Positions 1 to 64,000 of a stretch of DNA of 64,000 nucleotides are shown in pieces. This stretch comes from Kosmotoga olearia TBF 19.5.1. GTDB lineage: Bacteria > Thermotogota > Thermotogae > Petrotogales > Kosmotogaceae. The stretch lies in the NCBI RefSeq assembly GCF_000023325.1, contig NC_012785.1, positions 682,001 through 746,000 on the forward strand. The letters are read 5' to 3'. The first letter of the stretch is position 1; every line of letters starts with the position of its first letter. The position numbers were made by a program, and so were the translations under genes. The notes beneath the pieces are model-generated. The model was given only the letters and a program-made list of their open reading frames with translations, ran no database searches and was not told the origin of the DNA.

Positions 1-21
1 TTACTCGTTCTGGAAATAATA

Positions 22-132
22 GGGCACAACATGTTGTGCCCCTACGGTACAGAAATCTATAAATGATCATAATAATAGGGCACAGCATGCTGTGCCCCTA
101 CGACAGGAAATACTGTTTTAGAACATGTTCTA
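22..132. repeat. Cluster of palindromic repeat units
   Basis: Three palindromes sit in tandem. GGGCACAACATGTTGTGCCC (22-41) and GGGCACAGCATGCTGTGCCC (78-97) are perfect 20-bp palindromes, each followed by CTACG. TAGAACATGTTCTA (119-132) is a shorter relative, also followed by CCCCTAC. A fourth relative lies at 12330-12349. The arms change together (AAC/GTT versus AGC/GCT), so symmetry is kept while sequence drifts, which suggests a REP/MITE-like dispersed element able to form a hairpin. No gene was found in bases 1-221. Confidence 0.7.
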
Positions 133-221
133 CCCCTACAAAATGTTTAAATCGATATTGATCCGCATAATACTGCTATACCTTACGCGGTAAATTATCG
201 AATATGAGGTTGCTTTTTTCC

Positions 222-683
222 TTACCTTCTTACCTTTTCTTTAAAGAGTGTATAAACACCAAAAAGTATCAAAGCTACTCCGATGCCTATCCCTGCACCT
301 GGTTTAGTGAAACCTCTTAATAAAAATATCAACGTAAGCGCACTAAGAACCCCTATTGGAACGAGAAGTCCTTTAATCCTTCTCCCACCTGCCAGATACA
401 TCTGAAGCAATCCAAATGCCGGTGCAAAGACAAAGAAAGCCCAGCCTCCAGCTTCTATGAATCCCGGGAACAATGTTTCCACAGTTAAGACAGCTGAGAC
501 AGTAAGCAATACCCCTGCGGGAACAAGCAATCCCGGTATATGTTTCCGCAAGCCTTTTTCCTCCATCAGTATTCCGGGCAACCAGACGAAGACAAGCCAG
601 AAACTCGAACCAAATTGCGGGACAAACAAAAAAAGCGCACCAACAACTATCAGAAATATTCCCAATATCCAGCTTCTAATCAT
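222..683 (-). CDS. Small integral membrane protein, unknown function
   Basis: This is a 153-residue, strongly hydrophobic protein with about five predicted membrane segments (near residues 5-22, 28-37, 50-68, 76-95 and 105-145) joined by short basic loops such as GGRRIKG and ending in KEKVRR. The ATG is preceded by AGGAGG at a 7-nt spacing, which supports the start. It resembles the small multi-span proteins of unknown role common in Thermotogota and Firmicutes, and I do not recognise a named family. It is a lone gene in the same direction as rsgA but separated from it by more than 200 bases. Function cannot be assigned from sequence. Confidence 0.7.
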   Translation of the reverse strand: MIRSWILGIFLIVVGALFLFVPQFGSSFWLVFVWLPGILMEEKGLRKHIPGLLVPAGVLLTVSAVLTVETLFPGFIEAGGWAFFVFAPAFGLLQMYLAGGRRIKGLLVPIGVLSALTLIFLLRGFTKPGAGIGIGVALILFGVYTLFKEKVRR

Positions 684-800
684 TCACGTTCCTCCTGTCT
701 ATTCTCTAATAACCCAACAAAGGTCTTATTTTTCCCTTACCGGTAAATCCCACCGTCAATTTCACCGTGTTGTTCTTCTGGAAATAGACGATGCTTTCGT

Positions 801-876
801 ATGCCTACCTCAAGATAGTTACAGGTTATTATAACAGAGGTAAGGAAGCATCACTAAATACAGGATAGGTAGGCAT
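801..876. repeat. Separated inverted repeat between rsgA and the membrane gene
   Basis: ATGCCTACCT (801-810) and AGGTAGGCAT (867-876) are perfect 10-base inverted copies 56 bases apart. A second pair, GATGCTT near 790 and AAGCATC near 846, is interleaved rather than nested. No T-tract follows, so it is not a convincing terminator. It may be a degraded repeat element or an operator for a looping regulator. Confidence 0.3.
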
Positions 877-894
877 TGATATTAATCAGATTCT

Positions 895-1797
895 TCAGCC
901 TGATTTCTTTAACTTAAGATAATTCCTGTATCTTCGCTCTTCCAGGAGGCCCGACTCAATCGCTTCTTTCACGGCACACCCGGGCTCATTTATATGGTTG
1001 CAGTCTCTAAACTTGCAGTGTTTAGCAAGTTCTATGATATCCGGAAAAGCGTCTCTGATTCCCGTTCCGTTATCAATCACTCCAAACTCCCTCATTCCGG
1101 GAACGTCTATTATCCGCCCCCCGAAAGGAAGCTCATAAACCTGTGACGATGTTGTGGTGTGCTTGCCCTTGTAATGACTGGTGCTCACTTCATTCGTCTT
1201 TGTCTTTTTTTCATTAAAGATGGCGTTCACCAACGAGGATTTCCCGACTCCGGAGCTTCCAGCAAAGACAGAAATTTTATCTTTCAAGAGAGATTTTAGC
1301 TTCTTTATCCCTTCTCCCGTTATGGTACTGGTGAGCAGTACCGTATAACCAAGCTTTCTGCATTCTTTGATATCTTCCTGCACTTCCGATAGATTTATTA
1401 GATCTATTTTGTTGAAGCAAATGACTGGTTCTATTCCGCCGTACTTTGCCGATACGATGTACCTCTCTATAAGATTTTTTCTGTATTTCGGATTTTTAAC
1501 CGCAAATACAAGTATTGCCTGATCGACATTTGCAGCCACAACCTGCTCCAGGTGAGAACCTTTTTTACCGGCCCCCTTTCTGACCAATTTACTTTTCCGT
1601 TCTTCTATTGCGGTTATCACTCCCCTGCCTCCCAGAACAGGTTGAAATTCTACGTAGTCACCTACCACGACCATCGACTTGGTTGTCTGGCTTTGTTTGA
1701 AAAGCCTGCCCCTAAGGGTACAGTTAATGTCTTCGCCATCGTTTACCGGTCTTACTTTGTACAGTCCTTTCTGAACATTTATTACAATTCCTCTCAA
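895..1797 (-). CDS. rsgA: Ribosome small-subunit-dependent GTPase A (RsgA)
   Basis: RsgA is a 30S subunit maturation GTPase that acts late in ribosome assembly and checks the decoding centre. The 300-residue protein has the diagnostic circularly permuted order: an N-terminal OB fold (about 1-70), then G4 NKID (129-132), then the G1 P-loop GSSGVGKSSL (180-189) and G3 DVPG (231-234). The C-terminal zinc knuckle is C261, C266, H268, C274. Length is normal for the family. The start is TTG, backed by AGGAGG ten bases upstream; no ATG fits. Two tandem terminator-like hairpins lie immediately upstream on the coding strand, leaving no room for a promoter between the second one and the ribosome binding site, so expression probably depends on readthrough of the leader starting near 2034. 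Confidence 0.95.
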   Translation of the reverse strand: MRGIVINVQKGLYKVRPVNDGEDINCTLRGRLFKQSQTTKSMVVVGDYVEFQPVLGGRGVITAIEERKSKLVRKGAGKKGSHLEQVVAANVDQAILVFAVKNPKYRKNLIERYIVSAKYGGIEPVICFNKIDLINLSEVQEDIKECRKLGYTVLLTSTITGEGIKKLKSLLKDKISVFAGSSGVGKSSLVNAIFNEKKTKTNEVSTSHYKGKHTTTSSQVYELPFGGRIIDVPGMREFGVIDNGTGIRDAFPDIIELAKHCKFRDCNHINEPGCAVKEAIESGLLEERRYRNYLKLKKSG

Positions 1798-1810
1798 TTT
1801 TCTCTACCTC

Positions 1811-1841
1811 CTAAAAAAGCACCACGGTTTTAGCCGTGGTT
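1811..1841 (-). terminator. Terminator-like hairpin abutting the rsgA ribosome binding site
   Basis: Read on the minus strand, arms CCACGG and CCGTGG enclose a 6-nt loop, the stem extends loosely through GCA/TGC, and six T residues (plus-strand A tract 1811-1816) follow. The T tract ends only a few bases before the AGGAGG of rsgA, an unusual place for a simple operon terminator and typical of attenuators. Confidence 0.6.
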
Positions 1842-1856
1842 GCTCGTTTTTTACAA

Positions 1857-1892
1857 ACAAAAAAGGCCACAGCTTCGACACAGCGTGGCCTT
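1857..1892 (-). terminator. Rho-independent terminator after the leader ORF
   Basis: On the minus strand AAGGCCAC pairs with GTGGCCTT across a 14-nt loop and is followed by eight T residues. It lies 23 bases after the stop of the small ORF at 1916-2002 and about 16 bases before the second hairpin. Its GTGG arm could alternatively pair with the CCAC arm of the next hairpin. Confidence 0.65.
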
Positions 1893-1915
1893 CCATTTGT
1901 CAGATTAAGAAATAT

Positions 1916-2002
1916 TTAGCCAGTACTCACCGGGAGGACTACACTGTGTCGGATTGAAGTTATGAACTTGTTGAAAAATCTGGCTTCTATTCTCTTCATC
2001 AT
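1916..2002 (-). CDS. Small ORF (28 aa) in the rsgA leader
   Basis: The ORF begins MMKRIEARFFNKF and ends SVVLPVSTG. It has ATGATG as start with GGGAGGTG 9 bases upstream, a strong site, and lies just after a promoter-like sequence and just before a terminator. A second overlapping frame from ATG at 2009 to 1905 (34 aa, beginning MSDDEENRSQIF and ending PPGEYWLNIS) is open too, but the ribosome binding site abuts its start, so the 28-residue frame is favoured. It could be a leader peptide controlling rsgA, or an independent small protein. I recognise no family for either frame. Confidence 0.35.
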   Translation of the reverse strand: MMKRIEARFFNKFITSIRHSVVLPVSTG

Positions 2003-2040
2003 CCGACATCACCTCCCTGAAACGATATCTTGCTTTTTTC

Positions 2041-2069
2041 ATTATACACAGAATCTTTCCAAAAACCAA
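2041..2069 (-). promoter_or_regulatory. Predicted promoter of the small ORF/rsgA leader
   Basis: On the minus strand a -10 TATAAT (2041-2046) with an extended TGTG just before it is separated by 17 bases from TTGGTT (2064-2069). Transcription would start near 2034, giving a leader of about 240 bases before rsgA. Confidence 0.5.
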
Positions 2070-2087
2070 ACTAAGCTGTATCGCTTG

Positions 2088-2495
2088 TTACTGATAATTT
2101 ACAGCATTCTCGATGGCCTTCAATATAGTTTTGCTGCTGTATGTTGCACCGCTTATTATATCAACCATAACGCTCTGTTCATCGATAACAGCTTCCACAA
2201 TATCCTCCGCTTTCTTGCCTCTTCCCGTTATGTGCTCTACAATCTCGATGTCATCTATTTTTCCGTCACTAACGCTCACACAGACCTTTGCACTAACAAT
2301 CCCCAACGAATAGCTTCCGTAATATTCTCCATCTTCAAGTTCGGAGAGTTCAAGTTCAGAAAATTCAATATCTGATACCTTTTCCTTCATATCCATATAT
2401 ATCAGGAACAGTTTGGATCCGATTCCCACTACAATAACAAAAATTACCACAACCAGTGCAAGAACAAGATATTTCGTGCATCTTTTCATGTTCAC
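2088..2495 (-). CDS. Membrane-anchored FMN-binding domain protein
   Basis: The 135-residue protein has one N-terminal membrane segment (about 9-32) with basic residues before it, so the rest should lie outside the membrane. The remaining part matches the FMN-bind fold known from NqrC/RnfG and related extracytoplasmic flavoproteins. The flavin-attachment signature SGATYSS sits at 115-121 near the C-terminus; in the family an ApbE transferase links FMN through a phosphodiester to the Thr/Ser of this motif (T118 is the likely residue). No apbE is in the window. It is the last gene of a three-gene operon, overlapping the TetR gene by four bases, downstream of a flavodoxin. Role inferred: small electron carrier facing the outside. 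Confidence 0.8.
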   Translation of the reverse strand: MNMKRCTKYLVLALVVVIFVIVVGIGSKLFLIYMDMKEKVSDIEFSELELSELEDGEYYGSYSLGIVSAKVCVSVSDGKIDDIEIVEHITGRGKKAEDIVEAVIDEQSVMVDIISGATYSSKTILKAIENAVNYQ

Positions 2496-3088
2496 GCCCT
2501 CGCTTCTGGTATCAGGTGCTCAATATTCATTTTTAGCTTCGCGAGCAGTTTTTCTTTTGTGTCATTTGAAATACCGTAATAATGCGTGTATAACATCCCA
2601 AAAAGCACCGAAGTGATAATTTCTTCAAGTCTAACTACCGTTTCAGATTTGTATCCGTATTCTGAGGATAGTTTTTGAAAAAGCCCTATCCTGAGCTTTT
2701 GTATTTCTTTGAAATTTGGGATAAAGTTAGCATCATCTATCACTTCAAGACTCTCGTTCATGAAGATGATTTTGAACAGGTCGGGCTTTTCAAGGAAGAA
2801 TCTTGCGAACTCGATATATAGGGCTTTGATCTTTCTAGCTGCCGGTAAATCCAACGAAAGTTTCTCCTGCAGCCATTCCATTATTTCAGCCGCGTAACTA
2901 TCAATAACAGCGTTTAGTAAACCGTTCATGCTACCAAAGTAGTTGTATATGGTAGCGGGAGCATAGCCTGCTAGTTCAGCGACTTTTCTGACATTGAGGG
3001 CCTTTACGCCGTGTTTGTCGATGATTTCCCTTGCCGCTTTTATGAAATATTCTCGCCTTTTCTTTATGCGTTTTTCTTTCTCCGACAT
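2492..3088 (-). CDS. TetR/AcrR-family transcriptional regulator
   Basis: The 198-residue protein has a classic N-terminal TetR helix-turn-helix: it starts with a basic stretch (EKRIKKRREY), followed by ALNVRKVAELAGYAPATIYNYFGS at about 30-55, and then an all-helical ligand domain. The gene sits between a flavodoxin gene (stop 5 bases before) and the FMN-binding protein gene (4-base overlap). The promoter of this operon carries a TGAACA-T-TGTTCA palindrome across the predicted start point, the expected position for autorepression. The effector cannot be read from sequence; the flavin-linked neighbours suggest a redox-active or toxic compound. Confidence 0.88.
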   Translation of the reverse strand: MSEKEKRIKKRREYFIKAAREIIDKHGVKALNVRKVAELAGYAPATIYNYFGSMNGLLNAVIDSYAAEIMEWLQEKLSLDLPAARKIKALYIEFARFFLEKPDLFKIIFMNESLEVIDDANFIPNFKEIQKLRIGLFQKLSSEYGYKSETVVRLEEIITSVLFGMLYTHYYGISNDTKEKLLAKLKMNIEHLIPEARA

Positions 3089-3092
3089 ATCA

Positions 3093-3572
3093 TCAGCTTC
3101 CCCTTTCGAAATCTTCTGCGAATTTTCTTATGTTTTCCACTTTTATGGAAGGATACTCCCGTCCTTCTGACATCTTCTTTATAACTTTTCTTACAATAAA
3201 TCCCATTTTATCGAAGTTGAATTCTCCACCGAAGTATCCTTTTGCAACGCAACTATCAAGAAAGTCTTTACTGAAATTATTCGAAAGGTACTCTTCAAAC
3301 CTATCCTGAGTTTCTCCCATGCAGAGAAACACACCCAGTCTTTTCTTTTTCAATAATTCCAAATTCTTCTCGACGAATTTTTTCACATTTCCCGGTATTC
3401 TACCCACGCGTATGCAACTTCCAAGAATTATGCCATCGAATTCGTTTGGATTCACTTCGCCCGCTTTTGCAAGATCAACCACAGAATTTTCTGATTTTAA
3501 ATATTTCGAAAGAAGCCTGGCGCACTTCTCAGTGGTACCGGTCTTGCTACTGTAAAGTATTAAGATTTTCAT
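3093..3572 (-). CDS. Flavodoxin-domain protein (HemG/Flavodoxin_5-like)
   Basis: This is a 159-residue flavodoxin fold. The N-terminal strand-loop MKILILYSSKTGTTEKCA carries the S/T-rich FMN phosphate-binding loop, and LGSCIRVGRIPG and LCMGETQDR fill the positions of the two isoalloxazine loops. The pattern resembles the flavodoxin group that includes the protoporphyrinogen oxidase HemG, but no heme genes are nearby. Start chosen at ATG 3572 because AGGAGG lies six bases upstream; the ATG at 3587 sits ahead of that site. It is first in the flavodoxin-TetR-FMN-binding operon, so the two flavoproteins may pass electrons to each other across the membrane (inference). Confidence 0.82.
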   Translation of the reverse strand: MKILILYSSKTGTTEKCARLLSKYLKSENSVVDLAKAGEVNPNEFDGIILGSCIRVGRIPGNVKKFVEKNLELLKKKRLGVFLCMGETQDRFEEYLSNNFSKDFLDSCVAKGYFGGEFNFDKMGFIVRKVIKKMSEGREYPSIKVENIRKFAEDFERGS

Positions 3573-3597
3573 AAAAAGCCTCCTCATGGCTGTTAAT

Positions 3598-3621
3598 TGA
3601 ACATTGTTCAGTATTTGAACA
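3598..3621. promoter_or_regulatory. Predicted TetR operator
   Basis: TGAACATTGTTCA (3598-3610) is a perfect palindrome with a central T, and a third half-site TGAACA follows at 3616-3621. The element spans the predicted transcription start of the flavodoxin-tetR-FMN operon, which fits repression by the operon's own TetR protein. Confidence 0.65.
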
Positions 3622-3622
3622 T

Positions 3623-3651
3623 AGTTTACTAAAATTGGTAATGAATGTCAA
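3623..3651 (-). promoter_or_regulatory. Sigma-70-type promoter of the flavodoxin-tetR operon
   Basis: On the minus strand TTGACA (3646-3651) and TAAACT (3623-3628) are separated by exactly 17 bases. Transcription should begin near 3616, inside the operator. Confidence 0.75.
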
Positions 3652-3731
3652 GCGTGTAATCTCAAAGAAGGTTTTGATATAATATAAGAAATTCTAATGA
3701 TATTAATTATTTACAAAATGGAGGAACTGAA

Positions 3732-4050
3732 ATGAACTGGATACATTTTGAACCTACTTTTCTGCTTATAGGGTTAATCAAAGACAAAGAAAAATCCCTC
3801 GAAGAAAAAATCAAAGCAGTTACAGATTCTATGCTGGTAAGCATGTTTGATGAATTTCACGTTGACAATAACGACGGCAAAAATCTTCACTTCATATTCT
3901 TTCGATGGGATAACTTTTTCAATTGTTTTCCTCCAATTTAAAACCTGTTAAAATAGGTGGAACCGTTGAACTTCTCGGTAGTTGATTGTCTAACGCAAAG
4001 TCAAAGGAACCGAAAGGAAAATATTATCTTTATGCAGATAGCGAAGGTTA
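3732..4050 (+). pseudogene. Possible decayed gene upstream of the MFS transporter
   Basis: A 69-residue reading frame (3732-3941) begins MNWIHFEPTFLLIG after a good GGAGG site and a TATAAT at 3678-3683, then ends abruptly. Another frame continues with coding-like sequence (LKPVKIGGTVELLGS), meets one TGA, and goes on in the same frame (NAKSKEPKGKYYLYADSEG) to a stop three bases before the next ATG. One frameshift near 3915 plus one nonsense change would join these into a single protein of about 105 residues. I recognise no family. The first frame could also simply be a short real gene. Confidence 0.35.
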
Positions 4051-4053
4051 AAT

Positions 4054-5241
4054 ATGCAAAGTTCTAAGCAAAATTTGAAGAAAAACATCCCGCTGTTTTA
4101 TATATACCATTTCCTCTCACAGATCAGAGTGGATAATGTTCTCTGGCTTTTATACATGCAGTACAGAGGTCTCAGCTTGCTCGAGATTGGAGTCTGTGAA
4201 GCCATTCTTCATGTAAGCGGATTGACCTTTGAAATTCCTACAGGGGCTATCGGGGATTTGATCGGCAGGAAGCGCTCCATGATGATTGGCTCCGGATTGA
4301 TTATATTGACTTACATACTTATGCTTTTCGCACACTCTTTTTTGAACTTCGCACTTGCTTTTTTTCTATTTGGCTTTTCAATGACGTTTATCTCCGGATC
4401 AGATACGGCTCTGATTTACGATACTTACAAAGTTTTGGGAATAGAAACTAATTACAAAAAGGCTGCCGGGAGTTTTCTTGCCCTACTGGTACTTGGAGAA
4501 CTTTTTTCAAATATGACTGGCGGTTTGCTTTCGAGAATCAACTGGACAGCTGTCTATATTGGGGCAATAATTTCCAGAAGTTTGTTTTTTGGGTTGATAC
4601 TTTTTTTGAAAGAACCACCTTATGAAAAAAGCGAGAGGAACTTTGATGGATACCTCACGCTGATAAAAAACGGAGCCCGTCAAATATTTGGGACCCTGTT
4701 TCTGAGATGGATTTTTGTGTTTTGGGTGGGGATTTCCCTGGTGGGAGCTTCTTTAAGAATGTATTCTCAGACTTTCCTGGGAAGCAAGGGGTTGAGCCCT
4801 TTCTGGGTGAGTGTACTATTTACCGTTTCTGCATTGTTCGGGGTGATTATAGCAAAAACTGCGTGGAGAATGGAAGAGGCGCTTGGCCGCCGTAATTTCT
4901 TTTTGCTAACGGGATTGACTCTGGGGATTCCAACAATTTTCTACGGGATAGCCCCTTTGGGTATCACTGTTATGCTGTTCTTATTGATCAGTAATGCTGA
5001 AAATTTTCTTGATCCGTTGATGGGTTATTATATTAACAGGGAGCTGGATTCTCAATACCGTGCGACTGCAAATTCCTTTTTAAACATGGGTTTCAACGTA
5101 TCAATGGCGGTTTTCTTCCCGATATTGGGGTATTCTATGGATAACTTCGGATACTCACCAGTTTTTGTTGCCATGGGGCTGTTTGGTATCGCACTAACTT
5201 TTCTTTCAGTAAAAAAGTTCAGAAAAATGCATCTTCTATGA
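4054..5241 (+). CDS. Major facilitator superfamily transporter
   Basis: The 395-residue protein has about twelve membrane spans and the MFS motif-A loop between spans 2 and 3 (GDLIGRKRS, near residue 67), with a second, weaker loop in the C-terminal half (RMEEALGRR). Such proteins are proton- or sodium-coupled exporters or importers; the sequence does not reveal the substrate. Its overall look is that of the drug-exporter-like MFS group. The ribosome binding site is weak (GAAGG). The alkyltransferase-like gene starts 16 bases downstream, so the two are probably cotranscribed. Confidence 0.88.
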   Translation: MQSSKQNLKKNIPLFYIYHFLSQIRVDNVLWLLYMQYRGLSLLEIGVCEAILHVSGLTFEIPTGAIGDLIGRKRSMMIGSGLIILTYILMLFAHSFLNFALAFFLFGFSMTFISGSDTALIYDTYKVLGIETNYKKAAGSFLALLVLGELFSNMTGGLLSRINWTAVYIGAIISRSLFFGLILFLKEPPYEKSERNFDGYLTLIKNGARQIFGTLFLRWIFVFWVGISLVGASLRMYSQTFLGSKGLSPFWVSVLFTVSALFGVIIAKTAWRMEEALGRRNFFLLTGLTLGIPTIFYGIAPLGITVMLFLLISNAENFLDPLMGYYINRELDSQYRATANSFLNMGFNVSMAVFFPILGYSMDNFGYSPVFVAMGLFGIALTFLSVKKFRKMHLL

Positions 5242-5257
5242 GAGAAAGGTGAAAATT

Positions 5258-5578
5258 ATGCGACCTCAAAAAAGGCTTCATGAAAGCACTTACGCAATTG
5301 TGAGAAAAATACCATTTGGCAAGGTGGCTTCTTACGGCCAGATAGCGAATATAGTTGGCTGCACGCCGAGAATGGTCGGCTTTGCATTGGCTTCTTTGAA
5401 AAGAGACGATGTCCCCTGGCATAGGGTTATCAACAGCAAGGGTGAAATCAGCCTCAGAGACTCTGAATGGAGAATTATCCAGAGGCAGATGCTTGAAGCT
5501 GAAGGAGTTGAATTCAATGAAAAGGGCAAAACCAATTTCAGCGAATTTGGCTGGAATGGAACTGAATCCAGTGACTGA
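5258..5578 (+). CDS. Alkyltransferase-like protein (ATL), MGMT family
   Basis: This 106-residue protein matches the DNA-binding domain of O6-alkylguanine-DNA alkyltransferases: FGKVASYGQIANIVG is the helix-turn-helix region and ALASLKRDD precedes the active-site loop. The loop reads PWHRVI instead of the PCHRV of active MGMT. Replacement of the acceptor Cys by Trp is characteristic of ATL proteins, which bind bulky O6-alkylguanines and recruit nucleotide excision repair without removing the lesion. ATG at 5258 is preferred (AAAGGTG six bases upstream); a GTG at 5249 is also possible. Confidence 0.9.
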   Translation: MRPQKRLHESTYAIVRKIPFGKVASYGQIANIVGCTPRMVGFALASLKRDDVPWHRVINSKGEISLRDSEWRIIQRQMLEAEGVEFNEKGKTNFSEFGWNGTESSD

Positions 5579-5669
5579 CATCCTCTAGGCTGAATCCTGA
5601 AGTATCTTTCTTTTCGAGTTTAAGTTTTCCCTATAGATACACTATCGCTCAAGTTATCCACTTTCATCT

Positions 5670-6815
5670 TCATCTTTGATCGGCAAGAGTGCCTTTCTGC
5701 ACTACTATCTTACCGTTGGCTAACACGAGCTCCAGGTTTAGATTTTCAGTGTTAAAAACAAGCAAAGAAGCCGAATAACCTTTCTCAATCTTTCCATAAC
5801 CAAAACGGTTCAACCCAAGCGCAGTAGCTGGAACGGAACACACGGGTTTGATAGCTTCTTCAACGCTGAGACCCTTTTGCAGCAGCTCTTTGAATACTCT
5901 TAAAAGTCCATCAACCGGTGCTGCGGTGATTTCAATAAGTTTGCCATCTTCGTCAAATTTGGGAAGGCTTCCGAGACCATCGGAAGAAACACTTATCCGA
6001 TTGAGATTTCCAAGCTCTGCCCTTAAATTCATGATAATGCTTGACGTATTTTTTCCAGCTGTCAGATCTATGAATCCGTCATTTTCCTTGACCCATTTGA
6101 TTCCTTCTTCAAGGAGTTTATCGTTTCTTGAAATGTGAGTTGGTATGAAGTGTTTTGGAGGTAGTGAACCGTTTTCGACCGCCTTGAACAGTGGTTTCAT
6201 CCTTTCGGGCGCGTTTCCCATATGGCAAACGACTATTCCTTTTTTACCAGCAAGCATAGCGGCCACTCTCGTATCCATCGCCAAGCGCTGGAGTTCCGCT
6301 CCAGAGATATTGCTTCCCCTGTGATCAGAAACCGCTACTTCACCCACACCTATGACTTCGGGTATTAGTACGATGTCTTTAGCAAGGTCACCAGTAATGG
6401 TCTTGATTGGGTATCTATATGAACCTGTGAGCACCCATGCACCAAGTCCCCATTCTCTGAAAGCCCTCGCTTTGGCAAGAAGCGAAATGTGATCTCTGGT
6501 TATGCTATCAGTACCTAACATTCCAACAACTGCCGTAGTGCCACAGCAGGCAAATTCCTCAGGAGTTCCCTCTCGTGTCCGGGTGCTGAACCCTCCTTCT
6601 CCACCTCCACCAATGAGATGAACATGACCATCCACAAAACCAGGCACAGCAAAATGCCTCTTTGAATCAAAATAAAGTGTCTTAAGTTTGTCGATGCCGT
6701 CAATTGAAATTTTGTCTGCTATCGCTTCTACTCTGGTCCCACATATCAAAATATCTTTGATTCCTATATATTGAGAAGAATACACTGGCAAATCCTTGAG
6801 TAACAACATTTCCAT
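5670..6815 (-). CDS. iadA: Isoaspartyl dipeptidase (beta-aspartyl peptidase)
   Basis: This is a 381-residue amidohydrolase. It cleaves beta-aspartyl dipeptides produced when damaged proteins with isoaspartate are degraded. After an N-terminal beta-sandwich, the barrel starts with PGFVDGHVHLIGGGGEGG, whose HVH supplies two metal-binding histidines and whose glycine run is typical of IadA. Further family signatures are GVGEVAVSDHRGS, VVCHMG, PTHISR and VSSDGLGSLP, the last carrying the catalytic Asp. The length fits the 380-390 residue family. Start is uncertain among GTG 6818, ATG 6815 and ATG 6809, all close behind GGGAG; ATG 6815 is used here. It is convergent with the ATL gene and appears monocistronic. 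Confidence 0.9.
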   Translation of the reverse strand: MEMLLLKDLPVYSSQYIGIKDILICGTRVEAIADKISIDGIDKLKTLYFDSKRHFAVPGFVDGHVHLIGGGGEGGFSTRTREGTPEEFACCGTTAVVGMLGTDSITRDHISLLAKARAFREWGLGAWVLTGSYRYPIKTITGDLAKDIVLIPEVIGVGEVAVSDHRGSNISGAELQRLAMDTRVAAMLAGKKGIVVCHMGNAPERMKPLFKAVENGSLPPKHFIPTHISRNDKLLEEGIKWVKENDGFIDLTAGKNTSSIIMNLRAELGNLNRISVSSDGLGSLPKFDEDGKLIEITAAPVDGLLRVFKELLQKGLSVEEAIKPVCSVPATALGLNRFGYGKIEKGYSASLLVFNTENLNLELVLANGKIVVQKGTLADQR

Positions 6816-7250
6816 CACTCTCCCAAGTTTTGAAAATTCCCAATTTACTCAAGTTTATCATTTGTCCATCGGTTGAATGGTATGAAAGTGAATCCAAATA
6901 AGGGTTATCAAGTAGTTTGCGAACGGGTGAAACCAGTAAATTAAAGCTTACGCAACAAAAGATGTTACAAAAACTTCTAATCGTTCGTAATAAGCTGGAA
7001 GAATTTTAAAAGGAATTTTTGAAAAATGATGAAATATGAGATTATATGGTTGTCCGTATTCTATGAATTAAGAGGCAATCGGTAATTTGTTTAGACAAAG
7101 GTATGAAAAATCCTGTCCTTACAACATGCAATTTATTTAGCTTCACATATTTACATTTCCAAATATGCATCATTTCATCAAAAACTATTGATTTTTTATA
7201 ATTTAGCCTTTGAAAAACCGTGAATATACATTACAACGGGGGTGGGGAAT
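6816..7250. other. Intergenic region between iadA and glpX
   Basis: About 430 A+T-rich bases between divergent genes. A TATAAT at 7197-7202 could be the glpX -10, but no good -35 accompanies it. I see no tRNA, hairpin with T-tract, or conserved small ORF. The iadA promoter must also lie here but is not obvious. Confidence 0.5.
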
Positions 7251-8258
7251 TTGATACCTGAAATAACACTTGATATGGTCAGGGTTACTGAGGCTGCCGC
7301 TCTGATGGCCAGTTTGTACCTTGGCCGGGGCAACAAAGAAATGGTGGATCAGTATGCGGTTGATGCGATGAGAGGTATCCTCGATCTTATCGACATGCGG
7401 GGGACTGTTGTTATTGGTGAAGGCGAAAAAGACAACGCTCCAATGCTTTATCCTGGCGAAAAAGTTGGTAAATGGGGTGATGACGACCCGGAAGTTCTTA
7501 TAGCGGTTGATCCAATCGACGGTACCAGGCTGGTTGCAGGCGGTCGACCAAATGCAATAAGCGTCATTGCGGCAACGGAAAATGGTGAAATTGCTCCTCT
7601 TCCAACCCATTATGTGGATAAACTTGCGGTTGGCAAAGAACTTGCAGGGCATCTCGATATTGAAGCAACTCCCAGAGAAAACCTCAGGATCGCTGCGGCA
7701 ATACTCGGAGTCAAGGTTTCTGAACTTACGGTTGCTGTGCTTGATAGGGAAAGAAACGCTGAACTCATCGAAGCTATTAGGAGTGTCGGTGCGAGAATTA
7801 AACTGATTGATGATGGCGATATAGCAGGAGCAATTTCCACAGCGCTTCCTGAAAGTGGAATAGATATTTACATGGGCGTCGGTGGTTCCCCCGAAGGTGT
7901 TTTAGCAGCAGCGGCACTACAGTGTCTTGGGGGAGAAATCCAGGTCAAATGCTGGGCAAGAAATGATGAAGAAATCAAAAAAGTCGAGAAGGCAGGTTTT
8001 GATATCAACAAAACATACAGAACCAGAGACCTGATAAACGGTTCCGAGGTTATCTTTTCCGCAACCGGCGTTACCGATGGCTCATTCTTGAAAGGGGTTC
8101 GCTTTCACCAGAACCAGGCTGTCACAGATTCAATAGTGATGAGATCCAGCACCAGAACAATCAGAAGAATCATTGCTTACCACGACCTTGAATTCAAAAC
8201 CATCACGACAAAAACAGAGGGTGAAAAGAAACTCATAAACGGCGCCAATTGGTTCTAA
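7251..8258 (+). CDS. glpX: Class II fructose-1,6-bisphosphatase (GlpX)
   Basis: GlpX hydrolyses fructose 1,6-bisphosphate to fructose 6-phosphate for gluconeogenesis. It has the lithium-sensitive phosphatase core: GEGEKDNAPML, the metal site DPIDGTRL, VRVTEAAALMAS at the N-terminus, and VGGSPEGVLAAAAL in the second half. About 335 residues, normal for the family. Start is taken as TTG 7251, giving MIPEITLDMVRVTEAA, because GGGGGTG lies six bases upstream; GTG 7242 would overlap that site. Monocistronic in this window. Confidence 0.93.
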   Translation: MIPEITLDMVRVTEAAALMASLYLGRGNKEMVDQYAVDAMRGILDLIDMRGTVVIGEGEKDNAPMLYPGEKVGKWGDDDPEVLIAVDPIDGTRLVAGGRPNAISVIAATENGEIAPLPTHYVDKLAVGKELAGHLDIEATPRENLRIAAAILGVKVSELTVAVLDRERNAELIEAIRSVGARIKLIDDGDIAGAISTALPESGIDIYMGVGGSPEGVLAAAALQCLGGEIQVKCWARNDEEIKKVEKAGFDINKTYRTRDLINGSEVIFSATGVTDGSFLKGVRFHQNQAVTDSIVMRSSTRTIRRIIAYHDLEFKTITTKTEGEKKLINGANWF

Positions 8259-8337
8259 AACAGATATTTACTATCTATATGGAGATACAAAATGCCGTCA
8301 AATACACTTTAACAGCTGTTGTAATCTTCTCCGGTGG

Positions 8338-8367
8338 TTTACAAAATTAAATGCTACATGGTATAAT
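8338..8367 (+). promoter_or_regulatory. Promoter of the XRE-ImmA/PIN pair
   Basis: TTTACA (8338-8343), an 18-base spacer and a perfect TATAAT (8362-8367) lie 26 bases before the start codon. No clear inverted repeat overlaps it, although XRE proteins usually bind near their own promoter. Confidence 0.6.
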
Positions 8368-8392
8368 GTAAACCAAGGAGGTGGAGGAAAAC

Positions 8393-9448
8393 ATGAGTAT
8401 CGGAAGCAGAATCAAACAAGCTCGGATAAGAAATAATATGAGTCTAAGAAAACTATCAGAAAAAGTCGGTGTTTCTGCAATGGCCATTTCGAAATATGAA
8501 AGAGATGAAGATGTACCAAGTTCAAAAGTGCTCATAAGATTATCAAAAGCCCTCAATGTCAAGGTTGAGTATTTTTTCAGACCAGACCTATTTCCAATAG
8601 AGTCACTCTCACAAGTATCTTATAGAAAACATTCCAAATTGGGTAAAAAAATACTGAATGCAATCAAAGAATCTATTAAAGAATGGCTTGAAAGATATAT
8701 TGAAATTGAAACCATTGTATATGGATCCCCTTGTGTTTTCAAAATACCGAAAATAGACCTCGTGGTTAATGAATACTCAGATATTGAAAAAATAGCACTT
8801 GACCTGAGAAATAACTGGGAACTTGGTATGGATCCCATTGACAACATAACTTTAACGTTAGAGGACAAAAATATAAAAATACTTATACTCGACACCGTTG
8901 ACAGATTTGACGCCTGTACCTTCTGGGTAAACAAAGATATTCCCGTGATAGTAATAAAAAGCAACATCTCGAAAGAAAGACAACGTTTCAACCTTGCACA
9001 TGAACTAGGACACTTATTATTGAAGATTAATGAAAACCTGGACGAAGAAAAAGTAGCTCACAGATTTGCCGGGGCATTTCTGATTCCTAAAGATACTTTT
9101 ATTTCGGAAATCGGCCCAAAAAGAAAACGAATTGGTATAGAAGAATTGAGAATATTAAAACAAAAATATGGAATCAGCATGCAATCAATTGTAAAACGCG
9201 CAAGAGACTTGAATGTTATTAGTCAAAACACTTATAAGCAGATCTTTATTCAATTTAGAACTATGGGCATAAGCAAGGACGAACCCGGAGATACTGAGAT
9301 AATGGAAACTTCGTCGCGCTTTGAACAACTCGTTTTAAAAGCATTAAGTGAGGAACTGATATCCCAAATGAAAGCAGCTGAGTTACTTGGAGTATCGCTG
9401 CAACAGCTACAAAAGGAGCTGTTCAATGAAACAAAAGAACTCTGCTGA
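8393..9448 (+). CDS. XRE-family HTH and ImmA/IrrE-type metallopeptidase fusion
   Basis: The 351-residue protein starts with an XRE helix-turn-helix (about 3-57: IKQARIRNNMSLRKLSEKVGVSAMAISKYE). An M78-type peptidase domain follows, with the zinc motif HELGH at 203-207 and the downstream conserved block AHRFAGAFLIP. Relatives act as regulators in mobile elements and toxin-antitoxin systems, the peptidase cleaving a partner or repressor (ImmA/ImmR paradigm). ATG 8393 follows GGAGG; an upstream GTG at 8381 overlaps the first GGAGG and is less likely. Its 3' end overlaps the PIN-domain gene by 23 bases, so the two are translationally coupled. Confidence 0.88.
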   Translation: MSIGSRIKQARIRNNMSLRKLSEKVGVSAMAISKYERDEDVPSSKVLIRLSKALNVKVEYFFRPDLFPIESLSQVSYRKHSKLGKKILNAIKESIKEWLERYIEIETIVYGSPCVFKIPKIDLVVNEYSDIEKIALDLRNNWELGMDPIDNITLTLEDKNIKILILDTVDRFDACTFWVNKDIPVIVIKSNISKERQRFNLAHELGHLLLKINENLDEEKVAHRFAGAFLIPKDTFISEIGPKRKRIGIEELRILKQKYGISMQSIVKRARDLNVISQNTYKQIFIQFRTMGISKDEPGDTEIMETSSRFEQLVLKALSEELISQMKAAELLGVSLQQLQKELFNETKELC

Positions 9449-9938
9449 AGCAACAGTAGTTATAACAGATGCCAATATATTAATAGATCTAAAAAATGCA
9501 AATTTAGTCGGTGCCTTGCTAAGAACCGAATGGCGAGTCATAACAACAGACTTCGTTTTCGAAGAATTGAATCCTTCAACAATAGCCGTAGATTCTTTTG
9601 GAATAGAAGTGATAAATCTCTCTGGGATTGAAATAGCTGAGATATTTGAAATCAGGCAAAATCACAATAGATTATCGATACCAGATATATCTGCACTTAT
9701 ACTGGCCGAGAAAATAGATGGCATTCTTTTAACAGGAGATAAAAGATTAAAATCACTCTGTCTCAAAAGAAATAAAATCGGTGTTCATGGTGTGTTATGG
9801 ATATTGGATCAACTTGTCAATTTGAAAATAATAGACTCCAATCACGCTATTAAAGCAATTTTCAAAATGAAATTCAAAGGAGCAAGGTTACCAGAAAAGG
9901 AATGTCAGGAACTTATTTCAAAATGGAAGGAACTTTGA
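9426..9938 (+). CDS. PIN-like domain protein, putative toxin partner of XRE-ImmA
   Basis: The 170-residue protein has a PIN nuclease pattern: VVITDANILIDL with D15, EEL around E46-E47, IPDIS with D87, and TGDKRL with D105. These acidic residues normally hold divalent metal for RNA cleavage. The start overlaps the end of the XRE-ImmA gene, with AAGGAG seven bases upstream. PIN proteins paired with an XRE/M78 fusion occur as toxin-antitoxin-like pairs (the DUF4411 type is one example); assignment to a named family is not certain here. The pair would cleave RNA when the antitoxin is lost (inference). Confidence 0.78.
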   Translation: MKQKNSAEATVVITDANILIDLKNANLVGALLRTEWRVITTDFVFEELNPSTIAVDSFGIEVINLSGIEIAEIFEIRQNHNRLSIPDISALILAEKIDGILLTGDKRLKSLCLKRNKIGVHGVLWILDQLVNLKIIDSNHAIKAIFKMKFKGARLPEKECQELISKWKEL

Positions 9939-9959
9939 ACGATTAAAGTTGTGGTTCAT

Positions 9960-10949
9960 ATGATAAAACAAATCAACACGGCAAAAATCAAAAGGATAAT
10001 TAAAGTGATCGTTGCTTTTTCTCTGGTAATGATAGGCTTCGCATGGAACTGGGCAGTTGTTTTCTTTGCCCTTCTCGTTCTGAATATAAAAACTTTATAT
10101 CGTGCCCTGCTGGGGAAACTGCCCCTGGACGTTCCGGATGAGTCATTCTTTGGCCCTGAAAGCCACATTTACAAACGCGAAGGTAATGCAAACCTAAAAC
10201 TCGATATCTTCTATCCAAAAGAAGGGCTTACGGTGTCGGAAAATTACCCTGTTGTCTTTTTCGCTCACGGTGGAGGCTGGATAAGTGGCTCCAGGCGACA
10301 GGCTAACAATATCTCGTGGTGCAGGTACCTGGCATCAAAAGGCTTTGCGGTTGTAAACATTGACTATCGTTTTGGTTATCTCTCCCAAATAGACGATATT
10401 CTCAGAGATTACGCGGACGCTTTGGATTTCATCAGGAAACAGGCAGAAGAATTCAAAATCGATTCTTCCAGAATAGCGTTGATGGGACTTTCAGCTGGCG
10501 GTCACCTCTCTCTATTTCATGCCACCTACAATTCCTATTGGAAAAAAGTTGAAAATATGGAAGGCATTAAATGTGTGGTAGCATGGTACGCACCCTCAGA
10601 CTTGATGGATCTATGGGACGACGACGTGGAATCACTCTTTGCTCGTTTTGCCGTTGCCGCCACACTGAAAGGGCTACCAACAAAGAAAAAAGAGAACTAC
10701 ATTCACTACTCTCCCATAAACTGGGTTTCAGAAAGGATGGTCCCCACTTTCCTCGTTCACGGCAGTGCTGATAAAGTTGTTCCGGTTAAGTCGTCCATCA
10801 AACTCTTCAAAAGACTAATGGAGTTTAACGTTCCATCAGTCTTGAAGATTTATAATGGAGCGGACCATGCCTTTGAGTTTGAGCTTAAAACACCTAAAAC
10901 AATACGTTTTATAGAAGAAACGGTTGAATTTATACGTTCACACGTTTAG
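9960..10949 (+). CDS. Membrane-anchored alpha/beta hydrolase, HSL-type esterase/lipase
   Basis: The 329-residue protein has an N-terminal hydrophobic segment (about 12-45), then a hydrolase domain with the oxyanion motif HGGGW (103-107) and nucleophile elbow GLSAGG with S178. Asp in HGSADKVVP and His in NGADHAF complete the triad. The HGGGW/GxSAGG pairing places it with hormone-sensitive-lipase or BD-FAE-like esterases. Substrate unknown. GTG 9951 is an alternative start; neither has a strong ribosome binding site, but the distance to the PIN gene is short, so coupling is possible. A second hydrolase follows 23 bases downstream. Confidence 0.83.
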   Translation: MIKQINTAKIKRIIKVIVAFSLVMIGFAWNWAVVFFALLVLNIKTLYRALLGKLPLDVPDESFFGPESHIYKREGNANLKLDIFYPKEGLTVSENYPVVFFAHGGGWISGSRRQANNISWCRYLASKGFAVVNIDYRFGYLSQIDDILRDYADALDFIRKQAEEFKIDSSRIALMGLSAGGHLSLFHATYNSYWKKVENMEGIKCVVAWYAPSDLMDLWDDDVESLFARFAVAATLKGLPTKKKENYIHYSPINWVSERMVPTFLVHGSADKVVPVKSSIKLFKRLMEFNVPSVLKIYNGADHAFEFELKTPKTIRFIEETVEFIRSHV

Positions 10950-10972
10950 CGTTCTAAAAAGGGGAGGATAGC

Positions 10973-11995
10973 ATGAACCCCACCTTTGATTACGAGAAAA
11001 GAAAAATAGATTTTTCCAGCGGCTATATATTCAAAGGTAAGCACTACAGGTGTTCCATAATCAAATATCCCTCTTTCTACGAACATGCCGCTAAAGGGAC
11101 CGAAATGGTAGAAATCTACCACTTTACGCCAAAGGAAAAACCTGCGGGTTCTATTCTCATTCTTCATGGGTTAGGATCAAGAAACATCCCATTCCTGTTC
11201 TGGATGGGAAGCCATTTAGCGAGTGCAGGCCTTCAGTCTTCTGTCATGATCCTGCCCGGCAATTACACCAGAACGGCAGATCATTCAGTGAGTGGAAAAG
11301 ACTTTTTCTCTACAGACTTAAACCGGCTCATTTCCTTCTGGGAACACGCCGTTGTGGATACAAGAACTACTCTCGACCTGCTCGAACAGGAAGGTGTCTG
11401 GCTCGATAATAATTGTGTGCTTGGTTATTGTCTTGGTGGAATGGTTTCAATTATTGTCAATGCCCTTGAGCAAGACAGGATAAAACAGGCAATCCTCATG
11501 ACTGTTGGTGGCAACATGGCAAGAATTCTGTGGGAATCACCAACCCTGATATTTGCCAGGCGCAAATTTAAAAGCGGAGAGGGAAAAACGGGTTTTTTGA
11601 ACGACAGAGAGAGACTCATAAGAACTTTCAATGATGATATAAAAAGGTTAAAAAGCTTCTCGAGTGTTCATGATCTCCTGAACTCAGATGTTCACCCTTT
11701 GTTCAAAGTTGATCCACTGGCCTACGCTCCCTTTATCCCCGCAGACAAAGTCACCATGATCGAGGCCTTTTTCGACAGAACTCTGCCTAAACAAAGCCGG
11801 AAGCTCCTCTGGAAGTTGCTCGGCAAACCCAAAAGATATATCGTTCCAATGGGACATGTTTCCTGGCTTCCTTTTGAATATGCCCTGGGAAAATTCGTTT
11901 TAAAGAAAATGGGGATTAAAGAAGCCAAAAAGAGAATGCGCTTGCTCGAATCCACAAAAGTGGAAGAACCAATTGATGACGAGAGTATCAAATGA
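10973..11995 (+). CDS. Alpha/beta hydrolase with cysteine nucleophile elbow
   Basis: The 340-residue protein has the alpha/beta hydrolase elements HGLGSR (65-70) and an elbow GYCLGG with C153 where most relatives have serine. A Cys in this elbow is known from dienelactone hydrolases and polyhydroxyalkanoate synthases (GYCLGG in both), so the enzyme may act through a thiol. EAFFDRTLP and MGHVSWLP supply candidate Asp and His. No PHA pathway genes are nearby, and the rest of the protein does not look like PhaC, so I leave the substrate open. The start has GGGGAGG five bases upstream. It follows the esterase gene and is probably in the same operon. Confidence 0.75.
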   Translation: MNPTFDYEKRKIDFSSGYIFKGKHYRCSIIKYPSFYEHAAKGTEMVEIYHFTPKEKPAGSILILHGLGSRNIPFLFWMGSHLASAGLQSSVMILPGNYTRTADHSVSGKDFFSTDLNRLISFWEHAVVDTRTTLDLLEQEGVWLDNNCVLGYCLGGMVSIIVNALEQDRIKQAILMTVGGNMARILWESPTLIFARRKFKSGEGKTGFLNDRERLIRTFNDDIKRLKSFSSVHDLLNSDVHPLFKVDPLAYAPFIPADKVTMIEAFFDRTLPKQSRKLLWKLLGKPKRYIVPMGHVSWLPFEYALGKFVLKKMGIKEAKKRMRLLESTKVEEPIDDESIK

Positions 11996-12051
11996 GATAA
12001 TAAAACGAGAGCCGAGAGTCCGAGAAAACGAGTGACAAGACTATCTGATCC

Positions 12052-12303
12052 ATGAAGATTCTGGATGAAGGAGCGAATGTGATTATCGGTCATCATCCCC
12101 ATGTTCTGCAGGACTTTGAGTGCTACACAACAGCTGATGGCAGAAAAGGCATCGTTTTCTACTCACTAGGAAACTGGACGACTGCCATGAACCCGGTTTA
12201 CACAAAGACAACTTCGGTTGTTAAACTATTACTGAGTGAAGAGGAAGAACCACTTGTGGTAAAACCAGGAACTTTAAGGTTCCAAAAGATGTCTAAGCTT
12301 TGA
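12052..12303 (+). pseudogene. C-terminal remnant of a CapA/PgsA-like metallophosphatase
   Basis: The 83-residue frame contains GANVIIGHHPHVLQ and IVFYSLGNW, the hallmark C-terminal motifs of the poly-gamma-glutamate capsule protein CapA family, which usually runs to more than 300 residues. The first 250 or so residues, including the N-terminal metal-binding motifs, are absent, and no ribosome binding site precedes the first ATG. The 55 bases before it carry no CapA coding. This is best read as a truncated remnant. Confidence 0.8.
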
Positions 12304-12328
12304 ATCCATCATTAGTAGTATTTCCGTT

Positions 12329-12350
12329 AGGGTACAGCATGCTGTACCCT
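12329..12350. repeat. Palindrome related to the 22-132 cluster
   Basis: GGGTACAGCATGCTGTACCC (12330-12349) is a perfect palindrome that extends by one A/T pair on each side. It shares the ACAGCATGCTGT core with the unit at 78-97. It lies between the CapA remnant and the ribosome binding site of the PrcB-domain gene, so it could also fold in that leader. Confidence 0.6.
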
Positions 12351-12377
12351 GGTAAAGTCATCCGGGGAGGTGCCCAA

Positions 12378-13187
12378 ATGAAGAAAGTATGTGTTATTTC
12401 GATTTTTATTCTGCTTGTTGGAATGCTTTTTGCTCAAACGGATATATCCAATATAACCCTTATGCCTGTTAAGAACGTTTTTGATAACATTCCTTTCAAA
12501 CCTTTCGGTACGAGAACCACCAATGTTCAGATATTGAACCTAACCGTTCCCGAGTCGAATTCTTATGTGTTCATAATAGAAGGCTGGTGGTTTATCGGAA
12601 TCTCAGACGTTAAAACCAAATATACTGAAATCAAGATTCAGGGGCCGGGATTCTTTGTGAAAAAAACTTTACCCCTTGTTAAAAGCACTTTCTATCTATC
12701 TCTAGAACCACAACTGTTGATTCTACCCAAAACAGCGGAGAAAATCGAAGTTCTTGGTATTGAAGTAGAAATCTTTGATGTTGTGAAAGTTAAGCTACCC
12801 TTTAAAACAGTGAAACTTTCTGTCCAGAATATTCGTGAGCCCGGGATATTTCCAGCACACTTTTTAGAAAATGAGCTCTCTCTTACCAATGAAATCAAAA
12901 AGGATGAAGACGTTTACCTGGTTGTTTCCGCCGGTGAAATGCCCACAGGTGGTTACTCTCTCAAAATAGAAAGTGTAGAACGATACGAAAATAAAATAGT
13001 GGTTACCGCCACCCTCAAAGCGCCGCCAAAAGGGGCTTTCACAACGCAGGTGCTAACCTACCCGACGCAAATCATAAAACTTTCCGGGATAGCCCCCGGA
13101 TATTATAAGGTGATCTTACGATTGAAAACCATCAAAGACGGTGATGTTACCCTGCAATCCTTCGAGACAGAACTTAAGTACCACTGA
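12378..13187 (+). CDS. Secreted PrcB-domain protein
   Basis: The protein has about 269 residues with a clean signal peptide (MKKVCVISIFILLVGMLFA, cut near AQ). The middle is beta-rich without a known motif. The C-terminal part, from SAGEMPTGGYSLKIESV through APPKGAFTTQVLTYP, matches the PrcB C-terminal domain first described beside the Treponema prtP protease and found in many exported proteins of unknown role. The start at 12378 is fixed by GGGGAGG seven bases upstream and by the signal peptide; the longer frame from 12300 would hide the signal sequence. Likely location is outside the cytoplasmic membrane. Confidence 0.75.
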   Translation: MKKVCVISIFILLVGMLFAQTDISNITLMPVKNVFDNIPFKPFGTRTTNVQILNLTVPESNSYVFIIEGWWFIGISDVKTKYTEIKIQGPGFFVKKTLPLVKSTFYLSLEPQLLILPKTAEKIEVLGIEVEIFDVVKVKLPFKTVKLSVQNIREPGIFPAHFLENELSLTNEIKKDEDVYLVVSAGEMPTGGYSLKIESVERYENKIVVTATLKAPPKGAFTTQVLTYPTQIIKLSGIAPGYYKVILRLKTIKDGDVTLQSFETELKYH

Positions 13188-13210
13188 CGCGGTTTCTGCG
13201 GGCAAAAAAC

Positions 13211-13265
13211 TCTAAGCAAACTCTAAGCATTGTCTAAGATTGCTTTAAGTTTCACCTCCTATCAT
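13211..13265 (+). promoter_or_regulatory. Four 11-bp-phased direct repeats and -10 of secreted paralog 1
   Basis: TCTAAG occurs at 13211, 13222 and 13233 and TTTAAG at 13244, an exact 11-base period placing all four on one face of the helix. The last repeat is 10 bases before a -10-like TATCAT (13260-13265), and no good -35 is present. This is the layout of OmpR/PhoB-type response-regulator boxes that replace the -35. The regulator is not in the window. Confidence 0.65.
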
Positions 13266-13306
13266 AGAATCGAAGCTTGGTAATCCTAAATCTGGAGGTG
13301 AAAGGT

Positions 13307-13930
13307 ATGAAGAAAGGAATTCTTATTACAACGTTGGTAGCGGTTCTTATCGTAAGTGCAAGTATCTTTGCGTTTGGTGGCAGATGGAGTCAAACGGATC
13401 AGGCATCTAATGTTCCCGGAGCAGGTTACGCGTACAGAACCACTCAGGATGATTTTCAGCCCCTACACCAGTACTGTGACGGAACCTGTTTGGACGGTGA
13501 AGAGATTACTATCGAAGGAACCATCGTTGACACCACATTTGATTCCACAATGAAGATCATCGTCGAAACCGAAGACGGAGGCACCTACGAAGTTCACACC
13601 GGTCCCATCTGGTTATACGACGGTATCGAACTCAAAGTAGGAGCAACTGTCAGTATCGAAGGAAGACTGGTTACGACTGATTCTGGAAGTTATGTCGTAG
13701 TGAATGTTATAGACGTAGATGGAAACAAAGTAGTCATTAGAGACGAAGACGGATTCATTAACTGGGCACGAGGCAGAATGAATGACAATGCCCCCATGGG
13801 AAGATTTGGAACAGCCCGAACAGCTCCAGGCAGAGCAAGAGGTTCCTTTGGAAAGGCAGCACCCCGCGGCGGTTTCAGAATGAACATGGACACCCAGAAC
13901 AACTTTGGCCCTGGATACTGCTGGAGATAA
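13307..13930 (+). CDS. Secreted OB-fold-like protein, paralog 1
   Basis: The 207-residue protein has a signal peptide (residues 1-22) and a short linker. A beta-barrel-like domain follows (about 60-160) with IEGTIVD, YEVHTGPIWLYDG, VSIEGRLV and IRDEDGFINWARGRM. That pattern resembles the OB-fold domain of periplasmic proteins that end each repeat in LRDExGxPxW. Two cysteines in HQYCDGTC and one near the C-terminus (PGYCWR), plus histidines, could bind metal or form disulfides. The C-terminal tail is rich in Arg and Gly. Start at 13307 follows GGAGGTG. It is followed by its own terminator and by a paralog with the same upstream element. Confidence 0.72.
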   Translation: MKKGILITTLVAVLIVSASIFAFGGRWSQTDQASNVPGAGYAYRTTQDDFQPLHQYCDGTCLDGEEITIEGTIVDTTFDSTMKIIVETEDGGTYEVHTGPIWLYDGIELKVGATVSIEGRLVTTDSGSYVVVNVIDVDGNKVVIRDEDGFINWARGRMNDNAPMGRFGTARTAPGRARGSFGKAAPRGGFRMNMDTQNNFGPGYCWR

Positions 13931-13951
13931 TTTTAAATCCGAATAACGAAA

Positions 13952-13980
13952 ACGGGAGCATTAGCTCCCGTTTTTTATTT
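13952..13980 (+). terminator. Rho-independent terminator of paralog 1
   Basis: ACGGGAGC and GCTCCCGT pair across a 4-base loop (CATTA region) and are followed by TTTTTTATTT. Confidence 0.9.
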
Positions 13981-14004
13981 GTGCAATTCCACCGATCAAA
14001 AAAT

Positions 14005-14049
14005 TCTGAGGAATTGTCTAATTTCTTTTTAAGATTTACCTCCTATCAT
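14005..14049 (+). promoter_or_regulatory. Phased direct repeats and -10 of secreted paralog 2
   Basis: TCTAAT (14017) and TTTAAG (14028) are 11 bases apart, and a poorer copy, TCTGAG, is at 14005. TATCAT (14044-14049) lies 10 bases after the last repeat, exactly as for paralog 1. The stretch ACCTCCTATCATAGA is conserved between the two promoters, while sequence beyond it has drifted. Confidence 0.6.
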
Positions 14050-14095
14050 AGAGTCGAAGGTTAGCATCAATAACATCATTATGGAGGTGAAAAGT

Positions 14096-14656
14096 ATGAA
14101 AAAGGGTATTCTTATCACAACGTTAGTAGCTGTTCTTATTTTGAGTGTAAGCATATTTGCTGAACCACTGCATCAGTATTGCGATGCTGATTGCACCTGT
14201 ACCAGCAGCGAGGAGATAACCATCGAAGGAACCATTGTTGAAATTAACTTTGACAGTACCACAGTAATAGTTGTGGAAGCTGAAGATGGAAGTATTTACG
14301 AAATTCACACCGGTCCAATCTGGTCATATGACGGTGTCGAGTTAGAAATTGGAGTAACCGTCAGCATCGAAGGAAAACTTGTTGTTGGCGATTCAGAAAG
14401 CTACGTAGTATTGAACAGCATAAATGTTGGTGGAACCGAAGTAGTTCTCAGGGATGAAGACGGAACCGTTGTCTGGGCACAGAAACGAATGGCAGGTAAC
14501 GCCCCCATGGAAAACATTGGAACCGCACAGGCCAACGTTCAGAGCAGAAATACGGTAAGAACGAGAAGTTATTTTGGAAAGTTAGGTTCTGACAATGGAT
14601 TCGGAACACCTGAAAATGTCCAGAACGAATTTGGTCCCAAAAACTGCCGTAAATAA
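14096..14656 (+). CDS. Secreted OB-fold-like protein, paralog 2
   Basis: The 186-residue paralog of the preceding gene has a nearly identical signal peptide. It lacks the roughly 25-residue linker found after the signal peptide in paralog 1, so HQYCDADCTC follows almost at once. The core keeps IEGTIVE, YEIHTGPIWSYDG, VSIEGKLV and LRDEDGTVVWAQKRM. The C-terminal tail is diverged and less Gly/Arg-rich but still ends with Cys near the terminus (PKNCRK). ATG 14096 follows GGAGGTG. Tandem duplication including the promoter is clear from the sequence; the function is unknown. Confidence 0.72.
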   Translation: MKKGILITTLVAVLILSVSIFAEPLHQYCDADCTCTSSEEITIEGTIVEINFDSTTVIVVEAEDGSIYEIHTGPIWSYDGVELEIGVTVSIEGKLVVGDSESYVVLNSINVGGTEVVLRDEDGTVVWAQKRMAGNAPMENIGTAQANVQSRNTVRTRSYFGKLGSDNGFGTPENVQNEFGPKNCRK

Positions 14657-14680
14657 GTAACTCAATAATTCTCAGCAGTC

Positions 14681-14712
14681 AAAGCGGGAGCTAATGCTCC
14701 CGCTTTTTATTT
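14681..14712 (+). terminator. Rho-independent terminator of paralog 2
   Basis: AAAGCGGGAGC pairs with GCTCCCGCTTT across a short TAAT-type loop, followed by TTTTATTT. It shares the GGGAGC/GCTCCC stem with the paralog 1 terminator, so it was part of the duplicated unit. Confidence 0.9.
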
Positions 14713-14720
14713 GGTAATTC

Positions 14721-14749
14721 TTGACAAACTAGTTGATTAGTGTTCTAAT
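14721..14749 (+). promoter_or_regulatory. Promoter of the YtrA/ABC operon
   Basis: TTGACA (14721-14726) and TCTAAT (14744-14749) are separated by 17 bases. The -10 lies inside the operator palindrome. Confidence 0.75.
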
Positions 14750-14763
14750 AAAGTAGAACACTA
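14738..14763. promoter_or_regulatory. Operator, probably for the YtrA-type GntR regulator
   Basis: TAGTGTTCT and AGAACACTA are perfect inverted 9-base arms with an 8-base spacer, covering the -10 and start point. GTGT/ACAC arms are usual for YtrA-subfamily GntR operators. The operon encodes such a regulator, so autorepression is the simplest reading. Confidence 0.75.
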
Positions 14764-14787
14764 CAACACTTGGAGGAGGTACTTCCA

Positions 14788-15813
14788 ATGAACGAACGTT
14801 ACTCTACGATTCTAAAAATAGCATTGGCAGCAGCTCTGGGGTTGCTAGCAATAGTTGTACCGGTATTCACATTCAAACTACTTCTCGCAACAGTTGGTAT
14901 CATAATCTTTGCAATAAGCCTGAAAAAATTCAAAACACTTTTTATTACCCTCACGATTATCCTGATTGTGATACCTTTAGTCGTAATCGCAGGAATCAAA
15001 GGGCTTACGAACCTAGATTTTTCTTTTCTCAACAACTTATACAGTCAGGGTTTTTTAAAAAACCTGTCCCGTTTTGAAAATTATGACTACGATTACAACC
15101 CTGATCTGAAAAACTCAACCAAATATAATGAAATATTGGAACCAGAAATCTTCATTGATGATGCTTCTGATTTAGTTATTAGTAGTGTGGGAGTCATAAT
15201 AGAAGCCGATCCACGAAGTGACAAAATTCTAATACCTGACGACTTGGAATACTATTACGACAACAACAATGTGCTTCACATAAACATGCCAAAAAGCTGG
15301 AAAAACAAAACGGCAAGAATCGTGTTAGGCACCAAAAACTTCCACTCTTCAATCAAAATAAACGCGGTTGCGGTAGAAATCCCGGATGGACTTAAAACAG
15401 ACACCCTACAAATTGAAGGTGAGGCTATAAAAATCGATGGTTATATAAACGCCGAAAATGTCATTTTACAGGGAGTAGCCTGCAGCATTGCAGGGGATAT
15501 AAAAAGCAAGACCCTTAGATTAAATGGCATGGTAGCTGTATCAATCAAAAACAAGATGGAAGTTGAGTATTTGACCATCAACAACAGCCAGGCTGTAAAT
15601 ATCAAAACGAGCCTACGTGGAACCTCAAAAATTATTATCAACTCCACAAGCATGAACGCAAAAATAACCTACATGGACACCTGGGAAGGCAAGCGATTTA
15701 TCAATGCTGACAGCCTTGCGGGTAATATCAAGCTGTATATCCCGCGCAATAACAACGGAAACCTGGATATAAACACAAGTGGAATTATAAATGTTTCAAA
15801 ATCCTATTATTGA
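14788..15813 (+). CDS. Membrane protein with beta-helix (DUF4097/bactofilin-like) domain
   Basis: The 341-residue protein has three hydrophobic segments at the N-terminus (about 8-75) that form the membrane part. After an Asn/Tyr-rich linker (ENYDYDYNPDLKN) the remaining 200 residues are a repetitive, short-strand sequence (LQIEGEAIKIDGYINAENV; LRLNGMVAVSIKNKMEV) like the right-handed beta-helix of DUF4097-type putative adhesins. Position as first gene of an ABC/GntR operon suggests a cell-envelope stress role (inference). ATG 14788 follows GGAGGAGG; the upstream TTG at 14770 overlaps that site. Confidence 0.7.
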   Translation: MNERYSTILKIALAAALGLLAIVVPVFTFKLLLATVGIIIFAISLKKFKTLFITLTIILIVIPLVVIAGIKGLTNLDFSFLNNLYSQGFLKNLSRFENYDYDYNPDLKNSTKYNEILEPEIFIDDASDLVISSVGVIIEADPRSDKILIPDDLEYYYDNNNVLHINMPKSWKNKTARIVLGTKNFHSSIKINAVAVEIPDGLKTDTLQIEGEAIKIDGYINAENVILQGVACSIAGDIKSKTLRLNGMVAVSIKNKMEVEYLTINNSQAVNIKTSLRGTSKIIINSTSMNAKITYMDTWEGKRFINADSLAGNIKLYIPRNNNGNLDINTSGIINVSKSYY

Positions 15814-15828
15814 AAGAAGCGTGGTAAC

Positions 15829-16185
15829 ATGCTACGAAAGGTTGACAAACATTCCGGCGTCCCGGCATATATTCAAATCATGAATGACATCAAAAAAGAG
15901 ATATTGTTGGGACGACTGAAAGACGGTGACCGTCTTCCCCCTGTAAGAAAAATGGCTGATATTTTTGGAGTAAATACAAATACAGTGCTTCACTCACTGG
16001 AACGCTTACAATTTGAAGGTTTGCTTGAAGCGGAACATGGGGTTGGATATTTTGTGAAAGTTACAAATGAAGTTGGAAAAGAAGCTATTGAGATCATAGA
16101 AAGAATGGTAGCAGAACTGAAGGAAAAAGGTATAGATCTCGAGATGGCAAAAGTACTTCTGGAGGAGGTTTGGAAAAATGCTTAA
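15829..16185 (+). CDS. YtrA-subfamily GntR transcriptional regulator
   Basis: This 118-residue regulator has a GntR winged helix (YIQIMNDIKKEILLGRLKDGDRLPPVRKMADIFGVNTNTV) followed by only about 40 residues of helix. The short C-terminal tail, with no ligand domain, defines the YtrA subgroup, which usually controls adjacent ABC transporters and responds to cell-wall antibiotics. The operon promoter carries a matching palindrome. The gene overlaps the next by 8 bases. Confidence 0.9.
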   Translation: MLRKVDKHSGVPAYIQIMNDIKKEILLGRLKDGDRLPPVRKMADIFGVNTNTVLHSLERLQFEGLLEAEHGVGYFVKVTNEVGKEAIEIIERMVAELKEKGIDLEMAKVLLEEVWKNA

Positions 16186-16744
16186 AAAAATAGAAGCCTA
16201 TTTTATGAAAGAAATGAGCGAAAAAGCTGGTAGAATAGCCGTTTTCTCCTTAGGATTACTCATTCCCAACTACGGATTCAGGATGTTGTTCTTATTTTTA
16301 CTGGTTACCACCGTTTTGCCTGCAGACATACACAACAAAAGGATTTCAAACCTTCTGGCCTTACCATATTCTCATGGTGAGCTTTTCTGGATTTCACTCC
16401 TTTTCCTTGTTGGAATAACCACCTCAACAGAGTTTCTGGGAGCTGCACTTTTTGGACGCGGATTTATTTATACAGGGATAAATTTGTGGAGATCATTGAA
16501 TTTTATTGGATTTTATTATGCGGTTTCCATGCTCAGTGTAATCGCTGGCCTGGACAACTTTGGAATCCCTTTTCTCATATTTATTCTTGACATTATTATG
16601 GGAGGTCTTGGCTCAACTTATGAAAATCCTTATTTCTATATTAGCCCGGTTTACCAGGGAAAATCGCTAGCAGTTACAGGTGTAGCAATAGCTACATTGC
16701 TGATCTCCTATCTCATATTTACAAAGAAGGGGGTTCAAAAATGA
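16178..16744 (+). CDS. ABC transporter membrane subunit
   Basis: The 188-residue membrane protein has about five spans; it overlaps the GntR gene upstream and the ATPase gene downstream by a few bases each. It has no soluble domain and no clear family motif, but its place between a YtrA-type regulator and an ATPase identifies it as the permease half. It is short for an ABC-2 permease (usually more than 220 residues), so it may work as a homodimer. Confidence 0.7.
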   Translation: MLKKIEAYFMKEMSEKAGRIAVFSLGLLIPNYGFRMLFLFLLVTTVLPADIHNKRISNLLALPYSHGELFWISLLFLVGITTSTEFLGAALFGRGFIYTGINLWRSLNFIGFYYAVSMLSVIAGLDNFGIPFLIFILDIIMGGLGSTYENPYFYISPVYQGKSLAVTGVAIATLLISYLIFTKKGVQK

Positions 16745-17601
16745 TCGTAGAAATTAAAGGAATAAATAAAAAATTCGGTACAAAGCCTGTACTCAATGAC
16801 ATAAGTTTTTCTGTAAAAGAAGGAGAGATATTTGCTCTGGTCGGACCAAATGGTGCCGGAAAAACCACAACGCTTAGATGCCTTTATGGAGAGTTAAAAC
16901 CCGAAAGCGGTTCAATAAATGTCTTTGGAAAAGAACTCTGCACTCCGCTCAAAACCGGAATAGCTGTGATGACTGAAGACCGTTTGACTTTCAGGCGATT
17001 CAAAGGCGAAGATTATATAAAAATGTGGAAAATGCTGTACCCGAATTGGCAGGATAAAACATTCAACAGTTTCTCCGTACATTACAGATTCAACATGGAC
17101 CAACCCGTGGAAACCTATTCCATGGGGATGAGAACGCTTTTTAACTTAGCGCTGGTGGTATCGAGCAATGCTGATTTGCTTATACTCGATGAACCCACCC
17201 AAAATCTGGATCCCGTAATACGAGAAGAAGTAACCAATATACTGAGAGATTACAGTGTCCAGAAAGGAAAAACCGTGATTATTTCATCTCATGAAATCTA
17301 TGACCTGGAAGAAGTCGCTTCATCTTTTGCGATAATCTTCGAAGGTCATGTCCTTTATACTGATTCCATTGATAGAGCAAAAGAAATCCACAGGATGGTT
17401 TCAAGAAACGAGAACATAGATGATGGAGAACTGATCGGTCTGGTAAACGACGAAATTCTCGTAAAAACCGATAAAAACATCGGAAGATACGCTAACTTCA
17501 AAGAAATAGTCCTGGGCTACCTTCAAGGGAAGAAAGCATTCAAACCTTTTGAAAACAGCACCTCCGACAATCAGATCAACGATAGCCCTTTTACCCTTTG
17601 A
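16741..17601 (+). CDS. ABC transporter ATP-binding protein
   Basis: This 286-residue ATPase has Walker A GPNGAGKTT (35-43), a Q-loop replaced by MTEDRLTFRRF, signature YSMGMRT (126-132) in place of LSGGQ, Walker B LLILDEP (146-152) and H-loop SSHE with H184. The SMGM signature is normal for ABC-2-type YtrB/CcmA-like exporters. The last 80 residues are a regulatory extension with no known motif. It closes the DUF4097-like/GntR/permease/ATPase operon, and a strong terminator follows. Confidence 0.9.
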   Translation: MIVEIKGINKKFGTKPVLNDISFSVKEGEIFALVGPNGAGKTTTLRCLYGELKPESGSINVFGKELCTPLKTGIAVMTEDRLTFRRFKGEDYIKMWKMLYPNWQDKTFNSFSVHYRFNMDQPVETYSMGMRTLFNLALVVSSNADLLILDEPTQNLDPVIREEVTNILRDYSVQKGKTVIISSHEIYDLEEVASSFAIIFEGHVLYTDSIDRAKEIHRMVSRNENIDDGELIGLVNDEILVKTDKNIGRYANFKEIVLGYLQGKKAFKPFENSTSDNQINDSPFTL

Positions 17602-17611
17602 TAATTTGATC

Positions 17612-17653
17612 AAAACGCCCTTCATGCAAATAAATTGCTGAAGGGCGTTTTTA
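17612..17653. terminator. Bidirectional terminator between convergent genes
   Basis: AAAACGCCCTTCA pairs with TGAAGGGCGTTTT across a 14-base loop, with T residues on both strands. It separates the ABC operon from the SCP2-cupin gene. Confidence 0.9.
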
Positions 17654-17699
17654 CTTCCTAAAAACTTATGAAAATAATGGCTTATCAGGCACCTTTTCC

Positions 17700-18374
17700 T
17701 CAGGCGAGCCAGATCAATACCAATGGTTCATCGCTTTCTGTCCAGACTACGTGACTCGTATTCGGTGGAATGTAATACGACTCGCCTTTCTTTACCTTTA
17801 CAGTCTTATCCCCAATCTTAGCAAAACCCTCGCCTTCAATAAAAATCATCGCTTGATGAAATGGATTCGTATCGCCTTCCTGATTCAAACTCTCACCCTT
17901 TTTCAGCATATACCAGGCGCTTCTGAGCCCCGTGGCATAGTACAAACCTATAGCATGTCCTCCGTGAACAACCCTTGAATGTTCTTCATCCAACAAAACC
18001 TTTTCAGGATCACTTCTGTTGAAAAGGTGCATACCAAGATAATTGAATCGGGCAATAGTATCAGGAGTAATCTTCTTATTATTCGAAAATCTCCAGTCCA
18101 GAGGCGCTTTATCCAGATAATTGGCTTTCGCAGCAGCTGTAATTGCGTTGAACTTCCCTTCGTATATCTGGCGCAAAACATCATAAGTTGTAGTTAAAAT
18201 AACATCGGCTTCGTTATTTACACCTTTGCCCAGGATAACCTCGCCATTATCAATCTTGATGTAGAACGATTCATTCGTATCTTCTACATTTAACTGTGCC
18301 AGAAAGGTGTAATCTGGTTCTACCTTGCTTTTAAAGTTATCAGCCATTTCTTTTAACATCTCATACACTGTCAT
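17700..18374 (-). CDS. SCP2 sterol-binding domain and cupin fusion protein
   Basis: The 224-residue protein starts with an SCP2-like lipid-binding domain (about 1-110): FYIKIDNGEVILGKGVNNEADVILTTTYDVLRQIYEG is the central part. The C-terminal half (140-224) is a small cupin with FHQAMIFIEGEGFAKIGDKTVKVKKGESYYIPPNTSHVVW. The cupin keeps His residues near the two motifs, so metal binding is possible. The ribosome binding site AAGGAGG is well placed. The combination suggests binding of a hydrophobic ligand coupled to sensing or simple chemistry, but no substrate can be named. Confidence 0.78.
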   Translation of the reverse strand: MTVYEMLKEMADNFKSKVEPDYTFLAQLNVEDTNESFYIKIDNGEVILGKGVNNEADVILTTTYDVLRQIYEGKFNAITAAAKANYLDKAPLDWRFSNNKKITPDTIARFNYLGMHLFNRSDPEKVLLDEEHSRVVHGGHAIGLYYATGLRSAWYMLKKGESLNQEGDTNPFHQAMIFIEGEGFAKIGDKTVKVKKGESYYIPPNTSHVVWTESDEPLVLIWLA

Positions 18375-18697
18375 TTCTCAAATCCTCCTTAATTTATTTT
18401 CAGAATTACAGGACAGTTTTCCTAAGCAATAATATATTGTTACTTAGTCTTTACTTGAATAGTCCAATGTTTTCTGTTCGGAAAACCGTTCTTTTTTTTC
18501 AGTAAGAGTAATTTTATGGGGATCAAGTAGTATAATTTAAATAAAAGTTTATATCACAAGCGTGAAAACATTTTTTCTTTCTCTTTAGTAATCAAAATTC
18601 GATCAAAAACAATAGAAGGAGGAGTATTTCGATCTGACACAACTTTGCTATCTCAACTCATCGTTTCACTCTAAAACAAAAGCGGGGGGAAATTTTA
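18375..18697. other. Divergent intergenic region with a palindrome
   Basis: The region separates the SCP2-cupin gene from the diguanylate cyclase gene. An imperfect palindrome, CTAAGCAATAATATATTGTT with ACTTAG following (18422-18447), overlaps a candidate minus-strand promoter (TTCAAG, 17 bases, TATATT) for the SCP2-cupin gene. A TATAAT near 18531 may serve the cyclase gene. No RNA gene was recognised. Confidence 0.4.
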
Positions 18698-20521
18698 ATG
18701 AACAAGCTTCCGATGGAGCACCGATATTTCGAGAAACTCTTTGAAAGCAGCCCTGAAGGGATTGTAATTTGCGATGAGAAAAATCGTATCCTTCGAGCGA
18801 ACCCAAAATTCTGCGAAATGTTCGGTTACCAATACGATGAAGTTATTGGACATTTCGTGGATGACATAGTCGCTAAAGACCCGGAATTAAAAGCCGAGGC
18901 AATGCAAATAACAAAAATCACTCTCTCTGGAAAAAACATAAGCAATGAAACCATAAGACAAAGAAAAGACGGAACACGTTTACCTGTATCAATTCTTAGT
19001 GCACCTATCTATGATGGAAAAAAAGTTGTCGGGGTAGTTGGTATTTACAGAGATATAACAGAACTAAAAGAATCCCAGAAAAAACTACTCGAAAGTCTGA
19101 GAAAAAACCAGGCTCTCTTAAACGCCATCCCTGATATGATCTTTGTTATCTCAAGAGACGGTACCTATCTGAATTTTAAGGCAGACAGAAAAGATTTACT
19201 GGCAATACCACCGGAAAAAATCATTGGCAACAACATAAAAAATACTGGTTTTGATCATAAAACCCTGAATCAGTTATTTGAGGGAATTGAAAAAGCACTC
19301 GATACCAATGAGGTACAGACTGTTGAGTATTCATCGAAAACGTTTACCGGTCTAGGTTATTTTGAAGCCAGAATAGTAGCATTGAACGAAAAAGAAGTTT
19401 TGATGCTGGTAAGAGATATCACTGAACAAAAAAAGAACCAGCTCAGGCTGGAGCGTTTTGCCATATTTCACCGCGCCCTCACAGAAATGTTCAACGAGAT
19501 ACTCCAAATGGAATTAGACGAAAATCCCTATCAAAGATTGGTGGAACACGCGGTTGAGGTAGTCCCAGGTGCTGAAGCAGGAAGCCTTCTGATGAAAGAT
19601 GAAACAGGGGTCTTTCGGCTTGTTGCTGCTGTTGGATACAACCTTGAGAAATTGAAAAAAATCTTCTTCAAACCGGAAGAACTGGCGCAGGGAAATACAG
19701 ATAATGTGTTGATTGTTACTGACCTCGTTAGCATAGACAAAAATCTCGACGCTGAAAGATTGGAAATCCTGAAAAAATACGGGCGCATTGATGAAATCAA
19801 AACCATGCTTTCCATTCCGGTCAAAATAAATGGTGAACCCGTAGCTTATTTCTGCCTCGACAGTTTTAGTAGCTCGAACGCTTTCGATGAAGATTCCATA
19901 GAAATGGCAAAGATATTAAGCCAGCAGGTTGCCGTTATTTTGAAGAGAATAAAACTAGAGGAGGAACTTAGAAGACAAAAGAAACAATTGAAATTCATGT
20001 CCGAACACGATCCACTGACTGATCTGCCAAACCGACGCTTATTCGCCGAAAGAGCCAAACAGTACATTGCTCTTGCGAAACGGAGAAAATCACCTTTGAG
20101 TATTCTATATCTTGATTTGAATCACTTCAAAGAAGTAAACGATTCATTCGGACATGATGTTGGCGATTTGGTTCTCAAAAAAATTACCAAAAGATTCAAA
20201 TCCTGTTTGAGAGAGGGTGATCTTGTCGCCCGCCTTGGTGGAGACGAGTTTGTATTCGCATTGCCGGACACAGATGCTGAAAATGCGGCAAAGGTAGCTA
20301 AACGCATAATTGAAGTTATAGAAAAACCAATAAACATCAAAGGCAAAAGTGTGAAAATCAGTGGAAGTATAGGTGTTGCCGTATTTCCAGATGATGGTGA
20401 AAATATTGACCAACTCCTGAAACATGCCGATATGAATATGTACCGTGATAAAAGATTAAAATGCAATAACGGAGAAGAAAGGAACATAAGAATTCTGGAG
20501 AATTCAAATGACAGGAATTGA
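18698..20521 (+). CDS. Diguanylate cyclase with two PAS domains and a GAF domain
   Basis: The 607-residue protein has PAS1 (about 8-120: FESSPEGIVICDEKNRILRANPKF), PAS2 (about 130-245), GAF (about 265-425: AEAGSLLMKDETGVFRLVAAVGYN) and a GGDEF domain (about 445-600). The catalytic site GGDEF is intact at 514-518, and the allosteric inhibition site RxxD is present at 505-508, spaced normally. No EAL, transmembrane segment or signal peptide is present, so this is a soluble sensor that makes cyclic di-GMP in response to a ligand or redox signal. PAS and GAF cofactors cannot be read from sequence. Confidence 0.93.
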   Translation: MNKLPMEHRYFEKLFESSPEGIVICDEKNRILRANPKFCEMFGYQYDEVIGHFVDDIVAKDPELKAEAMQITKITLSGKNISNETIRQRKDGTRLPVSILSAPIYDGKKVVGVVGIYRDITELKESQKKLLESLRKNQALLNAIPDMIFVISRDGTYLNFKADRKDLLAIPPEKIIGNNIKNTGFDHKTLNQLFEGIEKALDTNEVQTVEYSSKTFTGLGYFEARIVALNEKEVLMLVRDITEQKKNQLRLERFAIFHRALTEMFNEILQMELDENPYQRLVEHAVEVVPGAEAGSLLMKDETGVFRLVAAVGYNLEKLKKIFFKPEELAQGNTDNVLIVTDLVSIDKNLDAERLEILKKYGRIDEIKTMLSIPVKINGEPVAYFCLDSFSSSNAFDEDSIEMAKILSQQVAVILKRIKLEEELRRQKKQLKFMSEHDPLTDLPNRRLFAERAKQYIALAKRRKSPLSILYLDLNHFKEVNDSFGHDVGDLVLKKITKRFKSCLREGDLVARLGGDEFVFALPDTDAENAAKVAKRIIEVIEKPINIKGKSVKISGSIGVAVFPDDGENIDQLLKHADMNMYRDKRLKCNNGEERNIRILENSNDRN

Positions 20522-20542
20522 ATCTGTGTTCTTGGTGGTACC

Positions 20543-20812
20543 TTAAATAATTCCATCATCAAATACTTGTTTTTTATCTATTCCGAGTATTTCGAGATTA
20601 ACATCATTCTCAGTCCGAAGCTTGTATATTCGAACAGAATCTTCTTCAACTTTTATTATGCGTTTTAGCTGTGATTTCAACGTTTCAAGATTTGTTTTGG
20701 TTATTTCGCCTTCAAGTACAGAGTTTTGTACCCAATCTAGATAACGGCGGCAAACTTTCAAGACTCTGTTTACCCGCTTCTCTCCTATGTCGTACACAAT
20801 CAAAACGTACAC
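20543..20812 (-). CDS. cas2: Second Cas2-like protein, downstream of a truncated cas1
   Basis: The 89-residue protein is a ferredoxin-like Cas2 (MYVLIVYDIGEKRVNRVLKVC, with the conserved Tyr-Asp after the first strand), full length and starting at GTG. It resembles the Cas2 at 29097-29372 but is clearly diverged from it. It lies just after a truncated cas1 on the same strand at the far end of the type III genes. Whether it can work with the intact Cas1 at 29369-30358 is unknown. Confidence 0.85.
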   Translation of the reverse strand: MYVLIVYDIGEKRVNRVLKVCRRYLDWVQNSVLEGEITKTNLETLKSQLKRIIKVEEDSVRIYKLRTENDVNLEILGIDKKQVFDDGII

Positions 20813-20813
20813 T

Positions 20814-20954
20814 TTAACCTCTCCATGGGATATATTCTTTTTCCCCTGTAATATGTTTTTCTATCTTATAGAGCTCAAGCCTTATGAGATATCTGTATGA
20901 AACATTTCTTTTTAACTGTGGGTGTTTAAATGTGGATTTTAGCTTTTCATCTTT
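20814..20954 (-). pseudogene. cas1: Truncated cas1 (C-terminal 45 residues)
   Basis: From DEKLKSTFKHPQLKRN to the end (IPWRG) the translation matches the C-terminus of the intact Cas1 at 29369-30358, and 86 bases (20866-20951) are identical to 29421-29506. Upstream of this point the frame runs on for about 40 codons (to 21062) through sequence with no Cas1 similarity. All catalytic residues are missing. It is a remnant, not a functional integrase. Confidence 0.85.
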
Positions 20955-21062
20955 GCTGTAGAAACCTACTATACCTATCCTTATTAGCACATACAAACTA
21001 CATATAGGTGGGATACAAGGCTCATGGAAATCAACGATAATACGGTTCTCCAAACTATGCAC

Positions 21063-21620
21063 TTAGCTAGATGAACCCAGTAAGGAAACTAAAGAACACT
21101 TTATGATCAAGGACAAATAAGGTAAACACGGCAAAGTATGCTATCTTACGTGTTGTTAAATAAATTCCTTGAATTCAATTCGGTTTCTGACATTCATATG
21201 GTACCCCGCTATCATCGGGACAAATGGAGAAATGCTGTTTCAACGTATTTTTCGGTAGAGTGTTACGAAAACAAACATATTACAGATGGAACTGTAATTT
21301 TTGAAATGAGATGCGGCAAGATTTGTATAATAATTGAGTAGTGGTACTTTGTATTAAGGCCTTAGAAAAAATTTCTTTGCACATAGAACTTAAAAAGTTG
21401 ATGAATATTAATTGTAATTATTGGTATCTGTTTGTTGTGTTTAACTCCATAACTAGTTTACCAGCTTTCTATGCCTTTTCGGTAATTTTCTTTATTCTTT
21501 CTTCTAAGTGTATAGTTTGAATTAAAGAGCTAAGTGTTTCAGAACTCCTCTACTATTATTTTCTAGACTCCTGTCGATCCCTTGGCAATTTCTACTTATC
21601 AGTGGTTGACATTGAATAAA
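21063..21620. other. Gene-poor stretch beside the cas1/cas2 remnant
   Basis: About 560 A+T-rich bases between the cas1 remnant and the last type III gene. I see no CRISPR repeat, RNA gene or supported ORF; the one open frame on the plus strand (21138-21341) lacks a ribosome binding site and recognisable motifs. It may hold debris from the recombination that placed the type III module here. Confidence 0.5.
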
Positions 21621-22451
21621 TTATGATTCGAACTTCCATATGCCTTTTTGACATATCAAAAAGCTATATTCTTCCTCGAACACAGTTCCAGGCGTCCAAC
21701 ATATTTTTGCTGTTGAAACTTTTGAGCCAAAATTCCCGTTTTTCATATTAGTTTCAAGTCCAACCAAAGGTTCTATGTTTCCTCTCACAATATGATTATT
21801 GAGCTGTTCATCAAAAAGCACATGGGAAATTAAGGCATAAGGCTTAGAATCAGATTTAGAAGCTTTTACTATTGGAGTATCCTCATTAAGTTCGACCTTA
21901 TAGCCAGGGTAATCTAACTTATGTGTCTCCATAATACTAGAAACTACTACTCTACCCCAACCATAGGTTCTTTCACCACCTAGCTGAACTTTGGATAGTA
22001 CCTCTTTCCACTTTAACTTAGAGCCATCTCGCTCGAAGATATAGCCAATAAGATACACTTTCTTATTTTCTCTTGTTTTTTGAGCAATATATTCTATTTC
22101 ATGTAAGCTGCCACCCTCAGCTTTTCTTGTATTTGAATCTAACGCAGTGGTAACATAGCTTTGTATATATTTCCACTCAAATTCGTCCAGGTTTTCCCAA
22201 GGGAAAAGGGTTATTTTTTTGTCATCATCTGAAGGATAGAAATAACAGAATCTGAGAAACTCGTCAACATCTTTGCCTGTTTTTTCATAATCGAAATTTT
22301 CATACTCTCTTGCTATTCTGGCTGTCAACGCCCCCCAAAGAGTTCTGCCTGGAACATAATATCTAGTTTGTTGAAGATTTCCGATCTTCCTCTTACCTAT
22401 ATGCAGCGGCGAGAGGAGTTGAAGAACAACTTTATACATTTTCCAGCTCAT
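21621..22451 (-). CDS. Type III RAMP protein, candidate Cas5-group (Cmr3-like) subunit
   Basis: This 276-residue RAMP-superfamily protein has an N-terminal strand LQLLSPLHIGKRK and YVPGRTLWGAL in place of the usual substrate loop, and a Gly-rich loop GGERTYGWGRV near residue 178. By elimination (Cmr1, Cmr6-like, Cas10, Cmr4 and Cmr5 are accounted for) it should be the Cas5-group subunit that holds the crRNA 5' tag. Its strong divergence from Cmr3 is typical of type III-C. It overlaps the small-subunit gene by one base. Identity as Cas5 rather than another Cas7 copy is not certain. Confidence 0.65.
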   Translation of the reverse strand: MSWKMYKVVLQLLSPLHIGKRKIGNLQQTRYYVPGRTLWGALTARIAREYENFDYEKTGKDVDEFLRFCYFYPSDDDKKITLFPWENLDEFEWKYIQSYVTTALDSNTRKAEGGSLHEIEYIAQKTRENKKVYLIGYIFERDGSKLKWKEVLSKVQLGGERTYGWGRVVVSSIMETHKLDYPGYKVELNEDTPIVKASKSDSKPYALISHVLFDEQLNNHIVRGNIEPLVGLETNMKNGNFGSKVSTAKICWTPGTVFEEEYSFLICQKGIWKFES

Positions 22452-22849
22452 TATTCTTTCACCTTCGCTTTAGCACCATATCGAGCATAGATAAGAGTTC
22501 TCTCCCAGAGATCTTTCACGAGGAAAAGAAAATCAGTATTATTACATATCTTTTCATTAACTAGATTTAGTGCATCTTCCGGCGATTGTATTTCCTTGTC
22601 CAAATTTTCAAGGTCGATTTGCAAAGCTTTACCTGCTGTACTAAGTAGCTCTTTAACAATTTTATCTGCAGTTTGGTCTTTTTTCTTATCCCGTGCATAT
22701 AGATAAAGAATACAGGCGTAGACGCCTTCTCCATGAAGAACTAAAAGAGTATCATTAATGAGTTTTTCAAGTTCTTTTGCATCTATCGCATTCAATTTGT
22801 TGAGAATTTCATTTCCTGATTTCGCGGCAATGTAATCAAGGTTTTTCAT
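22451..22849 (-). CDS. cmr5: Small subunit Cmr5 (Cas11)
   Basis: The 132-residue, mostly helical protein ends in a LWERTLIYARYGAKAK helix like Cmr5 of other Thermotogota. Cmr5 forms the inner belly filament of type III-B/C complexes and contacts the target RNA. Size and place between the Cas7-type Cmr4 and the last RAMP gene support the call, although small subunits are weakly conserved. Its ends overlap both neighbours by single bases, indicating tight coupling. Confidence 0.75.
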   Translation of the reverse strand: MKNLDYIAAKSGNEILNKLNAIDAKELEKLINDTLLVLHGEGVYACILYLYARDKKKDQTADKIVKELLSTAGKALQIDLENLDKEIQSPEDALNLVNEKICNNTDFLFLVKDLWERTLIYARYGAKAKVKE

Positions 22850-23793
22850 TAATCATCACCGTCCGAAGAGACCAGTTTCATTCTACCGAAGCCCCTTGTG
22901 ACCATTCCACCTATACCAAGATATTCGATAACTTTGAACCCATCCTCAACAACATCCATGGGTGACTTCCAGTTATTTATAATCTCATTTGTCTTCCCAT
23001 TTTTCTTAAATTCCATCATTACCTTTTTAAACTTCCCGGGAGAATAATCATCTTGAATAACTGTGGAGTACAACCATGTGGCTCTTGGAATAGCTTCATA
23101 AGTGAAGAGAGCACGATCCTCCGCAGCACCTGTTTCTGGATTTATCGCAACAGAAGTTCTTGTTTCAAGATTATCATTGACTATCCGTGTAAATAACTTA
23201 TCAGAGACTATATAAATCCTATCTTTGACAAGTTTCCAGTCATTGCTTTCTTTCAACCCATCAAAACTGGGCTCTTCAGCATTTATGCCTTCAACATCGA
23301 TGTATAACCAGCCAATTTTGATTTTTCCCTTTGCAGCATTGCCATTCAAGAGATAAGCCTTTTCTTCATCAAAACAAGGTTTGACATCAATTCCAATTTC
23401 ACATAATAGATTCTTGGTGGTCACCCACACTGTTCCTTCCGGTGAATAAACTGGGAACAGAATTATTCTTGCATCTGATAAGCTAACCATACCCGCTCTA
23501 CCCGATTGCTCAGAACCGGAGCCATTTATATAACCAAAGGTATATGATACTGGATTATTTGGATTGCTATTCTTTACTGCTTGTCCAGCAACATCTAGGT
23601 TGCCAATAAGCATCGCAGCGTACATTTTTGCAGCCCCTGAAAGGCTTGTTCCTGGGATTATTGGTAAATTTGAACCAGCTTCTCTCACTATTGTGTTATC
23701 AACTATCCCCAAATTTGCTCCACCTGTTCCTATATGTATCGGGTCAAGTGTCATGAAAATGAATTTCTTCTTTTTATAAAGTTCATTGTTCAT
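22849..23793 (-). CDS. cmr4: Cmr4 (Cas7-group backbone, target-RNA cleaving subunit)
   Basis: The 314-residue RAMP protein opens with LDPIHIGTGG, LGIVDNTIVREA and LPIIPGTSLSGAAK, all typical for Cmr4, and closes with LGIGGMVTRGFGRMKLV. D32 in GIVDN aligns with the Asp of Cmr4 that cuts target RNA every six bases, so RNA cleavage should be intact. Multiple copies make the backbone filament around the crRNA. The gene overlaps the Cas10 gene by four bases. Confidence 0.88.
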   Translation of the reverse strand: MNNELYKKKKFIFMTLDPIHIGTGGANLGIVDNTIVREAGSNLPIIPGTSLSGAAKMYAAMLIGNLDVAGQAVKNSNPNNPVSYTFGYINGSGSEQSGRAGMVSLSDARIILFPVYSPEGTVWVTTKNLLCEIGIDVKPCFDEEKAYLLNGNAAKGKIKIGWLYIDVEGINAEEPSFDGLKESNDWKLVKDRIYIVSDKLFTRIVNDNLETRTSVAINPETGAAEDRALFTYEAIPRATWLYSTVIQDDYSPGKFKKVMMEFKKNGKTNEIINNWKSPMDVVEDGFKVIEYLGIGGMVTRGFGRMKLVSSDGDD

Positions 23794-26771
23794 TCTATCA
23801 CCCCCGTTTTATCCTTTAATATGCTCATGTGAATTTCCAGCACATCAGAGAGTTTCCCATTCACGCAGAAATCAATGATTTTCTTTCTTTCATCGTTGCT
23901 GAGCGATGGTTTCCATTTAAGATTGCCAACAACATACTCAACATAAGCTTTGAAGACTTCATCATTATCCTCCAAAGAACTGGCCCAATCCCTTCGCTTT
24001 TTTTCTACAAGGCTGTTCAATTTCTTTATCTGGCTGTTTGGGAGTTTTGTTGAGAGCGTTGCCCATACCCTTTCGATATCGTCCAGATCGTCGAGATAAT
24101 ATGGCCGCTGCTTTCTGTTATCCGAACGCCTTTGGACTTTGTTGTTTTTATCGTTATAGCTTATCTCAAACCTCTGGGAAGCCGAAGAAAGGTATTCAAA
24201 ATCAAAATATGATGGTATGACGAGAATTTCATCACCTATCTTGAGTTCTGACACATGAATCAACCACTCTCCAGATGGCCCTTTGAAAGAAAGAGACCTA
24301 TTTTCAAGTTCAGCTTTGTCATTATTTACAACATAAAAATACGGATACCATATATCTTTTGAACCATCCCCCATCTTTGAAGGGATTTTCCAAATCTGCC
24401 CATTTTCAAATGACAATTTGAAATGATCAGGAAATTCATCCGGTTGCTTTGCTAACCTCCAAGTTTCCTGTTTATTATTTAATCGCATAAATCGGCGTCC
24501 GGCATCTATAATTGCTGGAAGTGCTGTATGATATCTTGCATACACTATCCCAAGATTCATAGGTAGCCGATTTCTGACTTTGCCCATTTCTTTCTCGTAT
24601 TTTTTCTTTATCTTTTTGGCAACCTTAAGCGCTTTATTGGCTGGAACAAGAACCATGAATCTTTCCGGATCTTTTGTTATTTCAATCACTGGAGAGTAAC
24701 TACATGATTCAATTTCAATATCCCCGATCCTTGAAATGGCTAATTTTTTTGTGGGGCTATTGGAGTTGTAGAAATCTATATTTTTACCATTCAGTATTTC
24801 TTTAATGCCATCAACCAGATTTTTCCAATTGCTTTTAGTATCAATATTTAACTTCTTAGCTAATAGTTCAAGGTTCTCAATTATCACAAAATTGGAGAAT
24901 TCATTAGCGCCTTTTGGATTATTAGCTTCGTAGAATACAGTGAATCTGATGCCATTGACTTTAACTTCATAAGCATTATTAACATTAAGATCTCTTAGAT
25001 TATTTGCTTGGATTTTAAGAATAAGCCTTTTATCTCGCATTCCCACGGTTTTTCTAATGTCAGCAAGTGCGTCACCCCAAAACTTGCTTGTTGTCTCCCA
25101 AACTCTACGAACCCTTGCAAATGAAGGAGGTTTCCGCCAAATTGAAAGGGCCAATTTCTCATATTTTGTGAGCTCTTTGTTAACTTCGAGATCTTCAGAA
25201 CCGACCATGAAGTTATAAAGACCATCAGCTGTCTTACGATCTCTTAAAACATATTTATTCCCAATACTTTTGAGTTTTTGCATTTCCAGCAATTTTACCG
25301 GTGTCGTTAGCTCTCTCATGAGTTCTGCGAATGAAAAACCAACGGTCTTCTTGAGATTTCTGAATGTTGAAAGACTGTCTGCATTACCGATCCAACTATT
25401 CAAGTTGAAACCAAAACTAAGCAGTGCTATTTTTCCCTTTGAATCTGCGATTTCATCGATCCATATAGTTTGTTCTTTCCTACTATCTAACCACTGTTTT
25501 GCTCTACCCGTAATTCTCTCTGAACATTCTTGGCACAATCTCTTTTGCTTATTTCTCATGGAATTACTATCAACAGGCTTTATGCAACAAGAAGAGCATA
25601 GTTCGGCTTTCTGAATCCAGAGATTTTGCAATCTTAGCGAAGGAATATTGGTATCAGTTTTCTTTGATATCATGGAACCCAAATTATAAAGATTTCTGGA
25701 AGACTTTTCGCTGATATAAAAGTATGGAGTTATTTCACCCTTCGTAATGGCAATAACCTCATCCAAAATTCTCTGTTTCAAAGTAACACCTTCATTGATG
25801 ATCAAATCATCAATTTCTAGTTTTTCACTTAGTTTTGGAATTAGGAAGGTTATCCCATTTATGTCTCTATATATTTCTAAGCCCAAAGGATACTCAACTT
25901 CAATAATCAACTTAACTCCGTCAAATGCTTCATCAATCAGCTTTCTTCGACTTGCAATATCGCCAATCCCAATCCCTTTTGCCAAATATTCTTCACCATT
26001 AAATGTCATATGGAGATATCTGAAAGTGTATTTGCTGTTCTCATCAAAAGGATCCTTATAACCATTTATAAGTCCTTCTGCAAGTTCTGCCTTGAAAAAA
26101 GCAACCGAAGAAACTGTTTGATCCCAAAGTGTAACATCGTTTATTGGTCTTCTTGTATCTCCTATTGTCTTTGTAAAGTGTTGATTCACGGCATTTATTA
26201 TTCCTATTCTAAGTTCATTCCATTTTTCAAAATTACCAGTCTTGTTAATTTGTAAAAGTTTCTGTGCCTCTATAATGGCACTTTCGATAAAAATATAAAG
26301 ATCCTTGGAATTTAGATCAATTTCATTAACATCTATGGGATCCTCTTCATAGCCAAAAGCAGTTGATATGCGGATACTTGAATTGTGTTGAGACGAGTAA
26401 GCACCACTTTTTAAAACTCCTTTTTCTGTACCAGAACCACGACCATGAGCATCATTCATCAGTTTATTGAATGCATTTGGGTCATTTTTTATTTTATTGT
26501 TCCCTAGTTCATGTTTTGAGATAAATTCTTCTATTATAAGGGGAGTCTGCAACTCTTGTACTGGTAGCTTTTTTTGGGAATTTTTGAGCAAATCTTCTTT
26601 AAAGAGTCTCCTAAGATTTTTGGATATACTGTTTGGCAATTTTGAAGACATTGAAAGATCACTATCTATAAATTCTTTAGTATATTTTCCTAACATATGC
26701 AACCAAGCCGCTATTTCGGCAGTAAGCAAAACATCTCTGTTTTCCGCAAGAACTGTCAAGTCTTTACTCAT
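23790..26771 (-). CDS. csx11: Csx11-type Cas10 lacking the cyclase GGDD motif
   Basis: The 993-residue large subunit of the type III module has several Cas10 landmarks. These are RRPINDVTLWDQTVSSVAFFKA (about 207-228), an iron/zinc-type Cys cluster at C392, C395, C413, C416, a first palm block IWIDEIADSKGKIALL (436-451), and a second palm block (about 695-745) with KVRNRLPMNLGIVYA. Where active Cas10 carries GGDD, this protein has KDPERFMVLVP (700-710), so cyclic-oligoadenylate synthesis is not expected. The N-terminus has LHMLGK (24-29) where the HD motif would lie, so DNase activity is also doubtful. These traits define the Csx11 family of subtype III-C. No Csm6/Csx1-type effector is nearby, which fits loss of the cyclase. 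Confidence 0.85.
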   Translation of the reverse strand: MSKDLTVLAENRDVLLTAEIAAWLHMLGKYTKEFIDSDLSMSSKLPNSISKNLRRLFKEDLLKNSQKKLPVQELQTPLIIEEFISKHELGNNKIKNDPNAFNKLMNDAHGRGSGTEKGVLKSGAYSSQHNSSIRISTAFGYEEDPIDVNEIDLNSKDLYIFIESAIIEAQKLLQINKTGNFEKWNELRIGIINAVNQHFTKTIGDTRRPINDVTLWDQTVSSVAFFKAELAEGLINGYKDPFDENSKYTFRYLHMTFNGEEYLAKGIGIGDIASRRKLIDEAFDGVKLIIEVEYPLGLEIYRDINGITFLIPKLSEKLEIDDLIINEGVTLKQRILDEVIAITKGEITPYFYISEKSSRNLYNLGSMISKKTDTNIPSLRLQNLWIQKAELCSSCCIKPVDSNSMRNKQKRLCQECSERITGRAKQWLDSRKEQTIWIDEIADSKGKIALLSFGFNLNSWIGNADSLSTFRNLKKTVGFSFAELMRELTTPVKLLEMQKLKSIGNKYVLRDRKTADGLYNFMVGSEDLEVNKELTKYEKLALSIWRKPPSFARVRRVWETTSKFWGDALADIRKTVGMRDKRLILKIQANNLRDLNVNNAYEVKVNGIRFTVFYEANNPKGANEFSNFVIIENLELLAKKLNIDTKSNWKNLVDGIKEILNGKNIDFYNSNSPTKKLAISRIGDIEIESCSYSPVIEITKDPERFMVLVPANKALKVAKKIKKKYEKEMGKVRNRLPMNLGIVYARYHTALPAIIDAGRRFMRLNNKQETWRLAKQPDEFPDHFKLSFENGQIWKIPSKMGDGSKDIWYPYFYVVNNDKAELENRSLSFKGPSGEWLIHVSELKIGDEILVIPSYFDFEYLSSASQRFEISYNDKNNKVQRRSDNRKQRPYYLDDLDDIERVWATLSTKLPNSQIKKLNSLVEKKRRDWASSLEDNDEVFKAYVEYVVGNLKWKPSLSNDERKKIIDFCVNGKLSDVLEIHMSILKDKTGVIE

Positions 26772-26804
26772 CTGAAATACCTCCCACTGTTTCTGAATGG
26801 GAAT

Positions 26805-28007
26805 TCAAAGCATATATTTTTTTAACATATCAATCAGTTCATCAAAGCTATTGAACTCACACATATTTTTTGGAGAATCTTTGACATTTAGTTGATTTCT
26901 ATAAGCTTCTCCCTTCTCCTTATACCAACGTTTGAATTGAGAGAATTCATTACCGCTCTGAAAACCGAGCTCACCTTTCTTTTCCTGAAATCTGTTATTA
27001 CTGAGCAGTTCTCCAGTTTCACTATCTACAAGTTCACTTCTCACGGTACCATTTTCATTGAGATATTTACGAAAATTCTTAGGCAGTTTTATTGCTTCGG
27101 TTTCTTTCTCTATCTTTATGGAAATATCAGTGTAGACTTTTCCGTTTTCTATAATGTTACTGGCTAGTCCATATCCGCTTGATGTTTTTGCACCAAAACC
27201 ATATACAGTGAACATTGCCTTAAGTCCTTTAACTATAAGTTTCAGATCTTCAAGCGTTTGATTCTTGATTTCTTCCTGTTCTTTTCCAATAAGATCGAAA
27301 GGAACATACAGAAGCGAGAACTTCCCTTTTTCACCGATGGGAACACACTCAATAAGTATTGGCATTGTACCGGTACGAGTCTTTCTATCATGAGGATTTA
27401 TGATTTCGAAACTGCATTTACTAAAAAATGTTGGAAAGAAGTGGAGCCGTCCTTGACGAAAACTATCTTTTTCCTGTCTTTCATTCCCAAATATACGAAT
27501 GATTTGCTTGTTGTTTTCTTTCATACCTTCTTGCCATAATGCCGAACGAAGGCAACCCTTCCAGGTAGATCCTGGAATGTAAGGGCAACCAAGCACTTTC
27601 TCTCGCTTTATAGAGTTTTCAATAATCGTAAAATTTTCATCATCTTTGGATATATAGGGCTTTTCAAGAGTGAATTCAAATTCGATAATGAATGAATATG
27701 GCGGTAAAATTTTAAGGATTTCCTCATCAATTTTGAGGTAAAATTCCTTACTTAATCTGTTATCATTAATATCTTCGCTTTTCTTTCTTCCCTTATAAAC
27801 CTTTCTTACGTAATTTCCCCCATCAGAATTTTCTTGAGTTTCGAAATATTTGAAAACTACTGTTAGCTCTGAATTGCTTAATTTATTGAGAACTTCTATG
27901 ATTTTTTTCCCATCTGGTTGTTCGTTCTTGAATTCTTTGGTGAGCTCCCTTATGATTCCTTTCCCCTGAATTTCAAAGATGGATTGCGAATTATAGTCAA
28001 GAATCAA
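26805..28007 (-). CDS. Type III RAMP protein, Cmr6/Cas7-group
   Basis: The 400-residue protein contains FTLEKPYISKDDENF, LGCPYIPGSTWKGCLRSALW and a Gly-rich loop VYGFGAKTSSGYG. These are typical of the large RAMP proteins found beside Csx11, and they correspond in role to Cmr6 at the head of the backbone. The C-terminal 100 residues are a charged helical extension. TTG start with AGAGGTGACC upstream; the gene overlaps cmr1 by 11 bases. Precise family name (Cmr6 versus another Cas7) is tentative. Confidence 0.72.
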   Translation of the reverse strand: MILDYNSQSIFEIQGKGIIRELTKEFKNEQPDGKKIIEVLNKLSNSELTVVFKYFETQENSDGGNYVRKVYKGRKKSEDINDNRLSKEFYLKIDEEILKILPPYSFIIEFEFTLEKPYISKDDENFTIIENSIKREKVLGCPYIPGSTWKGCLRSALWQEGMKENNKQIIRIFGNERQEKDSFRQGRLHFFPTFFSKCSFEIINPHDRKTRTGTMPILIECVPIGEKGKFSLLYVPFDLIGKEQEEIKNQTLEDLKLIVKGLKAMFTVYGFGAKTSSGYGLASNIIENGKVYTDISIKIEKETEAIKLPKNFRKYLNENGTVRSELVDSETGELLSNNRFQEKKGELGFQSGNEFSQFKRWYKEKGEAYRNQLNVKDSPKNMCEFNSFDELIDMLKKYML

Positions 28008-29076
28008 TTTCGGTCACCTCTCTTAGCGTCTTGTTTAGAGTAACAATCTCAATGTTAGAAAAAATTTTATTATATTCTCCATTTTCAATAAATATTTCGC
28101 GAATAATATCTGCAATATATCTCTCTGTAAATCCCCAAATGCGCAACTTATATTTATCATCATGCTGGTTCTCTTTATAGAAACTGCTTACAAATACTCT
28201 ACTCGCCCATTTATCGCCTTTTGTTCCTCCGAAAATTTCTGATGTCGCTTCTTTTGATTTGCTCTTTTGGAGATATCTCTTTCGCAACATATATCTAATA
28301 TCAAAGGACATTGATATATATAAATCATTATGATTACTACCTATATATTTTGGATTCTTGAGAAAAGTATTCTTAATATCATTCGCTTCAATTTCATCCG
28401 TTTCAAATTTCCAATAGTTCTTAAGTGAAAAAATTCCTTCATCACTATTACTTTTCTTAAAGTTATTTTTCTCAAGAAATTTGTGAATTTTTCGAAGTGA
28501 TTCCTTTGTTTCTTTCTTATCTATAAGTTCAAACAGACCATAACCAAATTGAGGTTTGGCTCCAATCGAACCAAATTCACTCATGATTGAAAGAACGGCT
28601 TTCAGCTGATCTTCAACTTGTTTTTCACTATTTCTAGAAAGAATTTTGAGTTCAAGAGAACCAAAGAAGTTTTTATCATCAAGATTCTGTTCAAAAACCT
28701 TTCTCAACCAATTTTTATTAATTTTACTATTAGTAACCTGACAAAATATTTTATTTCCTTCAACTGGTTGTTTCCCCTCACTTGTTATCTGCAAATTGAA
28801 CATTCTTTTCCATCCCGTTGTTCCAAACAAATAGCAAGCAGGGCAAAGTTTTGAAATCCTCTCTTCATTGTTCTTTTCTTTACCGGATAAACCACAGCGA
28901 TTATCTGAAGTCGGATCACAAACATGATATCCCAAACCCCTTGCAACAACTTCATACCACCAGCGGATACTTCCTATGATTCCTGTTTCGTGTATTCTGT
29001 CCATCTTTTCATCTGCTCCGCCTGTCCATAACGGGGTCAATGTTTTGATTTTGAATGTGATTGGCTCATTCCTCAC
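27997..29076 (-). CDS. cmr1: Cmr1 (Cas7-group subunit)
   Basis: The 359-residue RAMP protein begins ITFKIKTLTPLWTGG and continues RIHETGIIGSIRWWYEVVARGLG, the hallmark of Cmr1. A Cys cluster (C53, C61, C78, C81) may bind zinc. Cmr1 caps the complex near the crRNA 3' end. It is the first gene of the type III module, starting at GTG 21 bases after the intact cas2, and probably shares the long cas transcript. Confidence 0.87.
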   Translation of the reverse strand: MRNEPITFKIKTLTPLWTGGADEKMDRIHETGIIGSIRWWYEVVARGLGYHVCDPTSDNRCGLSGKEKNNEERISKLCPACYLFGTTGWKRMFNLQITSEGKQPVEGNKIFCQVTNSKINKNWLRKVFEQNLDDKNFFGSLELKILSRNSEKQVEDQLKAVLSIMSEFGSIGAKPQFGYGLFELIDKKETKESLRKIHKFLEKNNFKKSNSDEGIFSLKNYWKFETDEIEANDIKNTFLKNPKYIGSNHNDLYISMSFDIRYMLRKRYLQKSKSKEATSEIFGGTKGDKWASRVFVSSFYKENQHDDKYKLRIWGFTERYIADIIREIFIENGEYNKIFSNIEIVTLNKTLREVTEIDS

Positions 29077-29096
29077 TCTCGATCACCTCTGGTTTT

Positions 29097-29372
29097 TTAT
29101 ATTATTCCATTGTCTAACACTTGTTTTTTGTGTATTCCTAATATCTCAAGCCTCAACATTTTTCCCGTTCGAATTTTGGAGATTCTGATTGAATCTTCCT
29201 CCTTGTTAGTAACCTTGGTAAGTTTCACTTTGAGTTTTTCGAAAACAGCTTTTGTTAATTCTCCTACATGCACTGAATTTTGAACCCAATCAAGAAATTG
29301 CCTGCAAATCTTCAATATCTTGTTTACACGTTTTTCCTTAACATCATAAACAATCAGAATATAATTTCTTAT
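29097..29372 (-). CDS. cas2: Cas2 of the type I-B operon, with non-canonical start
   Basis: The Cas2 reading frame starts by homology at 29372 (91 residues: I/M-RNYILIVYDVKEKRVNKI), but the first codon is ATA and there is no ATG, GTG or TTG upstream of a TTG at 29315, which would delete the essential first strand. The codon overlaps the cas1 stop as ATAA. A single G-to-A change from an ancestral ATGA overlap would remove the cas2 start and leave the cas1 stop intact. Cas2 may therefore be poorly made. The remainder is full length with no disruptions. Confidence 0.7.
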   Translation of the reverse strand: MRNYILIVYDVKEKRVNKILKICRQFLDWVQNSVHVGELTKAVFEKLKVKLTKVTNKEEDSIRISKIRTGKMLRLEILGIHKKQVLDNGII

Positions 29373-30358
29373 CCTTTCCAGGGAGCGTATACTCTTTCAC
29401 CGGTGATGTGCTTTTCAATTTTATAGAGCTCAAGCCTTATGAGATATCTGTATGAAACATTTCTTTTTAACTGTGGGTGTTTAAATGTGGATTTTAGCTT
29501 TTCATCGTAGGCTCTTACAAAAATCTCCTTACCTTTATCATTCATATATATCCCCTCAAGATGCTTTGCAAAGTGTTTTGCCTGTATTTGTTTTTTGTTT
29601 ATGAGAGAAAATATGAGCCTATCTACAATAATGGGCTTGAATATCTCTGCAACGTCAAGATTTAATGAGAAACTTCTAAAGTTAGTTGTATGAAGAAATC
29701 CTATACGGGGATCAAGGTGCGTTCTGTATATTTCTCCAAGAACCGTTGTATAAAGCATTGTATTACCAAAACTGATAAGCGCATTGATTCTGTTCAACGG
29801 AGGTTGCCTTGATCTATTCACAAATTCAAAGCTTTTATTGTCAATAATTTTATCGAAGCATTTATAGTAAAGATCTCTGAAATTACCCTCAATCGCCATT
29901 ATTTCATCTACTGATGCCATTTCTTCAAGACGGTTCATAAGTTTTTTAAGCTTTTCTATATCCTCTTCCAAATCCTTCCCACGTCTGTTGTAATAAGCCA
30001 AAACACTTATCATATTACCCATTGAACCTTTCACAAAAATTCTTGCCAAATTAATTCGCTTAGCCCCATCATTATAGAAATTTGCCTGTTCTAAGACCAG
30101 AAAGCCAGAATTCAAGTGTTCGCGTGGATAATACGTTCCAGAGTAGTAATCATAACGATTGAAAAAGTGAATTGGAATCTGCTGTTTTGTAAGAAAATCA
30201 AGTACCCTTTTGTTCAGCTCAAGCTCTCCAAAGACACATATAGAATCTGTTTGCTCCACGGGTAGATGAACCTTCTTCCCATCTTCTTTTTCAAAAACAA
30301 GCGTATTATTCATTCTCAGTAATTTCCCCGAAGTGAATAGATATAACACTCTCTTCAT
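29369..30358 (-). CDS. cas1: Cas1 integrase (type I-B)
   Basis: Cas1 integrates new spacers with Cas2. The 329-residue protein has the N-terminal beta-sandwich and the alpha-helical nuclease domain with metal ligands E157 (IEGNF), H223 (FLHTTNF) and E238 (DVAEIFKP). Length and motifs are complete. The last 45 codons share an 86-base identical block with the remnant at 20866-20951, showing a recent exchange or duplication. Stop codon and the cas2 start overlap. Confidence 0.95.
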   Translation of the reverse strand: MKRVLYLFTSGKLLRMNNTLVFEKEDGKKVHLPVEQTDSICVFGELELNKRVLDFLTKQQIPIHFFNRYDYYSGTYYPREHLNSGFLVLEQANFYNDGAKRINLARIFVKGSMGNMISVLAYYNRRGKDLEEDIEKLKKLMNRLEEMASVDEIMAIEGNFRDLYYKCFDKIIDNKSFEFVNRSRQPPLNRINALISFGNTMLYTTVLGEIYRTHLDPRIGFLHTTNFRSFSLNLDVAEIFKPIIVDRLIFSLINKKQIQAKHFAKHLEGIYMNDKGKEIFVRAYDEKLKSTFKHPQLKRNVSYRYLIRLELYKIEKHITGERVYAPWKG

Positions 30359-30365
30359 ACATACA

Positions 30366-30863
30366 TCACACCCAACAATAAGTGTAATAAGCGCAATTCT
30401 TACAACGATTTTGTGATCTTTCTATTGGAGGAATTGGACCATCAACCAATTTTTGGATCTCGTCGCTCATTTCTCGGATACGTTTTTCTTCTTCCGCGGT
30501 AAGAATAACAGGTATCCGTTTTCTTTCCTTTGGAACAAGAAGCAAACCTTCAGCTTCAACTCCCATTTCTTTGAGCCTTCTTAAATAAAAGAGCAATTGA
30601 TCGCGAGCTCCATCAAGGGAATACTTCGATTTCTTAATCTCGCTTACAATTGTTTTGCCATTTTTTTCTTGAACAAGATCCAGTTTTATGTTATCTATGG
30701 CAACATCCTTTTCCCCTTTGTTTTCGTACGAAGTTTCGTGAAGAAGTCTTCCAAGGGCAAGATTAGTATTATCATTTTCAGGGAAAATTCTGTGAGCTAC
30801 AAGCCATGCTTCGCGATGGCAGTTTGAATATGAAAGTATAAGATAACCGTTTACGTCTATCAA
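30366..30863 (-). CDS. cas4: Cas4 nuclease
   Basis: This is a 165-residue RecB-like nuclease with an iron-sulfur cluster. C15 (NCHREAW) and C154, C157 and C163 (RCKNCAYYTYC) bind the cluster; H42, D62, E75 and K77 (SEIKKSK) form the active site. In type I-B systems Cas4 trims prespacers and selects the PAM. TTG start overlapping the cas3 stop; cas1 follows 7 bases downstream. Confidence 0.93.
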   Translation of the reverse strand: MIDVNGYLILSYSNCHREAWLVAHRIFPENDNTNLALGRLLHETSYENKGEKDVAIDNIKLDLVQEKNGKTIVSEIKKSKYSLDGARDQLLFYLRRLKEMGVEAEGLLLVPKERKRIPVILTAEEEKRIREMSDEIQKLVDGPIPPIERSQNRCKNCAYYTYCWV

Positions 30864-33190
30864 TAAATATCACTTCCTGCAGAATGAAAACCAGTTACGC
30901 TGTCATAGTATCTTTGAAGTTCCCTTTCGTCGTTAGAAACATAGTGGAAACCATTAACAACAGGTGGCAAAGCATTTTCTGACTCATTCCATTTCAATCG
31001 GTAATTAACTATGTAAGGAGCAAGTTTCCTAATAGCATCTTTTTTTTCAGCTAGAAGCTCAAATTTGTCCTGTGTGCTTATGTCTTTTGAAAGTATTTCC
31101 TGATAATTTTTCCAGGCATTTTTTGCATTTTCGTCGAGTTCTATAAAAACAGGGTTCGTTGGTCTTTCTTCTATGAGCTTAAATTCATTAATTTTTGAAA
31201 ATTCCAGCTTATAAATGTTTTTGAGTATCATTCGCGATTCTTCTTCAAATCCCTTGGTTTCGATTTCTGCAAGATAAATTTCAACAAGATTATAAAGCAT
31301 GGATTCACTGTAGTTATCATTATTAGAAAGTACTTTTCTAGAAGCAAACAACAAAACCGAATCGTATATTTTACTTGGATCTCTTTTACCCATGAATTCT
31401 TTTATATCTACAAGAATTACCTGTCCTTTCTTTTTCCTGTTCGATCTGTTCACCCTTCCTGCAACCTGAACAACACTATCAAGAGGACCAATATCACGAA
31501 TACAATAATCAAAATCCAGATCCACACCAGCTTCTACAAGTTGAGTCGTGACTAATACACGAAAACCTTTAAGATTTTTTAACTTCTCAATTCGGTTTTT
31601 TCTTACTATCGGGGGAACTTCGCTAGATAGATAATATAGATATTTTTTATCTACGAATTCCGATATTTCTTCCAGTACAGCTTTCGCACAGCCAATTGTA
31701 TTTAAAACCACCATAAGTCCTTTGCTCTCATCTCTGGCTTTTTCTACGACCTCTCTAAGAAATATTTCCTTGAATTTTTCGAAAGTTACTTCTCCGATAT
31801 AATGAAGATCAAATCTATCCAGAGGAATTTCCCCAGTATAGAGATGTTTTCCAGAGATACCAAAGCACTTTGGCATAGTAGCAGTTGAGAATACGAATTT
31901 AGTTCCGCCATAATCAGCAAGAAGCTTCAATATTTTTCCTGTCAGTTCCCAATACTTCGGAGGTATAGCTTGAATTTCATCTAACAAGACTATTGACCCA
32001 GGTATCCTAAAAAATTTCATGTTTCGTTTATTTGTGAAAATAGAATGAAAGAAACTGACAAAAGTAGTTATAATTATCTCACTATTCCAGGAATTTATAA
32101 GAAGATCGGCGAGATATTTCTCATAGCCTTCGCCTTCTTTAGTGGAGTATTCTATATCAGATAGGTGATGTTGCTGTAAAACCTGATTCTCAGTTGGAAA
32201 TGATCTACCAGTTTTTTCGAAAAGTTCTACGGCTACTTCATATGTTTGATCTATTATGCTCAGAAAGGGAAGGCAATAGATTATTCTTGGTACATAATCA
32301 CTATTCGTAAGTTTTTCTCTGAGTTTTAGCCCAAGTGAAAACAAAGTCAAAGTTTTGCCTATACCTGTTCTCCCTTTTAATATTCCTATGGAGAAGTCGG
32401 TATCATTAGTAGCTTCATGATAGAATTTGTTTCTAAGCTGGTTCATTGGATCTCTTCCAGGATTGTCAAAACCCAAGACTTTTCTATACTCTTCAACAAG
32501 GTCTTTGGGAATTGGATCCCTTTTTGGTAGTGGTCTATCCCTGAACGCTGCATCTGTTTTGTCTGCCCAATCAAGCAGGGATGAAAGATACATGTAAAGA
32601 ATGAAAGACTGAATGTCATTAACTTCGTAGAAATGATCCTGGAATTCATCCTGCCATTCATCTACATTATCTTCAAGTTCCAAAGGATCCAACTTAGGTA
32701 TCTGGATTTTATAAGCAAGTTCATTTAGAAACTTAGAATCGAGATTGGCTACCTGCCATTCCAACAAATCGACTTCATCATTTAGATCACAACCAAATTC
32801 AGGATATTCTGCTTTTCCGTGATGTCTTCTTACGAGAGTTACTATAAGAGGAATCAAATAATGTTTCTCTTCAGGTAGATTTGCTTTCAAATATTTCCCA
32901 ACAGCAAATGCTCCCAGAACAGCATGCAGAGATTTTTCTTTATCATATTTTAACTTCCGGATCTTTTTCTGAAACTCCGGTGTTGCTTTACCCAGATCAT
33001 GCAAATATGCTATCGCTTCTACGAGAAGTTTCAAGGTTGAATACTCAACTCCAAGAAACCTTTCAAAATCCATGTATTTCTTTGCAGTTTCTATTTCAGA
33101 CATCATCAGGTAATATACGCCTTTGAGATGGTCGATCAATAATCTTCCAGGTTCATTTCCCATTGGAGGGTGTGAATAAACCTCAGACAA
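30860..33190 (-). CDS. cas3: Cas3 helicase-nuclease (HD fused)
   Basis: This 776-residue protein degrades target DNA after Cascade recruitment. The N-terminal HD nuclease has H21, H64-D65 (LHDLGK), H89 and H123-H124. The SF2 helicase has Walker A GRTGIGKT (273-280), motif II DEIQ (404-407), motif III STAT (435-438) and motif VI QVAGRVNRSNR (575-585). All motifs look intact. TTG start; the gene overlaps cas5 by 8 bases. Confidence 0.95.
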   Translation of the reverse strand: MSEVYSHPPMGNEPGRLLIDHLKGVYYLMMSEIETAKKYMDFERFLGVEYSTLKLLVEAIAYLHDLGKATPEFQKKIRKLKYDKEKSLHAVLGAFAVGKYLKANLPEEKHYLIPLIVTLVRRHHGKAEYPEFGCDLNDEVDLLEWQVANLDSKFLNELAYKIQIPKLDPLELEDNVDEWQDEFQDHFYEVNDIQSFILYMYLSSLLDWADKTDAAFRDRPLPKRDPIPKDLVEEYRKVLGFDNPGRDPMNQLRNKFYHEATNDTDFSIGILKGRTGIGKTLTLFSLGLKLREKLTNSDYVPRIIYCLPFLSIIDQTYEVAVELFEKTGRSFPTENQVLQQHHLSDIEYSTKEGEGYEKYLADLLINSWNSEIIITTFVSFFHSIFTNKRNMKFFRIPGSIVLLDEIQAIPPKYWELTGKILKLLADYGGTKFVFSTATMPKCFGISGKHLYTGEIPLDRFDLHYIGEVTFEKFKEIFLREVVEKARDESKGLMVVLNTIGCAKAVLEEISEFVDKKYLYYLSSEVPPIVRKNRIEKLKNLKGFRVLVTTQLVEAGVDLDFDYCIRDIGPLDSVVQVAGRVNRSNRKKKGQVILVDIKEFMGKRDPSKIYDSVLLFASRKVLSNNDNYSESMLYNLVEIYLAEIETKGFEEESRMILKNIYKLEFSKINEFKLIEERPTNPVFIELDENAKNAWKNYQEILSKDISTQDKFELLAEKKDAIRKLAPYIVNYRLKWNESENALPPVVNGFHYVSNDERELQRYYDSVTGFHSAGSDIY

Positions 33191-33893
33191 GCATTATCAC
33201 CTCTTTTTGCTCACCGATGACAAGAGAAATAACACTTGTTTTCTCTGATTTTTTCAACAGTTGTATCTTTTTACCATTCTCTTCATATACTATTTCCGAG
33301 TATTCCTGAACTTTTCTCTCACAATCCATCCTCACAGCATGAGTTTCATGGAAAAGATTCAAACCACTCTCGAATTTGATTTCACCTTTATCAAAGAGAT
33401 AAATTACCGAATCCACAAGCGTCGGGATTTCATCAACACGTTTTCCTTCAAAAAAACCAACATAGCTCACTGAGGCTAAGAACTCCGAAATTCCAAGATA
33501 TGGAGTGTAATAACATTCTTTGTTTTTAACCACACTTTCTAGCTTTGCCAAAAAATCTTCGTTTCCAGATACATAAATCCTGTAAATCGGGGAAACGACA
33601 CATTCAACAGGAACCAAGATGCTACCACCATTTTTTGTGTGCAGATATTTAAGATTGAAAGTCGTCTTTTTTATGGAGGTTAACAATCGCACCCCTGTTT
33701 TTACATTGTTGGTTTCAAAAAACTTAGAATGTTCACTTTTTCCAAATCCTCCACTTGAAATCCCAAGAATACTACCAATTATTCCAAGAACTGCTGTACG
33801 TGGCGGGATGGAGTACGTTAGAGCAGAAGTAGTTGTATATGGTTTTCTGAAATGAGCATAATCACTAGAGATATCTAAGACGAGGACTTTCAT
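33183..33893 (-). CDS. cas5: Cas5 (type I-B)
   Basis: The 236-residue RAMP protein begins MKVLVLDISSDYAHFRKPY and TTTSALTYSIPPRTAVLGIIGSILG, the N-terminal signature of Cas5h/Cas5b. It holds the crRNA 5' handle in Cascade. Complete, start ATG with GAGGTGA upstream; 11 bases separate it from cas7. Confidence 0.92.
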   Translation of the reverse strand: MKVLVLDISSDYAHFRKPYTTTSALTYSIPPRTAVLGIIGSILGISSGGFGKSEHSKFFETNNVKTGVRLLTSIKKTTFNLKYLHTKNGGSILVPVECVVSPIYRIYVSGNEDFLAKLESVVKNKECYYTPYLGISEFLASVSYVGFFEGKRVDEIPTLVDSVIYLFDKGEIKFESGLNLFHETHAVRMDCERKVQEYSEIVYEENGKKIQLLKKSEKTSVISLVIGEQKEVIMLV

Positions 33894-33904
33894 AAGCCCT
33901 CACC

Positions 33905-34843
33905 TCACTTTGCCAGCGGTTTCATCTTACCATCAATCAAATTCTCAATTTTGAAAGGTTCACCATTTAAGGTTAGCTTGAGTCTTGGATCTATCCTATA
34001 TCTAATTTCTTTGATCTTATCGTTATATCTTTCAAGTAGTCCTTTCAGCTCTGAAACCTCTAAAACAAAATCGGAAATCCCTCTTATTTTCTCATCCAGA
34101 AGATCGGATACCAGCTTAATTGCTTTATCGAGCTCTCCTATATGGAAATTTTCATTATCGTTATATACAACATCTATAAGCAACCTGGGAAGCTGTTCCA
34201 TCTTCGAACGAGTTATAAGGTCCCTGGTTCCATTCCACAAGGCTTCGAAGAAGAAATCGATGTCGACTTCACGAAGAAGAGTTTCCTTAGCTGTATTTTG
34301 ATTTATTACACCATAAAATGCTATGCAAGAATAAGGGAGTTGCCATTTTTCACTGAAACTTCTTCCTTCTCTATCTTCCTTAGAAGCAAATGCAGCTGTC
34401 CCTTGAATAAAAACTGGATCTACTTTGTGTAGAGAACGTCCAAATCTAAACTGAACAGGTCCAATCATAGACATATTTAACTTAGAAATCGGAACTGTTC
34501 CCCCAAAGAGTCTTAAATCTATACATTTTTTAAGGAGTGCCTCTGCAGCAGTTTTTCTGTCATATTCTTTGCTGGTTATGTCGGGTATCAATTGTTTTGC
34601 CCTCTGTTCTGAGGTGACGGGGTCACCATTTATAAAAACTTCAAATTCGTACTCATCTTTTTCTTTATTAGCTGAAATCATGTATTCGCGACATGTCTTT
34701 TTTAGTCTTACATCTGAAACTATATTTACCCCCGTTACTTCATCCATCCTTGGCTTGTTTTCATCCAATGGATCTCCATTTGGATTTCCATCTTTCACAT
34801 CATAAACGAACACAATCTCATGTCTGTTTTTTATAAATTCCAT
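33905..34843 (-). CDS. cas7: Cas7 (Csh2, type I-B backbone)
   Basis: The 312-residue protein opens with EIVFVYDVKDGNPNGDP and continues NIVSDVRLKKTCREY, the Csh2/DevR signature. Copies of Cas7 line the crRNA spacer in Cascade. Complete, GGAGG ribosome binding site, 2-base gap to cas8b. Confidence 0.94.
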   Translation of the reverse strand: MEFIKNRHEIVFVYDVKDGNPNGDPLDENKPRMDEVTGVNIVSDVRLKKTCREYMISANKEKDEYEFEVFINGDPVTSEQRAKQLIPDITSKEYDRKTAAEALLKKCIDLRLFGGTVPISKLNMSMIGPVQFRFGRSLHKVDPVFIQGTAAFASKEDREGRSFSEKWQLPYSCIAFYGVINQNTAKETLLREVDIDFFFEALWNGTRDLITRSKMEQLPRLLIDVVYNDNENFHIGELDKAIKLVSDLLDEKIRGISDFVLEVSELKGLLERYNDKIKEIRYRIDPRLKLTLNGEPFKIENLIDGKMKPLAK

Positions 34844-34845
34844 AT

Positions 34846-36645
34846 CTATACCTCCTTATCCTCAATTTCTTTTTTATTCTCATTTGAACTCATCAACAAC
34901 CTTTTCGAAGCTTCTCCACAGAGAAAAGCATAATTTAAGTCAGTAATAGAAGATTTCCATTTCATTCCAGCTTTTAATTGATATTCTCCCGCAATTTCAA
35001 AAAGTCTCTTCATAAATTCCACATGAGAGGCATCTTTGATTTTTGTCAAGTAATACTTGAACTTACTTTTCATATAAGATAGATGCTCCTTAAAATCATC
35101 TGGCTTCATCCTGTAGCCCTTTATTCTTTGATCCGCTGTTCCAGTATAACCCTGTGATTCTTGGATATCCACGAATATTGAATGAATCATCCCAATAATA
35201 AAGGTGAGTTTTAATTCGTCATTCTTGAAGAAATCCGGGTATAACTCAAAAAAATCTTTTAAAATCTCAGACTTCGATTTACTCAAATCTAATCTCCCCC
35301 CTTCATGAAGATTGTTCAGTCTGTCCAAAAAGTATCCCATTGCCACTATGTTGCCTCTTTCAAAAAAGAGATTTTTTCTTTCTTTTTCATCAGCATTCAT
35401 TTTAAATGAATGTATATATCTCAACGCTGCCTTTTTGTATGGATCAAGATTTATCCTAAAACCTTTAAATATTGCCTGCATACACTTTAAGAAATCAGAA
35501 GGAGGAACTGGATTTTTGTCCGTTGCTTTTTTCTGGAGCTGAGAATAACCTTTGAAAACCTTCCAAAGAGTTTCAAACTTTATATATGGAGATCCCAGTG
35601 ATTTAAGTTCATTTTCAATACTGGTTGCAGCAAAATTGATCATTTTCAAACGAGAAGGGGGAACGTCTTGAATGTTCAGGTATAACTTAACTTCGTCCTT
35701 TTTCCTAGCTTTCATGAAAAAAACAAAATTTAGCGTTGAATAGGTTTCTTCTTTTCCAAGCTTTGCAACTATCTTTCTTTCAAACTTTTCGTATCTCCCA
35801 TTTTCTTCCTTAAAAGTATTTGTCAGGCTGTCAAAAGCAGCTAAAGTATTTTGAGCAAACCTGTGATGTTTTTCTATCCTTTCTCCAAAAAATCTAGGTA
35901 AGACATAAACCCGTGAATCATAAGAATCACAAGAACCATAAAAGTTTAGTGTTAGTTTTTCATCAGCTATCTTTTTACCAAGAGCTAATTTTGCAAAACA
36001 TTCTGAACAAAGTGGCATTGTGATATCGTGACTTTTTTTGTTCATCCTATATGCAAAACCTGGTTGATCTATGGTAGCGAATTTTAGGATATCACTAACT
36101 TTGGCACCTACTTCGGTTTCCTTTCCACAGATAAAACACGTTCCTGCTCTCGACTTTGGTAATTTCTGAACTTCTCCCAAGAAAATCTTTCGAAATTCTT
36201 CTATCTCACCCACATAACGTCCACTTATTACCACAGTAACAAAATAGCGTTCATTTTTGTCACAATTTTTAGCTGCAACTTCAATATCCCTAATTATGAC
36301 TTCTCTATTTTCTTTTAAAACTTTCTCTATACCAGAGATCAATTTTCCTTTATGAACCTCACAGTATTTAATAAATCTATCTATTATTCTTTCAGGTCCA
36401 TGTTTGGCTGGTTTAAGTGTAAGAGAATAAGGGTCAAACCTTGCAGATGGAGTTTTTCTGTAAAGATAGTTTACATCCTTTTTTTTCTCCATAGAACAGC
36501 CAGTATAGATTAAAGAACCATTTTTTGTTTCCACGTTTATTGTAATTGTTGCTGTATATTTCGCTCCCAGATCTTCTGTAAATTGTTGAGTTTCATCATA
36601 GTTCTTTTCGTGTATTTTACCGATTTCATATAACGCTTTAATCAA
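34846..36645 (-). CDS. cas8b: Cas8b (Csh1/TM1802 family), type I-B large subunit
   Basis: The 599-residue large subunit recognises the PAM. It has a zinc finger with C170 and C173 (CFICGKETEV) and C203 and C206 (LCSECF), as expected for Csh1/TM1802-type Cas8b. The C-terminal helical part (from about 450) probably supplies the small-subunit function by internal translation in some I-B systems. TTG start with AGAGGTG seven bases upstream. Confidence 0.9.
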   Translation of the reverse strand: MIKALYEIGKIHEKNYDETQQFTEDLGAKYTATITINVETKNGSLIYTGCSMEKKKDVNYLYRKTPSARFDPYSLTLKPAKHGPERIIDRFIKYCEVHKGKLISGIEKVLKENREVIIRDIEVAAKNCDKNERYFVTVVISGRYVGEIEEFRKIFLGEVQKLPKSRAGTCFICGKETEVGAKVSDILKFATIDQPGFAYRMNKKSHDITMPLCSECFAKLALGKKIADEKLTLNFYGSCDSYDSRVYVLPRFFGERIEKHHRFAQNTLAAFDSLTNTFKEENGRYEKFERKIVAKLGKEETYSTLNFVFFMKARKKDEVKLYLNIQDVPPSRLKMINFAATSIENELKSLGSPYIKFETLWKVFKGYSQLQKKATDKNPVPPSDFLKCMQAIFKGFRINLDPYKKAALRYIHSFKMNADEKERKNLFFERGNIVAMGYFLDRLNNLHEGGRLDLSKSKSEILKDFFELYPDFFKNDELKLTFIIGMIHSIFVDIQESQGYTGTADQRIKGYRMKPDDFKEHLSYMKSKFKYYLTKIKDASHVEFMKRLFEIAGEYQLKAGMKWKSSITDLNYAFLCGEASKRLLMSSNENKKEIEDKEV

Positions 36646-36651
36646 AAGTCA

Positions 36652-37380
36652 TCACCTCTTTCGCATCAATTCAACCATTCCAAATCCCTGCGCGTTTCTA
36701 GAGCCAAGACCCCAGTTAAAAGCCAGTTTAATTAATTCAGTATTGCCAGATAGTTCGAACTTCCCATCCCAGGCTATTATTGTGAATCCTTTGTACTTTA
36801 TAATCCTTTGCTTCATTTTACTTATTGGTTTTATTGAAAATTCATCATTTGAAAGTTCTAATCCTATCGCTTTTGCTTTTCTTAATAAGTTTTCTCTGAT
36901 TTGGATTCCAAAATCCTTCTCAAACGGGTTATAGTAATAGCTTTTCTTTTTGCCTTCTGGAGTTACCAAAGTAGAACGAACCGTAATTGGTGATAAAGTT
37001 ATCACCTTTATAGGAGACTCTTTAACTTTTTGATCAGAAACATCTAATTGAACAAGCTTTAATTTTTGACCAATAATATCCAATTCTTCACTCTTTAAAA
37101 ATTGATTACCAATAACTTGTATGATTTCATCAAACGGAGAAGCAATACTAAATGAAATTGGGGATTGAAAACTTATTCTGCCATTATATAAAGTGTGCTT
37201 ACCTTTTATTCTCGAAAAAACAAAAGGGCGAAATTGCCTGCTGTTATAGAGGGGACCGCTTTCATGAAAATCTGGAAGTTTCTTCGAGACAATTTTGAAA
37301 ATTAATGACTGAAGCATATGATTATAACTTATAGGAAGATCAATACTTTTATTACTCTCAAAAGCCAAAACGATTTTCAC
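36652..37380 (-). CDS. cas6: Cas6 crRNA endonuclease
   Basis: The 242-residue Cas6 has two ferredoxin-like folds. The Gly-rich loop GLGSRNAQGFG is at 224-234, and H21 (YNHMLQ) is a candidate catalytic residue. It cleaves the repeat 8 bases from its 3' end, leaving the ATTGAAAC tag. It is the only Cas6 in the window and so likely serves both effector modules. GTG start with GGAGGAAATAA upstream. It is the leader-proximal gene of the cas operon. Confidence 0.92.
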   Translation of the reverse strand: MKIVLAFESNKSIDLPISYNHMLQSLIFKIVSKKLPDFHESGPLYNSRQFRPFVFSRIKGKHTLYNGRISFQSPISFSIASPFDEIIQVIGNQFLKSEELDIIGQKLKLVQLDVSDQKVKESPIKVITLSPITVRSTLVTPEGKKKSYYYNPFEKDFGIQIRENLLRKAKAIGLELSNDEFSIKPISKMKQRIIKYKGFTIIAWDGKFELSGNTELIKLAFNWGLGSRNAQGFGMVELMRKR

Positions 37381-37735
37381 TTATTTCCTCCTATTTTTAC
37401 CGTCAAGACACAGAAACCAAAAACACACCTTAAGTTTTGCAAGGGCATTTCTTTACGCAAGTATGCTTATTTTATGAAGTAACTCAATTAAATACTAACA
37501 TATTAATTGTGTTGAATGCAAATATTTAGCATTATGTTATTTTTTTCAATCTGCTGCCACATATAAGAACATGTCGATGTCTAATAAGCAGAAATTCCTA
37601 GGAGATCGACAGAAACTTGTGAACTAGCGCAAGCGTCATTATTGGGTGAAAAGCTAAAATAAAGGGTGAAAAATTCCTTCAAAATTGATATTTTTGAAAA
37701 AACCACAAAAGGTTATATAATCTATATAGTAATTG
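37381..37735 (+). promoter_or_regulatory. CRISPR leader
   Basis: The 355 A+T-rich bases between the divergent cas operon and the first perfect repeat form the leader. The position is fixed by repeat orientation and by decay of repeats at the other end. Spacer 1, next to it, is the newest. A minus-strand promoter for cas6 must also lie here but is not clear. Confidence 0.85.
37694..37721 (+). promoter_or_regulatory. Predicted array promoter
   Basis: TTGAAA (37694-37699), a 16-base spacer and TATAAT (37716-37721) place the start near 37728, only about 8 bases before the first repeat. Confidence 0.55.
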
Positions 37736-40700
37736 GTTTATAGAATACCTATGAGGAATTGAAACTTCCCCTCATTCTTTTAAAAAAACCACGCTGGTGG
37801 AGCGTTTATAGAATACCTATGAGGAATTGAAACATCTGCCAAGATAAGTAAAGCTGTGCATTTGACTAGTTTATAGAATACCTATGAGGAATTGAAACAA
37901 AGGTATTATGAAACAGGCAGCGACCAAGCAATAGTTTATAGAATACCTATGAGGAATTGAAACTTCCACACAGCCTTTTTTTATCATTTTTTTCTGGTTT
38001 ATAGAATACCTATGAGGAATTGAAACCTTCTTTTTGCACTTCATTGATAGCTTTGTCTAGTTTATAGAATACCTATGAGGAATTGAAACCACGAATTACC
38101 CAAAGAGGTGCATGCCTAATCTTCAGTTTATAGAATACCTATGAGGAATTGAAACCAGAAATAGATATGGAAGACGTCATAAATACAGTGTTTATAGAAT
38201 ACCTATGAGGAATTGAAACTCCTCCAGCTTCGCCGGAATAAAGACCCTCCCGTTTTGTTTATAGAATACCTATGAGGAATTGAAACTATTTAAGATGTCG
38301 AGAATAGATTTCAAGACATCCAGAGTTTATAGAATACCTATGAGGAATTGAAACGTCGATAACAAGTATGCGCTGGTCCCCGGTCAATTCCGTTTATAGA
38401 ATACCTATGAGGAATTGAAACAAGTGCCATCGACAGCCTCTCTTGCAGGCGGTACAGTTTATAGAATACCTATGAGGAATTGAAACTTCTAGTGATAGGT
38501 CGACTCGAAATCGACCACAGAGAGTTTATAGAATACCTATGAGGAATTGAAACAGGTGTAGTTTTGTCATGCAGGCGTGGCGGAATTGGGTTTATAGAAT
38601 ACCTATGAGGAATTGAAACTGCCATCAACCAAAATAGAAAGTGTACCAGCGTGTTTATAGAATACCTATGAGGAATTGAAACAGCTATCCTCTCGCCTTT
38701 CTTGATTTTCTGCCCCTCATGTTTATAGAATACCTATGAGGAATTGAAACACCTGCAAGCCGGAACGAAAACGAAGAAGTGGGAGCGTTTATAGAATACC
38801 TATGAGGAATTGAAACTCGATAAGAGCTTCAAAAGACAGTGTTCTAAAATATCGTTTATAGAATACCTATGAGGAATTGAAACTACATTTTTCTCCATGT
38901 GTGTCAAAATGGCAAAAAGTTTATAGAATACCTATGAGGAATTGAAACACCAGATGGGAAGAGCTAATGAAAGAAGGCGAAAAAGGTTTATAGAATACCT
39001 ATGAGGAATTGAAACTACTGCTCCATGCTCTGGTTCCCATTGTTCCCGTTTATAGAATACCTATGAGGAATTGAAACTCGTATATTTGCGGCCAATTTTC
39101 CGATAGATAGGTTCTGGTTTATAGAATACCTATGAGGAATTGAAACTTGAAATATTGGGTACAAGACTGCAAAAATAGAGTTTATAGAATACCTATGAGG
39201 AATTGAAACCGAATAGCAACGGCCAATACAGCGAACAAACGAATAGTTTATAGAATACCTATGAGGAATTGAAACCAACTTCTCGAGAGGCTGCCAGAGG
39301 GTAAGATTCTGTTTATAGAATACCTATGAGGAATTGAAACTACTGCTTAACGGTGGTACTTGACCGTTGCGAATAGTTTATAGAATACCTATGAGGAATT
39401 GAAACTCGCATTTTCTTATTGCATTCTAATTACATGAAGTTTATAGAATACCTATGAGGAATTGAAACACGCCAACCACGCCTTCAAATATTTCTTCGCT
39501 TGTGTTTATAGAATACCTATGAGGAATTGAAACCTAAGAATACCATTGAATGGTTAGATAACATTTTCGTTTATAGAATACCTATGAGGAATTGAAACCG
39601 GAAATGCGTGAAGATGTTGATTACCTCGGTTTCGTTTATAGAATACCTATGAGGAATTGAAACAATTTATCGAAAAACTTCGTAAGCGCACCAGCCGCCC
39701 AGTTTATAGAATACCTATGAGGAATTGAAACTTTGCCAACGTAGTTTTCCCAATCATCTGGAATTTCGTTTATAGAATACCTATGAGGAATTGAAACAAG
39801 CTATCTCAGAATCTTTTGGCAAGCAAGTTGTCGTTTATAGAATACCTATGAGGAATTGAAACTTTCCTTGTCTTCACCTTGATCATTTACAAGCTTGTTT
39901 ATAGAATACCTATGAGGAATTGAAACTATCACCTTTAGCCGAATATAGTCTAATCCCATCGTTTATAGAATACCTATGAGGAATTGAAACTCGGTTTCCC
40001 GGGTCGAGGGTAATGCGCTCTCGCGTTTATAGAATACCTATGAGGAATTGAAACAAGAACTTCCGAAACATACGGAGTATGCCAGTATTCCGTTTATAGA
40101 ATACCTATGAGGAATTGAAACTCCAGCATTCCTGCGGTATCTGCACCGAAGATGTAGTTTATAGAATACCTATGAGGAATTGAAACCCTCAAATCTTTTT
40201 CATACTCTCTGCGCGTTTTATCAAGTTTATAGAATACCTATGAGGAATTGAAACATATATAGCATGAATTCCAACGCCATTATTTTGAGGTTTATAGAAT
40301 ACCTATGAGGAATTGAAACACAAGATAATAGTCTACCCAGGCAGCTACATGAAAGTTTATAGAATACCTATGAGGAATTGAAACAAACTTTTGGGAGATA
40401 TAATCCGTTGAACTTTATGTTTATAGAATACCTATGAGGAATTGAAACTCCTTTAGAACACATGGGGCTCAAACGTCCGCGTGTTTATAGAATACCTATG
40501 AGGAATTGAAACAATACCTTTCCGCTTCCGCAGGATACTTTTCACTGCGTTTATAGAATACCTATGAGGAATTGAAACTTAACCATCTGGAAGCGTTATC
40601 GCTGTCAGACTCGATAGTTTATAGAATACCTATGAGGAATTGAAACCTCCTACCATAACCTTTCCACCATATCCAGCTATGTTTATAGAATACCTATGAG

Positions 40701-43197
40701 GAATTGAAACACTAGTATCATCTGATATAATTGCGATATTTTCAAGTTTATAGAATACCTATGAGGAATTGAAACGCAACTCCTCGCAGCGATAGCGATG
40801 GTTGAAAGTTCGTTTATAGAATACCTATGAGGAATTGAAACCAGTATTCTGATAACCCACGGTACTGACTATTTTCGTTTATAGAATACCTATGAGGAAT
40901 TGAAACGACCTATACACGGGAATGTTGTGGCGTCTTTCGGGTTTATAGAATACCTATGAGGAATTGAAACAAGGCAATCACCCCCTTTGGTTCGTTTTTA
41001 CTACCGTTTATAGAATACCTATGAGGAATTGAAACTCCATTTTACTGCTTTCGACGCCCCTGTTTTTAGTTTATAGAATACCTATGAGGAATTGAAACAG
41101 TGTTGGTAACAGTACGACCGCTTCTCAAGTATCTGTTTATAGAATACCTATGAGGAATTGAAACAACTACTAAATTTCGCTTTTTCATCTTATGCCTCGT
41201 TTATAGAATACCTATGAGGAATTGAAACTTCTGCTCTTGAGGGGAAAGCTCGTAAATCTTTAGTTTATAGAATACCTATGAGGAATTGAAACTGATTGAT
41301 GGAGATCCTCAAAGCCACATGACTCATGCTCGTTTATAGAATACCTATGAGGAATTGAAACAGATAGGGCAGGATGCTGACGGCAACGGATACGTGCGAG
41401 CGTTTATAGAATACCTATGAGGAATTGAAACCTGCAACACCACCTCCCAATTTGACCATGTCAAGTTTATAGAATACCTATGAGGAATTGAAACTCGGTT
41501 TCTCGGGTCGAGGGTAATGCGCTCTCGCAAAGTTTATAGAATACCTATGAGGAATTGAAACACTTCATCGTAGAAGCGTTTGTACAGCTCATTCCGTTTA
41601 TAGAATACCTATGAGGAATTGAAACTTTTGTTTCTTTTCTATCTCGCTCATTCTCTCCGTTTATAGAATACCTATGAGGAATTGAAACGCGGATGCTTCC
41701 GCTTTCGTTGTCGGTGATTCTGGTTTATAGAATACCTATGAGGAATTGAAACTACGAAAAACTAAAGAAAAGGGGTGGGGAAAATGGTTTATAGAATACC
41801 TATGAGGAATTGAAACATGAATTCCTTAAAGAAGTTAAGGAGGGAGAGGAAGAGTTTATAGAATACCTATGAGGAATTGAAACCTGCTGGTTCTACGTCT
41901 GATGCGATAGGGATATCGTTTATAGAATACCTATGAGGAATTGAAACTGTGCAAGCCACGCTCCGGTAGCGCTTCCAATCTGGTTTATAGAATACCTATG
42001 AGGAATTGAAACCTCGGAGAGATAGATATAGACTCGAAACTAAGCTATGAGTTTATAGAATACCTATGAGGAATTGAAACAAGGAAGCGCTAAGAGAATA
42101 CATGGAAAAGCTTGACGTTTATAGAATACCTATGAGAAATTGAAACTACCTTATTACTTTTGGAAGAGGAACAGCGGTATTGTTTATAGAATACCTATGA
42201 GGAATTGAAACCTACGTCTCCTTCTTCCATCTCAATCTTTATTCTTGGTTTATAGAATACCTATGAGGAATTGAAACTCGTACATGCCCTCCAAAATCTT
42301 CGCGAAGTTGTTCGGTTTATAGAATACCTATGAGGAATTGAAACCTCCTTCATGGGCATTCAAAATGCGGTCACGGTCGTTTATAGAATACCTATGAGGA
42401 ATTGAAACGAAACTTCAGATTCTGAAAGGCCTGTTTCAAATGCTAGTTTATAGAATACCTATGAGGAATTGAAACCATTTTAGCTCCTGTTTTTATGATA
42501 TGTGGTGCCGTTTATAGAATACCTATGAGGAATTGAAACTATGGCCTTCATATCCCAGTAACCCACATAACCGGTTTATAGAATACCTATGAGGAATTGA
42601 AACAAAACGATAGACGTTTATGCCTATCTCTATATTGTTTATAGAATACCTATGAGGAATTGAAACTTTGCCAACGTAGTTTTCCCAATCATCCGGAATT
42701 TCGTTTATAGAATACCTATGAGGAATTGAAACTATCGAATAAAGGTATAAAGCACCATGATTGCATAGTTTATAGAATACCTATGAGGAATTGAAACAGG
42801 GCATTGTTGCCCTCATGGAGGCAGCGAGGTAGTTTATAGAATACCTATGAGGAATTGAAACGGTAATTGAATGCGAGTACTCGCAAGGGTGGCGGGGTTT
42901 ATAGAATACCTATGAGGAATTGAAACTTAAACAGACTCCGAAGTTATATGGATTTAGACCACCGGGTTTATAGAATACCTATGAGGAATTGAAACCACCT
43001 CTTGCTTCGCCAAGGGTTTCGTCGATATGCCGTTTATAGAATACCTATGAGGAATTGAAACTGAACCACACAGATGAGGGGCAGAAAATCAAGAAAGGCG
43101 TTTATAGAATACCTATGAGGAATTGAAACATTTGATACTGAAACATTTCGAATTATTATTCTATAAAGTTTATAGAATATCTATGAGGAATTGAAAC
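37736..43197 (+). CRISPR. Type I-B CRISPR array, about 84 repeats
   Basis: The 30-base repeat starts GTTTATAGAATACC and ends GAGGAATTGAAAC. By hand count there are 84 repeats and 83 spacers, mostly 34-39 bases. Nearly all repeats are identical; one at 42118-42147 has GAGAAAT for GAGGAAT, and the last at 43168-43197 has ATATC for ATACC. Cleavage 8 bases from the repeat end gives the tag ATTGAAAC, so the array is transcribed rightward from the leader at 37381-37735. Two pairs of near-identical spacers and one tRNA-Leu-like spacer are described under findings. Array length and leader-end purity suggest long activity. Confidence 0.98.
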
Positions 43198-43232
43198 TAA
43201 AAATGGCAATAATTTTGTTGCCGATCAGGTTT

Positions 43233-43467
43233 GTTTTTAGGTTACCTATAAGGGCTAGAAGCGTACACCGTGATACCACTACTATTGACACTCTACCGGT
43301 TTTTAGGTCATCTGTAGGGGGGAGAAGTTCCGACAACATGATATACTACATGTAAAATTGTGTTATGTAAGTATTTATAGATTAACTACAAGGAGTTGAA
43401 ACAATTCCATCTTCTGGAATTTGATGTTCTGACATTTATTTGTAGAATACCTATAAGGAATTACATT
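43233..43467 (+). repeat. Decayed distal repeats of the array
   Basis: Four degenerate repeat copies continue past the array: 43233-43262 (8 mismatches), 43299-43328, 43373-43402 and 43438-43467. They keep the 65-74 base period. The last two retain AAGGA plus ATTGAAAC-like or AATTAC ends. They are the oldest units, and decay away from the leader confirms array polarity. Confidence 0.8.
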
Positions 43468-44161
43468 ATTATTATTGTCAAGATAAGTTGGATCATTTGG
43501 TGTAGCGTACTTGGATGGAAGTTTCTCTTGCACAAAGATTTGTCTTATTTATAAACCAGAATCAAATAATCTCAGGTGTGGTACTACACATTTTAATTAC
43601 CAAAAACATTATCCGCAACAGGTTTTAGGCTGTAAAAAAACATAAATGTTTCGACTGTGATTGGCTTCCAATAATAATTACCGATAGTGATTTAAGGGAA
43701 GTTTTAACCCCCAGGAATATAAAAACATCTTTCAAGGTAAAAAATGCCATGCGAATCCGGAATTACAGGCCAACCTTAAAAGCTGAATCCCTTGTGACTC
43801 ACGATATTCCGTTATCTTCTGAATTCTGTTGGTGGCATTTTTACTATTTTATAACCGCTGCCGACACCGTTGAATCTTTTGACCTCGTACATGTTTATCA
43901 CCTCTTATCCATCTCCTTGAACAACTTGTTTCTATTATCTCGCTCAAGAAGGTCTTTTTTTCCAGGGGGTAACGGGTCAATTTTCTATGGCCCTGGGGGG
44001 TCAATTTTATTTGACCACATACAGATGAGGCAACGAAATCAGACAACTGAGCGCTGCGCTTCAAACCTGTTGGAATAGACAACATTCACACCAGGCTTCG
44101 ATTTTAATGATTGGGTGTTCGAGTTTTCTCGGTATATCTCGCTCACATTTTTACCTAAAAA
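43468..44161. other. Gene-free region with a possible insertion-sequence end
   Basis: No supported gene is present. GGGTCAATTTT occurs at 43974-43984 and again at 43998-44008, the second within GGTCAA-N6-TTGACC symmetry. Paired GGGTCAATTTT blocks are usual near the ends of IS21-family elements. Minus-strand fragments next to them, such as LLERDNRNKLFKEMDKR, are open but broken. The rest shows no repeat or RNA gene. Confidence 0.4.
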
Positions 44162-45421
44162 TCAACCAAGAAATTCTTTCCTGAATTCTTCCATATTGAC
44201 AACTGTTCCGGACAGCCGTGATCTTTCCGCAGCAAAGGCCATGAAATGGCTCTCAAGGGAATCCATGGGTGAAGTCAACGTGCCTTTGTAATCCGGTTCA
44301 GTAAGCATGCGTACGAAAGCATCCATCATCTGGAAATCCCCGCCGTTATGTCCGCCTTCTTCTGGAGGAAAAACCTTTATCTTGAATTTTTCTTTCCCGA
44401 AAACAGCAACCTCAATCTCATTTTTCTCAAAATGCCCTATAATCTCACCTTTTGTGCCAAAGATATTGATTTTTCTGGTTATCTCTTCTGTAAATGCTGT
44501 AAGGGTGAAATTTGCCGTTATCTCGTCTTCAAATTCGATAGAAACCACCTGATGATCCAAAACATCGTTATCACACGAATAAACGCAACGACCGTAAGGC
44601 CCCTCCTGTAAAGCCTTCAGTCTGCCTTCATAGGAAAGATCCTGGGTTATGACGCTCACAGGCCAACCTGTGTTTTTTCCCAGGTAGATCTTGATTGCGG
44701 AATATGGACATTCTCTTTCCACCAAACAACCATCGGTACAACGCTCTGTCGCACCTGCAGGTTTATTTTCCTTTCTGAAATGGGAGAGATGACCAAAAGA
44801 TGCTATCGCTCTGGATTTCTTACCAACAAGCCAGTACAGTATGTCCATATCGTGACAGCTTTTGGTGAGTATTATGGGGGCTGTTTCGTCTTCCCTTCGC
44901 CAATTACCTCTGACATAGCTATGAGCCATATGGTAATAACCTATGTTTTCCTTGTGCTCTATCGACATTACCTTGCCAATTATCTCTGACTGAATCAATT
45001 CCTTCAATTTAGAAAAGAAAGATGTGTAGCGCAACACATGCGCCACTATAACTTTCCTATTCAATTTTTGCGCAAGAACAGCGATTTTTATAGCATCTTC
45101 TAAATTGGTAGCCATAGGTTTTTCTAAGAGCAGGTCATATCCTTTTTCCATAAAAGCGATGGCTGGTCTGACGTGTAAATGATCCGGAGTGGAAATGATA
45201 GCAGCATCTGCTATTTTGTCCTTGCTGGCCAGTTCTTCCCAGCTTGCGAAACATAATTCTTCGGGAATACCGTGAATTTTAGCTATGCTTAAGCGTTTTT
45301 CTTCGTTAGGTTCAGCTACAGCAACGATTTTAAGTTTATCTGGATTATGTGCTGCATAAAAACCGTAGGCATCCTTTCCGCGGTTTCCAGCTCCAACAAT
45401 AACGGCCGTTGCCCTTCTCAT
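44162..45421 (-). CDS. Gfo/Idh/MocA-family oxidoreductase, Cys-motif group
   Basis: The 419-residue protein has an N-terminal NAD-binding Rossmann fold (VIVGAGNRGKDAY) and the family EKP lysine at LLEKPMA. ILTKSCHDMDILYWL follows, where H and D bind substrate. A Cys-rich insert, ERCTDGCLVERECPYSAIKIY, and RCVYSCDNDV come next. It is closely similar to 59737-61008, with the same motifs in the same order, so the two are paralogs within one locus. The substrate is unknown; members oxidise or reduce sugars or inositols, and one branch (GH109) is a glycosidase. Last gene of the leftward cluster, overlapping the upstream gene by 4 bases. Confidence 0.85.
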   Translation of the reverse strand: MRRATAVIVGAGNRGKDAYGFYAAHNPDKLKIVAVAEPNEEKRLSIAKIHGIPEELCFASWEELASKDKIADAAIISTPDHLHVRPAIAFMEKGYDLLLEKPMATNLEDAIKIAVLAQKLNRKVIVAHVLRYTSFFSKLKELIQSEIIGKVMSIEHKENIGYYHMAHSYVRGNWRREDETAPIILTKSCHDMDILYWLVGKKSRAIASFGHLSHFRKENKPAGATERCTDGCLVERECPYSAIKIYLGKNTGWPVSVITQDLSYEGRLKALQEGPYGRCVYSCDNDVLDHQVVSIEFEDEITANFTLTAFTEEITRKINIFGTKGEIIGHFEKNEIEVAVFGKEKFKIKVFPPEEGGHNGGDFQMMDAFVRMLTEPDYKGTLTSPMDSLESHFMAFAAERSRLSGTVVNMEEFRKEFLG

Positions 45422-46467
45422 TCCTGCTTTCCTCCTTCACTTGCAATTCGTTCACACTTTTCTATAAGTTTCAAAACTTCTGCTGAACTTTCAGGTGAAA
45501 CTGGCGGTGGTTTACCATTCACATATGCGTTGTAAAAATCTATGTAGTAGGCTTCGAAAGTAGTTGGAAGGTTTTTTGGACACTCCCACGATTCTTCGTG
45601 CCATGGTATTTTTTCACTGTTGTATAAGCGACCGGGAGCTGCACCTTCTTCGAGCCTGCGCTCGACAATATCCTCTTCTTTCACCCATTTCCATTTAATC
45701 AAGGTTTCAGTTCCCCAAATTCCACCGCGGGTTGCCATAATGAGCCAGCGTTCTTGAGGGTAAGCACAACCTCTGGATATTTCAAGATCGCAAACTAAAC
45801 CCGATCTTCCTTTCAGTATTATCTTTACATGGTCTTCTGCATCCCCAAGGCTTATTGTCCTTTTAAGGTCGCAAAACATTACCTCCGGTTCTTCATCATG
45901 ATAAAATCCGAGGAGCTGATCTAGAAAATGCGCACCGGAGTTTCTCAATTCGCCACCACCAAATTTTTTCAGGGCTTGCCAATCCCATCGTCTGGAAAAC
46001 AAATGATAATTGCTTTTTATAAGAAATGGTTCCCCTATTTTTTTCTCATTGATTATCTGCAGTATCTTTTTATAGTCCGGATCATAGCGTCTATTGTGAA
46101 ACACTGAATATATTAGCCCATACTTTTTTGCCAGATTTATGAGTTCTTCCGCTTTTTCCGAATTCTCAGCCATAGGTTTTTCACACACAACGTTTTTTCC
46201 CTGTTCAAAGGCTTTAAGGGTCTGCTCTCCATGCAGATATGTTGGGCTAGCGATAATTACCAGTTCTACCTCTTTATCTTCCAAAAAGTGATCATAATCA
46301 TCGTAGGTTCTGCAGTGAAATTTCTTAAAAGCCTCTTCCCTTCTTTCTCTCAAAGGATCGAAAATAGCTACAATTTCATACATATCCTTGAGTTTGGAAA
46401 GAGTCTTCCCGTGTATGTTCCAGCCGGCACGTCCGATCCCGGAAATACCTACTTTGATTCTTTTCAT
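45418..46467 (-). CDS. Gfo/Idh/MocA-family oxidoreductase
   Basis: The 349-residue protein has the Rossmann fold start VGISGIGRAGWNIHG and VVCEKPMAENSE with the EKP lysine. It lacks the Cys insert of the neighbouring paralog. ELRNSGAHFLDQLLGF supplies the substrate-binding His/Asp. ATG 46467 is used because AGGTG lies 9 bases upstream; the TTG at 46476 is too close to it. Probable sugar dehydrogenase or epimerase in the same operon; substrate unknown. Confidence 0.85.
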   Translation of the reverse strand: MKRIKVGISGIGRAGWNIHGKTLSKLKDMYEIVAIFDPLRERREEAFKKFHCRTYDDYDHFLEDKEVELVIIASPTYLHGEQTLKAFEQGKNVVCEKPMAENSEKAEELINLAKKYGLIYSVFHNRRYDPDYKKILQIINEKKIGEPFLIKSNYHLFSRRWDWQALKKFGGGELRNSGAHFLDQLLGFYHDEEPEVMFCDLKRTISLGDAEDHVKIILKGRSGLVCDLEISRGCAYPQERWLIMATRGGIWGTETLIKWKWVKEEDIVERRLEEGAAPGRLYNSEKIPWHEESWECPKNLPTTFEAYYIDFYNAYVNGKPPPVSPESSAEVLKLIEKCERIASEGGKQE

Positions 46468-46584
46468 TGGCAACACACCTCGATCACCACAATAAAATCA
46501 ATTTAGATGCTATCAGAACCAGAGGCCCGGGAACAAAAACCAGGCCCCCGAATAAAACTATTTGGTGCTGTCAGGAAAATGACC

Positions 46585-48429
46585 TTATTCCCCAACTATC
46601 GTTACCTTTACCTTATCTCCAACATGGAGATGTTCCAATAGCCATCCAGCTGCCGTACCGTGTCCAGAAAGAACATAGCCCATTGGCGGTATTTTTGCAT
46701 TTCCAACGTGTTCCTGAATTTCGAGTACATACCAGTTATCGTTGATTATAACCTCAACGCCGTATGGGTTGGTGTTCGTACTCGCGCCGTAATCGGATGT
46801 ATAAAGTATCAATTCATTGGGGCCGCGGCCACCAGGCCATGAAACGGGTGTGGGGTTTACCTTATCGATTATGCATACGGCTCCATCAGGAGCGGTTACT
46901 GTGCTCTTAATACCACTTTCTATCAATGTTTTGATAACAACTTCCACTTCAATTTCTTCCGATTCGGGAACGTAAATGTAAACCCCTGTTGGAGTATAAT
47001 CTTCTTTAGCAAATTTGAGCGTATGTGGTCCTTCAAGCAAGAGGAGCGAAACAATTCCAGAAGCAACATTTACTTTCGTATTGGGAATGTCTATGGTCAT
47101 TTCCACATTTTCCAGAAGTGTTCCTTTTGTATCTTTCAAGGTTATCTTAACATTTTTCACTCTGTCCCAAACAATAAGCCTTCGGAACCACGGAAGTGCT
47201 TTCCTTATGACCTCTTCAGCTTTAGGACCGCCAGACATAACATAGGGAGCAAGTGTCATCGCGTTGTACCATACCCGCATGGTCGGTCTGCCGCTTCCAT
47301 CATACCAGCCACCCTGTCGCTGGAATTCTTCACCATTGCTCGGGAAAACTTCCTCCCCCTGAACCTTGTCCCAATCCAAAGGAAGCTGGGTGGTTTCAAC
47401 AAAGTCCCAGCACCATTCCATTCGCTTGTGTAGGTAATTTGAAAATCCCTCAGGGGTAAACAGCTCTTCTGGTGGCTTATCCTTCCAATAACGAGCTATC
47501 CATGTTTCCTCGTCTGGCATGCTGATACCACTGTCTATGAGCTGTTTGTAAGTGTACGCGGCCCAGCCAACTTCATTTGGCGAAAGATCCGCAATATTGA
47601 AAGCACCGCTGAAATGCGCCTCGCCACCATCTCTAAAATCGATCATCAATCGAGCTCCAGCTGCCGCGACCCGGTAATAAGCTTCATCATTGAAATGAAC
47701 ATATCCATTTACCAATGCTCTCAAAACACTCTGCTGGCATATCCCCAGCCACCATGGATCGTGTTTGTCGGAACCCGGGTACATTTCATCCCGGATGTAG
47801 TAAGGCCACATACCGGTCCACATCTCGTTGGCTCTCTCAATGGCTTCAGCTTTGTCAAGTTGAAGCTCTACAAGTCTATCTAGAATTTTTCTCGCCATTT
47901 CTTCGGCTTTATCCGCCTTTTCGAACATCGATTTACTTCGGCAGTAGTCTGCATATTTCATAAGAACCGTGGCATTAATAGCCTTGTTCTCAATTTTTCC
48001 TTCCGTTGTCCAGCCTTCGGAGTTTGAATCATACGACTTTTCGAGATTTGAGCAGTATTCACTCACCGCTTCGATCATTTTAGGATCGCTGCAGTAGTCA
48101 TCATAGGAAAGAATAATATCCGCTACACTCCTGTGCAGTGGCGTAAGGAAGCTGAGTTCTTCGGAAGCCTTTAACAAGAAGTCAAATAATAATTCCATTT
48201 CCTGTTTTATCGATTCATCCCTTGTTACCTGATAGCTAACCATAAAAGCTTTTAAAGCTTGAAAGGTATCCCCGTATTTCCCAACGGTTGAAACGGTTCC
48301 GTTTTCATGAATGGTAGTCTGAATGTTGACAGGAAATCTCAGGTATTTACTGGATTCTGTACCGAAATCCCCTGAGAAGAGTGCAAGAGATGTGAGTAAA
48401 ACCATCAAAATAAGTATGTGCTTTCTCAT
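46585..48429 (-). CDS. Secreted protein with helical toroid and C-terminal NAGPA-like domain
   Basis: The 614-residue protein has a signal peptide (1-19). Residues 50-400 are helical and rich in paired aromatic/acidic motifs (MWPYYIRDEMYPGSDKHDPWWLG; GGWYDGSGRPTMR), like an alpha/alpha-toroid glycosidase or lyase. Around 420-500 lies a carboxypeptidase-regulatory-like beta domain (VKNVKITLKDTKGTLLENVEMT). The C-terminus (MGYVLSGHGTAAGWLLEHLHVGDKV) resembles part of the phosphodiester-glycosidase (NAGPA) family. No catalytic residue can be assigned. Place behind a sugar ABC transporter suggests action on a polysaccharide outside the cell. Confidence 0.6.
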   Translation of the reverse strand: MRKHILILMVLLTSLALFSGDFGTESSKYLRFPVNIQTTIHENGTVSTVGKYGDTFQALKAFMVSYQVTRDESIKQEMELLFDFLLKASEELSFLTPLHRSVADIILSYDDYCSDPKMIEAVSEYCSNLEKSYDSNSEGWTTEGKIENKAINATVLMKYADYCRSKSMFEKADKAEEMARKILDRLVELQLDKAEAIERANEMWTGMWPYYIRDEMYPGSDKHDPWWLGICQQSVLRALVNGYVHFNDEAYYRVAAAGARLMIDFRDGGEAHFSGAFNIADLSPNEVGWAAYTYKQLIDSGISMPDEETWIARYWKDKPPEELFTPEGFSNYLHKRMEWCWDFVETTQLPLDWDKVQGEEVFPSNGEEFQRQGGWYDGSGRPTMRVWYNAMTLAPYVMSGGPKAEEVIRKALPWFRRLIVWDRVKNVKITLKDTKGTLLENVEMTIDIPNTKVNVASGIVSLLLLEGPHTLKFAKEDYTPTGVYIYVPESEEIEVEVVIKTLIESGIKSTVTAPDGAVCIIDKVNPTPVSWPGGRGPNELILYTSDYGASTNTNPYGVEVIINDNWYVLEIQEHVGNAKIPPMGYVLSGHGTAAGWLLEHLHVGDKVKVTIVGE

Positions 48430-48445
48430 GAAGAATCATCTCCTT

Positions 48446-48471
48446 TGAGCCTTTCGGCTCTTTCAAAGCAG
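48446..48471 (-). other. Hairpin in front of the secreted-protein ribosome binding site
   Basis: On the minus strand GAGCC-GAAA-GGCTC has a GNRA tetraloop and sits directly before AAAGGAG. It may block or space the ribosome binding site of the gene starting at 48429. Confidence 0.4.
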
Positions 48472-48488
48472 TTGCACACTAGAAATAA

Positions 48489-48527
48489 GGCGGGGTGTGC
48501 CCCCATAACATGAAAGCACACCCCGCC
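48489..48527 (-). other. Strong stem-loop after the substrate-binding protein gene
   Basis: GGCGGGGTGTGC pairs perfectly with GCACACCCCGCC (12 bp) across a 15-base loop. It lies just after the stop of the binding-protein gene and lacks a T tract, so it more likely stabilises the upstream mRNA or lowers downstream expression, as seen in other sugar-binding-protein operons. Confidence 0.65.
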
Positions 48528-48538
48528 ACGTGCCGAGA

Positions 48539-49798
48539 TCAGAAACCTTCGAGTATAAAGTTAACTTCTTTTTCAGCATCGTTAAGCGCTTCTATGACTG
48601 TCTTTTGCCCAACTATAACAGCCTGCTGGGCTTCTTTTATAACATCCATAACCCTTCTTTCGTCCTTTACGATAAGACCTCCGCGGGTAAAGACCTTCTG
48701 AGTTTCAAGAACTCCAAGGAAAGGGTTGTCAGCATATAGAGGTGGCGCGCCTTTTAACGGGGACATGTATCCTATCGTCTTATTGTAGAAAGTGTTATTT
48801 TCAGGGGATATGAGGAATTCAACCCATTTTGCTGCTGCTTTGGGATTTCTCGAACCCCTGAATATAGCCCAGGCACCCATTGTACCGTAAGTTATCTTCT
48901 TGTTTTCCTTCAGGATTGGTCCGAATTTCGCATAATCAGCCAAATTAGGATCTTCTGCCAGAAGCTGTGAAACACCCCAGGCATCGGCTCCAAACCACAT
49001 GGCTATTTCATCGTTGAGGAAGTAATTCGTTGAGAGACCAGCCTGTATGAGATCTTTTGGAGCGTAACCCTCGTCAAACAATAACTTGACAAAGGTCAAA
49101 GCTTTAATGCCCGCCCAGCTATTGAAAGCAGCCTTTTTAAGATCAGGAGTGAGGACGTCTCCACCTGCCTGCCAGATGAGTGGATAAAGGGTCATGTTAA
49201 GCGTATCTTCCATTGATGCCGGATAGCCAATTGTCCAGATCTTTTCTCCTGTTTTCATCGCGTATTCTTTGACCATTTTGCAGAGTTTGAGAAGGTCGTC
49301 CCAGGTTTCAGGAAGCTTGTTGACATCCCAGCCAACTTTCTTGAGAACCCTGAGGTTGTACAAATATCCGACCGTAGAGACAAGAGCCGGTGCTAAATAA
49401 ACGTGTCCGTTATAGGTTACCGCATCGATAAGGGATTCCGGATACCTTGCCAGAGCTTCCCTGGATAAGTACTTTTCCAGAGGAATGAGAGCTCCACGTG
49501 CTGCAAACATCTGAAGGAAGAACTCATTCAGGTATGCCACATCTGGTGGCCTTTTTGCCGCCACAGCCGTAAGAAGCTTCTCTGCTCTTCCTCCCCAGGG
49601 AAGAATCTCGACTTTGATTTCAATATCTGGATTCTGTGCTTCAAACTTTTCAATGAGCGGTTTCCAGAGAACTTCCATCTCGTTCGCTAAAAGAGGGAAG
49701 TTCCACTGAGTTACCGTAACTTTTGCACCTAATGCCAGCGTTGAGAATATTCCAACCAGCAAAAGGCTTATTAACAGAACGCCAAATTTCTTACTCAT
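48539..49798 (-). CDS. Sugar ABC transporter substrate-binding protein
   Basis: The 419-residue family-1 extracellular solute-binding protein has a signal peptide (1-24) and the start KVTVTQWNFPLLANEMEVLWKPLIEKFE. AVAAKRPPDVAYLNEFFLQMFAARGALIPLE is the usual hinge region. It is followed by a stem-loop. GGAGGTGG ribosome binding site. Together with the two permeases upstream it forms a complete carbohydrate importer except for the ATPase, which is not in the window. Substrate unknown. Confidence 0.9.
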   Translation of the reverse strand: MSKKFGVLLISLLLVGIFSTLALGAKVTVTQWNFPLLANEMEVLWKPLIEKFEAQNPDIEIKVEILPWGGRAEKLLTAVAAKRPPDVAYLNEFFLQMFAARGALIPLEKYLSREALARYPESLIDAVTYNGHVYLAPALVSTVGYLYNLRVLKKVGWDVNKLPETWDDLLKLCKMVKEYAMKTGEKIWTIGYPASMEDTLNMTLYPLIWQAGGDVLTPDLKKAAFNSWAGIKALTFVKLLFDEGYAPKDLIQAGLSTNYFLNDEIAMWFGADAWGVSQLLAEDPNLADYAKFGPILKENKKITYGTMGAWAIFRGSRNPKAAAKWVEFLISPENNTFYNKTIGYMSPLKGAPPLYADNPFLGVLETQKVFTRGGLIVKDERRVMDVIKEAQQAVIVGQKTVIEALNDAEKEVNFILEGF

Positions 49799-49857
49799 AA
49801 CATACCACCTCCAAAATAGAGTTGAACCTTCTTTCGTGTTTTCATTACCCCACCCAT

Positions 49858-50676
49858 TTACTTAAGATCTATGGCTATCCCCTTGGTGATATATTTTTGG
49901 AATAAAACGAATATAACGATCGTTGGTATCAATGCCAATGTTGTAGCTGCCATAGACCAGCTCACGTTCTGACCGAAAATCCCCCTTAAAACCGACATAC
50001 CGACAGGCAGCGTGTACATATCCGATGTAGTAGTCATGATCAACGGGAAAAGGAACTGATTCCACCACGAGATAAAGAGGAAAATAGCTAGAGTGGCTAA
50101 AGCTGGTTTTATCAGGGGAAGAACAACCCTGAAATAGATCTGCATCTCGGATGCGCCGTCAATTTTGGCTGCTTCGATTATTTCGTTCGGGATATTCTGA
50201 TCGATAAACTGTCGTATCAAAAAAATTCCGAATCCGCTGGAAGCTCCTGAAAGGATGAAAGGCCAATAGGTATTAACCAATCCGAGATAGCTCATTTCAA
50301 TGAACATGGGTATGATCCATGCCTGAATTGGAAACATCATGAACGCCATAAAAGCCCAAAAGAGAAATTCCTTTCCGGGAAACTCCTTTTTGGCAAAGAC
50401 GTAACCACCCATAGAAGCCAGAAAAGTGGCACACACGGTAACACTAACGGTGATGATAACACTGTTGAGAAACCATCGAGATAATTTGGAATTTCTTAAC
50501 ACCTGTATGTAATTTTTAAGGGTTAGATCCGTCCCAAACCAATCACCGGGCGACGAAACGGGCTTTGCCTGAAAGGAAACAGATACCATAGCCACAAAGG
50601 GACCTGCCATAACTATGGTGAGGATACAAAGGATAACATAGGTTATGATTTTCTCAAATGTCGATATCTTAAACAT
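49858..50676 (-). CDS. Sugar ABC transporter permease (MalG type)
   Basis: The 272-residue protein has six membrane spans and the EAA loop EAAKIDGASEMQIYFRVVLPLIKPA (about 168-192) that contacts the ATPase. MalG-type permeases are paired with a MalF-type partner, encoded just upstream. Confidence 0.92.
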   Translation of the reverse strand: MFKISTFEKIITYVILCILTIVMAGPFVAMVSVSFQAKPVSSPGDWFGTDLTLKNYIQVLRNSKLSRWFLNSVIITVSVTVCATFLASMGGYVFAKKEFPGKEFLFWAFMAFMMFPIQAWIIPMFIEMSYLGLVNTYWPFILSGASSGFGIFLIRQFIDQNIPNEIIEAAKIDGASEMQIYFRVVLPLIKPALATLAIFLFISWWNQFLFPLIMTTTSDMYTLPVGMSVLRGIFGQNVSWSMAATTLALIPTIVIFVLFQKYITKGIAIDLK

Positions 50677-50681
50677 TCAGA

Positions 50682-51548
50682 TCACCTTCTCCTAAAAAGG
50701 GTCTTCTGGAAAATACTTAATCCAAGAATAATAACGAAGAGTATGATAGCCACAGCCGAAGCGTATCCCATCCTCATGTACTTGAATCCGTAGTTGTAGA
50801 TGTAATAAACCAGCGTCAAGGTCGCTTTCGATGGTCCACCCTGTGTAATGATGTATGTCAGATCGAATAACTGCAGAGCCCCAATGAGATTGATTATCAC
50901 CACGAACATGGTTATAGGTCTCAGTAAGGGAACGGTGATTTTCCAGAAAACCTTCCAGCGCTTCGCACCGTCAATCTGGGCACTCTCGTAGTAGGATCTT
51001 GGTATTCCCTGAAGCCCGGCAAGGAATATCAGCATATTGTAACCAACGATCTGCCATATAGCCACGATGGCAAGCGATGGTAGCGCCCATCTGGTTGATG
51101 TTAGCCATGGAATCGACTCAATGCCAAAAATTGCCAGGAATCCATTTATAAGCCCCTGGTCTGTGCTGTACAACGATCGCCAGATCATGGCAACAAAAAC
51201 TGGTGACGTTATGAATGGGAAGAAAAATAGGGTACGGAATACCTTCATTCCTGGTATATCTTTATTCAAAAGAACAGCAAGTAAAAGTCCAAGAAAAACG
51301 GCTGCCGGAACGACGTAGGCTGTATAGAGTAACGTGTTTTTGAACGCTATCCAGAAATTTGGGTCTTTCCACATCCTGGCGAAATTCGCCAGCCCCACGA
51401 ACCTTGGAGTTTCCACCATAGACCAGCGGAACAGACTCAAACCAAAGGTCCCAAACAGGGGAATAAGCCTTACCAGTATGTACAGAATGATATTTGGAAG
51501 GAGAAGCAAATACGCTGCCATGTATTTTTTTGAGCTTATCTTCGTCAT
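50682..51548 (-). CDS. Sugar ABC transporter permease (MalF type)
   Basis: The 288-residue protein has six spans and the EAA loop ESAQIDGAKRWKVFWKITVPLLRP (about 187-210). Its MalG-type partner follows five bases downstream. Start ATG with a weak GGGG site. Confidence 0.92.
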   Translation of the reverse strand: MTKISSKKYMAAYLLLLPNIILYILVRLIPLFGTFGLSLFRWSMVETPRFVGLANFARMWKDPNFWIAFKNTLLYTAYVVPAAVFLGLLLAVLLNKDIPGMKVFRTLFFFPFITSPVFVAMIWRSLYSTDQGLINGFLAIFGIESIPWLTSTRWALPSLAIVAIWQIVGYNMLIFLAGLQGIPRSYYESAQIDGAKRWKVFWKITVPLLRPITMFVVIINLIGALQLFDLTYIITQGGPSKATLTLVYYIYNYGFKYMRMGYASAVAIILFVIILGLSIFQKTLFRRR

Positions 51549-51554
51549 TTGTAT

Positions 51555-53970
<2,416 letters not shown>

Positions 53971-53971
53971 C

Positions 53972-54922
53972 TCAAAGTGCCCCCAATTGTTCCAGAGTTT
54001 TGCGAATCCTTTCTTTATCTGTGTCACTAATACCCGGACCGTACGGATCAAACACGCAATCTTCAGGAATTATGTTCATCATCGCCAGCGCTTCTTCGAC
54101 CCTCTCGATGTAACCTTCCATCGGATCGACAAACAACGCCTCAGCCAAAAGGTCGACCTTTTTCATGATAGAAATAAAAGCAGGATCTTTTTTTAGGTAA
54201 CTTTCTATCAACTCTTTTTGCAATTGCGGTAATACCGATCCAAGCCCAATCAACGCTGAGCGGGAGCCCCTGGTCAGCGAATAGCCAAACATCCTGTCTT
54301 CTCCTGTAATTAAAGCTTTATCGGGGAATCTTTCCAGTACGAATCTGGAAATATCCTGCATCTTTATTACCGAATAAAGCGTGGCCAGCTTGATTCCGAC
54401 TACGTGATCCATAGAGAGAAGTTTTTCAAGAGTCTCGTAAGAATAAGAGAGCCCACCAGCTTCTTCGTAAAGGTAGAACAGTATGACAGGCAGTCCAATT
54501 TGTTCCAATTCTCTATGATAACGAACGATCAGGTCATCATCCTCGCTGAGTTTCTTTAAAGGAACGGGAGGGAAGGCGAGGAGGCAATCTGCCCCACCAG
54601 ATTTTGCCTCCTCCGCCATCATAAGGAGCTCTTCTATGTAAATCTTTATATCTTCATAATTCAATTCCTTTCTCTTCGAACCAACACCGGCGAAGATCGT
54701 CTTTTCAGGTAAGGCTTCTCTCCACAGCTTCAGAATGAAATGTCTTTCTTCACGTGAGAGAAATAGACCTCTACCCGTATGCACCCAGACTGCTACTCCG
54801 TCTATCGGCGTTTCTCTGAGATACATTGCAAAATCTTTGTTTGCCTGTATATCAATACTCCCGGTTTTCTTGTTGAAAAGAGTTGGAACCGCTGGGAAAA
54901 GCTTTCCATCTAATTCACACAT
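53972..54922 (-). CDS. Dihydrodipicolinate synthase/N-acetylneuraminate lyase-family protein
   Basis: The 316-residue class I lyase has VVGIKLA with the Schiff-base lysine K178 and Y150 in ILFYLYEE. The family's first substrate loop GXTG is replaced by VHTGRG. Most relatives make or break pyruvate or 2-oxo acid aldols. The context next to the enolase-family gene suggests a sugar-acid or amino-acid aldol. It overlaps the regulator gene by 8 bases. Confidence 0.85.
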   Translation of the reverse strand: MCELDGKLFPAVPTLFNKKTGSIDIQANKDFAMYLRETPIDGVAVWVHTGRGLFLSREERHFILKLWREALPEKTIFAGVGSKRKELNYEDIKIYIEELLMMAEEAKSGGADCLLAFPPVPLKKLSEDDDLIVRYHRELEQIGLPVILFYLYEEAGGLSYSYETLEKLLSMDHVVGIKLATLYSVIKMQDISRFVLERFPDKALITGEDRMFGYSLTRGSRSALIGLGSVLPQLQKELIESYLKKDPAFISIMKKVDLLAEALFVDPMEGYIERVEEALAMMNIIPEDCVFDPYGPGISDTDKERIRKTLEQLGAL

Positions 54923-56237
54923 CTACTCTCTTCCTCTCTGTTTCTATTGAACCGCTAACAAGCGCGTAAACTTTTGTGGGACGCCCAGCTCCAATATTTG
55001 AGCGCGTCCCCACTACGCGGACTATATCCGCTTTGATGAGTTTTGCGAGTATCCTTCTGGCGGTTTTCGGACTTATTCGCAATATAGAAGCCAGATCAGT
55101 TGCCGAAAAATGTTCGTTCAACATCTCAAGAGCTTTCAACGTTCTTGAAAGGTTACTGATAGTGAGCCCTGTTTTTTCTGAAAGTACTGTCAGGTTATTG
55201 TCCTGAGTTTCAAGCTCGAAAGATCCTATCCCATTTTCATCGAGCGGTCCTATTACCGTAGTCCCATCGAAGATGTAACAGCCCTTGCCTCCCTTTTTCA
55301 TTGTGAGCTCAACCGCGTTCATTGCGTACTCTTCAGCCATGGATGCGTTGATTCCGACACCGTAGCCAACGCATACATCGATACCGGTAGAAACCAGAAC
55401 CTGCGTTCTCAGCGGATCGTGCTTGAAGTTATCCGTATCCAACATGAGCTGTCCGTAGGTTTCAATAAGAATAAAAGAAGACTCCATTCGCGGGAATACC
55501 AGCAGGTTCTTTCTGTTCGCATATTCCAGAAGCACATTGTAGATCTTCATCAGGTCTTTCCGCTTCTTCGCTGAATTATTTGAAAGCTCGTTTGGAACGA
55601 TAACACCAACGACCGTTCTGAGAAGTTCCATTTTATTGCTTTTCATTTCAAGTATCATTCTCTGAAGGGTACCCCTTATGGTGTGCACAGACGGCGTGAT
55701 GGTAAAGACGGGAATACCTTTGTCTTTCAGCACTTTGTAAGCCGACTTCAAGCAGGTAATGCACACATCGACCTTCTTCTCTCTGAACATCGCTTCATGA
55801 AAATCGCAAAAATCCTGGTTGGCATTTGTATTAGGAGAGAATTCTCTAGTGTAAACAGCCTTTACTGGAATTTGAGCTTCGTCGATAATTTCTACAACCT
55901 CTGATTCAGCAAGGGTATCGACGGAGATGCTGAATTCTTTTTCTAAATACTGCGGAAATACCCTGAGAACATCCAGCAAAGACATAACAAGCCCAGTGGA
56001 ACGATAAGGCACATAATCCCACACAACAAGCTGATTTATCTCTGAGGCACAGAGATAATAAGGGATCGGACCTGTGAAGAGGATGCCGTCAAAAAGATGC
56101 TGATTGGCTTCTACAATTGCCGGCGCTTCGGTCTCGATCTTATACTCAAGAGGAACAGCTTCTAAATTGCGAAACTCTTTGCTAACTGATACTACTTTTT
56201 TCACAAGGTCTTTCGGCCCTATAACTCCTATCTTCAT
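54915..56237 (-). CDS. Transcriptional regulator with N-terminal sensor and C-terminal winged helix
   Basis: The 440-residue protein has an N-terminal domain (about 1-180) with DGILFTGPIPYY and TCLKSAYKVLKDKGIPVFTI, like the PrpR/AroR-type sensor fold. It has a middle domain (220-355) resembling a degenerate GGDEF/cyclase fold (KNLLVFPRMESSFILIETY; GYGVGINASMAEEYAMNAV), and a winged helix (about 365-430: FSATDLASILRISPKTARRILAKL). It starts a new transcription unit. A GGACATGTCC palindrome (56260-56269) upstream may be its operator. Ligand unknown; a sugar or sugar acid is likely. Confidence 0.72.
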   Translation of the reverse strand: MKIGVIGPKDLVKKVVSVSKEFRNLEAVPLEYKIETEAPAIVEANQHLFDGILFTGPIPYYLCASEINQLVVWDYVPYRSTGLVMSLLDVLRVFPQYLEKEFSISVDTLAESEVVEIIDEAQIPVKAVYTREFSPNTNANQDFCDFHEAMFREKKVDVCITCLKSAYKVLKDKGIPVFTITPSVHTIRGTLQRMILEMKSNKMELLRTVVGVIVPNELSNNSAKKRKDLMKIYNVLLEYANRKNLLVFPRMESSFILIETYGQLMLDTDNFKHDPLRTQVLVSTGIDVCVGYGVGINASMAEEYAMNAVELTMKKGGKGCYIFDGTTVIGPLDENGIGSFELETQDNNLTVLSEKTGLTISNLSRTLKALEMLNEHFSATDLASILRISPKTARRILAKLIKADIVRVVGTRSNIGAGRPTKVYALVSGSIETERKRVDV

Positions 56238-56259
56238 GAGAAAGCCTCCCCATATTTTT

Positions 56260-56269
56260 GGACATGTCC
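56260..56269. promoter_or_regulatory. Candidate operator upstream of the regulator
   Basis: GGACATGTCC is a 10-base palindrome 23 bases before the regulator start. A weak GATAAT -10 lies just upstream. The 180 bases between the two operons (56238-56416) hold nothing else I recognise. Confidence 0.35.
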
Positions 56270-56416
56270 CTAATTAGCGCATAATTATCTCAGCCTTATG
56301 ATAGCACATGAGAACAACATATCCAAGGAACAAAGAGAATAGCTATACTGTATTATTTGAGTTTAATTAGGTCTATTTGGAAGTAAACAAGAGTAAGCAG
56401 GAATTTGGACTATTCC

Positions 56417-57724
56417 TCAACATTCAGGGTGAGTTGCGAAATAGTAGTCATCAAGAACAAGGGTAATTCGATCTTTTATAAGGCTTATTGGATCCTTTCT
56501 TAGCAAACCGTTTCTGATTTTTTGGTACTGCATCGGCATGAACTGGCTTATAAGCGTTAACGGGATTTCTTTTGTTTCAAGGTTGGTTATCAGCTTATTC
56601 ACCGCTGTTCTAACCTCAGGAAGATTCCAGTAATACCTCAAGCGATCGAGAAAGCTGTATTTACGGGCTAATCTATTTTCTCTCTCTTCTCCCTGGTAAT
56701 ATTTTTCCCAATGTTTTGGATTGTCAAGCATCGCTCTCTCGACAACTTCAACAAAGTTTGAACAAAGCCCGGGTGTATCATAAAATAACTCTTTTTCAAT
56801 GCTGCTCAACGCAAAAAAAGCCTCTCTGAGCGCAAATGTTAGAGCTGGCCCAACCTTGAGTATGGCTACACCGTCTTCTACCATTTCTTTCAATGCTTTT
56901 GCCGTTTGATAATCTGTCGAGTGACCTTCAAAAACTATATTTGGATGCTTTTTTATCGCCTCAGTAAGTTCTCTCGCTCGATTTCTATCATATTCGAATA
57001 TATGTTCATTCCCGAATTCTACTCCCGGTTGCACAACAACCGCAATCACCCTTCCCCAGGCTTCATACAAACCATGGTCGAAAAATGCCTTTTTGGTCAA
57101 CTCAACGGTACGCTCAAAATCCTGAACACTGGTTACATGAATCGATTTACCTTCGTTTTGCGCTCCACCCGGTGGCGGAACATCCGTACCAATAACGTAA
57201 ACAGGCCGGAGAGAACCGGCGGATTCTTTAAAAGCCCTCTCGGCTTCAAGACAGAGAAGAGCTGTTCTTTCCGCTATAACTTCCGGGTTCAGCGGCTCGT
57301 TTTCGTTCCCCGGATCGTCTGCAAGACGCATGCTGGCATCCAGATGAAGCTTGGTAAACCCAGCTTTAGCGTATTCTCGAATCATTTCAATGGCGTTACG
57401 CATAGCCTGATCTGACGGCTGACCCTTCCAGGGATTTGGGCCAAGATGGTCGCCACCAAGGATGATTTTATTTTTGGGAAGTCCAATATCCTCAGCGATA
57501 GAAAAAACCATTTCTCTGAAATCAGCAGGAGTCATACCGGTGTAGCCACCGAACTGGTTTACCTGATTGCAGGTGGCCTCTATAAGAACCGTTGTCCCTT
57601 TCATCTTCGCATATTCCAGAGTGGTTTCAATAACAAATCTATTGGCACTACATACAGAGAAAACCCCTTTGGGTATTCCCTGTTTTTGCAATGAAACAAT
57701 GTCCTGAAGAGGATGTTTTTTCAT
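56417..57724 (-). CDS. GatZ/KbaZ-type tagatose-bisphosphate aldolase subunit
   Basis: The 435-residue protein has the GatZ/KbaZ features VLIEATCNQVNQFGGYTGM, ILGGDHLGPNPW, LHLDASM and FEGHSTDYQ. In enteric bacteria GatZ/KbaZ stabilises the GatY/KbaY aldolase that cleaves tagatose 1,6-bisphosphate, the last step of galactitol and GalNAc catabolism; some relatives act alone as epimerases or aldolases. No GatY/KbaY is in the window. ATG 57724 follows GAGGG; an upstream frame to 57835 overlaps the kinase gene and is unlikely. Confidence 0.87.
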   Translation of the reverse strand: MKKHPLQDIVSLQKQGIPKGVFSVCSANRFVIETTLEYAKMKGTTVLIEATCNQVNQFGGYTGMTPADFREMVFSIAEDIGLPKNKIILGGDHLGPNPWKGQPSDQAMRNAIEMIREYAKAGFTKLHLDASMRLADDPGNENEPLNPEVIAERTALLCLEAERAFKESAGSLRPVYVIGTDVPPPGGAQNEGKSIHVTSVQDFERTVELTKKAFFDHGLYEAWGRVIAVVVQPGVEFGNEHIFEYDRNRARELTEAIKKHPNIVFEGHSTDYQTAKALKEMVEDGVAILKVGPALTFALREAFFALSSIEKELFYDTPGLCSNFVEVVERAMLDNPKHWEKYYQGEERENRLARKYSFLDRLRYYWNLPEVRTAVNKLITNLETKEIPLTLISQFMPMQYQKIRNGLLRKDPISLIKDRITLVLDDYYFATHPEC

Positions 57725-57746
57725 TATCCTGGTCCCTCGGTTATGT

Positions 57747-58712
57747 TTATTCTGAGGCTTTGATATTCCGGAGAAATTCAAAGAGTCTCTCTTCGCTGTA
57801 TACCTCTTTAGCTGCCAGTATGATCGCACCAACATGCGGTGGTAATGTTGAGGTTTTTATGTAAAAATCTTCGGTTTTATCAACGTAATCCCGAAATCTC
57901 TTGTATATATATTCACAGTTGAAAATCCCTCCAGCTACCGCTACGGGAATCGGGATTTCACGGATCTTTTGCTTCACCGTATTCAGGGTGATTAACAGCT
58001 CCCGCAACGCTTCATCAAGAATAGCGGTAGCTACTTCATCACCAGCCTTTGAAGCTTCACATACAACCTTTGAAAGTGAGGCAATATAGGTTCGCGAGTT
58101 GTCACCTTTGCAATACAGAAGAATCTCTCTGAGATCCGAAACTCTGGCATATTCCTTTATCATTTCGAAAAGAGGTGTTCTCTTACTTATTCTCCCGTCG
58201 TACATCTTGAATACCGTCTGGAGCGCTCTTTTGCCTATGTAGTATCCACTGCCCATGTCGCCGGCGTGTTCTCCCCAACCGTCTATCTTGAACACCTCAC
58301 CCTGACGATTTTTAGCCATGAGCATTGCACCGGTCCCGGCAAGCAGGATAACTCCCGCTCCAAGAGGGTGAGCCCCTTCAAGGGCTAATCTCACATCGTT
58401 TACAACCTTTACCCTTTCAGGGATTATCTTTTCAACTAATTGCTTTATCTCCGGATCAAATTCGGGAATATCGCCAAAAACAGGCATTCCAAAACAGGAA
58501 AAGGTGAGCTGCTCTCTGGTGATTCCGGCGGCTTCAAGAGCTCTGTCAACAGCATCTCTGAGATTTTCAATCACTTTCTTTCGTGGACGGTTCAAAACGT
58601 CGGCTGAATCTGCCCGGCCCGTCCCCAAACATTCACCCGTGCCAGAATAAACTACCGCGAATGTTTTTGTGCCACCACCGTCAACACCAAGAAAGAAGTC
58701 ATAAGATTTCAT
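57747..58712 (-). CDS. Amino-sugar kinase (BadF/BadG, GlcNAc-kinase family)
   Basis: This 321-residue ASKHA kinase has phosphate-1 motif GVDGGGTKT (9-17), the conserved VNDVRLALEGA, phosphate-2 LLAGTGAMLMAK and adenosine-region GGIFNCEYI. Members phosphorylate N-acetylglucosamine or other amino sugars. The context favours a galactosamine-type sugar. It overlaps the SIS gene as ATGA, indicating coupled translation. Confidence 0.88.
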   Translation of the reverse strand: MKSYDFFLGVDGGGTKTFAVVYSGTGECLGTGRADSADVLNRPRKKVIENLRDAVDRALEAAGITREQLTFSCFGMPVFGDIPEFDPEIKQLVEKIIPERVKVVNDVRLALEGAHPLGAGVILLAGTGAMLMAKNRQGEVFKIDGWGEHAGDMGSGYYIGKRALQTVFKMYDGRISKRTPLFEMIKEYARVSDLREILLYCKGDNSRTYIASLSKVVCEASKAGDEVATAILDEALRELLITLNTVKQKIREIPIPVAVAGGIFNCEYIYKRFRDYVDKTEDFYIKTSTLPPHVGAIILAAKEVYSEERLFEFLRNIKASE

Positions 58713-59731
58713 CAGAATTTCACAACCTTCGTTAGATGTGTTGGTTTATCAGGATCAAGCCCCTTAGCAACTGCGCGCCTAATACCTATCAATTGCAGAG
58801 GAATCACTCTCAGGAACCAATCACCAAAATCATCTTTCTCATATGAAATCTCGATTCCGTTTGTTCCTTGAAATTTTCTATAAGCGATACTGATGACCGT
58901 TCCGCCGAGTTCCACGATTTCGTGCGCCATTTTTTCTTCTTCCTCATACAATTTTGAATTTGCAAGGATGACCGCCAGTGAATTCGCTTTGATCTTCGAT
59001 TTCGGACCGTGTCTGTACTCCAATGTCTGGTAGCAGTCAACATCTGAAAGAGATGTCTCGGTAACCTTTATAACCCCTTCCATTGCCGCACTGAAATACT
59101 CATCATAACCAAGAAAAACAAAGTGCTCAAATTTTCCGGGATTCAACTTATCAAAAAGAGCTTCCGCATCATCAAGCACCTTTTTAGATAGTTCCGGGAT
59201 CTCTTTCAAATAACTCTCTAAGTTTTCACTTGAAAAGAGATCTTTTGCCAGCGCAGAAATAAGAAAAGCCATGGAGGTGAATGATTTTGTCATGACTATG
59301 GATTTTTCTTCGATAAAATCCATCTCTACAGTAACATCCGCCACCCGCGTCATTGTACTGCCGGGTTCGCAGGTAACCGCAGCTATATAGGCTCCATAAT
59401 CTCTCGCCTTTTCTAGCGCCCCAATCGTTTCAGATGATTCACCGGAACGTGAAAGTCCTATCAGGAGTGAATCAGCAGGAAGTTTGCTTAGCCCAAACAT
59501 TATCTCGGAACCACTGTAATAATTCGATCTGATTTCTCCATCAGACAGACGGTTGAAGTGTCTGGAAAGCCCCATCGCAAGATAGTAAGAAGAACCACAA
59601 CCCACAAAGTTGATCTCTTTCGGCTTTTTATCCAGAATTAAATCTTTTAGTTTCTGAATTACTTCTGGATACTTTTCACTGAGTAATCGATGCTTCTCTG
59701 GCTGCTGTCTTATTTCATCGAGTGTTTGCAT
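58712..59731 (-). CDS. AgaS-like SIS-domain sugar isomerase/deaminase
   Basis: The 339-residue protein has two SIS domains: FVGCGSSYYLAM and GLSRSGESSETIGALE in the first, and LGYDEYFSAAMEGVIKVTET and LEYRHGPKSKI in the second. This is the arrangement of AgaS and the isomerase half of GlmS. AgaS converts galactosamine 6-phosphate to tagatose 6-phosphate with release of ammonia, and the kinase and GatZ neighbours fit that step. GGAGG ribosome binding site. Confidence 0.87.
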   Translation of the reverse strand: MQTLDEIRQQPEKHRLLSEKYPEVIQKLKDLILDKKPKEINFVGCGSSYYLAMGLSRHFNRLSDGEIRSNYYSGSEIMFGLSKLPADSLLIGLSRSGESSETIGALEKARDYGAYIAAVTCEPGSTMTRVADVTVEMDFIEEKSIVMTKSFTSMAFLISALAKDLFSSENLESYLKEIPELSKKVLDDAEALFDKLNPGKFEHFVFLGYDEYFSAAMEGVIKVTETSLSDVDCYQTLEYRHGPKSKIKANSLAVILANSKLYEEEEKMAHEIVELGGTVISIAYRKFQGTNGIEISYEKDDFGDWFLRVIPLQLIGIRRAVAKGLDPDKPTHLTKVVKF

Positions 59732-59736
59732 GTCTA

Positions 59737-61008
59737 TTACCTCCCCGATCCATAGAGCTTTTCTTTTCGATATTCTTCCATGTTTATAACCTTATTATTC
59801 AGTCTCGATTCTTCAGCCGCAAATGCCATTAGATGACTTTCCAGGGAATCCATTGCTGAGGTAAGTGTACCTTCATATTCTTCGTTCGAAAGCATCTCAA
59901 CGAAAGCATTCATCATATGGTAGTCTGCCCCGTTGTGCCCACCTATGCCTGGATCTTCTATCTTTATTACTTCTGGCTCTTTACCAAAACGGGTTACTTC
60001 CAGTTCATTCTTTTCAAAGTGTCCACGAATTTCTCCCATGGTTCCGAAAACACGTATTGTTCGCGAAATCTCTCTAGTAAACGCGGATAATGTGAAATTA
60101 ACCATCACATCTTTGCCAAAAGTCATTGAAACCACCTGATGGTCGACGACATCGTTATCACACGCATATACACATCTACCGTAAGGTCCTTCGTTCAATG
60201 CCTTCAATCTACCTTCATACGATAAATCCGTTGAAATCACATTGACAGGCCAATCTACATTATCGCCAAGGTATATCTTAATGGCAGAATAAGGACACTC
60301 TTTCTCCACCAGACAACCCTGCGTACATCTTTCTGCAGCCCCTTCAGGCATGTTTTCTCTCCTGAAGTGGGACAACTCGCCAAATGAGGAAATGTAGGTG
60401 CATTTTTCGCCCACCAGCCAATAAAGGAGATCCATATCGTGACACGATTTCGTCAGAATTATCGGTGCTGTTTCCTTAGAATTTCTCCAATTACCACGAA
60501 CAAAACTGTGTGCCATATGAAAATATCCGATGTTCTCTTTATGCTCTATACCCATAATCCTGCCTATGATGCCGGAGTGCATCAGTTCTCTGAGTTTCGA
60601 AAAAAACAGTGAATAACGGAGCACATGGCAAACCATAACTCTTTTTCCGTACTTTTGAGATGCGAGGGCTATTTTTATGGAACCTTCAAGGGTTCTATCC
60701 ATAGGTTTTTCAAGAAGTATATCGTATCCAAGTTTCATAGCTTCTATGGAAGGTTCTACATGAAGGTCGTCCATCGTTGCTATTATCGCACCATCTGCTA
60801 TTTTCCCTACGGAAAGGAGATCTTTCCAGTCTTCAAAGCGTCTGGCTTCAGGTATTTCCAGTTCGTCAGCCAGACGGTTTCTCTTTATCGGATCCGGTTC
60901 AGCTACCGCTACTATCTCCAGTTTGTGTGGATTATTCTTCGCATATGCGCCAAAGGCATCTCTTCCTCTGCTTCCAGCGCCCATCAGTACTGCCGTAACT
61001 TTACTCAA
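59737..61008 (-). CDS. Gfo/Idh/MocA-family oxidoreductase, Cys-motif group (paralog)
   Basis: The 423-residue protein has VLMGAGSRGRDAFGAYAK, LLEKPMDRTLEGS, ILTKSCHDMDLLYWL, ERCTQGCLVEKECPYSAIKIY and RCVYACDNDV. It is a clear paralog of 44162-45421. Because this copy sits within the amino-sugar block, it may oxidise or isomerise the sugar before or after uptake. Start TTG 61008 follows GGAGGTG by six bases; the GTG at 61017 is within that site. Four ordered Cys could bind iron or zinc. Confidence 0.87.
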   Translation of the reverse strand: MSKVTAVLMGAGSRGRDAFGAYAKNNPHKLEIVAVAEPDPIKRNRLADELEIPEARRFEDWKDLLSVGKIADGAIIATMDDLHVEPSIEAMKLGYDILLEKPMDRTLEGSIKIALASQKYGKRVMVCHVLRYSLFFSKLRELMHSGIIGRIMGIEHKENIGYFHMAHSFVRGNWRNSKETAPIILTKSCHDMDLLYWLVGEKCTYISSFGELSHFRRENMPEGAAERCTQGCLVEKECPYSAIKIYLGDNVDWPVNVISTDLSYEGRLKALNEGPYGRCVYACDNDVVDHQVVSMTFGKDVMVNFTLSAFTREISRTIRVFGTMGEIRGHFEKNELEVTRFGKEPEVIKIEDPGIGGHNGADYHMMNAFVEMLSNEEYEGTLTSAMDSLESHLMAFAAEESRLNNKVINMEEYRKEKLYGSGR

Positions 61009-61040
61009 AAAGAGCACCTCCTCAAAGAGAGTAGAATTGC

Positions 61041-63029
61041 TTAACGATTGCCCAATACAATGTTATTGAATAGATTTGTCATACCCCAGTTAGCTGGAAG
61101 TTTCTGCGATGTTGAAATAATCGTTTCCTGACTTGGACCATCTGTATCCGTGTCAGATACCATAAAACCACCAGCAAAAACCAGACCGCTTTTGACTTCC
61201 ATACCCAGGATCGACCATGGAATCGATGCTTCAAGGGTGTACCCTTGTTCAGTTTTCGTGGCTGCTACGCAAATTTCCTTAAAGGCTTCATCTGAAAATG
61301 GAACCCATATCCATGCTTCCGGAGGCAGCGAATCAAAATCACCGGTAGATAATCCTATCTGGAAATCATCATTGTTGGCCGGTTTTGCTTTAACATCAAG
61401 AAAACTCGTATCGAACCACAGTTCAACGTGATCGCCTTTCCACATGTTCACACCCTGCTGGGTTTGTCTCAGTCGATCATCTGTTATATCAAAGAAGAGA
61501 TAAAGTTTCTCTTCATCCCACATGGAATAGACCTTCGCTGAAAGATCCTCAGGACCATCCCAGAGACTTTCAAGATAGCCAACAGAAGTTTCATCGTTGA
61601 GAACGGCTATCATGTAGTTTTTCCAGTTATCTTCCATAACACCATCAATAGTTGGAGGTTCATCAGTGTAAAAGATGGTAATCGTTGCAATATCAGGTTT
61701 ACTGGGAATTTCGATTGACAAGTCTTTTTTCTCCGCAGGCTTTATCAACTTCTCGGCAAGCTTGATATCGCTGCTTGAACCCAGTTGAGCAACCTTTACG
61801 CCTCTAAAACCCAAAGCGATTTGGATACCTTCTTTTTCAGGCATTATGTCGAAAATGTCCTCTTCCCAGATATCAATCTTTTCGCGTTTGTATTCTCCGG
61901 AGAAACCGAGTTGTAATCCTTTCAGAAAAATCCTTTTTGCAAACACGTTCCCGGCCAGCGAACCTTCACCGATCAAAAAGACGTACCCAGCTGGGAGATT
62001 GCCTACCTCGTCTTTGTATAATATGTACACGGAGGTGTTTGCTTTTTCTCTCAATGTTAGAACAACAAAGCTATTCCAGCCGATGCCCGCTTCCCTGTAA
62101 CTGTGTCCCCCATCGTAAACAGGGTCTGACCATTCTCCGTACACAAACGAGTAAAACTCCTGACTTCTATCTCCTGGTGCTCCGAGATCAATACCCAAAA
62201 CGTTGTTATCCAGGAAATCGACAGGCTTCTGGAATTTCTCTTCAGTTTCGGCGTCATACACCCTTTCAAGATAGAGTGTCGAAACATACGGGATGAATCC
62301 GCATTTCCTGGCAAAATTCCGCGCAAAAGTCCTGAGTTCTTTATCTTCAGGTGCGGCATATGACAGTGATAAAACTCCAAAGCCATCCTTTTTTGAAAGT
62401 TGCTGAACTCTTTTTATCAACAGATCATCGATGAAAGCTTTTTCATATCTCGCTGTGTTGAAGTTAAAGGTCGTAGCAAAGCTTTCCCAGAGAACGAAAT
62501 CTATATATTTTCCTGTTTTTTCCAGTCTGTCAAAGGCACCGTTCTGGATGATAATCATGTCTGGAAAGGTGTCGCGGATTTCTCGGATAAAATCTGCCAT
62601 AGCACCTACACCATCTGGATTTGAATCTACCGTGTCCATGAAAATGCCTGTGAACCCTCTTTCGAGTTGGCTTCTGATACGCCTTATCACTATATCTCTC
62701 CAGGCCCTGCTGCTGGCTGCTACCCTCGTTGAACCCCATATCTCATTCACTGTTCCCAGGTCTTTCGGATTAATAGAGAAGTAAGCAGGATCTCCAGGTG
62801 CAAGTTCTCCAACACTTATATAAACAACAGGATATTTCCCGGCTTTGACCATCTCATCGAGTTGATCTGCACTGTATGTACCCGGCGCAACGATTGTAAG
62901 ATCGAAATTTTTCAACTTTTCAAAATTTCCCGTGCCATAGTAAACCGCAAAAGAATCTATTTTCACACGAGCTGCCAATACAAAAAGCACGATCAGAAGA
63001 AACACAACAATCATCAAATACCGTTTCAT
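61041..63029 (-). CDS. Secreted GH114-like polygalactosaminidase with CBM9-like domain
   Basis: The 662-residue exported protein has a signal peptide (1-20). Residues 22-270 match the TM1410/GH114-type barrel: IDSFAVYYG, VVYISVGELAPGD with E75, FTGIFMDTVDSNPDG with D132 and D135, and WESFA. A linker domain follows. Residues 445-660 carry a CBM9/DOMON-like beta-sandwich (PPTIDGVMEDNWKNY; WKGDHVELWFDTSF). GH114 enzymes cut alpha-1,4-linked polygalactosamine, including Pel-type polymers. The neighbouring AgaS, amino-sugar kinase and GatZ genes fit this substrate. Exact cleavage specificity is not tested. Confidence 0.78.
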   Translation of the reverse strand: MKRYLMIVVFLLIVLFVLAARVKIDSFAVYYGTGNFEKLKNFDLTIVAPGTYSADQLDEMVKAGKYPVVYISVGELAPGDPAYFSINPKDLGTVNEIWGSTRVAASSRAWRDIVIRRIRSQLERGFTGIFMDTVDSNPDGVGAMADFIREIRDTFPDMIIIQNGAFDRLEKTGKYIDFVLWESFATTFNFNTARYEKAFIDDLLIKRVQQLSKKDGFGVLSLSYAAPEDKELRTFARNFARKCGFIPYVSTLYLERVYDAETEEKFQKPVDFLDNNVLGIDLGAPGDRSQEFYSFVYGEWSDPVYDGGHSYREAGIGWNSFVVLTLREKANTSVYILYKDEVGNLPAGYVFLIGEGSLAGNVFAKRIFLKGLQLGFSGEYKREKIDIWEEDIFDIMPEKEGIQIALGFRGVKVAQLGSSSDIKLAEKLIKPAEKKDLSIEIPSKPDIATITIFYTDEPPTIDGVMEDNWKNYMIAVLNDETSVGYLESLWDGPEDLSAKVYSMWDEEKLYLFFDITDDRLRQTQQGVNMWKGDHVELWFDTSFLDVKAKPANNDDFQIGLSTGDFDSLPPEAWIWVPFSDEAFKEICVAATKTEQGYTLEASIPWSILGMEVKSGLVFAGGFMVSDTDTDGPSQETIISTSQKLPANWGMTNLFNNIVLGNR

Positions 63030-63033
63030 CAGA

Positions 63034-63870
63034 TCACCCCTTTAATCCACTGAGCTTGATCCCTTCAACGAAATAGTTTTGTGTGAAGAAGAAAACAATT
63101 ATTATCGGCACGATCGAAATCACTGAACCGGCCATAAGATAATGCCAGAAACCTGCATACTGAGTCTGGAAAAAGGTTAAGCCCAGTGGTAAGGTATATT
63201 TCTCTATATCGTACAGATAAATCAACGGGTTGATCAGATCGTTCCAGCTACCTATAAAAGTAAATAGACCAAGCGTTGCCATGGCAGGTTTAAGAAGTGG
63301 AAGTATTATCTTTAAGAATATAAACCCTTCATTTGCACCATCAATACGAGCCGCATCAAATAAATCCTGCGGCATTTGCATTATGAATTGCCTGAGAAGA
63401 AATATCCCAAAGGCACTTCCTGCAAACGAAGGTATTATCATGGGCTTGAAGGTATTTACCCACCCAAGATTTCTCATAAGCAAAAACATTGGTATTAAAA
63501 TTACCTGATAGGGTATCATCATCGTGGCCAGAAGAATGGTGAACAGAATTTTGTTTCCTACAAACTTGAGCTTCGCAAATGCATATGCTGCGAGAGAGGA
63601 CCCAAACAAAATTCCTACAGTAACCGTTCCCGCAATCAGAATGCTGTTTAAGAACCATCGGCCCAAGGGAACTATCTTCCAAACATCAATGTAGTTCTTA
63701 AAGTTCCACTTGTCAGGCAACCACTTTGGTGGATAGGAAAAAATTGAATTGGCGTCTTTAAAGGAAGAAAAGAACATCCATAAAAACGGTAGAACCATAG
63801 CGATGGTGCCGATAGACAACACCACATATATAATGAAAGCTTGAATAATTCTCTTATGCTTTTTGCTCAT
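63034..63870 (-). CDS. Sugar ABC transporter permease (MalG type)
   Basis: The 278-residue protein has six spans and the EAA loop DAARIDGANEGFIFLKIILPLLKPAM. It overlaps the upstream permease as ATGA, which confirms ATG 63870 over the longer frame to 63885. It belongs to the amino-sugar block with the secreted GH114 enzyme. Confidence 0.92.
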   Translation of the reverse strand: MSKKHKRIIQAFIIYVVLSIGTIAMVLPFLWMFFSSFKDANSIFSYPPKWLPDKWNFKNYIDVWKIVPLGRWFLNSILIAGTVTVGILFGSSLAAYAFAKLKFVGNKILFTILLATMMIPYQVILIPMFLLMRNLGWVNTFKPMIIPSFAGSAFGIFLLRQFIMQMPQDLFDAARIDGANEGFIFLKIILPLLKPAMATLGLFTFIGSWNDLINPLIYLYDIEKYTLPLGLTFFQTQYAGFWHYLMAGSVISIVPIIIVFFFTQNYFVEGIKLSGLKG

Positions 63871-64000
63871 GCGTAAAACACCCACTTCTTTTGGACTTTT
63901 AGTTGTATGAGCGTAAGAACAAGTATCACTATAAACAAGCCCCAGGCAATAGCTGAGGCATAGCCCATTCTGAAGAATTCAAACCCATTTTTGTAGAGAT
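63867..64000 (-). CDS. Sugar ABC transporter permease (MalF type), partial
   Basis: Only the C-terminal 44 residues are in the window. YKNGFEFFRMGYASAIAWGLFIVILVLTLIQL is the last membrane span of a MalF-type permease and is close to the homologous end of the permease at 50682-51548 (RMGYASAVAIILFVIILGL). The gene runs off the right edge. Confidence 0.88.
   Translation of the reverse strand, partial: LYKNGFEFFRMGYASAIAWGLFIVILVLTLIQLKVQKKWVFYA

What the first reader, a model, noticed from the sequence alone, without database searches (positions are those of the whole stretch)
38554..38589. Spacer spanning the 5' end of a tRNA-Leu gene
The spacer ends GCAGGCGTGGCGGAATTGG (38571-38589). This is a 7-base acceptor strand followed by TGGCGGAATTGG, the D-arm start universal in bacterial tRNA-Leu. 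The first 17 bases would be the sequence just upstream. The protospacer may be a virus-borne tRNA, an integration site, or the host's own gene, which would be self-targeting.
Basis: partly seen in the sequence, partly recalled or inferred. Interest (0 to 1): 0.6.

Follow-up and report, generated by a model that had tools for sequence, protein, structure and literature searches.

The report
CRISPR spacer from a foreign tRNA-Leu gene
One of 83 immune-memory sequences in a heat-loving bacterium (Kosmotoga olearia) ends in what looks like the start of a leucine transfer-RNA gene; the gene is not the bacterium's own and most likely belonged to an unsequenced virus or other mobile element, so this is ordinary CRISPR memory with one slightly unusual target.

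Summary
Window 38554-38589 is spacer 13 of 83 in the only array with this repeat in Kosmotoga olearia TBF 19.5.1 (2,302,126 bp). Its last 19 bases, GCAGGCGTGGCGGAATTGG, fit the first 19 bases of a tRNA-Leu gene. In the host genome the signature TGGYGGAAYTGG occurs only at the five tRNA-Leu genes and in this spacer. About 72 of 81 exact 19-mer matches in public contigs are tRNA-Leu starts; 9 lie in apparent coding DNA.

It is not self-targeting. Each host tRNA-Leu differs from the 36-mer at 15-19 positions, 6-8 of them in the 8-base PAM-proximal seed. The 19-mer (up to 1 mismatch) occurs in none of 102 other Thermotogota genomes, so the tRNA is foreign. An integration-site origin is disfavoured, because elements usually use the 3' end of tRNA genes and this is the 5' end.

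The full protospacer was not found in viral, genome, phage or plasmid collections, so no PAM could be read and the donor is unknown. Best explanation: type I-B immune memory against an unsequenced virus or other mobile element carrying its own tRNA-Leu. Spacer 36 of the same array matches a K. pacifica siphovirus-like prophage. Low interest.

The parts
38554..38589 (+). Spacer 13 of 83 (36 bases)
   Evidence: Between perfect repeats at 38524-38553 and 38590-38619
38554..38570 (+). AGGTGTAGTTTTGTCAT: inferred sequence just upstream of the foreign tRNA gene; the PAM-proximal (seed) part of the spacer
   Evidence: No exact match in viral contigs for these 17 bases plus the following G; first 22 bases of the spacer absent from genome contigs
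38571..38589 (+). GCAGGCGTGGCGGAATTGG: first 19 bases of a tRNA-Leu gene (7-base acceptor strand, positions 8-9, start of D-arm)
   Evidence: About 72 of 81 exact matches in public contigs are tRNA-Leu starts; TGGYGGAAYTGG is tRNA-Leu-specific in the host genome
37736..43197 (+). CRISPR array, 84 repeats and 83 spacers, read left to right
   Evidence: the two repeats with a base change (42117-42146, 43168-43197) and degenerate remnants lie towards the right end
37381..37735 (+). Inferred leader, between cas6 and the first repeat
   Evidence: Position and A+T-rich sequence; inference
36652..37380 (-). cas6
   Evidence: NCBIfam TIGR01877, 9e-40
34846..36645 (-). cas8b-like (TM1802/Csh1)
   Evidence: TIGR02556 5e-42, just below its cut-off; TIGR02591 3e-18
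33905..34843 (-). cas7 (Csh2, type I-B)
   Evidence: TIGR02590 3e-82
33183..33893 (-). cas5 (Cas5h, type I-B)
   Evidence: TIGR02592 4e-39
30860..33190 (-). cas3 with HD and helicase domains
   Evidence: TIGR01587 5e-32, TIGR01596 2e-22
30366..30863 (-). cas4
   Evidence: TIGR00372 7e-25
29369..30358 (-). cas1 (type I-B)
   Evidence: TIGR03641 7e-135
21621..29076 (-). Type III (Cmr-like) module: Cmr1, a RAMP protein, Csx11 and further genes
   Evidence: TIGR01894 4e-26 and TIGR02682 6e-145; remaining ORFs, not searched

Best explanation
The spacer is ordinary type I-B immune memory taken from a foreign element, most likely a virus, that carries its own tRNA-Leu gene. The protospacer straddles the 5' boundary of that gene: 17 upstream bases followed by the first 19 bases of the tRNA. 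Expected working (established for type I systems, not tested here): Cas6 cuts the array transcript at the repeats; the crRNA, which has the sense of the tRNA, pairs with the template strand of the element's DNA; Cascade (Cas8b/Cas7/Cas5) recruits Cas3 to destroy it. Because the PAM-side seed lies in the non-tRNA part, the conserved tRNA part alone should not trigger cutting of the host's own tRNA-Leu genes. Shown: position, tRNA-Leu resemblance, absence from host and phylum, cas genes. Inferred: donor type, PAM side, activity.
For: tRNA identity. Foreign to the host: the host has 46 tRNA genes (matching the 46 published in PMC5217533) and five tRNA-Leu genes with acceptors GCGAGAG, GCCGGGG (twice) and GCCGAGG (twice). 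Foreign to the phylum: no 19-mer with up to 1 mismatch in 102 other Thermotogota genomes. tRNA-Leu genes with these exact 19 bases do occur on contigs classed as viral: L048 in an 8-tRNA cluster and L049. The array targets viruses of the genus: spacer 36 matches a K. pacifica siphovirus-like prophage in 32 of 37 bases and 12 of 12 residues, EYWHTPYVSEVL. The near-duplicate pairs S35/S58 and S31/S76 share their 5' ends, and S35/S58 differ at the 3' end, as expected if acquisition is anchored by a 5' PAM. Published work finds that most spacers come from host-specific, mostly unknown viromes and that self-targeting is selected against (PMC7308287).
Against: No protospacer found, so no donor, no PAM, and no proof that the tRNA is complete or virus-borne. 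The records of the K. pacifica-type viruses searched carry no exact tRNA-Leu signature (some are fragments), so the donor would be another virus or element. Four of the six reading frames of the spacer are open and 9 of 81 exact 19-mer matches lie in apparent coding DNA.
Confidence: 0.72

Rival explanations
1. The spacer came from a chromosomal tRNA-Leu of another bacterium whose DNA entered the cell, for example a Bacillota neighbour, or from an integrative element next to such a gene.
For: The 19-mer is commonest in tRNA-Leu (TAG) of Bacillota and Patescibacteria chromosomes. 5'-end integration into tRNA genes is known but rare (PMC6563490).
Against: Upstream sequences of all matches agree with the spacer's first 17 bases in at most 9 of 17 positions; the first 22 bases of the spacer occur in no genome contig.
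Confidence: 0.15
2. The resemblance is chance: the protospacer is part of a protein-coding gene of a mobile element.
For: 9 of 81 exact 19-mer matches are coding; four frames are open; most phage DNA is coding.
Against: The expected count of the 12-mer signature in all 83 spacers is about 9e-4; in the host genome it marks only tRNA-Leu genes; none of the open frames matches a protein of the K. pacifica-type viruses.
Confidence: 0.1
3. Self-targeting of a host tRNA-Leu gene (regulation or autoimmunity).
For: Host Leu-TAA and Leu-CAG share 17 of the last 19 bases.
Against: 15-19 mismatches overall, 6-8 of 8 in the PAM-proximal seed; no match with up to 3 mismatches in the complete genome besides the spacer. 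The crRNA has the sense of the tRNA, so the type III complex could not pair with the tRNA transcript.
Confidence: 0.01

Closest known systems
Ordinary type I-B CRISPR spacers against mobile elements (Cas6-Cas8b-Cas7-Cas5-Cas3-Cas4-Cas1)
   Same: Array, repeat, spacer length and cas genes are typical; another spacer of the array matches a prophage of the same genus.
   Different: The target is an inferred tRNA gene boundary instead of a protein-coding gene; its protospacer is unknown, as for most spacers.
Phage-borne tRNA genes (tRNA clusters of tailed phages)
   Same: tRNA-Leu with the identical first 19 bases occurs on contigs classed as viral (L048, L049).
   Different: No such gene is known here from a Thermotogota virus; only its first 19 bases are seen, through the spacer.
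Self-targeting spacers
   Same: Part of the spacer resembles a host housekeeping gene.
   Different: The match is partial, PAM-distal, and far too poor for targeting.

Membership tests
CRISPR spacer of a type I-B system | Lies between identical repeats in an array next to type I-B cas genes | tested here: met
CRISPR spacer of a type I-B system | Protospacer with a functional PAM in a foreign element | tested here: inconclusive
   No protospacer found in any collection searched
tRNA-Leu 5' end | Exact first 19 bases of annotated tRNA-Leu genes | tested here: met
   67 of 81 exact matches are ARAGORN tRNA-Leu starting at the first base, about 5 more by inspection
tRNA-Leu 5' end | Full cloverleaf continuing downstream | not testable with these tools
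   The spacer ends after 19 bases; a tRNA covariance model is blind to fragments this short, as shown by a real host tRNA-Leu control
Self-targeting spacer | Near-identical match in the host genome outside the array | tested here: not met
Integration (att) site of a mobile element | Lies at the part of the tRNA gene used for recombination, usually the 3' end | tested here: not met
   The spacer covers the 5' end; 5'-end use is rare but known (PMC6563490)

The most novel reading that the evidence does not exclude
The spacer records an unsequenced virus or plasmid of Thermotogota that carries its own tRNA-Leu of Bacillota or Patescibacteria type, pointing to an element that crosses phyla.
Probability: 0.25. 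Interest if true: 0.4.

Novelty: new member of a known kind. Interest (0 to 1): 0.2.

Why it matters
It is one concrete sequence tag for an unknown tRNA-bearing element of Kosmotoga: 36 bases that can be searched for in oil-reservoir and vent metagenomes. It also shows that a spacer touching a conserved tRNA need not be self-targeting when the conserved part is on the PAM-distal side. It does not change how CRISPR is understood.

Tried and rejected
Self-targeting: rejected by whole-genome search and mismatch counts. Rfam scan of the spacer: no hit, but a real host tRNA-Leu fragment of the same length also gave no tRNA hit, so the test is uninformative. Phage and plasmid BLAST with the spacer: only E = 0.1 or worse. 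BLAST with the whole array: mostly repeat matches to other arrays. Relaxed viral patterns: none, or three hits with 15-17 mismatches. Weak matches of spacers 4 and 7 to housekeeping genes (ftsH-like, cheA-like, by inspection) of other Thermotogota: taken as chance. PAM inference from other spacers: only S36 has a solid protospacer in a virus, so no consensus. Spacer-to-virus peptide matches other than S36 were no better than the reversed-peptide control. Only the first 48 spacers were scanned against the Thermotogota genomes.

Full report
WHAT IS THERE. The window is positions 682001-746000 of a complete 2,302,126-base genome. That is the published size of Kosmotoga olearia TBF 19.5.1, which also has 46 tRNA genes (PMC5217533), and the Rfam tRNA search finds 46 here. 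The finding is spacer 13 of 83 in an array at 37736-43197 with the 30-base repeat GTTTATAGAATACCTATGAGGAATTGAAAC. All 84 copies of this repeat in the genome (up to 3 mismatches) are in this one array. The spacer is AGGTGTAGTTTTGTCATGCAGGCGTGGCGGAATTGG, exactly at 38554-38589.

ORIENTATION AND SYSTEM. The genes at 29369-37380 are cas6, cas8b-like, cas7 (Csh2), cas5h, cas3, cas4 and cas1 of type I-B, followed by a type III (Cmr1, RAMP, Csx11) module (a cas2 gene was not checked). The repeats with base changes and degenerate remnants lie towards the right end, so the leader is on the left and the crRNA is the + strand (inference). Two near-duplicate spacer pairs, S35/S58 and S31/S76, share their 5' ends, and S35/S58 differ in length at the 3' end, as expected if the 5' end is fixed by a PAM (inference). 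The tRNA part is therefore PAM-distal, and the crRNA has the same sense as the tRNA.

IS IT A tRNA-Leu START? Yes, with about 90% confidence. TGGYGGAAYTGG occurs six times in the whole host genome: five tRNA-Leu genes and this spacer, with none in the reversed control. The expected number in all spacers by chance is about 9e-4. In public collections the 19-mer GCAGGCGTGGCGGAATTGG gave 4 viral and 75 genome loci with 81 matches. ARAGORN as tRNA-Leu starting at that base (54 TAG, 8 CAG, 5 CAA); about 5 others are truncated or interrupted tRNA-Leu by inspection; 9 lie in apparent coding DNA of organisms such as Pseudomonas, Roseiflexus and Planctomycetota. A covariance-model test on 36 bases is uninformative, as a control showed.

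IS IT THE HOST'S OWN? No. The full spacer has no match with up to 3 mismatches in the host besides itself. The host's tRNA-Leu genes have acceptors GCGAGAG, GCCGGGG (twice) and GCCGAGG (twice). Aligned at the tRNA start they differ from the spacer at 15-19 of 36 positions, with 6-8 of the first 8 bases mismatched.

WHOSE IS IT? Unknown. The 19-mer (up to 1 mismatch) is in none of the other 102 Thermotogota genomes held; the full spacer (up to 3 mismatches) is in none of 60 relatives. Exact or relaxed searches of viral contigs, an exact 22-base search of genome contigs and BLAST of phages and plasmids gave no protospacer. Among loci with the 19-mer, the best agreement upstream is 9 of 17 bases. 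tRNA-Leu genes with exactly this start exist on contigs classed as viral, one in a cluster of 8 tRNA genes (L048) and one in L049, so a viral donor is plausible.

WHAT DOES THE ARRAY TARGET? A scan of the first 48 spacers against 103 Thermotogota genomes found one convincing prophage match. Spacer 36 matches K. pacifica (G002; 2,169,170 bases) at 140885-140921 in 32 of 37 bases, inside a siphovirus-like prophage whose terminase, portal, capsid and tape-measure roles are assigned by inspection and gene order, and in 12 of 12 residues. Related terminases at 67-100% identity occur on 11 viral contigs. Their records carry no exact tRNA-Leu signature, so the donor of spacer 13 is probably a different element.

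MECHANISM. Most likely: adaptation took a protospacer at the 5' edge of a foreign tRNA-Leu gene; the type I-B effector uses it against DNA. The type III complex cannot pair with the tRNA transcript, because the crRNA is in the sense orientation. A tRNA integration site is less likely because elements mostly use the 3' end of tRNA genes (PMC6563490). An unmatched spacer is normal: most spacers come from unknown, host-specific viromes, and self-targeting is selected against (PMC7308287).

VERDICT. Real, correctly read in the main, ordinary in kind. Interest 0.2.

Noticed in passing
window 38683-38720 and 43062-43099: Spacers 15 and 82 overlap by 26 bases in reverse complement: two acquisitions from opposite strands of the same site of one element.
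   Followed up: partly
window 39732-39767 / 42667-42702 and 39991-40024 / 41495-41531: Near-duplicate spacers S31/S76 and S35/S58, each with one base difference and the same 5' end: repeated acquisition from related elements.
   Followed up: partly
L132 19885-19921 (G002:C1:140885-140921): Spacer 36 matches a K. pacifica siphovirus-like prophage in 32 of 37 bases and 12 of 12 residues; 5' flank TTCTG.
   Followed up: yes
L135 4193-4259 (G087:C30): An array of another Thermotogota family, with the related repeat GTTTAGAAAATACCTATGAGGAATGGAAAC, holds a spacer overlapping K. olearia spacer 24 on the opposite strand (27 of 28 bases): apparently the same element seen by two lineages.
   Followed up: partly
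window 43373-43460: Degenerate repeat remnants (ATTTATAGATTAACTACAAGGAGTTGAAAC and a second) beyond the last good repeat, the decayed old end of the array.
   Followed up: no
L047 10800-10882 (minus strand): Viral contig with a tRNA-Leu-like start followed by a sequence that does not continue as a normal tRNA; possibly an interrupted tRNA gene.
   Followed up: no
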